A DNA stretch of 34,695 nucleotides from a virus, in IMG/VR virus record IMGVR_UViG_3300024520_000265, positions 1 through 34,695 of that record; one strand, 5' to 3'. The translations under genes were made by a program, and so were the position numbers. Of the stretch, positions 1 through 34,695 are shown piece by piece. Numbering within the stretch: position 1 is the first letter of the stretch; every line of letters begins with the position of its first letter. Under the pieces are notes generated by a model. The model worked only from the letters and a program-made list of their open reading frames with translations. It was not told where the DNA came from and ran no database searches.

Positions 1-211
1 CGCGAGCGGTACCGGCGGTTCTGCCCGCTCCAGAAGGACCCAAAACCGCCGCCTCACCGCCGCCCCCACGGCCCCCTGCCACCCTTCCGCATTCCGCCAA
101 ACCTCGCGCCAGCTGGCGCGCGACGGCCTCCCCTTGCCAAATCGGATCGACCGTCACCACTTCGAGCGCGCCCCGATCGATCCGTCCCACCATAACCACA
201 CGTCTCGCCAT
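1..211 (-). CDS. Unknown protein, C-terminus outside window
   Basis: An ORF opens with ATG at 211 on the minus strand and runs off the left edge after 70 codons without a stop. It begins MARRVVMVGRIDRG and then becomes Gly/Ala-rich. It starts 5 nt after the stop of the VRR-NUC nuclease gene, and an AGGTGAG sequence just upstream can serve as ribosome binding site, so the two are probably cotranscribed. I recognise no domain in the visible part. It is a candidate early/replication gene by position only. Confidence 0.5.
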   Translation of the reverse strand, partial: MARRVVMVGRIDRGALEVVTVDPIWQGEAVARQLARGLAECGRVAGGRGGGGEAAVLGPSGAGRTAGTAR

Positions 212-216
212 TGTTC

Positions 217-624
217 TCACCTGTAACCATGCCGCTGTAATAACTCTAAAGCCTCGCCGGCTCCGCGGCAACGTACCGCGATCCAACCCAACGCCGCGAA
301 GTGCAACAACCATGACCATTGGGCGGGGGTTGTTGTCGAGTTTTTCACCCGCTTCATTTCGATCGCGATCCCCTGGTAGCCGGTCGGCGTAAGTCCGGGA
401 ATCAACAAATCAGAAACACCGGACGACGCGCCGGCCCGGGCCAGCCGTGCCCACTGGCCAGCGCGCGCGCCTCGGCTCCCACGGAACCGCCGCTCGTTGG
501 GTACGGCGAACACCCGCCGACCATACCGAGGCAGCACCGCCCGACAGTAGGTCACCACGTCGCACTGTTCGTCGTACTCCGATCGCACCGCTAACCCCTG
601 CGAGTTTCTCGACCGCGTAAACAC
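217..624 (-). CDS. VRR-NUC domain nuclease (Holliday-junction-resolvase-like)
   Basis: This 135-aa protein has the layout of stand-alone phage VRR-NUC nucleases of the PD-(D/E)XK superfamily, which cut branched or flapped DNA during replication and recombination. Visible elements are an N-terminal Glu/Gln helix (SEYDEQ, about residues 15-20), VFAVPNE (about 38-44), a Gly/Arg-rich segment, GVSDLLI with the active-site Asp (about 69-75), and IAIEMKR with the Glu-x-Lys pair (about 86-92). The single-domain length is typical of phage members. The open frame starts at a GTG at 624, but residues 1-12 are encoded inside a 42-bp direct repeat. An internal GTG at 588, preceded by AGGGG, is an equally good start. 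It lies downstream of the primase-helicase and the repeat region, which fits a role in replication or packaging-intermediate resolution. Confidence 0.8.
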   Translation of the reverse strand: MFTRSRNSQGLAVRSEYDEQCDVVTYCRAVLPRYGRRVFAVPNERRFRGSRGARAGQWARLARAGASSGVSDLLIPGLTPTGYQGIAIEMKRVKNSTTTPAQWSWLLHFAALGWIAVRCRGAGEALELLQRHGYR

Positions 625-705
625 TGGCCCGAACGCCCTTCCTTACCTGAGAGGCGCCACCGCTGCGAGTTTTTCGACCGCTTAAACACTGGCCGAAACG
701 CCCTT
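599..705. repeat. 42-bp direct repeat pair
   Basis: Positions 599-640 and 664-705 are near-identical direct copies with a few mismatches, each beginning TGCGAGTTT and ending in GCCCTT. The first copy overlaps the 5' end of the VRR-NUC open frame. Each copy carries one GCGAGTTT motif of the larger repeat cluster. Confidence 0.8.
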
Positions 706-992
706 TTGCGAGTTTTTTGCGGGTTTTTCGGACCAAAACCAGGAAAAACCCGCACCCCTAACCAGTTGCCTTTGTTGGACTATTCGGAGATCTGCGAGTT
801 TTGCGAGTTTTTTTCTCACCTTTATACGTATGTGGACATACATACACACATACACACGCGCACACCCACACGATCTGGCGGGGTGCGAAAAACCCGCAAA
901 ACTCGCAGATCTCCGCAAACCCGCACAGATGGCGGCCGCGAAGGTGCGGGTTTTTCCTTTGAGAAACCCGCAGAAACCCGCGAGAAACCCGC
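600..992. other. Non-coding GCGRGTTT repeat cluster, candidate replication origin
   Basis: About 440 bp between the primase-helicase and nuclease genes has no convincing gene. It holds 14 copies of the motif GCGRGTTT followed by further T. Seven are on the plus strand (starting at 600, 665, 708, 719, 794, 803, 946). Seven are inverted, as AAACYCGC (at about 744-753, 888-897, 898-906, 917-924, 964-971, 974-981, 985-992). The copies flank a CA/TG-rich low-complexity core at about 815-875. Iterated motifs with T-tracts beside a primase gene resemble an iteron-type origin. That function is inferred from arrangement alone; a transcriptional regulatory role is also possible. Confidence 0.55.
785..915. 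repeat. Perfect 21-bp inverted repeat around CA-rich core
   Basis: The 21 bases at 785-805 recur as an exact reverse complement at 895-915. The arms contain GCGAGTTTTGCG and an AGATCT, and enclose 89 bp of CA/TG dinucleotide-rich sequence. The element sits at the centre of the GCGRGTTT repeat cluster and could extrude as a cruciform or bind an initiator symmetrically. Confidence 0.8.
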
Positions 993-1064
993 AACCTTGA
1001 CAGTTAGGCGTTTCTGCCGACAAGATGCCCCTTGCGCGCGCGCGATGGTGGAGGGGGGGTTTTT

Positions 1065-3596
1065 TCAATTCCCGCGAACCGTGTCGGCCTCGCGCGCGCG
1101 CGAGGGCTCGACGGTTTCAACACGCCACGTCGCGCCGGTTCGATCCGGTGTACCGCGAACGAGCCGCCGCCCGCCGAATATCCGGCCCAACAATCGCCGA
1201 AGCGCCCAGCCCAGGCGGCGCGCGTTAATTTCGCCGCGTTTGTCGCCTGCAAGCTCGATGCACGATTCGCGCAACCGATCGACGGCGTCTTCTGCGTCCG
1301 CGTTACCTGTCAGCGCGGCGCTATGGCTCAGCGCCATGCGATCGATCATCGCCCGCACGGTGGTGTCGGAATCGCCGAACACGTCGCCCAACGCGTTGAC
1401 GATCCCACCCTGCGCCTCGACCGTAAGATCGGCGTGTTGTCGTAGCGCGTGTTGCGTGGCGACTGGATCAGGCACGCCGGCCCATACCAACGGCGCGCGG
1501 ATCATGCTCGACCACGCGCCGAACCCGCCGAACGCCGGGAGCTCGAGATCTGGCCGTCCGGCGCTCACATAGGCCCGGATGATCGTTAGAGCGGCCGCGG
1601 TATACATGCCGCGCCTGGTGCCGCTAACGTGCCCCACCAAATCGGGGTAGCGAAACCCGTCGAGAAGCTCCGGCCGCTCGACGTTGGGCGCCAGGTAGCA
1701 CCGCAGACACCGCCTTACCAGATCGCCCCGGACGTGTATGTTGTTGCCCGTCGCGAGCCAGGTTGACCGGTTGCGGACGCTACACATAGACGATTGGCCG
1801 AGGCGGCGCCCTTGCCATATGTCGGCGGTTAGCGCGGCGTCGATGGCGGCGCCGCCTAGCGGACGATCGACGTTATCGATCAGAATCACCGGCGTTGACG
1901 ACAGCAAGAGCGCCGTTACGCGTTTTTCGGTCTCTTCGGGGCCGGTCTGGACCATGACAGCGGCGCCGCGTCCGGTTGCCAGGGTGGCGATTACGTGAGC
2001 AAGCAGTCCCTTTCCCGATCCCGGCGTCGTCGCGTCGAGCAGGAATAGCGGCGCGGGACCGTCGATCCCGGGACGCGCGATCGCGGTCAAAATTGCGGCC
2101 AGCACAACGGCCGCGTGTTCTGGCTCTTGAAACGGGAAATCGGTCAACAATTCTCGCAACGTAGCGACGGCGCGGCGCGCGTCGTCGAGGCTCGGGCGCT
2201 CCGCTACGGGCGGCCACACGAAACCGGCGGCCGGCGCGAACACAACACCGGTGGCGGCGTCGTATCCGGGGACGTCGAGCACCGATCCGTCTGGCCGTAG
2301 CGTCGGCGTCTCCGTCACACCCTGCAACGTGCGGACGCCGGACCACCCGCCGCGCTGGCGTAGCTCCCGCGCGACGTCGAGCGGGACGTCCGCGGGCGCC
2401 TCGACGGGATCTCCGTCCTTTGATTTGCGGATCCGAACCCAAGCGGCCGCCCTCCCTAGCAAACCGCGGATCGCTTGATCTCCCAACGGATGGATCCGGG
2501 GTTGTTCGGCCGTCCCCTGCTGGGGTTGGGCGGATCTAACGACGGCGACGAGCTCCCCGGATCGGTCGTAAACGTCGGGAGCCTCGGCGATGAGCTCACC
2601 GGCCCGATCGAACAGGTACGGCAGGCCGCCGGGCCGGATGACTACCACCTCCAACCCGGCGCGCTCGGCGGCGACGGGATCGGCCTCGTAGCGTCCGACC
2701 GATCGCGCGATCCGCTCGAAATCGCGCAACGTATGGCCCGGTCTGCCGTCGGCGGGTTTTTCGGCGCGGCGTTCGTAGGCGTAGGCTAGCGCGTCGACGA
2801 TCATCGTTTCGGGCGCGCCTTCTCGTCGCATTGTCCCGGCGTAGCTCGTTAGTGTCCGATCAATCGATCCCATGGGGATCACGTCGGGGAGCTCGAAGCG
2901 GCCGCCGATCGATACGTCGTCCATAGGCGCCAGCGGATCGGGTGGATCCGCGCCCGCCTCGGTTGTCGTGTCGGGTAGACGTCCGAGGCGGGCGAGATCC
3001 GCGGGTCGTTGCTGTGCCACACCATCCCGCTGAACGAACGGTAGACGGTAGCACCGTTGCCAGTCAACCAGCGGATCCACACCACAAACGCCCAACGCCG
3101 CCAACCGCTGGCGCAATGTCCGCAGCGTCGCGAGATAGATCTCGCGCGGCGTGGCCGGCTCGAGCAGCCATAACAGCCGGAGGCCGCCCCGTGTGGCGTA
3201 CCATCCGACGGCGGCCCATAACGCCGGATCTACTTGGAGCGCCGTTAGTTGTTCGGCGCTCCACGACTCGACGGCGCCCGCTCTCGCTCCATCGCCGTGG
3301 TTTGGCGCGTCCAGATCGACGGCGATCAAGTCGAACACGACATCGCGGCCGGCTCTCTGGAGCTCTACCAGGCCGCCCGCGTTGATCCGCGGGATCGCGT
3401 CGAGCCCGTCGACACGATACGCCACGAAATGAGCGTCCGTGGTGTATCGGCGCCTTAGCGCCGTTAGAGCGTCGACGACCGGGAAACGCTCCGGCGCGTT
3501 GCCGTCGCTGGTGATAGGCGGATCGGACCCGCGATCCCAACCGGGCCGGAATTTATCCGGCCACACAATGATCTTAGACAACCCGACACCCCGCAT
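1065..3596 (-). CDS. AEP-type primase-polymerase fused to AAA+/SF3-like helicase
   Basis: This 843-aa protein should prime and unwind DNA at the phage fork. The N-terminal third looks like an archaeo-eukaryotic (prim-pol) primase: the metal-binding pair in AVDLDAP (D94, D96), YATRGGLRLLW (about 133-143) in the motif II position, and VDWQRCYRLPF (about 177-187) in the motif III position. The C-terminal half has a P-loop NTPase core: Walker A PGSGKG (525-530), Walker B VILIDNVD (570-577) and a sensor-like ATGNN (615-619). This layout is common in phage and plasmid primase-helicases. ATG at 3596 has only a weak ribosome site; TTG six codons downstream, after a G-rich stretch, is an alternative. 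It is divergent from the HTH regulator and followed by the putative origin repeats. GATC is very frequent in it, as in other native genes of the window. Confidence 0.85.
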   Translation of the reverse strand: MRGVGLSKIIVWPDKFRPGWDRGSDPPITSDGNAPERFPVVDALTALRRRYTTDAHFVAYRVDGLDAIPRINAGGLVELQRAGRDVVFDLIAVDLDAPNHGDGARAGAVESWSAEQLTALQVDPALWAAVGWYATRGGLRLLWLLEPATPREIYLATLRTLRQRLAALGVCGVDPLVDWQRCYRLPFVQRDGVAQQRPADLARLGRLPDTTTEAGADPPDPLAPMDDVSIGGRFELPDVIPMGSIDRTLTSYAGTMRREGAPETMIVDALAYAYERRAEKPADGRPGHTLRDFERIARSVGRYEADPVAAERAGLEVVVIRPGGLPYLFDRAGELIAEAPDVYDRSGELVAVVRSAQPQQGTAEQPRIHPLGDQAIRGLLGRAAAWVRIRKSKDGDPVEAPADVPLDVARELRQRGGWSGVRTLQGVTETPTLRPDGSVLDVPGYDAATGVVFAPAAGFVWPPVAERPSLDDARRAVATLRELLTDFPFQEPEHAAVVLAAILTAIARPGIDGPAPLFLLDATTPGSGKGLLAHVIATLATGRGAAVMVQTGPEETEKRVTALLLSSTPVILIDNVDRPLGGAAIDAALTADIWQGRRLGQSSMCSVRNRSTWLATGNNIHVRGDLVRRCLRCYLAPNVERPELLDGFRYPDLVGHVSGTRRGMYTAAALTIIRAYVSAGRPDLELPAFGGFGAWSSMIRAPLVWAGVPDPVATQHALRQHADLTVEAQGGIVNALGDVFGDSDTTVRAMIDRMALSHSAALTGNADAEDAVDRLRESCIELAGDKRGEINARRLGWALRRLLGRIFGGRRLVRGTPDRTGATWRVETVEPSRAREADTVRGN

Positions 3597-3831
3597 TGAA
3601 GCGCCGCCCGCCAGGTGGACCTTTGTTGACGTACATAGATCCGGGCGTTGCCGACCATCGGCGGCGGCGCCTCGATACGGTCGGCCCTATGGCGGCCTTT
3701 TGTCAACGGCGGCCCCTTGGAAGATCTCTGGAAGATCTCTGGAAAACACCGGGGACGGTTGACAACGCAAAATTTCACGTGTTTCGTCGTGTCGTCGGGA
3801 AACGAGACTTGCCAAAAAAGGAGCCGGGGAC
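3597..3831. promoter_or_regulatory. Divergent early regulatory region
   Basis: This 235-bp intergenic region separates the minus-strand primase gene from the plus-strand HTH regulator. It holds two exact tandem copies of GGAAGATCTCT (3719-3729 and 3730-3740) followed by a partial third, GGAAAA. The 11-bp period matches one helical turn. A TTGACA (3759-3764) is a good -35 element, but no convincing -10 lies 16-18 bp downstream. AAGGAG about 10 bp before the ATG at 3832 is a clear ribosome binding site. I see no gene here. Confidence 0.5.
3719..3746. repeat. 11-bp tandem repeat, candidate operator
   Basis: GGAAGATCTCT is repeated head-to-tail twice with a third degenerate start. Each copy contains the palindrome AGATCT. 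It lies about 90 bp upstream of an HTH regulator gene, a usual place for an autoregulatory operator. Binding is inferred. Confidence 0.5.
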
Positions 3832-4140
3832 ATGTCACGAAACAACGCACGCCGGGGCGGCCCTCCGCCGGACGTCAACGGATGGCACGAGATCCGCGAC
3901 GTGTTGCGCGACGCCCGGGAGACTCACGGTTTAGGCTACACCGATTTAGCGCGGTTAATGCTTGAGCCTCGCCCTAATGCGCGACGGCTTAACGCGCGAC
4001 GGCAAGCGGTGTGGCACCTCGAGAACAGACCCGGCCACAAAGGGCCATGGGCATCGACGATTGAGGATTACTGCACCGCCCTAAACATTTCCGTAACATT
4101 TGACGGGGTTACGGCTCGTTGGCGTTGGGGCCACGAGTGA
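3832..4140 (+). CDS. XRE/Cro-like HTH transcriptional regulator
   Basis: A 102-aa protein with one helix-turn-helix of the XRE type: IRDVLRDARETHGLGYTDLA (about 21-40), a recognition helix region around ARRQAVWHLENRP (about 58-70), and a closing helix WASTIEDYCTALNIS (about 76-90) followed by a short beta strand. Such proteins bind operators near their own genes and act as early-gene repressors or Cro-like switches. The start is set by AAGGAG about 10 bp upstream. It heads the plus-strand operon, and its stop overlaps the GTG of the next gene (GTGA). Codon and GATC use are closer to the following helicase-methyltransferase pair than to the native genes. It could regulate that pair only, or the whole early region. 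Confidence 0.75.
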   Translation: MSRNNARRGGPPPDVNGWHEIRDVLRDARETHGLGYTDLARLMLEPRPNARRLNARRQAVWHLENRPGHKGPWASTIEDYCTALNISVTFDGVTARWRWGHE

Positions 4141-5513
4141 GTACTTATCTTCAATTTCTGGATTCGAAACGGCTAGAAACCACGGCCACCGGCATGCCGC
4201 CGCCTCAGCTGCACCCGGAGCTTTACCCCTTCCAGCGCGAGTCGGTACGTTGGGCGCTGCGGCAGGGTAAAAGCGCGCTGTTTTTCGACTGTGGGTTAGG
4301 TAAAACGTTCATGCAAATTGCATGGGCGCATGCTGTAACGCGCCATGTGGACCGCCCCGTGTTGATCTTGGCGCCTCTCGCGGTAAGCCTGCAAACCAGG
4401 GCAGAAGGAGAGCGTTTCAACCTACCCGTGGCCGTCGTGAAGAGTCGATCGGACGTCCCAGCGGGCCCAGGTGTCTACGTAACGAACTACGAACGTCTTG
4501 AGAAGTTCGACGCGGGCGCTTTCGGCGGCGTAGTGCTGGACGAGTCAAGCATCCTGAAGTCGTACATGGGCAAGACTAAAAGAGCGTTGATGGAGGCGTT
4601 TCGCCGCACGCCTTTCAAGCTGTGTTGTACGGCGACGCCTGCGCCTAATGACCACCTCGAGCTTGGTAACCACTGTGAGTTCTTAGACGTTATGACGTCG
4701 CACGAAATGTTGGCGCGGTGGTTTGTTAACGATCTAGAGACGTTCGGAACGTACCGACTAAAGGGTCACGCCGAGATTTCCTACTGGGATTGGATGGCCA
4801 GCTGGTCGCGCGCTGCCGCGACGCCCTCGGATCTAGGTTACAGCGACGGCGGGTATATACTGCCAGATCTTACCGTCACGCCCGTTTTGGTGGACGTCGA
4901 TTTATCGTTGGACCGGGCCGCGGGGCAGTTGTTTCGGATGCCCGAAATGTCGGCGACGGCCATCCACAAAGAGCGCCGCCGCACTGCCGACGCTCGCGCG
5001 CGAGCTGTGGCGGAGCTTATAGCGGCCGAGCCCGACGAGTCTTGGCTCGTTTGGGTAGATACTAACTACGAAGCTGCGGCCCTGCGCCCTCTCGTGCCTG
5101 GCGTCGTCGAGGTGTCGGGGAGCGACACCCTCAAAACGAAAGAACAACGGCTGCTAGGGTTTTCGCACGGCGAAATCGGAACCCTCATGACAAAGCCTAA
5201 AATCGCGGGCTTCGGTCTCAACTGGCAACACTGCGCCAGGGTAGCATTCCTAGGCCCGACCTTCAGTTATGAGTCATACTATCAGGCCGTCCGTCGTGTG
5301 TGGCGGTTCGGGCAGGCGCGCCCCGTCCAGGTATACGTCGCGATGGCCCCCACGGAGCGCCATGTATACGACATCATGCGCTCTAAAGCGGCCGGTCACA
5401 TAGCAATGCAACAAGGCATGCGCGGCGCCATGCGTCGCGCCCAGGCGGAAAGCTCGCCTATGAAAACGTACACACCTAACCGTACCGCGGAGCCCCCGTC
5501 ATGGCTGGCATAG
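4137..5513 (+). CDS. SNF2/DEAD-like SF2 helicase
   Basis: About 458 aa with the motifs of a superfamily 2 ATPase: LYPFQRESVRWAL (Q-like), GLGKTF (motif I), ILAPLAV (Ia), VVLDESS (motif II, DESS replacing DEAH), CTATPAPN (III), GFGLNWQ and QAVRRVWRFGQARPV (V-VI, SNF2-like arginine fingers). Phages often pair such an ATPase with a DNA methyltransferase, as here. Whether it translocates for replication, anti-restriction or modification is unknown. I prefer the GTG at 4137, which overlaps the preceding stop as GTGA; an in-frame ATG lies at 4119. It overlaps the methyltransferase gene by 13 nt. Only six GATC sites fall in this gene and the next (4137-6397), and Asp codons before C can be GAC, unlike neighbouring genes, which suggests separate acquisition. 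Confidence 0.85.
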   Translation: MSTYLQFLDSKRLETTATGMPPPQLHPELYPFQRESVRWALRQGKSALFFDCGLGKTFMQIAWAHAVTRHVDRPVLILAPLAVSLQTRAEGERFNLPVAVVKSRSDVPAGPGVYVTNYERLEKFDAGAFGGVVLDESSILKSYMGKTKRALMEAFRRTPFKLCCTATPAPNDHLELGNHCEFLDVMTSHEMLARWFVNDLETFGTYRLKGHAEISYWDWMASWSRAAATPSDLGYSDGGYILPDLTVTPVLVDVDLSLDRAAGQLFRMPEMSATAIHKERRRTADARARAVAELIAAEPDESWLVWVDTNYEAAALRPLVPGVVEVSGSDTLKTKEQRLLGFSHGEIGTLMTKPKIAGFGLNWQHCARVAFLGPTFSYESYYQAVRRVWRFGQARPVQVYVAMAPTERHVYDIMRSKAAGHIAMQQGMRGAMRRAQAESSPMKTYTPNRTAEPPSWLA

Positions 5514-6397
5514 ACTGCATAGACGCGCACACCGGGCCTAACTGGGCGTTGTATCAAGGCGACTGTGTCGACGTCGTGCGACAACTGCCGTCGGATTGCG
5601 TCGACGTCGCCGTATTTTCGCCACCCTTCGCGGGGCTCTACACGTACAGCGACAGCGAACGGGACATGGGTAACTGCGTCGACGACGCCGAATTTATGCG
5701 GCACTACGCTTTTTTAGCCGCCGAACTGCATCGGGTGCTACGTCCGGGCCGATTGGCCCTCGTCCACTGCAAGGATCTCGTCAATTACAAGGGGCGCGAC
5801 GGGATGGCCGGTCTTAGGGATTTCCCAGGCGAGTTAATCCGAGCACACACTGCGGCGGGTTTTGCGTACCATTCCAGGGTGACGGTCTGGAAATGCCCCG
5901 TAACCGAAATGCAACGCACCAAGAGCCACGGGCTACTGTACAAACAGCTGCGGAAGGACTCGACGTTTAGCAGGCAGGGGTTGGCTGAATACGTCCTCGG
6001 TTTTCGGAAGTGGGCCGCTCCCGGGTCCGAAGGCGACGTCGTCCCTGTCACCCACACCAAAAGCGACTTTGACCTGAAACGTTGGCAGAAATGGGCGTCG
6101 CCCGTTTGGATGGACATCCAGCAAACGAACACGTTGAACGCGAAAATAGCGACGGAATCCCGCGACGAAAAGCACATGTGCCCGCTACAGCTGGACCTCA
6201 TAGAGCGCTGCGTCGAGTTGTGGTCCAATCCCGGAGAGGTGCTGCTATCCCCGTTCGCCGGTGTCGGCAGCGAAGGCGTTGTAGCGCTCCAAACGGGCCG
6301 CCGGTTTGTCGGCGTCGAGCTTAAGGGCAGCTATTTCTCGCGCGCGGCTCGCTATCTTGCCGGCGCGACTGCTCGCCAAGGCGGGCTATTCTCATGA
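5501..6397 (+). CDS. DNA methyltransferase (N4-cytosine/N6-adenine type)
   Basis: A 298-aa enzyme of the amino-methyltransferase group with the catalytic motif before the AdoMet motif, as in beta-type enzymes. The catalytic SPPF (motif IV, in VFSPPFAGLY, about 39-48) is the form usual in N4-cytosine enzymes, though N6-adenine activity is not excluded. The AdoMet-binding motif I is in LSPFAGVGSEGV (about 247-258), followed by a VGVEL strand. No specificity domain or endonuclease is visible, so it looks like an orphan phage methylase that could protect phage DNA from restriction. It is coupled to the preceding helicase by overlap and to the second methyltransferase by ATGA. Its GATC density is low compared with native genes. 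Confidence 0.85.
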   Translation: MAGIDCIDAHTGPNWALYQGDCVDVVRQLPSDCVDVAVFSPPFAGLYTYSDSERDMGNCVDDAEFMRHYAFLAAELHRVLRPGRLALVHCKDLVNYKGRDGMAGLRDFPGELIRAHTAAGFAYHSRVTVWKCPVTEMQRTKSHGLLYKQLRKDSTFSRQGLAEYVLGFRKWAAPGSEGDVVPVTHTKSDFDLKRWQKWASPVWMDIQQTNTLNAKIATESRDEKHMCPLQLDLIERCVELWSNPGEVLLSPFAGVGSEGVVALQTGRRFVGVELKGSYFSRAARYLAGATARQGGLFS

Positions 6398-7077
6398 AGG
6401 TGATCGCTGGACACTGGGAAACCGCGCTGATCGACGTCGATCCCGACGCGGTGATCTGTGACATCCCCTACAGTCGGCGGACGGTGGACGGTTACGGGTC
6501 CGTTTCGAGCTCCGGTTTCGCGACGCGCGGGATCGGGGACTATGACGGTTGGGATCTTGCCGAGGCCGAAAGCTTCGCGGTCCATTGGGCGGCGCGCGTC
6601 CGGCGTTGGTTTGTGATGTTCGGATCGCACGATCAAGTTTTCGGCGCCGGTCGGCGTCTTGAAGAGATCTCGGAGCTCTACACGTTCCCGCCGATCGTAT
6701 GGATTAAAAGCCGGCCGACGCCGCGCCTGTATGCCGACGGGCCATCGATGGCCGCCGAGTTCATCTTGGTATCGCGAAAGCGTCGACGGTTGGATCGTGC
6801 GGAGAAACGACACCGGCCCGGCGCTTATTTAGGCGACAAAGTGCCGACAAAACAACGTCACGGGATCGTGGGACAAAAGCCGCTTTGGCTTATGCGTGCC
6901 GTGGTCCGTGACTACTCCGAGCCGGGAGATCTCGTCGTTGATCCGACGGCGGGGACAGGCTCGACGATCGTTGCGGCGCTAATGGAAGGGCGCCGCGCCG
7001 TCGGCGCCGAAATCAACCCGGATCGGGCCGCTCTAGCGAACGAGCGCGCCCGCACACGCCAAAACGTTTTGATCTAA
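6394..7077 (+). CDS. Second DNA methyltransferase (N6/N4 type)
   Basis: A 227-aa protein with motif IV as DIPY (about 23-26, replacing the usual DPPY) and the AdoMet motif VDPTAGTGSTIV (about 190-201) followed by AVGAEI. The order and compact size resemble small phage beta-type adenine or N4-cytosine methylases. A central WIKSRPTPRLY segment precedes the likely substrate-binding part. The Ile in motif IV is unusual but keeps the Asp, Pro and Tyr. It overlaps the previous gene by ATGA. Unlike that gene it is packed with GATC (17 sites in 684 bp), so it appears native. Its target sequence cannot be read from the protein. Confidence 0.78.
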   Translation: MKVIAGHWETALIDVDPDAVICDIPYSRRTVDGYGSVSSSGFATRGIGDYDGWDLAEAESFAVHWAARVRRWFVMFGSHDQVFGAGRRLEEISELYTFPPIVWIKSRPTPRLYADGPSMAAEFILVSRKRRRLDRAEKRHRPGAYLGDKVPTKQRHGIVGQKPLWLMRAVVRDYSEPGDLVVDPTAGTGSTIVAALMEGRRAVGAEINPDRAALANERARTRQNVLI

Positions 7078-7087
7078 AGGACCCCCA

Positions 7088-7612
7088 ATGGACACAACAG
7101 AACGACAAGAGATTATGACCCGTTGCTCAACGGCGCTTCAATCCGTCACCGGCACGATCTCGGCCATCGACACCCGATCGGCCAACGCGCTCGGCCTGGC
7201 TCGCGACGTGCTAGGCGCGACGCTAAGACTCGCGACGGCAAACGACGACGTCGAGATCGTGATCGACGACGGCGCCGTACAAATGACAGACGACGGGCTC
7301 CGCATTCTGGGCGTCCTATCGATCGACGGTGTCGAGGTGCGATTGAACGCCGCGAACGCCGACCAGGCCCGGATCGCCGAGGCCGTGCAATCGTGGCAAA
7401 TGGCCGTCCGGACAATCCAAGCGGCCGCCGAAGCGATCCGGCCGCATAACCCCAGCGCGTTAGCGGCCTACGGACGATCAATCACCGACCAAGCGCTCCG
7501 CGCCAACGAAACCGCGGAGCGGATCGAAGCCCTCCGAACCGAGACGGGCGTCTTTGAGGCGGCCGCGACCTTCCTCGACGTGTTCGACGGTTGGGCTCAC
7601 GGGGATCGGTGA
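7088..7612 (+). CDS. Unknown phage protein
   Basis: A 174-aa acidic protein with no family I recognise. The first 55 residues and the C-terminal 80 residues are predicted to be helical by composition (Ala, Glu, Gln-rich), with a short beta-like section in between (VEIVIDDGAVQMTDDG, then LRILGVLSIDGVEVRL). Ribosome binding is supported by AAAGGAC just before ATG at 7088. It lies in the replication operon, 10 nt after the methyltransferase and directly abutting the next start, so a DNA-metabolism role is plausible but not shown. Confidence 0.75.
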   Translation: MDTTERQEIMTRCSTALQSVTGTISAIDTRSANALGLARDVLGATLRLATANDDVEIVIDDGAVQMTDDGLRILGVLSIDGVEVRLNAANADQARIAEAVQSWQMAVRTIQAAAEAIRPHNPSALAAYGRSITDQALRANETAERIEALRTETGVFEAAATFLDVFDGWAHGDR

Positions 7613-7867
7613 ATGACTGAGATCTTCCCCGTCGCGCTGTCGTTGGTGATCGTGATCGGCGCGTGTTGGTGGTTTCTGGATTGGCTCCACGATCGCGTCG
7701 AGCCCGACACCCGATCCGATAAATGCCCCCATTGCGGAGCGGTGATCGTCGTGCCGTACCGCGCCGAGGTGCGGAAATACCAGGCCCGCCCCTGGATCGA
7801 TCCCGATCTCGAGTGTCAATTCTGCGGCGTGCTAATCACGCTCCACGTCGGGCCGGTCGAGCCGTGA
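7613..7867 (+). CDS. Small membrane protein with zinc-ribbon
   Basis: An 84-aa protein with one hydrophobic N-terminal segment (about residues 5-24, FPVALSLVIVIGACWWFLDW) followed by two CxxC knuckles, CPHC (about 38-41) and CQFC (about 70-73), spaced as in a zinc ribbon. This predicts a membrane-anchored protein with a cytoplasmic or periplasmic zinc domain. Its function is unknown. It abuts the preceding stop (TGAATG) and overlaps the next gene by GTGA. Confidence 0.7.
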   Translation: MTEIFPVALSLVIVIGACWWFLDWLHDRVEPDTRSDKCPHCGAVIVVPYRAEVRKYQARPWIDPDLECQFCGVLITLHVGPVEP

Positions 7868-10059
7868 CGTGGACCCATGCCGGAGCCTCTCAGGGCCGCG
7901 CCTACCTCCGCTGTGCGTCCCGTTGGTGGTTCGAATACGTCGCCGGGATCAAACCTCCCGCGACCGACGCGCTACGGTTCGGGCGGATTGTCCACGCCAT
8001 CGTTGAGCGGTGTCTGCGAGATCGCGTCCCGGTCGAGTCGGTCGCCCGCGTGCACCTCGACGGCGACGATCACGACGTCGCGCCGCCTCATCTAACGGTC
8101 GCCGCGCGCCTGGTCGCCGCGACACCGCCGGGCGACTACACCGCCAGCGATGTCGAGCAACGCTTTTCGGATCTCCAATTGGCGGCGCCGGTCGAGCTGC
8201 GCGGGACGATCGACGCGATCACCATCGACCCCGACGGCGCGTTACATGTCATCGATCACAAAACGACGGCCGGCCTCGACTGGGCACCGACGGCGACGGA
8301 GATCCCGACGCATTTTCAGGCGCTGCTATACGTCGCCCACATTGCGCGCGCCCGCCAACACGTTGGGCCGGTTCGGTTTTCGTTCAATGTGGCCGAAAAA
8401 CGCCACCCCTATCGCGCCGAGGTACGATCGCACCTATTCAGCGCGGCCGACGTCGCCGAGGCCGCCTCGTTCGTCGCGGATACGGCGCGCGCAATGGCCG
8501 AGGCCGCCGCGCTACCCGTCGAGCGCGTCGCCTATAACCTCGACGCGTGCCGAGACTACACCAGCGCCAAAAACCCCGACGGATGTCCGTTTCGCCAGCG
8601 TTGTGCCCAGCTAGGGCGGCCAACCAAGGGCGCATTGTCCACCGTTTACGCCATAGGCAAGGATCCCGAAATGCCCGATCAGCTCACCGCCCTACTAGCG
8701 GCGCCACCAACCCGAAGCGGCCGCCAAACCAAACGGAACCGCGTGATCTCTCAGATATTGGAGATCGATCCCACGATCGCGCGCGCTCAGCTCGACGAGC
8801 TCGACGACGTCGACACGGCGCTGAAGGGCGTCGAGCGCGAACGGCGACACCTAACACACGAGATCGCGACGCTGAGCGGTGGCGCTACCGAGCCGGAGCG
8901 GGCGGCGTGGCTGTCGTCGACGTTGGGCGAGCTCCGAGAAATCCGCGACGGTATCGCGCGGCCGCGCGATTTGCGCGCGATGACGCGCGACGAGATCGTC
9001 GCCGAGATCCGCCAATCGCAAGATCTGAGCGATGGCGACATCGCGCCGTATTCGGACGATCAGTTGCGGACGGCGCTCGGCCAGTTGCGATCGGAGGCGG
9101 CGACGGCAGACCACGCGATCAACGCGCCCGAAGCGATCGCGGCCGATCTAGATCTCGACGCCGTCGAGCAAACCGCGCCGAAAAAACGCGGACGCAAACC
9201 GACGGCGCCGACGATCACGGTGGACGGTGAGACTCACAAGCTAAGCCGCGCAAAGCGCGCCGAACTGTTCGCCTGGCTCCGATCTCGAAATGTCGAGCCG
9301 CCAAGCGGTCGCGGGTGTGTGACTCGAGCTCGCGAGATCATCGCCGGTATGTTGGCCGGTGAGCCCGCGCCGCCCGAACAAGCCACGATCGCGCCTGCCC
9401 CGGTGGAGCCCGCCCCGGTGGAGCCCGCCTCGGTGGAGCCTGCCCCGGTGGTCCCGGTGGAGCCTGCCCCGGTGGAGTTGATCGGGCCAGCGGCGGCCCA
9501 AACCGATCTCGATACCGTCCTGGACGAGATCGCCGCGCGACGGGCTCAGTTAGGGATCGGCGATTGGGCGTTCGCGCGGCCGGGTAACAGCCTGGCAGCG
9601 ACCGATGCGAACATCCGCGCAGCGGTCGAGCACGTCGACGAGCTCCGCGAACGTTGCGACGCGATCGGCCATCCCGCGGCGGCCGAAGCGATCGAACAAC
9701 CGATCGACCCGATCGACGGGAGCACCGCAGCGCTCACGGCCTCCTCCTCTTTCTCGCGTATCCCCGGCTTCGATCTCTTCGTTAATTGCCGGCCAGATAG
9801 CGGCGTCTCACGCGATCTCGATCGGTTGGTAGAACGGTTCGGCGCGGCGCTGGCCGAACGTGGCCAGGCGCCGCATTATCTGGCGCTCGAGTACAACAAA
9901 GGGCCGCGCCAAGTGGCGGCGATGGTCGCCGGCGCGCTAGCGGGCGATCGGGTATCGTTGGCCGGCGCCGTCTATGTGACGACACGGACGGCCACCGGCC
10001 AGGCATTGATCGACGTACTAACACCGCTCGCGCGGGAAATTGTCAGAGGTGATTCATGA
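7864..10059 (+). CDS. RecB/Cas4-like PD-(D/E)XK nuclease with long fused C-terminus
   Basis: About 731 aa from the GTG at 7864, which overlaps the previous stop as GTGA. Residues 1-250 form a RecB-family nuclease: GRIVHAIVE (H44), GTIDAI (D117), VIDHKTT (D131-x-K133) and HFQALLYV (Q152). Cysteines at 17, 229, 241 and 247 match the split four-Cys pattern that binds an iron-sulfur cluster in AddB and Cas4 nucleases. These enzymes resect or trim DNA ends with a helicase. The remaining 480 residues are unusual: helical stretches, an AT-hook-like KKRGRKP (about 440), a helix-rich part, a Pro/Val/Glu repeat linker and a C-terminal domain (about 630-731) that I do not recognise. It is coupled to the next gene by ATGA. 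Confidence 0.8.
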   Translation: MTWTHAGASQGRAYLRCASRWWFEYVAGIKPPATDALRFGRIVHAIVERCLRDRVPVESVARVHLDGDDHDVAPPHLTVAARLVAATPPGDYTASDVEQRFSDLQLAAPVELRGTIDAITIDPDGALHVIDHKTTAGLDWAPTATEIPTHFQALLYVAHIARARQHVGPVRFSFNVAEKRHPYRAEVRSHLFSAADVAEAASFVADTARAMAEAAALPVERVAYNLDACRDYTSAKNPDGCPFRQRCAQLGRPTKGALSTVYAIGKDPEMPDQLTALLAAPPTRSGRQTKRNRVISQILEIDPTIARAQLDELDDVDTALKGVERERRHLTHEIATLSGGATEPERAAWLSSTLGELREIRDGIARPRDLRAMTRDEIVAEIRQSQDLSDGDIAPYSDDQLRTALGQLRSEAATADHAINAPEAIAADLDLDAVEQTAPKKRGRKPTAPTITVDGETHKLSRAKRAELFAWLRSRNVEPPSGRGCVTRAREIIAGMLAGEPAPPEQATIAPAPVEPAPVEPASVEPAPVVPVEPAPVELIGPAAAQTDLDTVLDEIAARRAQLGIGDWAFARPGNSLAATDANIRAAVEHVDELRERCDAIGHPAAAEAIEQPIDPIDGSTAALTASSSFSRIPGFDLFVNCRPDSGVSRDLDRLVERFGAALAERGQAPHYLALEYNKGPRQVAAMVAGALAGDRVSLAGAVYVTTRTATGQALIDVLTPLAREIVRGDS
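9394..9477 (+). repeat. 15-bp tandem repeats encoding PVEPA linker
   Basis: About five imperfect copies of a 15-bp unit of the type GCCCCGGTGGAGCCT lie inside the nuclease-fusion gene. They encode a repeated Pro-Val-Glu-Pro-Ala linker between the central part and the C-terminal domain. Copy number probably varies by slippage. Confidence 0.85.
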
Positions 10060-10325
10060 TAGAGTTTAAGCGTGCAAAAACAGGCGGCCTTCGTGGCCTC
10101 TCCGTCTACCGCGCCGAAATCCCCGAAGGCGGCGTGATCTACATGATCGAGACGGGCGGCGGCGTCGCCGCGGTCCACGTCGCCGGGCCGCCGGCCTCGC
10201 TCGAGTCGGTCGTCGCGATGAAGATCGCCGAGGCCGCCGCGGCCAACGAGACGCCGCCGCCTATCGCGGAGCCGCCGAAGAAGGCGCCGAAAAAGAAGGC
10301 GCCGAAAAAGAAGGCGTCGAAGTGA
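10056..10325 (+). CDS. Small protein with Lys/Ala/Pro histone-like tail
   Basis: An 89-aa protein. Residues 1-55 are a small beta-rich domain (SVYRAEIPEGGVIYMIETGG), followed by a short helix and a very basic tail of KKAPKKKA repeats (about 74-89). The tail resembles histone H1 or HU-type extensions and suggests nucleic-acid binding; the globular part is not recognised. It is coupled by ATGA to the nuclease fusion and by GTGA to the transglycosylase-like gene. Confidence 0.7.
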   Translation: MIEFKRAKTGGLRGLSVYRAEIPEGGVIYMIETGGGVAAVHVAGPPASLESVVAMKIAEAAAANETPPPIAEPPKKAPKKKAPKKKASK

Positions 10326-10930
10326 GGCGCCCGCGCGCGCTTTGCGCGATCGCGGCGGCGTTGGGAGCGCTGGTCGGGCTGTTGATCTCGGAGGCGGCGC
10401 ACGCCGATCCCGCGATCAACAGCTGTCCGAACCGTTACGCCCGCGACGTACCGCGCGACGTGATCGCCGCGCTATGGCGGATCGACCGCGAGATCCTACC
10501 GCCGACCGCGCGCGGCCTGGTACTAGCGGCCGCCTGTAACGAGTCGGGTTACCGCGCCGCCGGCAAATGCGGCGACGGTGGCCGCTCTTGCGGGATGTTC
10601 CAATTTATGCGTTGGACGATCCCGGCGTTGCGCCGCTTGGGCGCCAAGGGGCCAGATCCCCGGCTCGATTGGCGCGCGGCCGCGCGGTTTTATGCGGCGC
10701 ACGTCGCGCGGCAAGCGCCGCGCGTGCGTCGGTATTGCCGCGGCCGCCGCGGATACGCCACCCGCGCCGCTATGGTTTGGGCATCGGCGGTCCAAACGGC
10801 GACACGGGCGCCCAAGTGCGCCGCGCGCAACGTGGCCGGGCGTTGTATCCGGCGCGTCCCGCGTTGCGCCCGTCGCGGATCCCGCTTCGAAACGCTCCAC
10901 TGGCAACGGTTGCGGGCCTGGCGGAAATGA
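10322..10930 (+). CDS. Secreted lytic transglycosylase-like (SLT) protein
   Basis: A 202-aa protein beginning with a signal peptide: basic MRRPR, a hydrophobic segment of about 15 residues, and an A-x-A site in AAHADP (about 25-30). The mature part has the lysozyme-like SLT core: LAAACNESGYRA with the probable catalytic Glu, then GGRSCGMFQFMRWT (the Gly-x-Phe-Gln motif), and an AARFYAAH helix. Such enzymes cleave peptidoglycan glycan strands. About ten Cys in the mature part suggest disulfides and an extracytoplasmic site. The start is GTG at 10322, in a GTGA overlap. Its place inside the replication operon, far from the lysis cassette, is odd. Confidence 0.68.
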   Translation: MRRPRALCAIAAALGALVGLLISEAAHADPAINSCPNRYARDVPRDVIAALWRIDREILPPTARGLVLAAACNESGYRAAGKCGDGGRSCGMFQFMRWTIPALRRLGAKGPDPRLDWRAAARFYAAHVARQAPRVRRYCRGRRGYATRAAMVWASAVQTATRAPKCAARNVAGRCIRRVPRCARRGSRFETLHWQRLRAWRK

Positions 10931-12642
10931 GAGAGGCGCGGCGGATCATAGCGGCGCCGACGGCGACCGCGGCGGACTATGACGCGGCGCTAGACGGGCA
11001 CCGCCTCGAGACGGGCGACGGCGTGTTAAGACCCGTCCAGCGGCAAGCGCTCGGCGCGTTCCGGCTATTCGGCGGCGTCGCCATGCAAGCGGGGTGCGGT
11101 GACGGAAAAACCCTGGTCGGCGCGTTGGCGCCGGTCGTTATGGGCTCGGTGCGGCCGTTGATCCTAGTCCCCGGAAAACTACGATCGGAGTTCTGGCGCC
11201 AGTGTGAGATCTATCGGCGCCTTGGTTTCGCGGTCCCCGATAACCTCGAGGTGAGAAGCCACGACGAGATCAGCCGTCGGCCGACCTGGCTGGACGAATA
11301 CGCGCCCGATCTAATCTGGATCGACGAGGCGCACGCCTACAGACGGCCGGAGGCCGCGCGGACGCGTCGCCTGTTGCGCTATCTCGACGCCAACCCGACG
11401 CAGCCCAACGGCGGCCGGATCGCGTTCGGCGTCGCGTCGGGCACGTTGGCCTCGTCGTCGGTGTTGGATTTCGCGCACCTATTGACACACGCGCTCGGCG
11501 ATCGGTGTCCTGTACCGCGGCGGACCGGTCAAGCGGTGTCCGGGGAGCTCGGGCGATGGTCTCGTGTGCTCGACGTCGACGGCCGTCCGGCGCTGCTAGA
11601 CTGGCAGCGGTTCGGGCCGCTGATTTGGTCGACGACGCCGGAGGCCGCGCCCGCCTATTACAGCGGGAACACACAACAAAAGCGACACGCCGCGCGGCGC
11701 GCCTATGCCAAGCGGCGCGAAACGACCGCCGGCCTGGTGTGTAGCGCCTCCGAATCGGTCGCCGCGTCCCTGGTGATCTACGTCAGCGAGCAACCCGCGC
11801 CGCCGCCCGAAGTCGCGGCCGCGCTCGACGCGATCAAACGCGGCGAGCGCCCCGACGGCGAGGTGTTGGTAAGCGACGCCGATCGATGGCGCGCAGCACA
11901 ACACGCCTCGATCGGTTGTGTGTACCGTTGGGCCTGGGAGCGGACGCCGTTAGGTCGGCCGGATCTCGATTGGTTGAGCGCCCGCCGGATTTGGGCGCGC
12001 AAGATCCGATCGGAGCTCGAGCACCGCGCCGGTCCGAACTACGATTCGCCGGGCCAAATCGCCGCCGCCGTTGAGGCGGACCTTGTAGATCGCCACAACG
12101 GCCGCGCGTTTCGACTGCGACACCTCCACGACGCGTACACACGATGGTTCGCCGTCCGCGATCGCTACCGCGCCGCGGATCTACTCGATCACGTTTGGAT
12201 CTCTCGGTGGTACGTCGACCACGTCGCAGACCAGGCCCGCGCCGACGGCCGCCCCGTCGTGATCTGGTATGAGTCGGATGCGATGGCCGAGGCCTTGGCG
12301 GATCGCGGGATCCCGGTGTTCGGCGCTGGCGACGAGGCGCCGGACACCGCGATCACCTGCGCTCTGTCGCGTCGGCGGTTCGGTACAGGCGCGAACCTCC
12401 AAGATCGTTGGAGCGTCGCCCATTTCGCGGAATTCCCGCCATCGGCCGAAGCAGCCGAGCAAACGCTCGCGCGCCTTCACCGGCCCGGCCAATCGGCCCC
12501 GGTTGTCGAGGCGCGGATCTACTGCCACACCGCGCCGTTTCGGCGCAATTTAGATCGCGCCCGTGACAAGGCGCGGTTTTTAGACGAAGTGCAAGGCCGA
12601 CAACGGTTGTCGGTCGTGCCGATCGTGCCCATGACGACATGA
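10927..12642 (+). CDS. SF2 (DEAH) helicase
   Basis: About 571 aa from the ATG at 10927, which overlaps the preceding stop as ATGA. Motifs in order: RPVQRQALGAF (Q-like, about 35-45), QAGCGDGKT (motif I, about 54-62), PLILVPGKL (Ia), DLIWIDEAH (motif II, about 128-136), GVASGTL (III), RRRFGTGANLQDRW (V) and EQTLARLHRPGQSAPV (VI). This is a SNF2/DEAD-type ATPase that should move on duplex DNA. The large insertion between the two RecA-like lobes (about 210-400) is not recognised. Position after the RecB-like nuclease allows a nuclease-helicase partnership. It has no detailed similarity to the helicase at 4137, and is GATC-rich as native genes are. Confidence 0.82.
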   Translation: MREARRIIAAPTATAADYDAALDGHRLETGDGVLRPVQRQALGAFRLFGGVAMQAGCGDGKTLVGALAPVVMGSVRPLILVPGKLRSEFWRQCEIYRRLGFAVPDNLEVRSHDEISRRPTWLDEYAPDLIWIDEAHAYRRPEAARTRRLLRYLDANPTQPNGGRIAFGVASGTLASSSVLDFAHLLTHALGDRCPVPRRTGQAVSGELGRWSRVLDVDGRPALLDWQRFGPLIWSTTPEAAPAYYSGNTQQKRHAARRAYAKRRETTAGLVCSASESVAASLVIYVSEQPAPPPEVAAALDAIKRGERPDGEVLVSDADRWRAAQHASIGCVYRWAWERTPLGRPDLDWLSARRIWARKIRSELEHRAGPNYDSPGQIAAAVEADLVDRHNGRAFRLRHLHDAYTRWFAVRDRYRAADLLDHVWISRWYVDHVADQARADGRPVVIWYESDAMAEALADRGIPVFGAGDEAPDTAITCALSRRRFGTGANLQDRWSVAHFAEFPPSAEAAEQTLARLHRPGQSAPVVEARIYCHTAPFRRNLDRARDKARFLDEVQGRQRLSVVPIVPMTT

Positions 12643-12662
12643 CAACGAAAAGGACAACCCCC

Positions 12663-13412
12663 ATGGATAGAAACGCCCTACAATCCGCGCTCGAAGCGCA
12701 GCTGGCCGGGATGGACCGCGCCGAGGTACACGGACACTCCCGAAATTTCGAACCGGGCGACGGCCGCGTCAAATGGATCGACGTCGAGCTGGTCAACGGT
12801 CAGCGCACGATGTTTATTGTTACGTGTGAGGTCGTGTGGTTTCGTGGCGGTTTGCAGATCCTCGACGCTAGCGAGCCCCACAAAACGGCCCGACTCCCCG
12901 ACGATCACTATCGCCCCGGCGACGCGGTCGCCTTCAAGGTAAATCTTGGTTGGGCCAACAACGCCGCGTTCCCTCACATTAAGGCTTGGACCTGGGCACT
13001 GTTACAGCGCGACGCCGCGCGCGCCGGACGAGACCCGGCCGCGGTCAAACAAGACACCGCGACGCGGGCCAAGTTGGCGGAGGTTATGGCGAACTTCGAC
13101 CGCTATAGCGGTCTCGAGTGCGACTTTCGCGCGGAGCATACAACGACGCGATCGGGCGGGCTGTTCACCCGCGTTACGTGGCTGCCTCTCCGCAACGCGC
13201 AACCGTCGCCGGTCGTCGCGGTGCCTAGCGCGCCCGCTGCGGCGTCCGACAACCCCTTGGCGGCCCTGATAGCGGCGGCGCCGTCCGGACCGTCTAGGGA
13301 GGCCAAGATCGCCGCTCTGCGCGATTACGATCCGTCGTTTGCGTCGGTTGATTTCAGCCAGCTAAGCGACGACAAGATCAACGCCGCTTATAGCGCCGTC
13401 CCTCCGTTCTAA
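12663..13412 (+). CDS. Possible single-stranded DNA-binding protein
   Basis: About 249 aa; last gene of the replication operon. The N-terminal 180 residues are beta-rich with many aromatic residues (WIDVELVNGQRTMFIVTCEVVWFRGG, then FRAEHTTTRSGGLFTRVTWLPL). A Pro/Ala-rich linker follows, then a C-terminus ending in VPPF. Cellular and phage SSBs have this plan: OB fold, flexible linker and a tip ending in Pro-Phe that recruits partners. I see no specific family signature, so SSB is a guess from architecture and neighbours. AAAAGGAC nine bases before ATG 12663 supports that start; an ATG at 12639 overlapping the helicase stop (ATGA) is an alternative. Confidence 0.72.
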   Translation: MDRNALQSALEAQLAGMDRAEVHGHSRNFEPGDGRVKWIDVELVNGQRTMFIVTCEVVWFRGGLQILDASEPHKTARLPDDHYRPGDAVAFKVNLGWANNAAFPHIKAWTWALLQRDAARAGRDPAAVKQDTATRAKLAEVMANFDRYSGLECDFRAEHTTTRSGGLFTRVTWLPLRNAQPSPVVAVPSAPAAASDNPLAALIAAAPSGPSREAKIAALRDYDPSFASVDFSQLSDDKINAAYSAVPPF

Positions 13413-13443
13413 AAACGACGGCTCCCGGTGTGCGTGGCCGTCG
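13411..13443 (-). terminator. Rho-independent terminator for the polymerase operon
   Basis: On the minus strand, a 7-bp stem (CGACGGC / GCCGTCG, plus-strand 13416-13422 and 13437-13443) with a 14-nt loop is followed by five T. It lies just after the stop of the DNA polymerase gene and ends transcription coming from the right. Confidence 0.7.
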
Positions 13444-13444
13444 G

Positions 13445-13496
13445 CCTCGGCGCTCGATACGACTGGCAAGTCCGATCGGGCGCCGAGGTTTTTTTT
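13445..13496 (+). terminator. Rho-independent terminator for the replication operon
   Basis: A 9-bp perfect stem (CCTCGGCGC at 13445-13453, GCGCCGAGG at 13480-13488) is followed by eight T (13489-13496). The 26-nt loop contains GGCAAGTCC, the complement of the GGACTTGCC seen before several minus-strand small genes. It ends plus-strand transcription between convergent operons. Confidence 0.8.
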
Positions 13497-15513
13497 ATCC
13501 GCCCTCCCAAACAACGAGCCGCCCGGCGCCGTCTCGTGTTGTTTTCGCGCCCTTGTACCATCGGCGCATAAGCGCCGGCTCCACGACGATCGGCACGTCG
13601 GGGCAGTTGGCCGCCGCGGTGTCGTGCATCACAGCGGCCAACCGCTCGGCCGCCTCGTGCGCGCGGTGTTCTGGCACCTCGGCGATGATCTCATCATGCG
13701 GGACAATCACCGGCCGACACCCCGAAAACGGGCCGCCGGTCGTGTTGTACGCCTCCCGCGACAACACGAACCAGGCGTCTTTGACCCACTGCGCCACCCG
13801 GTTTTGAAAATAGTGGTTAGCGCCGTCGGCCGCTCCCACCGATCCCCGGATCAGCCCGTCGCCGGTGGACACCGCACGGAACCCGGAGCCGCCTGTCCGG
13901 CGCAAATCGGCCAACACGCGATCGAAATAGTGCGGTACCTCCGGCCACGTCTCGCGCCACACCGCGAGCAAACGATCGGCGACAACGACCGGACCGCCCT
14001 CGAGACGGCCGCCGAGTGTGAGATCGAACCTGTCGGCCTCGCACGTTTTCAGAAACGTTGCGGCTCCCATCATGCCCAGGCAACCGAAATTGATCCGCTT
14101 GGCCAGCTGGCGAACGGAGTCGAACGACGGATCGTCGGACGTACGCCGGGCGATCGCGTCGTCGTCCCCGATCCCTAAGATCCGCGCCGCATACCGGGAA
14201 TGGAGATCCAGCGCCGGGCGCCCGGCGGCGACGGCGGCGGCCTCGGCCTGTAGCGCGTCTGCCATGGCGGACGCGCCGAACCATTCGAGCGCCGTTTGGG
14301 CGAACGCGCGGAGCTCCGCGGTAGCCAGGTCGGCCGCAGCGAAAACGAACCCCGGACGCGGGACGAATCCTTGGCGGATCCCGATCCGTCGACCGGCGGA
14401 GACCTCGACATCGCGCGCCGGTTGGTTTGTCAGATTTGGCGATCGGCACGAAAGGCGGCCCGACTCGACGACCGGGAACCAACGCGCATGGATCGGCAGC
14501 GTTTCGCCGGCGCGGATCGTATCAACGAACGTCGATCGATCGGTCAACGACGCGCCGATCGCCGCGTAGGCTCCGAGATCTACAGCGCCCAACGCGGCGC
14601 ACGACTCGAGCGTTAGCCGGTCAGTTCGCGTCCGGCCCTTTTCGGTGACGCAAGGCCCGCCGGGCGTCGGATCCCATTGACCGCCAGCGGATAGCACCGA
14701 CTCGACCCGTGCGGCCATCGCAGCCATGTTTCGCGATCCGTCATCGCGCAGCCAATCGTTGCGGCCGATCGCGGCGCGGATCAACGCGTACCCGTCGGAG
14801 ATCTCCCGATCTAGGTGCTGCGCCAACGTCCGCGCGATCTCCCCGTCGGTGCGTACACCCCAGGCGCCCGCCAGCTGCTGGCACCATGCGCCGCGGGTGT
14901 GCCGAGCCTCGGCGCGCAACCGATGGCCGCCGACCGCGTCACGGATCGATCGGTACAATCGACCGGCCCAAACGGGATCGGCCGTCGCATACTCCACGGC
15001 GGACGCGGGCCAATCGGCGATCGGGACGTCAACGAGCTCGTGATACCTCGTCCGCCACACGTCCGGGCCGCTTTTGCCGCTCGGACCCTCGCCCAAGTAC
15101 GCCTCGCACAATGATCCGAGATCGAACGCCGGTAGCCGGGATCTACGGCGATTGTTCGCCGTCACCGGTTCACCCCGGGCGATCGCCAGCAAGATCGCTA
15201 GAACATACGTGCAACGCGCCCGATCGTCGGCATACAGGCGCCACACGAGATCGCAGACCTCGCCGAACACCGCGCGAGATACCGAGCCGCCGATCATGCG
15301 TCGGCGTAGCTCGGCGATCAATACAGCGAGATCGAACGCTAGCGCGTGGTTTACGAGCTCTTCGCCGCGTAACGCAGCGATGAACGGCTCGATCCAGTCG
15401 TCGGCCTGGTGATACAGCGTCGCGCCGTCGTCGGTGCTGATCGAGACGCACACAAGACGCGGCGCAGCGCGGCCCGGTCCGGTCCTGTACGTCTCGCAAT
15501 CGATCGCGATCAT
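13495..15513 (-). CDS. Family A DNA polymerase with 3'-5' exonuclease
   Basis: About 672 aa from ATG 15513, coupled by ATGA to the upstream gene; TTG 15522 is an alternative. The exonuclease domain shows IAIDCETY (Exo I, D-x-E), NHALAFD (Exo II) and EYATAD (Exo III). The polymerase domain has motif A in ADLATAELR (D395), motif B RQLAKRINFG (R468, K472, F476) and motif C in VPHDEII (H606-D607-E608). No 5'-3' exonuclease domain is present. It should be the replicative phage polymerase. In the O helix, the position equal to Tyr766 of Klenow polymerase is Gly (G480) in the sequence FGCLGMMG, an unusual change at a residue that contacts the template and influences fidelity. Confidence 0.92.
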   Translation of the reverse strand: MIAIDCETYRTGPGRAAPRLVCVSISTDDGATLYHQADDWIEPFIAALRGEELVNHALAFDLAVLIAELRRRMIGGSVSRAVFGEVCDLVWRLYADDRARCTYVLAILLAIARGEPVTANNRRRSRLPAFDLGSLCEAYLGEGPSGKSGPDVWRTRYHELVDVPIADWPASAVEYATADPVWAGRLYRSIRDAVGGHRLRAEARHTRGAWCQQLAGAWGVRTDGEIARTLAQHLDREISDGYALIRAAIGRNDWLRDDGSRNMAAMAARVESVLSAGGQWDPTPGGPCVTEKGRTRTDRLTLESCAALGAVDLGAYAAIGASLTDRSTFVDTIRAGETLPIHARWFPVVESGRLSCRSPNLTNQPARDVEVSAGRRIGIRQGFVPRPGFVFAAADLATAELRAFAQTALEWFGASAMADALQAEAAAVAAGRPALDLHSRYAARILGIGDDDAIARRTSDDPSFDSVRQLAKRINFGCLGMMGAATFLKTCEADRFDLTLGGRLEGGPVVVADRLLAVWRETWPEVPHYFDRVLADLRRTGGSGFRAVSTGDGLIRGSVGAADGANHYFQNRVAQWVKDAWFVLSREAYNTTGGPFSGCRPVIVPHDEIIAEVPEHRAHEAAERLAAVMHDTAAANCPDVPIVVEPALMRRWYKGAKTTRDGAGRLVVWEGG

Positions 15514-15794
15514 ACCTCGCAACCCGTTAGGCGCGCCGCCTCCTCTTCGACGGTTTCGGCGTAGTCCGGCGCGACGCGCTCGGCAATGTCGCGGAGCGCC
15601 CGGCGGATCTTGCGGGCGCCCGCCTCGGTGAACGGGATCGACTCGACCGCCGCCGATAACGGCTCGAGACGGTTGGCGAAATCCTTACACGCGGATCGCT
15701 TCAGACCCTCGGCCGGGCGACAAAAACGCGCCGGGCGCCCTTGCTTTCCGGCGGTACAACGGATCGGACGGTCGCAAACTGCGCAAGTCGGCAT
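15510..15794 (-). CDS. Small Cys-rich (zinc-finger-like) protein
   Basis: A 94-aa protein starting MPTCAVCDRPI. The Cys pattern C-x2-C, then ARFC and RSACKDF, resembles a small treble-clef or zinc-finger found before a basic helix. The C-terminal half is helical and charged. Its function is unknown; it precedes the DNA polymerase gene with a 4-nt overlap, so it is likely coexpressed with it. The start is set by an AAGGGCTTGCC leader shared with the gene at 17058. The longer frame upstream is divergent intergenic and foreign-frame sequence. Confidence 0.65.
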   Translation of the reverse strand: MPTCAVCDRPIRCTAGKQGRPARFCRPAEGLKRSACKDFANRLEPLSAAVESIPFTEAGARKIRRALRDIAERVAPDYAETVEEEAARLTGCEV

Positions 15795-15811
15795 GATGGC
15801 AAGCCCTTGTC
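15792..15811 (-). promoter_or_regulatory. Conserved translational leader, copy A
   Basis: On the minus strand, GACAAGGGCTTGCCATCATG places a Shine-Dalgarno AAGG about 11 nt before the start codon. It is identical to copy B (17295-17314) except at two positions, and shares CTTGCC with copy C. Confidence 0.6.
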
Positions 15812-15902
15812 TGGCGCCTTTCGGCGCGGTTATGGTGAGACGTTCCCACGTAGAACGGCGCGCGTCAAACGTTTCGCGCGTGAATTTTCGAGAGGTACGA
15901 CA
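15812..15902. promoter_or_regulatory. Divergent intergenic region with inverted repeat
   Basis: This is the spacer between the polymerase operon (minus) and the DUF2190 gene (plus). It includes an inverted repeat CGTTC-N7-GAACG at 15841-15857, possibly an operator. A minus-strand TTGACG at about 15870 is a possible -35. AGAGGT before ATG 15903 is the plus-strand ribosome site. I find no strong -10 element. Confidence 0.4.
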
Positions 15903-16685
15903 ATGGCGGATCCTGTATACGTTAGCGGCCGAAAGCTCCGCCTGATAGCGCCGGCAAGCGGCGCCGTTGTCGGCGTCCCTTTGGTGATCGGCGACTATCT
16001 CGGCCTCCCAGCCAACACCGCCGCGGCCGGTGAGCCGGTCGACGTCGCGCTCGACGGCGTTTGGGTGGTCCCCAAGGCGGCGATCGCGTTCGGCCAGGGC
16101 GCGTCGGTCTATTGGGATGACGCGGCCAACCAAGCGGCGGCCGCGGGTCGTTTTATGGGGACCTGCGCCGTGCCGGGCGGATCCGTCGCGGGCGACGCAA
16201 CGACACACGTCCGCGTCGACGCGCGCGCACACTCGCCCAGCGGCCGTATCGATTCCCGCGGGATTCAGACGGCCACGATCAACAACGACGCGACCGAACA
16301 AACGCTCTACGCGCTAACGATCCCGGCGAACCGCCTCAAATTCGGGGATCTCGTCATGCTCCGATCGTCCAACGAGGTGACCGCGTTGCTGTCCGGGGAG
16401 CTCCGGCAACGTGTCTGGCTCGGACCGGTCGGCGGCGACCTATTGATCAACGGGTTTTTCGCGCGCACCTCGGTTGGCCGAAGCGGTTTCGAGTACACGT
16501 GGTTTTTGGTGGTCGACGACGGGACCGGCCCAACGAGCGCGCGCCTCGTGTCGGCGGATTTCGGCGGGATCAACGCGGTTTGCGACCTCACGATCGACAA
16601 CACCGTGAACTTTACTGGCCAAATGACCGTCGCCGATCCGGGCAACGCTTACCGCGGCCTCGGCGCTTTCCTCGGGACGATCTAG
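15903..16685 (+). CDS. DUF2190-like capsid decoration protein with extra C-terminal domain
   Basis: A 260-aa protein. Residues 1-105 resemble the DUF2190 family of head cement/decoration proteins: SGRKLRLIAPASGAVVGVPLVIGDYLGL, VALDGVWVVPKA, and GQGASVYWDDAANQ. Residues 115-260 form a second beta-rich domain (TLYALTIPANRLKFGDLVML, WLGPVGGDLLINGFF, TWFLVVDDG) that may be a jelly-roll exposed on the virion. I could not identify the second domain. The start follows AGAGGT. It stands alone on the plus strand between two minus-strand groups, not next to other head genes. Confidence 0.65.
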   Translation: MADPVYVSGRKLRLIAPASGAVVGVPLVIGDYLGLPANTAAAGEPVDVALDGVWVVPKAAIAFGQGASVYWDDAANQAAAAGRFMGTCAVPGGSVAGDATTHVRVDARAHSPSGRIDSRGIQTATINNDATEQTLYALTIPANRLKFGDLVMLRSSNEVTALLSGELRQRVWLGPVGGDLLINGFFARTSVGRSGFEYTWFLVVDDGTGPTSARLVSADFGGINAVCDLTIDNTVNFTGQMTVADPGNAYRGLGAFLGTI

Positions 16686-16694
16686 CACGACACC

Positions 16695-16976
16695 TCAGCT
16701 CAGATCCTTCCATCCCATCAAAACCCCCATGGCAACCTGGTCGCCGTTGAAGCCGGAGAACTTCCGCCCCTTGGTTGTGCCCACGAACTTGTTCTCGTCT
16801 CTACTGTACCAGAACCGATAGCTCCGGCGGTACGGCTGGTGCTTGGGCGCCAGGAATACCATCTTACCCACCAAGGCTTGAAACACCATGCGCCGGGCCA
16901 GCTTTGGCCAGCTGTCCGCCAGGTCCACCCTCAGGTTGATCGATTGCATTTTCTTCGTCGCGGTGTGCTTAATCAT
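16695..16976 (-). CDS. Unknown small basic protein
   Basis: A 93-aa basic protein (MIKHTATKK start) with several aromatic residues (YRRSYRFWYSRDENKFVGTTKG). I recognise no domain. The base composition is lower in GC and codon use differs from the neighbours, suggesting an acquired gene. The start at 16976 is supported by AAAGGACTTGCC upstream. It converges with the DUF2190 gene with only a 9-bp gap. Confidence 0.65.
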   Translation of the reverse strand: MIKHTATKKMQSINLRVDLADSWPKLARRMVFQALVGKMVFLAPKHQPYRRSYRFWYSRDENKFVGTTKGRKFSGFNGDQVAMGVLMGWKDLS

Positions 16977-16992
16977 GGCGGCAAGTCCTTTA
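16974..16992 (-). promoter_or_regulatory. Conserved translational leader, copy C
   Basis: On the minus strand, AAAGGACTTGCCGCCATG precedes the gene at 16695-16976. It shares the AAGGACTTGCC core with copies A and B and differs in the bases next to ATG. Confidence 0.5.
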
Positions 16993-17013
16993 TGTGAGGT
17001 TACACCCCGAAAG

Positions 17014-17036
17014 CCCCGACCCTTGCGGGTACGGGG
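17014..17036 (-). other. GC-rich hairpin with GCAA tetraloop
   Basis: On the minus strand, CCCCG-T-ACCC-GCAA-GGGT-CGGGG can fold into a strong stem with a GNRA tetraloop. It lies between two small genes. There is no following T-run (CTTTC only), so it may be a processing, pausing or attenuation element and not a full terminator. Confidence 0.5.
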
Positions 17037-17057
17037 CGGAGGGGGCGGCGTTTCGCC

Positions 17058-17297
17058 TTAGCGACTAGAAGCCGTGCGCCCAGTAACCCTTGCTAACCAG
17101 AGCGTCCCGTCAGTACCGCGGAAGTCGACGATCGACCCGACGAACGCCATAGCCTCCGCCAGATCATCGGCCAAGTTGTTCGGCACAATAGCCTCGGCAC
17201 GCCCCTTCCAATGACCCGCCGGGTTTTTGGGCGTCGCCGGGTGGTGGACATGTTCGCGGTAAATGGCTCGGAGATACTCGGCGCGCGCTTCCGTCAT
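17058..17297 (-). CDS. Unknown small protein
   Basis: A 79-aa protein starting MTEARAEYLRAIYREHVHH, with helical, charged N-terminal half and a short beta C-terminus (VDFRGTDGTLWLARVTG). It has no recognised domain. The longer open frame upstream contains no supported start; the leader GACAAGGACTTGCCATTATG fixes this one. Confidence 0.62.
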   Translation of the reverse strand: MTEARAEYLRAIYREHVHHPATPKNPAGHWKGRAEAIVPNNLADDLAEAMAFVGSIVDFRGTDGTLWLARVTGRTASSR

Positions 17298-17314
17298 AAT
17301 GGCAAGTCCTTGTC
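17295..17314 (-). promoter_or_regulatory. Conserved translational leader, copy B
   Basis: On the minus strand, GACAAGGACTTGCCATTATG includes the Shine-Dalgarno and start codon of the gene at 17058-17297. Eighteen of 20 bases match copy A. Confidence 0.6.
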
Positions 17315-17381
17315 GGGGCCGGTTGTTGTTGTGTCGCCCTGACAAGAGCCATTGAAACCGATCGCCCCCGCCTCCGCAAGT

Positions 17382-17408
17382 GTTTTCGTGCACGAAAACG
17401 ACTTTTTT
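17382..17408 (+). terminator. 18-bp perfect palindrome followed by T6
   Basis: GTTTTCGTGCACGAAAAC (17382-17399) is a perfect palindrome. On the plus strand it is followed by GAC and six T, the form of a rho-independent terminator that could stop plus-strand transcription before the lysis genes. It could instead be an operator upstream of the gene at 17297. An adjacent TTATAA might be a minus-strand -10 element. Confidence 0.45.
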
Positions 17409-17478
17409 ATAACTCAGCGGGAACACACGGAAAAAACGAGCGCCGCCCGGGTCAATGGCAACCCGAACGACGCCCGCC

Positions 17479-17498
17479 GGGGCCACTGGGGAGGCCCC
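17479..17498 (-). other. Hairpin at the end of the lysis operon
   Basis: GGGGCC-N8-GGCCCC forms a 6-bp GC stem that overlaps the stop codon of the last gene of the lysis cassette. No T-run directly follows on the minus strand, though T6 occurs about 55 nt later. It is a weak terminator candidate. Confidence 0.35.
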
Positions 17499-17779
17499 TA
17501 ACTGTCGTGGATCGTCATCGTTACAGCGGCGCCCGGATCGGCGTGAACCTCGGCGCGAGCCGGGATCAACGCCGCAACCAAGGCGGCGATCCCCTCGACC
17601 AGTAGCGGCCGCACTAGGTGATCGGTGATCGTCTCGACCGGGATCCAGGCGCCGCCGATCTTGAGATCGTCGGGCAACGACGACGATCCGACAGATACGA
17701 CGAGCTCCACGGCGGCCGCGATGGCGTCGCGATCCGTCGGATCCGCGATCAGGCGTTTGACGGTCTCCTCGGCGCTCAT
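17498..17779 (-). CDS. Unknown small protein at end of lysis cassette
   Basis: A 93-aa protein from the ATG at 17779, which overlaps the previous stop as ATGA; the ATG at 17788 is an alternative. It starts MSAEETVKRLIADP, followed by Ala/Val-rich helices (AIAAAVELVVSVGSS, and VEGIAALVAALIPARAEV). Hydrophobicity is moderate, so a membrane location is not clear. I recognise no family. Confidence 0.62.
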   Translation of the reverse strand: MSAEETVKRLIADPTDRDAIAAAVELVVSVGSSSLPDDLKIGGAWIPVETITDHLVRPLLVEGIAALVAALIPARAEVHADPGAAVTMTIHDS

Positions 17780-18204
17780 TTCGGACACCTCAGATCACAA
17801 CGGACAGACGGATCCGCGGTCAAGACGAACACCTCGGCGCCGTCGGCGGTAACCGCCATCCGGCAAGTGTCCGGGTATACGTCGATCGCTACCGAGCGTT
17901 TCGCGTGCGTCTCGACGACGGAGCAACCGCCAAGCAACCCGAACAACACCGCCGCGAACGCGATCAACAGAGCGACGGCGGCGACGACGCCAACGGCCTC
18001 GACGCGCGCCATACCGCGGCGATCCCGCGGCAACCCGGCGCCGCTACGCCACACCGCCAACGCGCCGCCAACGACGGCCGCGACCAACGGGTAGACCTCC
18101 GGCGGCCATTCGGCCACGTACCCGATCAGCATCGCCAGCGCTCCCACCAGCGCGCCAACGCTAGCGATGAACGGACCCCGATTATACCAGCGCCGCGCCG
18201 TCAT
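17776..18204 (-). CDS. Membrane protein with lipobox-like site (holin/spanin candidate)
   Basis: A 142-aa protein with three hydrophobic segments at about residues 11-31, 39-51 and 68-92. The third ends in FGLLGGCSV, which fits a lipobox (L-G-G-C) at about Cys93. The following 50 residues are hydrophilic and include Cys residues (DTCRMAV, RCDLRCPK). This could be a holin with two TM segments plus an outer-membrane spanin-like lipoprotein part. An internal ATG at residue 65 (18012) would give a free lipoprotein precursor. It is coupled by ATGA to genes on both sides, downstream of the amidase. Assignment is by topology and context only. Confidence 0.65.
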   Translation of the reverse strand: MTARRWYNRGPFIASVGALVGALAMLIGYVAEWPPEVYPLVAAVVGGALAVWRSGAGLPRDRRGMARVEAVGVVAAVALLIAFAAVLFGLLGGCSVVETHAKRSVAIDVYPDTCRMAVTADGAEVFVLTADPSVRCDLRCPK

Positions 18205-18476
18205 TTGTTCGCCCTCCTGAATTCATCCCGTAATCGCTCAACCCGCGCCGCCGTTGCGGCCTGTTCGATCGTGATCCGCTCAACCGTCGAGGTTAACGCC
18301 TCGAGCCGCCGTTCGCGCTCCTCGAGATCCCCGCGTAGGTTCCAGACGAGCACCAGCAAAGCGCCTAAGCCTATGATGATCTTCGTCAAATGCGCCAACA
18401 CAAGTTGTCCGGCCGTCTGTTGTACCGCCGTTTTCAGATCGGATCGGCGCTCGGTATCGGATCGATCGCGGCTCAT
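18201..18476 (-). CDS. TM plus coiled-coil protein (i-spanin or holin-like)
   Basis: A 91-aa protein starting MSRDRSDTERRSDLKT, with a single TM helix at about residues 31-47 (TKIIIGLGALLVLVWNL) and a heptad-like coiled coil from 50 to the end (LEERERRLEALTSTVERITIEQ). An inner-membrane anchor followed by a coiled coil matches inner-membrane spanin or Mu-type lysis accessory proteins. The start overlaps the amidase stop as ATGA; the much longer open frame upstream is a shadow of the amidase gene. Confidence 0.68.
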   Translation of the reverse strand: MSRDRSDTERRSDLKTAVQQTAGQLVLAHLTKIIIGLGALLVLVWNLRGDLEERERRLEALTSTVERITIEQAATAARVERLRDEFRRANK

Positions 18477-19417
18477 TTGGATCGGTACCCGGTCGGTTGG
18501 TCGGGATCCCATTCGGTCGGGATCGGCCGCCCCGGTCCCGCGGTAGACCACACGCCGCCGCGGCGATCGCGCTTGTGCGGTACGATTTCGCCGCCGTCGT
18601 CGAGCGCATAGTCCAGGCCGAGTGTGTGCCGAGCCCACACACCGAGCGAGCTCCAAATCAATTCGCCGGGATCGCTCGGTTTGCCGCGGTGCGTTTGGCG
18701 GTGCGCGTGGATGTGGCGGACCTCGCCGCCGTTCGCGGCGACCGTCTCGACGATCCAACGGATCAGGGATCGGCCGTTCTCGATCTGGGAGACCGTCGGA
18801 TCCATCGGTTTGCGGTTCGGACGAGATCTCGGTTTCCAAAACGTTTTGGGATCCCCGTCGATCCCGCTATACCAGCCGTCGATCTCGATCCCTACGTCCG
18901 CCGCGTTGAGTACGCGTTGCGCGTGGTAGGCCACGCGAGCGAGCGGTATATTCCAGGCGGCCTGGCCGTTGCGCAACATCACGAAATGTGCCCGGATCTT
19001 AGCTACGCGATCGAGCGCTCGCCGAACGTCCGCGGCCGGCTCGGTGGAGCTCGAGAACGCCGTGGCGGTTTGGTGTAGCGTGATCCCCGTCACGGAGGCC
19101 CAACCGCGCGGCGGCCCCATCCGATCGCGGTGTTGGCCGGTGTAGTCGTGGATCCAGTCGGGGAGCTCAGGCGGCCCGGCCCGGTCGGCGACGAGATCCG
19201 CGAACGCCTCGACCACACCGGCCAACGTCGGCGCGATGACGCGCTCAACGGCCGGCAACCCATGCCGCCGGCAGTACTCGTTGATCGCGTCGAACGTCTC
19301 GCCGCCGGCCTGGCCGTCGACACCGAACCGCGGGAGATCGAAACCGAGCGCCACAAGCGCCGCCTGGAGCCTCTCGACTGCGTCGCTCTGGTCGCCGTGC
19401 CGGATCGCCGTTACCAT
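18473..19417 (-). CDS. Endolysin: N-acetylmuramoyl-L-alanine amidase with peptidoglycan-binding domain
   Basis: A 314-aa enzyme. Residues 7-60 form a peptidoglycan-binding domain (SDAVERLQAALVALGF...GETFDAINEYCRRHGL). The catalytic part starts near 105 and fits the amidase_2 (PGRP-like) zinc fold: GITLHQTA (first His ligand, about 114), a central AHFVMLRNGQAAWNIPL with AYHA, and IHAHRQTHRGKPSDPG (second His ligand about 237, Lys and Asp at about 246-249). It hydrolyses the bond between MurNAc and L-Ala of the wall peptide. No signal peptide is visible, so release should depend on the downstream holin. First gene of the lysis cassette; 29 bp separate it from a divergent gene. Confidence 0.85.
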   Translation of the reverse strand: MVTAIRHGDQSDAVERLQAALVALGFDLPRFGVDGQAGGETFDAINEYCRRHGLPAVERVIAPTLAGVVEAFADLVADRAGPPELPDWIHDYTGQHRDRMGPPRGWASVTGITLHQTATAFSSSTEPAADVRRALDRVAKIRAHFVMLRNGQAAWNIPLARVAYHAQRVLNAADVGIEIDGWYSGIDGDPKTFWKPRSRPNRKPMDPTVSQIENGRSLIRWIVETVAANGGEVRHIHAHRQTHRGKPSDPGELIWSSLGVWARHTLGLDYALDDGGEIVPHKRDRRGGVWSTAGPGRPIPTEWDPDQPTGYRSK

Positions 19418-19446
19418 TGCCGCAGACTACCGCGGAGGCGTAAGCC

Positions 19447-20145
19447 GTGACAACGACTAGGACGATCGACGTTGATTTCGACATCGACCGCTTTCGGCGC
19501 GAAGCGAGCTCGATCATGCGGCGCCAAGTACCGTTCGCCACCGCACAAGCGATCAACGACACGATCGCCGAAGCGCGGACAACCCTGATCGAGGCGTTAC
19601 CGGGCCATTTCACGATCCGCCGTCCGCATGCCGCCCGGGGTTTTTTGCGGGAATTCGCGCGCAAAAGGGATCGGCCGATCCAAGGGGCCGTCGGAACGAC
19701 GCGCGATTACATGGTGACGCAAATCGAGGGCGGCAAACGGACACCGGACGAGGGGAGGACCGTCGGGATCCCGGTTGCGGCGCGACGGAGCCCGCGCAGT
19801 GTGATCACGCCGGCCCGCTTCCCCGGCGCATTCCTGGCCAAGCCGGGCGCGTTTGTCGGCGGCACCAAACGCGACGCACGCGGGCGCCTGGTGCCGAAGG
19901 GCGGCACCGAGGCGCTATTCGTCCCGATCGGGCGACGCCGCCGCAAGGCCGGCAAAAAACGACGCCGCAAGAAACGCCCGACCAAAGCGTCGCGGCGCCG
20001 CTTGCGGATCATGTATTATCTACGCCCGTCAGTGGACGTCCCGGCGCGCTTCCCGTTTTTCGAGATCTCCGAGGGCGTCTTCTCGCGGGAATGGGCGATC
20101 CATATGCGGCGAGCATGGGATCACGCCTTACGAACGGCCCGTTAG
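19447..20145 (+). CDS. Putative virion morphogenesis (minor tail/neck) protein
   Basis: A 232-aa basic protein resembling phage structural proteins that begin with a conserved helix of the form RQVPFATAQAINDTIAEART and continue with FTIRRPHAARGFLREFARKRD. It also has a beta-rich middle (SVITPARFPGAFLAKPGAFVGG), a Lys/Arg cluster (GRRRRKAGKKRRRKKRP, about 165-180) and a C-terminus around YYLRPSVDVPARFPFF. I remember this layout from minor tail or neck proteins, but no specific role can be given. The GTG at 19447 follows a GGAGG. It is isolated on the plus strand between lysis and late operons. The dense Arg/Lys run is a possible nucleic-acid contact. Confidence 0.6.
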   Translation: MTTTRTIDVDFDIDRFRREASSIMRRQVPFATAQAINDTIAEARTTLIEALPGHFTIRRPHAARGFLREFARKRDRPIQGAVGTTRDYMVTQIEGGKRTPDEGRTVGIPVAARRSPRSVITPARFPGAFLAKPGAFVGGTKRDARGRLVPKGGTEALFVPIGRRRRKAGKKRRRKKRPTKASRRRLRIMYYLRPSVDVPARFPFFEISEGVFSREWAIHMRRAWDHALRTAR

Positions 20146-20329
20146 CGGCCGGCCCGCTAGCGGCGCGATTGCGTGACACCACGCCAGGCGTCGCCCGACC
20201 GGCCAGAGGAGGCTCAGGTGAATACGCACCTGGGTCCACCTGGCCCGCTCCTCTGCCCGCCCACCGCGTGAGCCCGTGGTCCGCAGTGTTAGCGATCGGC
20301 ATGCCGCCACAGAGCTGCGACAGTGCCCA
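20146..20329. other. Intergenic stretch with nested stem-loop
   Basis: This region between the plus-strand virion-like gene and the 40-aa ORF has no supported gene. It holds a nested inverted repeat: CAGAGGAG / CTCCTCTG (20204-20211, 20248-20255) outside CAGGTG / CACCTG (20215-20220, 20227-20232). No T-run follows, so it is not a normal terminator. It marks the left boundary of the GATC-free segment. Confidence 0.55.
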
Positions 20330-20452
20330 TCACAGCACACCAAGCAGCGATTGTTGCCTATGGAATGCGGCGATGGCTGCATCACGCGATATGTCGTAAC
20401 CCAGCACGCTGAAGGTGGACGGCTCGAGGATGGCGACGAGATAGGCTTTCAT
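20330..20452 (-). CDS. Small ORF coupled to DpdA (40 aa)
   Basis: A 40-codon ORF beginning MKAYLVAILEPSTFSVLG opens at ATG 20452, overlapping the DpdA stop as ATGA, the usual coupling in this genome. It ends at 20330. The product has a short hydrophobic N-terminus and no recognisable domain. It shares the lack of GATC and ordinary codon use of the QueC-DpdA cassette. It could be a real small partner or a chance frame. Confidence 0.4.
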   Translation of the reverse strand: MKAYLVAILEPSTFSVLGYDISRDAAIAAFHRQQSLLGVL

Positions 20453-21066
20453 GTGAAGAGGTCCAGTTGCGGGTGGTTAAGGCCCAGTTCGAACGTGGCT
20501 AGGTTGTCAGCGCTCCATAGCGGCAGGCATGAGTCTATGGAGTCAGCACCGATGCGCTTTGCCCACATGACTCGCCTGCGCGTGCCGACCCTTCCCAGAT
20601 GGCATCGCAAACCATGCACATGCGCGTGCCTTACCCACTGGGCCCCGGTCGCTATCTTCCACTTCAGCGAGCCGCCCACGAAAACGTGCGAGAAGCGCCC
20701 AAGATGCGGGGCAATGTCGCCAGGTTGCATGCCATCTTGGACGACCAGCGCCAACGGCAGGCCCAGCGGTTCCAGCACATCAGCCCAAGCGAGCGACAAG
20801 CGCAAGGAGTCGAGGCCGCCCGCAACGATATCTGGCACGACCAAGAAGTCGGGACGGCTGTCGGAGCTCGCAGCGGTCAGCGCCACCCGGACAAAGCGCC
20901 CAGCATTAAAGGGGCGACGGTTCTTCCAGTCGGCAAAGGCGCCATTGTCCAGCGCCCATGGAGTGCGGCGGGGCGGATACTCCCAAGGCTGCGTCATCTC
21001 ACCATGCCCCCGCTCTGTGAGCTGGGCGATGAGTTTCCGCGACCGCGTTTGGCCGACGTATGCCAT
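20449..21066 (-). CDS. dpdA: DpdA-like DNA 7-deazaguanine transglycosylase
   Basis: A 205-aa TGT-like enzyme. Recognisable DpdA-type segments are WALDNGAFADW (D40), FLVVPDIVAGGLDSL (D79), LALVVQDGM (D111), FVGGSLKWK, CHLGRVGTRRR (about 155-165) and GADSIDSC (D178). DpdA enzymes are relatives of tRNA-guanine transglycosylase that exchange guanine in DNA for a 7-deazaguanine such as preQ0. It is short compared with tRNA TGTs (about 370 aa), as small phage DpdA proteins are. The start is ATG 21066, overlapping the QueC stop by one base (TGATG); a longer frame to 21138 lies inside QueC. The QueC neighbour supports this over a tRNA role. The product base (preQ0 or other) is not determined. Confidence 0.8.
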   Translation of the reverse strand: MAYVGQTRSRKLIAQLTERGHGEMTQPWEYPPRRTPWALDNGAFADWKNRRPFNAGRFVRVALTAASSDSRPDFLVVPDIVAGGLDSLRLSLAWADVLEPLGLPLALVVQDGMQPGDIAPHLGRFSHVFVGGSLKWKIATGAQWVRHAHVHGLRCHLGRVGTRRRVMWAKRIGADSIDSCLPLWSADNLATFELGLNHPQLDLFT

Positions 21067-21617
21067 CAGTACGCCCGGCAACTGTTGCAGGTCTTGCACT
21101 TGCGGCCGTCGGCTGTTGGTGTGTAGCAGGACCAGCACAAAGCAACGGGTACGCCCAGCGAGTGGGCCTCGTGCAGGATGTGGGCCTTTCTTGAGTCGAG
21201 AAGGGGCGCCTTCACAGTGACCCCGCAGCCCATTTGCGTAGCGGTGTTGGCGCGATGCATGAAGCCAGGCCTGCAGTCTGGATAGTCCTGCGAGTCGTCA
21301 TGGTGTGCGCCTATCCAGACTTCATCAGCGCCAACCGCCGACGCGTAGTTTGCGGCGATGGAGAGGAGAGCGAGGTTTCGGCCCGGCACAACGCGGGGGC
21401 CTTCTTCGCCCTCAGGCGCTGACATATCGCCGAGCCGGAGCGAGACAATTGCAAACTCAAGCCCGCAACCCCGGGCCATGGCCAGCGCCCGCGCTGCGCC
21501 GCTCTCTTGCAGGGCTGCAGGCTGGCCGTAGTTGATGAAGAGGCCAACGGGGGCGCTGGCTCGCCATAGCATGACAGCGGAGTCGAGCCCGCCCGATAGC
21601 AGAACGAGTTGGCTCAT
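21066..21617 (-). CDS. queC: QueC-like 7-cyano-7-deazaguanine (preQ0) synthase
   Basis: A 183-aa protein with the PP-loop ATPase motif LLSGGLDS (S8-D12-S13), a conserved middle (FINYGQPA, VPGRNLALLSIAANYA, EVWIGAHHDDSQDYPDCRPGF, VKAPLLDSRKAHI) and a C-terminal zinc site, SCY...KCKTCNSC (C164, C174, C177, C180). QueC converts carboxy-deazaguanine with ammonia and ATP to preQ0, precursor of queuosine and of phage DNA deazaguanines. It is shorter than bacterial QueC (about 220-230 aa). No FolE, QueD or QueE gene is visible; these may come from the host or elsewhere in the genome. ATG 21617 follows a GGGAG site. It lies 51 bp after the tail fibre gene and has no GATC site. Confidence 0.88.
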   Translation of the reverse strand: MSQLVLLSGGLDSAVMLWRASAPVGLFINYGQPAALQESGAARALAMARGCGLEFAIVSLRLGDMSAPEGEEGPRVVPGRNLALLSIAANYASAVGADEVWIGAHHDDSQDYPDCRPGFMHRANTATQMGCGVTVKAPLLDSRKAHILHEAHSLGVPVALCWSCYTPTADGRKCKTCNSCRAY

Positions 21618-21668
21618 GCTGTCAAGTACTCCCGAAGCGTCGACGACGACTTCGATATGATCGGGTTT

Positions 21669-23147
21669 TTAGGCTTCAAACCCTGGGATCCAATAGTCGG
21701 TGGCGCCGTCCGATACGCGGAACCACCGGAGGGCCGCCGTGCCCGTCGGTGTGTTCGCCAACGCCGCCGCGCCGCCGGCCGATAGCGTCGACGTGTCGGT
21801 AAGCGTCATTTTGTCGAACGTCCCGCGCCCCGTGGAGCTGTCCAGCTGCCACGTTAACGCCGCGCCGCTAGCGCCTGCGATCGTGTTATCGGCCGCAAGC
21901 GTAGGCCCGGCGCCGCTAGTCGTCGAGCACACGATCGCCGAGGCGGATCCACTGACGATCGCGCCGCCGGTACGCACGCCGAGAACTAGCGCTTGATCCC
22001 CGGTGATTTGCGTCGGCGTCGCGGTGTCGTTGGCGGAGGCCGCGATCACCGCGTGCGTCCCTGAGCTGATACGCATTTCTCCGGACGACGCCACGATCGC
22101 GGCAAGGCCGGCTGTACCCTGGATCTCCGGCCGCCGCGAGCCCAACGACAACCCGCACGCCACGATCGCCGAGATCTGAGCGTCGCCGGCGATTACGCCG
22201 CCGTTGCTGGCGGCGATCATTGCCGCGTAGGCCGTCGTGATAATCGTTGGCCGACCGACGGCGGCCGTATCTCGGCCGCTCGCGATGATCGCCGAGTTTT
22301 CGCCGGTGGAGATCTCGACGTTCGCCGCCGCGGCGACTAGCGAGCCGCCGACCGTCGGACCGATCAACGTCCGCCGCGTGGAGCTCCCGGCCGCGGCGAT
22401 GATCGCGCTTGTCCCGCCCTCGTTGTCGACGTCGTCGCCGTCTATTGTCGTGCCGGCCGCGGCGATGATCGCCGCACGGTTGCCGTCGAGCTCGACATTT
22501 AGAGACCCCGCGATCACCGACGAAAACGCGTTCGAGTTTTTACCGAGATCGGCGCCGTCACTGGCCAGAACCAGCGACCCCTGGGCGTTAGCCCCGATCT
22601 CAGATCCGCTCGTCGAAGCCATGACTCCGCTGTTAGTAGCGCCCGCGTCGATCACGCCGGCCGTCCCGCTGAGCGCTAGACCGACGCAACGATCACCGCG
22701 GAGCGATCCGCCGTCACTCGCCGCCAGGATCGACGACGTGCCATCGACCAGGCCGCCGCCCGCCGCAACGACCACAGAACCCGCAGAAAACGGCCCGACT
22801 TGCGGACCTCCGCCGCCGGCGTCCCATACGCACAACAGCCCATTAGGCAACGCGACGGCAGCCGGACCGACCGAGGCGTTGATCGGGCCAGCGGCCGCGA
22901 ACCCTACACCGCCGAAGATCAACGAGTTAATCGCCAGCGCCATTTGCGCGTTGTCCGCCTTGTTCAACGTCAGCCCGGCGGCGACGATCACGCCGGCGAT
23001 CTCTTCCTGGACCGAGTTGGCCCAATCGCTAGTTAAAACGGTGGCTTGTGCCTTGGTCGCCGCTTTCGCGAAAAAACCCACGGTCGGGCCAACGGGCGAC
23101 GCCGCCGGGAACACTGCGACCGCGTTAGTACTGTCGATTCGATGCAC
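21669..23147 (-). CDS. Tail fibre protein with repetitive beta-structure
   Basis: A 492-aa protein beginning MHRIDSTNAVAVFPAASP and with VLTSDWANSVQEEIAGVI...NKADNAQMALAINSL, the N-terminus usual in Mu-like tail fibre proteins that attach to the baseplate. The middle (about 90-430) is a low-complexity series of repeats around AIIAAAG/SAIIASG, consistent with a beta-helix or pectate-lyase-like shaft. The C-terminus (RWFRVSDGATDYWIPGFEA) may be a trimerisation tip or receptor-binding end. Start GTG at 23147 follows GAGAGGGG. It follows gp48, as in Mu. No chaperone gene of the Mu U type follows; QueC is next. Confidence 0.78.
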   Translation of the reverse strand: MHRIDSTNAVAVFPAASPVGPTVGFFAKAATKAQATVLTSDWANSVQEEIAGVIVAAGLTLNKADNAQMALAINSLIFGGVGFAAAGPINASVGPAAVALPNGLLCVWDAGGGGPQVGPFSAGSVVVAAGGGLVDGTSSILAASDGGSLRGDRCVGLALSGTAGVIDAGATNSGVMASTSGSEIGANAQGSLVLASDGADLGKNSNAFSSVIAGSLNVELDGNRAAIIAAAGTTIDGDDVDNEGGTSAIIAAAGSSTRRTLIGPTVGGSLVAAAANVEISTGENSAIIASGRDTAAVGRPTIITTAYAAMIAASNGGVIAGDAQISAIVACGLSLGSRRPEIQGTAGLAAIVASSGEMRISSGTHAVIAASANDTATPTQITGDQALVLGVRTGGAIVSGSASAIVCSTTSGAGPTLAADNTIAGASGAALTWQLDSSTGRGTFDKMTLTDTSTLSAGGAAALANTPTGTAALRWFRVSDGATDYWIPGFEA

Positions 23148-23159
23148 GTCGATCCCCTC

Positions 23160-23744
23160 TCATGTAGGTAGCGAAACCTCGTTCGCTCTGAGCCCGTCGA
23201 TCGCTTGCACGACGGAATAACTAGGCGCGATCCGCTCGAGTAGGCAAAGCAAGCCGTCCCAACCCGGCGGCGGCGTCGTCAAGCGCCAGACGTACCAATA
23301 AAACGACCATTCCTCGTCGTACAATCGTTCGTCGGCCGTCGACACGTCGGGCATAAATAGCGCCGTTTGCTGGTACTCGATCCCGTCGTATCCGGCCGCC
23401 GTCGCGATCTCTAGTAGGAGCGCCAATTGTGTACCGCCGCGCGCGATAAACCGCGCAAAAGCGGCCGCCTGGCGGTCCGTGACCGTTGTCGGCGGCGATG
23501 GGTTGCACGGATCCGGCAACCCTAACACGCGCTCCCAACCGCCCAACATATCTATAGCGGTCCGGGGATCGCTCTCGGCAATGAGATCGACGAGCCGCGC
23601 GTGTATCCGCGACAATTCGGCCGCCAACCCGTCGAGCGTTAGTGATAGGCCGGAGGCCGGATCGGTGACGGCCCAGGCGCGCCCGCGCGGCAACAACCGC
23701 GCCAACATATCGGCGTAATCCGCCGCCGATAGCGGATCAAACAT
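23160..23744 (-). CDS. Mu gp48/YmfQ-like baseplate protein (DUF2313)
   Basis: A 194-aa protein with the YmfQ/DUF2313 pattern: DYADMLARLLPRGRAW (about 9-24), LDGLAAELSRIHARLVDLIAESDP (about 37-60), a DMLGGWERVLGLPDPC segment (about 64-79) and a conserved C-terminal beta segment (GYDGIEYQQ, then WYVWRLTTPP). This is the baseplate component after gp47 in Mu-type tails. The start overlaps gp47's stop. Confidence 0.85.
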   Translation of the reverse strand: MFDPLSAADYADMLARLLPRGRAWAVTDPASGLSLTLDGLAAELSRIHARLVDLIAESDPRTAIDMLGGWERVLGLPDPCNPSPPTTVTDRQAAAFARFIARGGTQLALLLEIATAAGYDGIEYQQTALFMPDVSTADERLYDEEWSFYWYVWRLTTPPPGWDGLLCLLERIAPSYSVVQAIDGLRANEVSLPT

Positions 23745-24894
23745 AGACGACGGTCCCCAATACAGGGAACGAATCGGCGCCGATCGCGACGTCGGCCGGC
23801 GGCGCCCCGTCGATCTCGGTCAGCACGTGCGACACCTCGCCGGGCGCCGCGTCGATCGCGCCTATGATTTGGGACACTTTGAGAGATCCGCCGGGTTGTC
23901 CGCGCTGCAAAAACAGCGCCTTGACGCTGCCTTCGACGGACGCGCGGATCGCCGGTGTGTCGGGTGTAAGATCTGTGATCTCGAGATCGACCGGCTGTCC
24001 GGCCAACAAACGGACGTCGATCCGTCCGTCGGGTTGCGCGTCCGGCCCGGTGATCGGCTTCGAGATCGGCACTGGCGCCGCGGCGTCTTCGAAATTGTTG
24101 GCCAGCGTGCCGGCGATATAGTCTAGCGCCGTTTGGACCTGTCCGGGCGACGGCAGCGCGTTGGCCGGATCTCCGTCGCCTGGCTCCACCAAAAAACGCA
24201 CCGTCACGGCGCCGATAAACGGCTCTCCGCCGCTAACGTAGACGCTCCGCACGTTGGCGACGGCCTCCCGCGTCCATTGGCGGAAATCTGCGTCGCTCCC
24301 GCCTTGCGGCGGATCCGCCATCCGAGCCAACACGCGTTGTCGTAGCGCCTCGAGACTCTCGACGTCGACGCCGCCGGTAATACCGCCGACCGCGACGACG
24401 GCGTCGGAATCAATCCCGGCCAGCGGAACCGACAGCACCAGCGGTGAGCCCGCGACGGCGTCGCCTATTGTGCCAGGCTCGACCGCCTCGACGATCACGA
24501 CACCGACACCGGCCGCGATGGTCGCGCCGGTCGTCACGACGTACTCGATCCCGTCATTTCGAACGAGGCCGTCGCCGGCCGCGATGGTCGACCCGTCGAC
24601 GCCGGAGACGTCCACCGATCCCACCGATCGCGCCGGCGTTACGTCCGCCAGGCCGAACATCGCTTGCCAACGGGCCACGCCCGCCGCGCTGGCGCAATCC
24701 GGGAGCGTCTCCCGGGCTACCTCTCCGCCGAACGCGTAGACGAGCCAGGCGGCCCCACTAACCCCCAACGACAACGCGTTGAGCGCCGTCCGGCGTAACT
24801 GAGAATCGGCGCCGGGGATCGCGCTGTCGATGTCGGCTTGAACGCGATCAACGATCGCGTTCAATGTCGGGATCGTAAATCCGGTGTCAGCCAT
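23737..24894 (-). CDS. Baseplate protein J-like (Mu gp47)
   Basis: A 385-aa baseplate wedge protein of the Baseplate_J family (Mu gp47, P2 gpJ). Visible signatures are TIPTLNAIVDRVQADIDSAIPG at the N-terminus, ESLEALRQRVLARMADPPQGGSDADFRQWTREA in the middle (about 179-211), and a VKALFLQRGQPGGSLKVSQIIGAI C-terminal part. It links the tube-end hub to the fibres. The start overlaps gp46 by 8 nt and gp48 begins inside its end. Confidence 0.9.
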   Translation of the reverse strand: MADTGFTIPTLNAIVDRVQADIDSAIPGADSQLRRTALNALSLGVSGAAWLVYAFGGEVARETLPDCASAAGVARWQAMFGLADVTPARSVGSVDVSGVDGSTIAAGDGLVRNDGIEYVVTTGATIAAGVGVVIVEAVEPGTIGDAVAGSPLVLSVPLAGIDSDAVVAVGGITGGVDVESLEALRQRVLARMADPPQGGSDADFRQWTREAVANVRSVYVSGGEPFIGAVTVRFLVEPGDGDPANALPSPGQVQTALDYIAGTLANNFEDAAAPVPISKPITGPDAQPDGRIDVRLLAGQPVDLEITDLTPDTPAIRASVEGSVKALFLQRGQPGGSLKVSQIIGAIDAAPGEVSHVLTEIDGAPPADVAIGADSFPVLGTVVYV

Positions 24895-25429
24895 AGGTTA
24901 GCGCGCTCCATAGATCATCGAACCGCAAAATAACAGGATCCGCGGTCCGATCCCGAACGAGTACGATCTCGGCCGCGATCCCGTCGGGGCGCCCTTCCGG
25001 CGTCGTCGTTCGCGTCGTCGTCACCTCGAACGACGTGACAACACCATCGGCCAACAGCCACGCCAGCGCCTCACGGATATACCCGTCGGCGATCTCCGGC
25101 GTCGCGACCGTCACCGCGTCGAGGCGCCTAGCCTCGCCGCTCGCCAGCTTCGCGCGATCCAACAACCACAGACGAGATCCCCACTGATCGCCCTCGTTGC
25201 GCGGATAACTGTCGCCCCACCAACCGCGGCGATCGGTCTCATCGGTCGGGAGCTCGTATGTTTCGACGCGGCGATCGGTGTACAACGACAACAAAACAAC
25301 GGCTAACAGGCCGTCGGAGCTATCTCCCGACCATTCGGCGCCGGGCGGAAACACCGACGCGCCGGCGGCATAACCGCCGAAAAACTCGAACGAGCGGATC
25401 CGGCTCGGTGGCGTTAACGGCGTCGACAT
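24887..25429 (-). CDS. Mu gp46-like baseplate protein
   Basis: A 180-aa protein of the GP46 family, with LLAVVLLSLYTDRRVETYELPTDETDRRGWWGDSYP near the N-terminus (about 41-76) and EIADGYIREALAWLLADGVVTSFEVTTTR in the middle (about 112-140). It resembles T4 gp25-type wedge proteins. AGGATC seven bases before ATG gives the start. Twelve GATC sites lie in its 543 bp. Confidence 0.88.
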   Translation of the reverse strand: MSTPLTPPSRIRSFEFFGGYAAGASVFPPGAEWSGDSSDGLLAVVLLSLYTDRRVETYELPTDETDRRGWWGDSYPRNEGDQWGSRLWLLDRAKLASGEARRLDAVTVATPEIADGYIREALAWLLADGVVTSFEVTTTRTTTPEGRPDGIAAEIVLVRDRTADPVILRFDDLWSALTYG

Positions 25430-25444
25430 GGGCGGATCCTATCG

Positions 25445-26050
25445 CTAATCGACCGCAACAACAACGCCGGAGCCCGCCGAGATCGCGCCGGCGGCCGTCG
25501 TCGGCGCGGTCGGTACGGTCACCGGAGCGCCGGCGCTCAACGCCGTGATCGCCGCAACGACGGCCGCGAAAAACGCGAACAGAGCCGGATCGGTGCTCCC
25601 GTCGAGTGTGACCGGATCGGTAACCCGCGCGACGCCTAACACCGCGCCCGTACCGAGCCGGATTTGTGGGCCGTCGATCTCGACACCATCGCGGCGTAGC
25701 GCGACGAAATGTCCGTCAACATCCCACAGCGCGACGTCTCCGGCGCTAGGCAATTTCGGGCGAGCGTCGCGCTTGGCCGTCGCGATGATGATCTGGTGAT
25801 CCCCGGACGCGCCGATCCGAATCAACACCGCCTCCGATCCCAACGGCGGCGACGAGCTCAGGCCGTATTGCTGGAACAATTCGACGCGATCTTGGACCTC
25901 GCCGCTCAACACGTCGATCTGAACCTCGCCTTGTTTTGGCGCGTCGGAATACCGGCGCACAACGGCGCGGCGGATCGCGTTGTTTAGCCGCTGGTGTAGC
26001 GGGCGCAAACCCCTGGAAACGGCCTCCTCAGAGTCGGTATAGAGCGTCAT
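25445..26050 (-). CDS. Mu gp45-like baseplate spike protein
   Basis: About 201 aa from the ATG at 26050, which overlaps the P gene stop as ATGA (frame open to 26065). It has the Phage_Mu_Gp45 plan: an N-terminal helix (LRPLHQRLNNAIRRAVVRR), OB-fold beta strands (VQIDVLSGEVQDRVELFQQYGLSSSPPLGSEAVLI), and RRDGVEIDGPQIRLGTGAV followed by a repetitive Ala/Thr/Val C-terminus forming the spike. It punctures the outer membrane in Mu-type tails. The C-terminal tip here lacks a clear metal-binding H-x-H motif. Confidence 0.86.
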   Translation of the reverse strand: MTLYTDSEEAVSRGLRPLHQRLNNAIRRAVVRRYSDAPKQGEVQIDVLSGEVQDRVELFQQYGLSSSPPLGSEAVLIRIGASGDHQIIIATAKRDARPKLPSAGDVALWDVDGHFVALRRDGVEIDGPQIRLGTGAVLGVARVTDPVTLDGSTDPALFAFFAAVVAAITALSAGAPVTVPTAPTTAAGAISAGSGVVVAVD

Positions 26051-27141
26051 CCGATCGGCCTCCAAGCGCCGATCCCGCGGCGCGGGTTGTCGGGGAGCGC
26101 GGTATAATATCCCGTCTCCGGCGCCAGCGTTAGATCTGCGACCTGCTCTTGGTTGGACAGCGACAACGCCACGTTGAGCAACAACAAATCCGAATCGACA
26201 CGAAGGAAGGGATCGATCAATCGGATCAACGTCCCGGGCTCGTATAGTTGATCCTGATCGTCATACCACCCGCGGACCCGCACATTGATCAACGTCGAGC
26301 GTCCCCAGCGTTGCGCCGCCTCCCATTGCGCGCGGGCCAGCGCGCGGCGTCTGTTAGCGCCGCTATCGGTAGACAGCACCAACACACGCGGGCGGCCGCC
26401 GAACGCCGCCGCGTCGGACGCTAACGCCTCGATCCCCGTGACCGCGGCGCCGAAATCTTGATCGTCGCCAGACGTCTGGCTCTTTATGCGGTACTCGTTA
26501 AAAACCTTGGACAAATCAAACGATCCCTGAGCGCTCAATATGTTTCGGCCGCGCTCGAGCTCGGTGCCAATCGCCAACGGGAACGATCCGGGAGCGCCAA
26601 GGCGCAACACCAACGCGCCCGCGGCGTCGTCGTAGATCAACAACGACCGCAACCGCGCGGCCCGCTCGATAGCCTCGAAAACGGTTTCGCCGGCCTCGGC
26701 GACAAACCGCGCGACGGGCTCCCCGGTGTCCATCCCAGGCGGGAGATCTACCCGTACGGCGACGCCATACGGCGCGCACAACTTCGCGGCGATTTGTTCG
26801 ATCCGTAGATCGTTGAACCTCCGCGGACCTATCACTGAGCAGTCCACGATCTGGCCCGTGCTACTCCGGCCCGAAACGCCGATCGACGCGGTGTTGGCTT
26901 CGTAACTAGGCGCGATCGCGTCGACGTAGCCCGTAACGACGGGCGTCCCGTCGATCTGTAGATCGAACGCGTCGCCCGGATGGAAATTGACCGGCGACGC
27001 GCCCGGCGGCGCGCCGGTCTGCGTCGCAGTGAACACAAACGAGCGGGCCGCCGTCTCGATACCGTACGATATATTAACGTCGGTCCAATCGCGATACGTT
27101 GCGCCGTCGACGCGTAGCGATACGACACCGGGCGGACTCAT
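26047..27141 (-). CDS. Baseplate hub protein P (Mu gp44 / late control D-like)
   Basis: A 364-aa hub protein of the Mu P type, similar in fold to T4 gp27 and P2 gpD. It begins with VSLRVDGATYRDWTDVNISYGIETAARSF, then FHPGDAFDLQIDGTPVVTGYVDAI (about 53-76), and a central FVAEAGETVFEAIERAARLRSLLIYDDAAGALVLRLG section. It forms the central ring between tube and spike. Overlaps of 4 nt with N and gp45 show translational coupling. Confidence 0.88.
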   Translation of the reverse strand: MSPPGVVSLRVDGATYRDWTDVNISYGIETAARSFVFTATQTGAPPGASPVNFHPGDAFDLQIDGTPVVTGYVDAIAPSYEANTASIGVSGRSSTGQIVDCSVIGPRRFNDLRIEQIAAKLCAPYGVAVRVDLPPGMDTGEPVARFVAEAGETVFEAIERAARLRSLLIYDDAAGALVLRLGAPGSFPLAIGTELERGRNILSAQGSFDLSKVFNEYRIKSQTSGDDQDFGAAVTGIEALASDAAAFGGRPRVLVLSTDSGANRRRALARAQWEAAQRWGRSTLINVRVRGWYDDQDQLYEPGTLIRLIDPFLRVDSDLLLLNVALSLSNQEQVADLTLAPETGYYTALPDNPRRGIGAWRPIG

Positions 27142-28322
27142 TCGGTTAACACCGTGTATTGACCCGGCGCCACAAATCCGCCGTGGACAATCCCGTTGCG
27201 CGTCATGATCTCCGAGGCGCGGCCGGCGTCGCCGTATAGCGTCCAGGCCAGCTGTAACGCGGTCGTCGTCGTCCTAACCTCGACCGTCCGCAAACGCGCC
27301 AGCGACGACGCCTTGTTCGTTAGATCGGCGGCCGTCGCGGTCCGCGTATCTACCAGCGCCTCATATTCGGCCAGCGTGACAACCAACCCCTCGTCGAGTC
27401 GGATCCGATCGTCTATCAGATCACGCAACGCGATCGCGTCGTCATACACACCGAACGAGGCCGCGATGGCCTGGCCTGCTAACTCGACCAGCGCCACCCG
27501 TTGGACGAGGTCAACCAACGCGTCGGCGTTGATCGCTATCTGCGCCTCACTGGGATCGCTCGGCGGTGTGACGTCGAACGTTAACGACGCCGGCCGGTTT
27601 GCCGTGAGCGCGCGCAACGCGCCGAGATCTCCAATAGACACGATCACCGCGACGAGATCCGCCGCGAGATCCGCCGGCGCCTGGATCAGCGCAAGAGCGT
27701 CCGTCTCGATCGCGTCCAACCCGTTACCGACCGCGTCGACGTCAGAGATCGCGCCGGCGATCGGGCTCACTAGCGCCGACCGGATCGCGGCCACCCGCCC
27801 CGACAAATCGACCAGCGCCCGATCCGACACCGTCCCCGGTTGTTGCTGCACACCGAAGCGCTCGACAAAGTGCGCGGCGGCCGCCTTTTTTGTCGCCGCC
27901 GAGGCCGTCGCGACAGCGTCGTCGGCGCCCACAAAAATTGTCAAACCCGTGAGACCGGGATCTTCAACGAACGACAGCGTGAACGACGCCAGCCCTTGAT
28001 CTGCAAGCGTCTCGGTCTCGGTGTACGATCGGCACAACGCGCGGATCGATCCCCACCGGGGATGGACGAGCTCGCCCACGCCGGCCTCGAGCGCGGTGAT
28101 TAGTTGTTGGGCCTGATCGTGATAGTCGGATCCAATCACGAACGCCTCGAGCTCGAAGCGGTTAATCGTCCGGCCTAGATCCTGGGGACTAGGGAGATCC
28201 CGTTGTGGATACTCGTGATCCGCGCCGCGCTTGCCGCCGGTCCGACTATGGCCGCGCACGCGGAACGGGACGCCTCGAAAACTGGCGGGCAACAAATCGA
28301 GCAACCACGATGGATCGGCCAT
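27138..28322 (-). CDS. Mu N-like DNA circularisation / tail protein
   Basis: A 394-aa protein with the DNA_circ_N (Mu gpN) N-terminal region: LLPASFRGVPFRVRGHSRTGGKRGADHEYPQRD (about 10-42), LGRTINRFELEAFVIGSDY and a LVHPRWGSIRALCRSY stretch. In Mu this virion protein belongs to the tail/baseplate and was linked to circular genome protection after injection; it also resembles the T4 gp48/54 and P2-like hub group. The long C-terminal Ala/Asp-rich region is helical. It starts at TAATG overlap with the tape measure. Confidence 0.85.
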   Translation of the reverse strand: MADPSWLLDLLPASFRGVPFRVRGHSRTGGKRGADHEYPQRDLPSPQDLGRTINRFELEAFVIGSDYHDQAQQLITALEAGVGELVHPRWGSIRALCRSYTETETLADQGLASFTLSFVEDPGLTGLTIFVGADDAVATASAATKKAAAAHFVERFGVQQQPGTVSDRALVDLSGRVAAIRSALVSPIAGAISDVDAVGNGLDAIETDALALIQAPADLAADLVAVIVSIGDLGALRALTANRPASLTFDVTPPSDPSEAQIAINADALVDLVQRVALVELAGQAIAASFGVYDDAIALRDLIDDRIRLDEGLVVTLAEYEALVDTRTATAADLTNKASSLARLRTVEVRTTTTALQLAWTLYGDAGRASEIMTRNGIVHGGFVAPGQYTVLTE

Positions 28323-30208
28323 TAACCCGCCCCCGCCTTACGTTTGCCCACCGGCGCCGTCTTGATCGGAACCGCCGGGTTAACAGCCTTCGCCTTGGTC
28401 TCCGTCTTTGTCAGCTCCCCGGGCCCCTTGATCGTGATCTCGTGCTTCGACTCGATCACGCCACCTACCGCGCCGGCGGTTAGTCCGCCTAGCTTAGCCG
28501 TAGCCGGAGATCTGGCCGCTTGCCGGCCTACGTCGTGGCGCGCCTTGCGCTTTTCCGCCTCGGCCATCAGCGTCAGCGGATCCATTAGCGAAAACGCCCT
28601 CGATCCGGCCATCTCACGCATGCCTGAAACCGATCGCTCCACGGCGCGTTGCCGTCCGCCGAACATGCCCGGAGCGATCCCGGCCAACACGTCCATGCCG
28701 AGCCCCTCCGATTGACCGCTCTCGCTTATGTCTTCGACTTGTAAGCGTTTCTCGACTTTCTGCACGCCTTCGTCGGCCCAAAAGTCTTGGATCGCCGATC
28801 CCCATTTGCTTATCAGGTTGATCCCGTTCGCGATCGCCGTCGCGACCTTGCCCAGCGCGGACACAACGTTCCCCATCGCGGTGCCCGCGTCCGTCGCGAA
28901 TTGTTGCCAGTTGATCTTCTCGAGCTTCTGCCCGCCTGTCAGCGCCTCGGCAAACCCGGTTGCAAACCCTTTAGCCCCCTTGCGAATATCTGCCCCGGCG
29001 TTGCGAACCCGATCGGGGATCGAATCCATTTTGTCGAGCCCCAAACCCTCAGCGATGCCTCCGCCTAGCTCGGTGACCAACAACGAAAACCCCGTCTTCA
29101 TTTGTTGGATCCGAAAACCCGTGCGCTTTTCCAGGTTTTCGAAATTTTGATCGGCCTCGTTCGTGGTGTTCTTAAGCGCTCCAAGTGCCTTTTCCATGTC
29201 ACCGAATCCGCCCTTAGCGATACGCGTGACTCCCGCGATAGCCTCGGCGCGCCCGAACATCTTTACGATGGCACCAGGGTCGCGCCTGGCAACGTCGCCG
29301 ATCTTCTCCATCAAACCGACAAGGCCTCCGGCCTGTTTAACCGCCTCGGGCCCGATCGGGATCTTGAACTTCTTAAGCGCTTTACGCGCGCTTGTAGTCG
29401 GTTTGACGATCCCCGAAATCACCGCGCGTAGTTGTGTGAACGCCGCGTTAGTTGTTACCCCTTCTTTGGTGATGCTGGTCATCGGGGCCAAGATCTCTTC
29501 GAAACTCAGCCCCATGGATTTCGCGAACCCGGCAACCTGGCCCATGCTAGAAGCGATCTGCCCGAAATCCGTCTTGCCGAGCGCCTCGGCCACAAAAAGC
29601 TTGTTGGCGGCTTGCGCCGCCGTTAGGCCTTCTTTCCCGAACACGTTGAGCGCCGACGTTAGCGCGTCCACGACGATCGCGGGCTCCGCAAAACCCGCCT
29701 TTGCAGCCTTCAGCGCTACCGGTAGGAATGTCTCGAGCTCTTTTTTGGTCGTACCAACGCCGCCACTAAACGCCATATACGCGGCGCGCGCCGTCTCGAT
29801 CGGATCCGTCGCGAACTGGATCGACATATCCCGCAACGTCCGCTCGTATTCCCTAACGGGATCGACACCATCCCCGATCACATTCCCGAGGCGCGCGACC
29901 TCGAGCTCGAATTTTCCGAACCGATCGACCGCCAGCGCAGCGATACCTGCCGTCGCGCCGGTCGCTTTCGCAAGCGTCCCCATGGTGTCCACGGTCCGAC
30001 GGCCGGCGCGGCCGGTAGCCTCGAACGACCGGCCCAACGCGACGCCGCCGCGCATCAGTCCCCGGCGAGCGCGTAACCCCATACGCTCAATCCGACTAAA
30101 CGATCGACCCGCTTGCCGCTCGGCCCGCTTGAGCGCCACCGACCACGGGCGCGATAGTTGATCCTCACCGCGTAGAATCGCGCGCAAAAGCAGCGATTTC
30201 TTAGCCAT
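28322..30208 (-). CDS. Tail tape measure protein (TP901-type)
   Basis: A 628-aa tape measure. The N-terminal 350 residues have the conserved TP901 core: FGKFELEVARLGNVIGDG, TARAAYMAFSGGVGTTKKELE, and ALGKTDFGQIASSMGQVAGFAKSMGLSFEEILAPMTSITKEGVTTNAAFTQLRAVISGIVKP. A mixed helical and Gly/Ala-rich C-terminus follows. At about 0.15 nm per residue, a tail of roughly 94 nm would be expected. GGAGG seven bases upstream supports ATG 30208. It follows the chaperone pair. Confidence 0.92.
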   Translation of the reverse strand: MAKKSLLLRAILRGEDQLSRPWSVALKRAERQAGRSFSRIERMGLRARRGLMRGGVALGRSFEATGRAGRRTVDTMGTLAKATGATAGIAALAVDRFGKFELEVARLGNVIGDGVDPVREYERTLRDMSIQFATDPIETARAAYMAFSGGVGTTKKELETFLPVALKAAKAGFAEPAIVVDALTSALNVFGKEGLTAAQAANKLFVAEALGKTDFGQIASSMGQVAGFAKSMGLSFEEILAPMTSITKEGVTTNAAFTQLRAVISGIVKPTTSARKALKKFKIPIGPEAVKQAGGLVGLMEKIGDVARRDPGAIVKMFGRAEAIAGVTRIAKGGFGDMEKALGALKNTTNEADQNFENLEKRTGFRIQQMKTGFSLLVTELGGGIAEGLGLDKMDSIPDRVRNAGADIRKGAKGFATGFAEALTGGQKLEKINWQQFATDAGTAMGNVVSALGKVATAIANGINLISKWGSAIQDFWADEGVQKVEKRLQVEDISESGQSEGLGMDVLAGIAPGMFGGRQRAVERSVSGMREMAGSRAFSLMDPLTLMAEAEKRKARHDVGRQAARSPATAKLGGLTAGAVGGVIESKHEITIKGPGELTKTETKAKAVNPAVPIKTAPVGKRKAGAG

Positions 30209-30211
30209 GGA

Positions 30212-30654
30212 TCAGACCTCCGATCGCGACAACCCCAGCAACCGGGGCGCGTGATCTATGATTGCGACCGCCCGACGATACCACCGATCCAAGCCCAACG
30301 CATCGATCGCGGCGCAATCGGCCAAACCGAGGCCGAACACGCGCGCGATGAGCGTCAGTCTCCACTCCCAGTCACCGGGCCACGCGCCAAAAAACGGTTT
30401 AGCGCGTCCTCGCATTTCGCGTAATCCCAGGCGTCCAGCGTACGCAACGACGGGACCGGGATCTTCGTCAACCGGTGGATCAGAAATAGCGATCCCTTGA
30501 CCCCGGTGTGTCCGAGATCTTGCAACCATTCGAGATCCCCCGCCGTTGGGCGTTGGAGGAACTCGACGGCGCTAATAGACTCCCCCCAGGCGTTGATCGG
30601 GACGTCTAGCGAGACGGCCGCGATCGGCTCGTCGTGGTGTTCGGGTCGTGCCAT
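30212..30654 (-). CDS. Tail assembly chaperone long form (G-T fusion by -1 frameshift)
   Basis: Translation starts at 30654 and shifts -1 at the slippery heptamer 30388-30394, giving about 147 aa. The first 89 codons come from the upstream frame and the last 58 from the frame ending at 30212. The product after the shift continues as FFGAWPGDWEWRLTLIARVFGLGL and ends at DHAPRLLGLSRSEV. Lambda G/GT, P2 E/E' and Mu-like phages use the same arrangement to make a minority fusion that helps tape measure and tube assembly. The second frame has no good ribosome binding site of its own. Confidence 0.82.
30355..30654 (-). CDS. Tail assembly chaperone short form (G-like, Mu gp41 position)
   Basis: A 99-aa protein, the unshifted product of the chaperone pair, ending at 30355. 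It starts MARPEHHDEPIAAVSLDVPINAWGE and has ISAVEFLQRPTAGDLEWLQDLG, typical of the Mu-like tail assembly protein between tube and tape measure. AGGATC seven bases upstream of ATG is the ribosome site. Confidence 0.82.
   Translation of the reverse strand: MARPEHHDEPIAAVSLDVPINAWGESISAVEFLQRPTAGDLEWLQDLGHTGVKGSLFLIHRLTKIPVPSLRTLDAWDYAKCEDALNRFLARGPVTGSGD
30388..30394 (-). promoter_or_regulatory. Programmed -1 frameshift slippery site TTTTTTG
   Basis: On the minus strand the reading CGT TTT TTG in the G frame gives the canonical X XXY YYZ heptamer T TTT TTG. After the slip, the tRNAs re-pair with TTT TTT and reading continues GGC GCG TGG. GCGCG just after the site can pair with CGCGC about 36 nt downstream, a possible stimulatory structure. 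Confidence 0.8.
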
Positions 30655-30690
30655 TGACCGATCCTATTCAGTGTGTGTGTGTGCCGTCCG

Positions 30691-31056
30691 CTAAACCGCT
30701 ATGACGCGGCCGCGCGGACCTTCGAGACGTAGCGTAAAAGTACCCTCGGCCGCGTCGGGCTCAATCATCCCAACCTGGACGGCTTCATAAAGCACGACCT
30801 GCTTGCCGTTATACATGTCGAGCTGCGCGGTGCCGACGGCCGCACCCTGCAACGACTCGAGATCGATCCCGGGGCCGTCGAACACGGCGACCTCGATAAA
30901 CGGTTGAGAAGGCTCACGTTTATGGCCCGCCGGGCCGGTAAGGCCCTGGACACTCGTCCGGACGAATCGTTGCGTCGAAAACGACGCAGATCCTTCCAGT
31001 GTGAACGCTTGTCCGTTGAAGATAAACGACAAAACACCGCCGCGACTATCGGACAT
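30691..31056 (-). CDS. Tail tube protein (Mu gpM-like)
   Basis: A 121-aa protein of the Mu-type Phage_tail_tube family: GVLSFIFNGQAFTLEGSASFSTQRFVRTSVQGLTGPAGHKREPSQPFIEVAVFDGPGIDLE, then GTAQLDMYNGKQVVLYEA and TFTLRLEGPRGRVIA. It forms the inner tube of the contractile tail. It follows the sheath gene by 10 bp, with AGGGG as ribosome site. Confidence 0.9.
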   Translation of the reverse strand: MSDSRGGVLSFIFNGQAFTLEGSASFSTQRFVRTSVQGLTGPAGHKREPSQPFIEVAVFDGPGIDLESLQGAAVGTAQLDMYNGKQVVLYEAVQVGMIEPDAAEGTFTLRLEGPRGRVIAV

Positions 31057-31066
31057 GATCTAACCC

Positions 31067-32569
31067 CTAAAGCGCGGTCGCCGGATATTGGAGGCGGAAC
31101 CGGTTTTGCACCGCGAAGACGCGTAGTTGATTGATAAGATCCGGCTCAACGAGACAGTCGACCCGGTTCGGATCGGTCGGCGACCGCTGGACGATGAGCG
31201 ACGAAGCAAAAGCGGCCTCATTTTCCACCCAGCCCAGGCCGACCATCGCCGAGTATTCGGCGATCAGAGACCCCTTTAGCAGGTTCGGGGTGACGATCGC
31301 TTGGCCCTCGGCGATCGGTGTGTCGTTGTCCGCCAATTTGTAGCGCGGATACGACGAGACGATCATGGACTCGATCCGCCGATTGAACCGCATCAGCGTG
31401 TATAGCGTGTTGGCGTCGAGGAATGCGTCGTTAGCCGCCCCGAACGCGTCCGTTTGGTACGTCGAGATCAGCCGCTCGATCCGGACGACGCCATCGGCGC
31501 CACTGTAGGTCGTCGCCACGCCGTCAAAAAGCAGGGTATTCCGCTGGCCTTGGGTGAATTTAGCGGATCGCGCCGGTGGTAGGATCCCAACGAGATCCAA
31601 CGTCTGGACCGGCCGCGCCGGATCGGTCGCCAGCGATTGGCCGGCGCGGCCCATGACGGCCCCGGTAACCTGCCAGGGAGCCGCGGCGACCGGATCGAGA
31701 CCGATCACCGTCACATGCTCATCATTGATCGACGCAATACTACCAAGCGCCGCGACGCTATCGGTTGCCGCGGTGTAGGCGTGGCCGTAGATCCTACGAT
31801 TCCAGGCCCAACGGCCGGTAGCGGCGTCCAGTAGCGCGCCGATCTCGCTCAGACTCGTTGCATCGCGATACGGGATCCCGATCGAATCGTAGAGCCCGTC
31901 ACCCAGGATGGCGGCGACGCCCGAAAGCGCCGGGTTGACGGTCCCCGGAACCGACGCGATCGCAATGTCCGTCACACCGGCCGGGAACGACTCCCCGGCC
32001 CTGTAGTTGAATCTCACGTCGCTATAGCTCGCGAACGCGCCCGCGTGCTTCGCTGTCAGAGTCACGACACCCAACGCCGCCACCGCCGTTACCGGCATGT
32101 CGTCGGCCGCGGTGATCGCTGCGGCGATTGCTGCGGCGATCACCGTCTCGGAGTCGCCGCTGGTGACGGATGCGACGACGCGCCGGCCGTCTATATACAG
32201 GTACACCGCGCCGTCGGCCGTCGCCGTCGTCACTAGCGGCGCGATCGTTAGTGTCCACGTCGCGGCCGTCGCGGCCCCGTCGTCGTCGAGCGGTAGACAC
32301 CAGAGCTCCGAAAACGCGTCGTTTCGCCGGTACGCCTCGACCATGTCGAACAATACCGAGCCCTCGCCGAACAACCCGCGCGCCTGGCCGGCGCTGTCAA
32401 CGAGTACCGGGACGCCCGCGGCCGCGGTACCTGCGGCCAGCTTGTTGCCGATGATCAACGACGGACCGACCTCCGACGACGGCGTCGCGGCCGCGGTCGG
32501 ATCGACCTCGAGGAAAAACAACGGCGTTCGCAACGTGCCGCCCGCCGGAATGCTGTTAAAAGTCACCAT
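31067..32569 (-). CDS. Contractile tail sheath protein (Mu gpL-like)
   Basis: A 500-aa sheath. The N-terminus FNSIPAGGTLRTPLFFLEVDPTAA, the segment GPSLIIGNKLAAGTAAAGVPVLVDSAGQARGLFGEGSVLFDMVEAYRRNDAFSELWCLPLDDDG, and the C-terminal VDCLVEPDLINQLRVFAVQNRFRLQYP are characteristic of Mu L. It identifies a myovirus-type contractile tail. AGG about nine bases upstream supports the ATG at 32569. Confidence 0.93.
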   Translation of the reverse strand: MVTFNSIPAGGTLRTPLFFLEVDPTAAATPSSEVGPSLIIGNKLAAGTAAAGVPVLVDSAGQARGLFGEGSVLFDMVEAYRRNDAFSELWCLPLDDDGAATAATWTLTIAPLVTTATADGAVYLYIDGRRVVASVTSGDSETVIAAAIAAAITAADDMPVTAVAALGVVTLTAKHAGAFASYSDVRFNYRAGESFPAGVTDIAIASVPGTVNPALSGVAAILGDGLYDSIGIPYRDATSLSEIGALLDAATGRWAWNRRIYGHAYTAATDSVAALGSIASINDEHVTVIGLDPVAAAPWQVTGAVMGRAGQSLATDPARPVQTLDLVGILPPARSAKFTQGQRNTLLFDGVATTYSGADGVVRIERLISTYQTDAFGAANDAFLDANTLYTLMRFNRRIESMIVSSYPRYKLADNDTPIAEGQAIVTPNLLKGSLIAEYSAMVGLGWVENEAAFASSLIVQRSPTDPNRVDCLVEPDLINQLRVFAVQNRFRLQYPATAL

Positions 32570-32572
32570 GTT

Positions 32573-32812
32573 TTAGGCCTCCGGCGCCTTTTTGGCCGTC
32601 GTTTTCTTGGCCGTTTTCTTGGCCGTTTTCTTGGCCGGCTCTTTGGCCGGCGGTAACTCGACGTCGCCCGACTCGAGCGCGCGGATCCATTCGATCGACA
32701 ACGGAACCCAGGCGCCGCCGTCCGGCAAGAACGCGCGCGGGTTATGGTGGAGCCGCACACGTAGACCGGCCGCCGGCTTGACGAACATTCGGCGGCGTTT
32801 GCGATCTATCAT
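32573..32812 (-). CDS. DUF2635 (Mu gp38-like) protein with Lys-rich tail
   Basis: A 79-aa protein. The core MFVKPAAGLRVRLHHNPRAFLPDGGAWVPLSIEWIRALESGDVEL (about 9-53) matches DUF2635, found directly before the sheath gene in Mu-type tails. The last 25 residues are a PAKKTAKKTAKK repeat tail, not usual in the family. AGGAGG nine bases upstream supports ATG 32812; a shorter start at the second Met is possible. Confidence 0.8.
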   Translation of the reverse strand: MIDRKRRRMFVKPAAGLRVRLHHNPRAFLPDGGAWVPLSIEWIRALESGDVELPPAKEPAKKTAKKTAKKTTAKKAPEA

Positions 32813-32910
32813 GCGGGCGGACCTCCTAGCAGCGACGCTACCATAACGCCCCCCGCGCTGTCATTGTTGGCGCCGCTACACAAGGCGAAGCCCTTCGGTG
32901 AATTGCACAC
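32809..32910 (-). CDS. Possible 33-aa ORF before gp38
   Basis: A short frame from GTG 32910 (reading MCNSPKGFALCSGANN, then MVASLLGGPPA) ends with an ATGA overlap at the DUF2635 start. It overlaps the end of the upstream structural gene by 35 nt. The coupling geometry matches other genes here, but its length and lack of homology leave it doubtful; a shorter ATG-started leader of 11 codons is also possible. Confidence 0.25.
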   Translation of the reverse strand: MCNSPKGFALCSGANNDSAGGVMVASLLGGPPA

Positions 32911-34695
32911 CCTCGACGGTAAGCGACCAGAGCGCCACGTCTTGCGACGGCGTCCCGCCCGCGTCCATCTCGATCGCTAGCACTAGGCTGTCTCCAGGGT
33001 AGTAGTCCGCGATCGAAAACGGCCCGAACGTTAGCCGCAACGGTAGATTGTTGACCGTCCCGACGGGCGGGTTTAGCAGCTGCGTCTCCGCCGCCTTGCT
33101 GTTGTAGGCCTCGGCGTCGGCTATCAGGCGCGCGATCGGTACGATGCCGCCGGCGGGGTCTGCGACTAATACGCCCTGTGTCCGCAGACGTAACAGGCTG
33201 AGTATGAGATCGGGCGCGACCGTCGACGGGCTGCCAATGATCGAATAGGTCAGCGTAAAATACAGCGGAAACGCCGTGTTAAGTCCTGGCGGGATCTGGG
33301 CCTGCCAGCTGGCCGCGTCCCCGTTACCGTTGAGCAAACCCTTTTTAATCTTGTGATTCCAGCCGGTTGGCTGCCCACCCGTGCCGACCGCTATCTGGGC
33401 GTCGGCGGCTCCTGCGACCTCGGCCCAAACGTTACCGACGCCGAATATTTGAGCACGCCACTGAGCGAGCCCGCGCCGGCTCTGTTGTCCTTGTCGGTTC
33501 GTCGCGCTCGCCGATTCGTGGAGCCTCACGCGCTCCCACGTCGGCGCCGTCGTTAGCGGCGCCGTCACGCGGATCCGCGTCCAGTAGGCCGCGAGCCCGT
33601 CGATCGTCGTCGTGGCCCATGGAGTCGCGCCGCTGATCCCGTAGTGGAGATCCTCGAGCGACCCGGCGCGCAGAAATAGCGCGCTCGCGTAAAGGTGCTG
33701 CTCGTCGACGCTGGCCGCCATCGTGTCGGCCGCGGCCCAGGTGGCGCCGTCCCAATACTCGACGACATAGGCGCCGCCGACACCGGCGCCCACTTGATCG
33801 AGCAACAGTCCCCAGTGACGAAACGGATTGCTTGCCGCGTCCAATCTAGCGCTCGCGAAATAGATCGCATGTCCGGCGGCGAGGCCCTGGAAACTAAACA
33901 CCGAGGCCGACCGCGACGCCGCCGCCGCCGTGACATCTACCAGGCCGCCCGTCGTCGTTGCGTCAGACGTAACGACTTTGATCCCGGCCGAGTACGGCTC
34001 GCCGCGGCCCACACTAAACCCGGATCCGAGCTCGGGAAAGCCGAGCGCCTGATCGGCCCCAATCAACCGGCGGCGCGGATCTCGGAGGGAAGTCGCCTCC
34101 TGGTTAAAATCTACAACAAAGTCGACGTTTTGCGCCGCCGCCGCTGGGAACGAGAACAGCGGATCAATGACCGTCGACAACACGCGAACGATCGTCCCTG
34201 TACCGCTCAGCGCCGGATCGACTAGTACCGACAGCGTGTTGTCCGAATAACGGCCCCCCGTCGACGTGTACGACACGCCGTCGGCGGCGATATGGACCGC
34301 GGCGGACGCGTTAAATACGTTGGGCGAATAGAGCACCACGGCGGCAGAGCCGTCGAGCCGGATCGCGTCGGTGATGTTGGTGGATCCGCAGTTGTGCGCC
34401 TGCCCCTGGTAGCGGCCAGACGACTCGGCGCGGATCCCGGCGGCGATGGTGCCGGCGCTCTGGGGGATGTGCGTATCGTCGAGCGCCAGCACACCCGCGG
34501 AAACGCGAAACGCGCTCGACAGGCCGCCGCCCTCGACCCTGATCGACCCGCCGATCAATTTGCCGGCGCCGCTTTTGTGGATCCCGTCTCCGGCGCCGGT
34601 AGCGCCATCGCCGCGGAAATTGACACCGCGGATCGCTCCGGTCCCCGTCGTGTGTGTCACGCCGGCTAAGGCGCCGGCCGGGACTTGGACCGTGA
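32876..34695 (-). CDS. Beta-rich virion structural protein, N-terminus outside window
   Basis: The frame is open at the right edge and ends at 32876, giving at least 606 residues. The first 180 visible residues are a Gly/Ala/Ser/Thr-rich beta-helix-like section (GAIRGVNFRGDGATGAGDGIHKSGAGKLIGGSIRVEGGGL). A middle part includes SRSASVFSFQGLAAGHAIYFASARL and VVEYWDGATWAAADTMAAS, resembling carbohydrate-binding or lectin-like beta sandwiches. A C-terminal jelly-roll-like section ends WSLTVEGVQFTEGLRLV. It may be a virion fibre, spike or head appendage protein. GTG at 34660 is an in-frame start candidate, but no stop precedes it within the window. Confidence 0.8.
   Translation of the reverse strand, partial: TVQVPAGALAGVTHTTGTGAIRGVNFRGDGATGAGDGIHKSGAGKLIGGSIRVEGGGLSSAFRVSAGVLALDDTHIPQSAGTIAAGIRAESSGRYQGQAHNCGSTNITDAIRLDGSAAVVLYSPNVFNASAAVHIAADGVSYTSTGGRYSDNTLSVLVDPALSGTGTIVRVLSTVIDPLFSFPAAAAQNVDFVVDFNQEATSLRDPRRRLIGADQALGFPELGSGFSVGRGEPYSAGIKVVTSDATTTGGLVDVTAAAASRSASVFSFQGLAAGHAIYFASARLDAASNPFRHWGLLLDQVGAGVGGAYVVEYWDGATWAAADTMAASVDEQHLYASALFLRAGSLEDLHYGISGATPWATTTIDGLAAYWTRIRVTAPLTTAPTWERVRLHESASATNRQGQQSRRGLAQWRAQIFGVGNVWAEVAGAADAQIAVGTGGQPTGWNHKIKKGLLNGNGDAASWQAQIPPGLNTAFPLYFTLTYSIIGSPSTVAPDLILSLLRLRTQGVLVADPAGGIVPIARLIADAEAYNSKAAETQLLNPPVGTVNNLPLRLTFGPFSIADYYPGDSLVLAIEMDAGGTPSQDVALWSLTVEGVQFTEGLRLV

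Follow-up and report, generated by a model that had tools for sequence, protein, structure and literature searches.

A QueC-family gene and a small TGT/DpdA-type transglycosylase gene behind the tail fibre gene of a phage: a predicted minimal cassette for 7-deazaguanine in DNA

Described deazaguanine systems and the present locus

Modification of phage DNA by QueC together with DpdA is already known. In Enterobacteria phage 9g and phages CAjan, Saguaro and Sonali, a TGT-like transglycosylase of the DpdA1 type is encoded near QueC or Gat-QueC, and phages of this type also carry FolE, QueD and QueE. In E. coli, the Gat-QueC and DpdA of 9g are sufficient by themselves to modify plasmid DNA from the host precursor; loss of host queC leaves the modification in place, loss of queD abolishes it, and DpdA seems to receive the base by channelling (PMC6884629).

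The locus studied here likewise places a TGT-like gene beside a QueC gene. However, it has QueC only, without the Gat domain, and the transglycosylase is 205 aa long, compared with 296-363 aa for DpdA1 in the phages named above. The DSGAF/DNGAF, LDVIGD/PDIV and GG motifs of the two transglycosylases align, whereas DpdA1 carries HxG and the small family a TGT-like QDG. Some small proteins annotated as "DpdA-like" in actinophages (Phegasus gp54, Aoka gp40, Sonali gp81, ReqiPine5 gp03) belong to phrog_15826 like the window protein, with which they share 26-40% identity and the same invariant residues. The small enzymes of Phegasus, Aoka and ReqiPine5 are paired with a YhhQ/VUT transporter, and that of Sonali shares its genome with DpdA1 and the full pathway, whereas the present one accompanies QueC alone.

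A comparable two-protein logic of a QueC-like and a TGT-like protein, with folds similar to those of the window pair, is found in type IV CBASS, where Cap9 and Cap10 carry out protein deazaguanylation (PMC11996544). Cap9/Cap10 act on the N-terminus of a CD-NTase, whereas no CD-NTase was found among ten scanned window proteins; moreover, Cap10 has ~325 aa against 205 aa, and the signature of the window QueC is nearer to the canonical one than that of Cap9. In phage Mu, the DNA-modification genes com/mom lie behind the tail-fibre genes of a Mu-type tail, as the window pair does. Mom modifies adenine and is unrelated to the window enzymes, for which exchange of a guanine base is predicted.

Against this background, what appears to be new is that the small family is systematically linked to genes for preQ0 uptake or synthesis, that a predicted TGT-type active site fits within ~205 residues, and that QueC accompanies the small enzyme in a phage with a Mu/SfV-type tail.

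Gene order and phage background

The window, the whole stretch of DNA analysed, corresponds to one entire IMG/VR record (34,695 bases) that is classed as linear and is probably a fragment. The cassette and its surroundings comprise the following features.

19447..20145, plus strand: minor tail protein gene on the opposite strand, bounding the cassette (PHROG 1924)
20449..21066, minus strand: putative small TGT/DpdA-type transglycosylase, 205 aa (phrog_15826, hhalign with DpdA1, AlphaFold2 model, Foldseek, conservation)
21066..21617, minus strand: QueC-family enzyme (7-cyano-7-deazaguanine synthase), 183 aa (PF06508, motifs, AlphaFold2 model)
21669..23147, minus strand: tail fibre gene, directly upstream of queC (PHROG tail fibre families, E = 7e-12)
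23160..32569, minus strand: Mu/SfV-type contractile tail operon with baseplate wedge, hub, tape measure, tube and sheath (PHROGs, sheath relatives)

A preliminary description of this DNA had reported two adjacent genes sharing one base, and base 21066 is indeed common to the QueC stop codon and the ATG of the 205-aa gene. The motifs it quoted are present in the respective reading frames, SGGLDS and CxxCxxC in 21066-21617 (minus strand) and ALDNGAF, VPDIV and HLGRVGTRRR in the 205-aa frame. Both genes lie inside the span it gave (20330-21617), although the start at 20330 is ~120 bases past the true end of the DpdA-like gene at 20449. The gap between the fibre gene and queC is 51 bases, on the same strand. 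In the related tail operon of contig L133, no gene intervenes between the fibre gene and the same minor tail protein; the QueC and 205-aa pair therefore behaves as inserted cargo.

The closest relatives of the sheath were those of Paraburkholderia phage IPK, Bordetella PBb001/002, SfV and ST64B; the label "Mu-type tail" is therefore fair. The broader designation of a Mu-like phage applies to the tail but not to the rest of the window, which encodes a primase, helicases, two DNA methyltransferases, an exonuclease and PolA; no transposase was found in the window, which is probably a fragment. The pair had also been put forward as not known to be described in a Mu-like contractile phage. QueC-DpdA pairs as such are known in phages, but the Mu/SfV-type sheath family phrog_165 was present in none of the 50 other virus records carrying the small enzyme. 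This result also led us to reject the pair as the mark of a contractile phage lineage.

QueC had been named as the sole gene of its pathway in the record, and a genome search for FolE, QueD and QueE agreed, finding none in the window record, outside which part of the genome lies. Contig L134 represents a sibling of the window phage (94% identity over a 1.1-kb overlap at the right end); by inspection its genes resemble terminase, portal and capsid/protease, and no Que genes were found in it. Contig L136 was rejected as an extension of the window: it falls inside the left end and adds no sequence. No preQ1 riboswitches were detected by an Rfam scan of the window and seven loci.

In the window, a helicase gene is adjoined by two DNA methyltransferase genes that overlap (5501-7077), and the phage may have a second layer of DNA modification from them. 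The plus strand carries a head-decoration-like gene (PHROG 122, E = 9e-16) at 15741-16685, well away from the tail operon.

The QueC-family enzyme and the 205-residue protein

The window QueC matched PF06508 over residues 4-181 (E = 4.5e-38, above the Pfam cut-off) and the QueC-like PHROG 1550 (E = 4e-42), while its score for the NCBIfam equivalog TIGR00364 was under the cut-off (106.4 bits vs 150.3). Its motifs are SGGLDS, YGQPAALQE, VPGRN, YPDC, a K and SCY(x)9CxxCxxC; besides the SGGLDS PP-loop, the zinc site reads SCYTPTADGRKCKTCNSC, the spacing being slightly off the published x8. Relative to E. coli QueC, the PP-loop, VPGRN, YPDC, the conserved Lys, the zinc Cys set and the Tyr after the first Cys are kept. 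Residues Y35, R99, Y131 and Y189 of the E. coli enzyme are reported to be essential for preQ0 formation (PMC13329287), and all four positions are aligned in the window QueC (YGQ.., VPGRN, YPDC and SCY).

The His of YxQxHxxE is absent, the sequence YGQPAALQE giving YxQ(x)5E spacing. Because of this replacement, we claim QueC-like chemistry only and not canonical QueC membership outright. The same spacing is common to Cap9, several partner QueCs and the QueC that HCTV-1, a tailed virus, encodes within a QueC/QueD/QueE/FolE cluster. A pattern search in IMG/VR found no close QueC relatives. The AlphaFold2 model of the window QueC had a pLDDT of 90.

Because both folds match, the most serious rival explanation is a Cap9/Cap10-like action, in which the QueC-like enzyme would attach 7-carboxy-7-deazaguanine (CDG) to the N-terminus of a protein, and its TGT-like partner would bind or process the product, for example as an anti-CBASS measure. 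Cap9 was the best single-sequence PDB match of the window QueC (6e-13), and Foldseek placed Cap9 (1.3e-12) about level with QueC (3.8e-12). The length of 183 aa and the YxQ(x)5E spacing are also as in Cap9, and the 205-aa model matched Cap10. However, the profile of partner QueCs preferred QueC over Cap9 in the PDB (2e-43 vs 6e-29), the window protein has the canonical Tyr following its first zinc Cys and a VPxRN motif, in contrast to the Glu and LVGRN of Cap9, and the shared spacing also occurs in the HCTV-1 QueC within its synthesis cluster. The CD-NTase search (PADLOC, ten window proteins) was negative, and the small family is tied to transporter and synthesis genes, as detailed below. We consider a Cap9/Cap10-like action unlikely and favour QueC-like supply of a base.

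The 205-aa protein falls into phrog_15826 (PHROG 15826, "unknown function", E = 1e-34), with 21 relatives in phage GenBank records, 290 in IMG/VR, 80 of which were fetched, and 33 in prokaryote genomes. None of the single-sequence and profile searches with it in PDB, Pfam, NCBIfam and PADLOC was of use; informative results came only from structure, from comparison of profile with profile and from gene neighbourhoods. The AlphaFold2 model, built with 80 homologues, is a TIM barrel (pLDDT 95, pTM 0.91). Foldseek against the PDB returned ribulose-phosphate epimerases first and then, at similar E-values, TGTs; the matches included TGT 4gd0 (4.5e-05), Cap10 9ntn (7.5e-05), the DNA preQ0 insertase DpdA 7ui4 (3.7e-04) and archaeosine TGT. 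The named entries among the best matches to viral models in BFVD were phage queuine tRNA-ribosyltransferases.

Since TGT could not be told from other barrels by fold alone, the active-site residues matter. In E. coli TGT these are, in order, the acid/base Asp D89 (DSGGFQ), the base-recognition Asp D143 (FDEC), the Gln Q187 (IIQG), the Gly-Gly G213-214 and the nucleophile Asp D264 (MGVGKPEDL...IDMFDCVMP). The 205-aa protein has D40 (LDNGAF), D79 (VPDIV), Q110 (VVQDG), G131-132 and D178 (LGRVGTRRR...ADSIDSCLP) in the same order, a correspondence of motif order and not of superposed coordinates. Across 81 sequences, D79, Q110, G131, G132 and D178 were invariant and D40 was present in 80. The preliminary description had made its assignment depend on the fold and on a catalytic Asp; the predicted structure is a barrel with TGT, DpdA and Cap10 as Foldseek neighbours, and D40 and the invariant D178 are the equivalents of D89 and D264.

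Comparison of profiles by hhalign related the small family to DpdA1 over residues 28-132 (probability 95.7%, E = 1e-8), the C-terminal half remaining unaligned, while 23 unrelated window proteins used as negative controls all stayed below 1%. Similarity to DpdA2, for which KVP40.0122 served as a stand-in, had a probability of 0.5%. The 205-aa protein was not filed as DpdA1, which has HxG and DSSSW motifs and ~300 aa, because it has QDG and DSIDSC instead and is only 205 aa long. Judged by its sequence, the small family is a distant relative of phage DpdA1, ~100 residues shorter and devoid of the TGT-type zinc domain. The earlier term "DpdA-like" thus holds in the sense of profile homology to DpdA1 and TGT-type sites, but the protein belongs to a small, distant ~205-aa family and not to the DpdA1 or DpdA2 type. 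The family may be identical to DpdA3 or DpdA4, as it is set apart here from DpdA1 and the DpdA2 stand-in only; its identity with the DpdA2/DpdA4 candidates of KVP40 and HCTV-1 was rejected by profile comparison.

The 205-aa protein ends 27 residues past D178 and has no CxC..C motif, and no TGT-type C-terminal Cys-rich zinc/tRNA-binding extension was found in its sequence. A role in tRNA is less likely for this reason. Under such a role, the small enzyme would be a tRNA transglycosylase, and the cassette would modify tRNA or lift the host queuosine pool for translation. It would be in keeping with the TGT fold and with the presence of every one of the five TGT active-site positions, the QxG glutamine among them, and Hutinet et al. 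propose tRNA-Q boosting for phages that have the pathway but lack DpdA. Yet the profile similarity is to the DNA-acting DpdA1, and among the carriers of the small family are mycobacteriophages, the host of which reportedly has no Q genes at all. Action on tRNA is accordingly rated as quite improbable, and DNA is retained as the predicted substrate.

Arthrobacter phage Sonali (L007) encodes the small enzyme at 5965-6582 as well as full DpdA1 with QueC/QueD/QueE/FolE at 8952-12378; since both transglycosylases are present in one genome, they may have different targets or bases. Locus L087 (9620-17071) encodes a protein of 2484 aa, possibly polyvalent in view of a weak ART-PolyVal match, with the small DpdA domain close to its N-terminus.

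Supply genes of the small family and proposed function

Of 98 dereplicated loci, 48 had a 7-deazaguanine supply gene no more than 2.5 kb from the small gene: YhhQ/VUT in 32, QueC in 12, QueF in 9, QueD in 7, QueE in 3 and FolE in 2. At a distance of 5-10 kb in the same loci, the control counts were 0 for VUT, QueC, QueD, QueE and QueF and 1 for FolE (449 kb of near and 550 kb of far sequence scanned), which gives near:far ratios of 31:0 for VUT, 12:0 for QueC and 7:0 for QueD. Because four of these neighbours served as seeds for the VUT profile, the near/far contrast and not the raw VUT count is the test. Among 25 transporters checked, PF02592 was found in all and TIGR00697 ("queuosine precursor transporter") in 24. 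E. coli YhhQ has been implicated in preQ0 transport (PMC5372724).

The side of the small gene taken by QueC varies between loci, and the tree of the family needs a minimum of 7 changes in the pairing with QueC and of 12 in that with VUT. Locus L060 (FolE, QueD, QueE, QueC) is nested within members paired with a transporter; synthesis and uptake therefore swap, as expected if both feed one enzyme. Among the window enzyme and its closest relatives (L013, L014, L015, L017, L097), QueC was present in the window only.

This linkage also bears on the reading that the 205-aa protein is some other TIM-barrel enzyme that merely neighbours Que genes. Such a reading would fit the epimerases among the top Foldseek matches, with their similar E-values, and the half of the family that has no supply gene nearby. 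The ordered TGT residues, the specific DpdA1 profile match with clean controls, the queuine TGTs among the named best BFVD matches and the near:far linkage (VUT 31:0, QueC 12:0) speak against it, and we regard it as very improbable.

The pair is probably a minimal, late-expressed cassette that puts 7-deazaguanine into phage DNA as a defence against restriction. Host FolE, QueD and QueE would supply CDG, presumably the input because these genes are absent from the record. With ATP and ammonia, the phage QueC would convert CDG to 7-amido-7-deazaguanine (ADG) and/or preQ0. The 205-aa enzyme, a putative minimal TGT barrel with D178 as nucleophile and D40 as general acid/base, would then swap selected guanines of the replicated phage DNA for this base before packaging, and the modified DNA would be protected from restriction. 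Late expression is suggested by the location downstream of the fibre gene and would agree with an exchange of bases once replication has taken place. Several observations weigh against this reading: the small protein is ~100 residues shorter than DpdA1 and its C-terminal half is unaligned, QueC is confined to the window among the closest relatives, the window QueC is as near to Cap9 as to QueC and lacks the His, and half of the family has no nearby supply gene. The 7-deazaguanine modification put forward in the preliminary description is largely supported by the TGT-type fold and sites and by the family's linkage to preQ0 synthesis and uptake genes, whereas we infer the DNA substrate, the inserted base, the host supply of CDG, the late expression and the anti-restriction role.

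More broadly, it seems an evenly balanced proposition that the ~205-aa family forms a distinct class of minimal, zinc-free DNA transglycosylases, spread over hundreds of phages and served by exchangeable supply modules. These modules would be import of preQ0 (YhhQ/VUT), synthesis by FolE/QueD/QueE/QueC, or, as in the window, QueC alone finishing host CDG. The proposal provides phrog_15826, a family common in phages and catalogued without a function, with a role that can be tested. It also offers an answer to a question raised in the literature, namely the source of the base for phages with a lone DpdA-type enzyme in hosts reported to be without the preQ0 pathway, such as mycobacteria; in the Fishburnevirus member examined, the small enzyme is encoded directly behind a preQ0-type transporter gene annotated as "hypothetical". 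QueC with the small transglycosylase is a compact two-gene candidate tool for placing 7-deazaguanine in DNA.

Several individual loci deserve mention. A close relative of the window enzyme is encoded in a Thermovibrio (Aquificota) assembly (L097, 9995-10645), where no Que gene was found near it. PF02592 VUT/YhhQ transporters lie directly upstream of the small gene in L002 (5367-5921), L009 (4041-4565), L010 (4261-4791) and L090 (8976-9593); they are annotated as hypothetical or membrane proteins (Phegasus, Aoka, ReqiPine5 and one IMG/VR phage). In L090 (9590-9907) and L009 (4565-4891), a QueF-like gene (~106-109 aa, PF14489) is placed between the transporter and the small gene, which suggests the use of preQ1 or a derivative. 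A gene for a PAPS-reductase-like N-type ATP pyrophosphatase is situated near the small gene in four loci (L001, 9460-10503; L010, 5505-6422; L036; L068).
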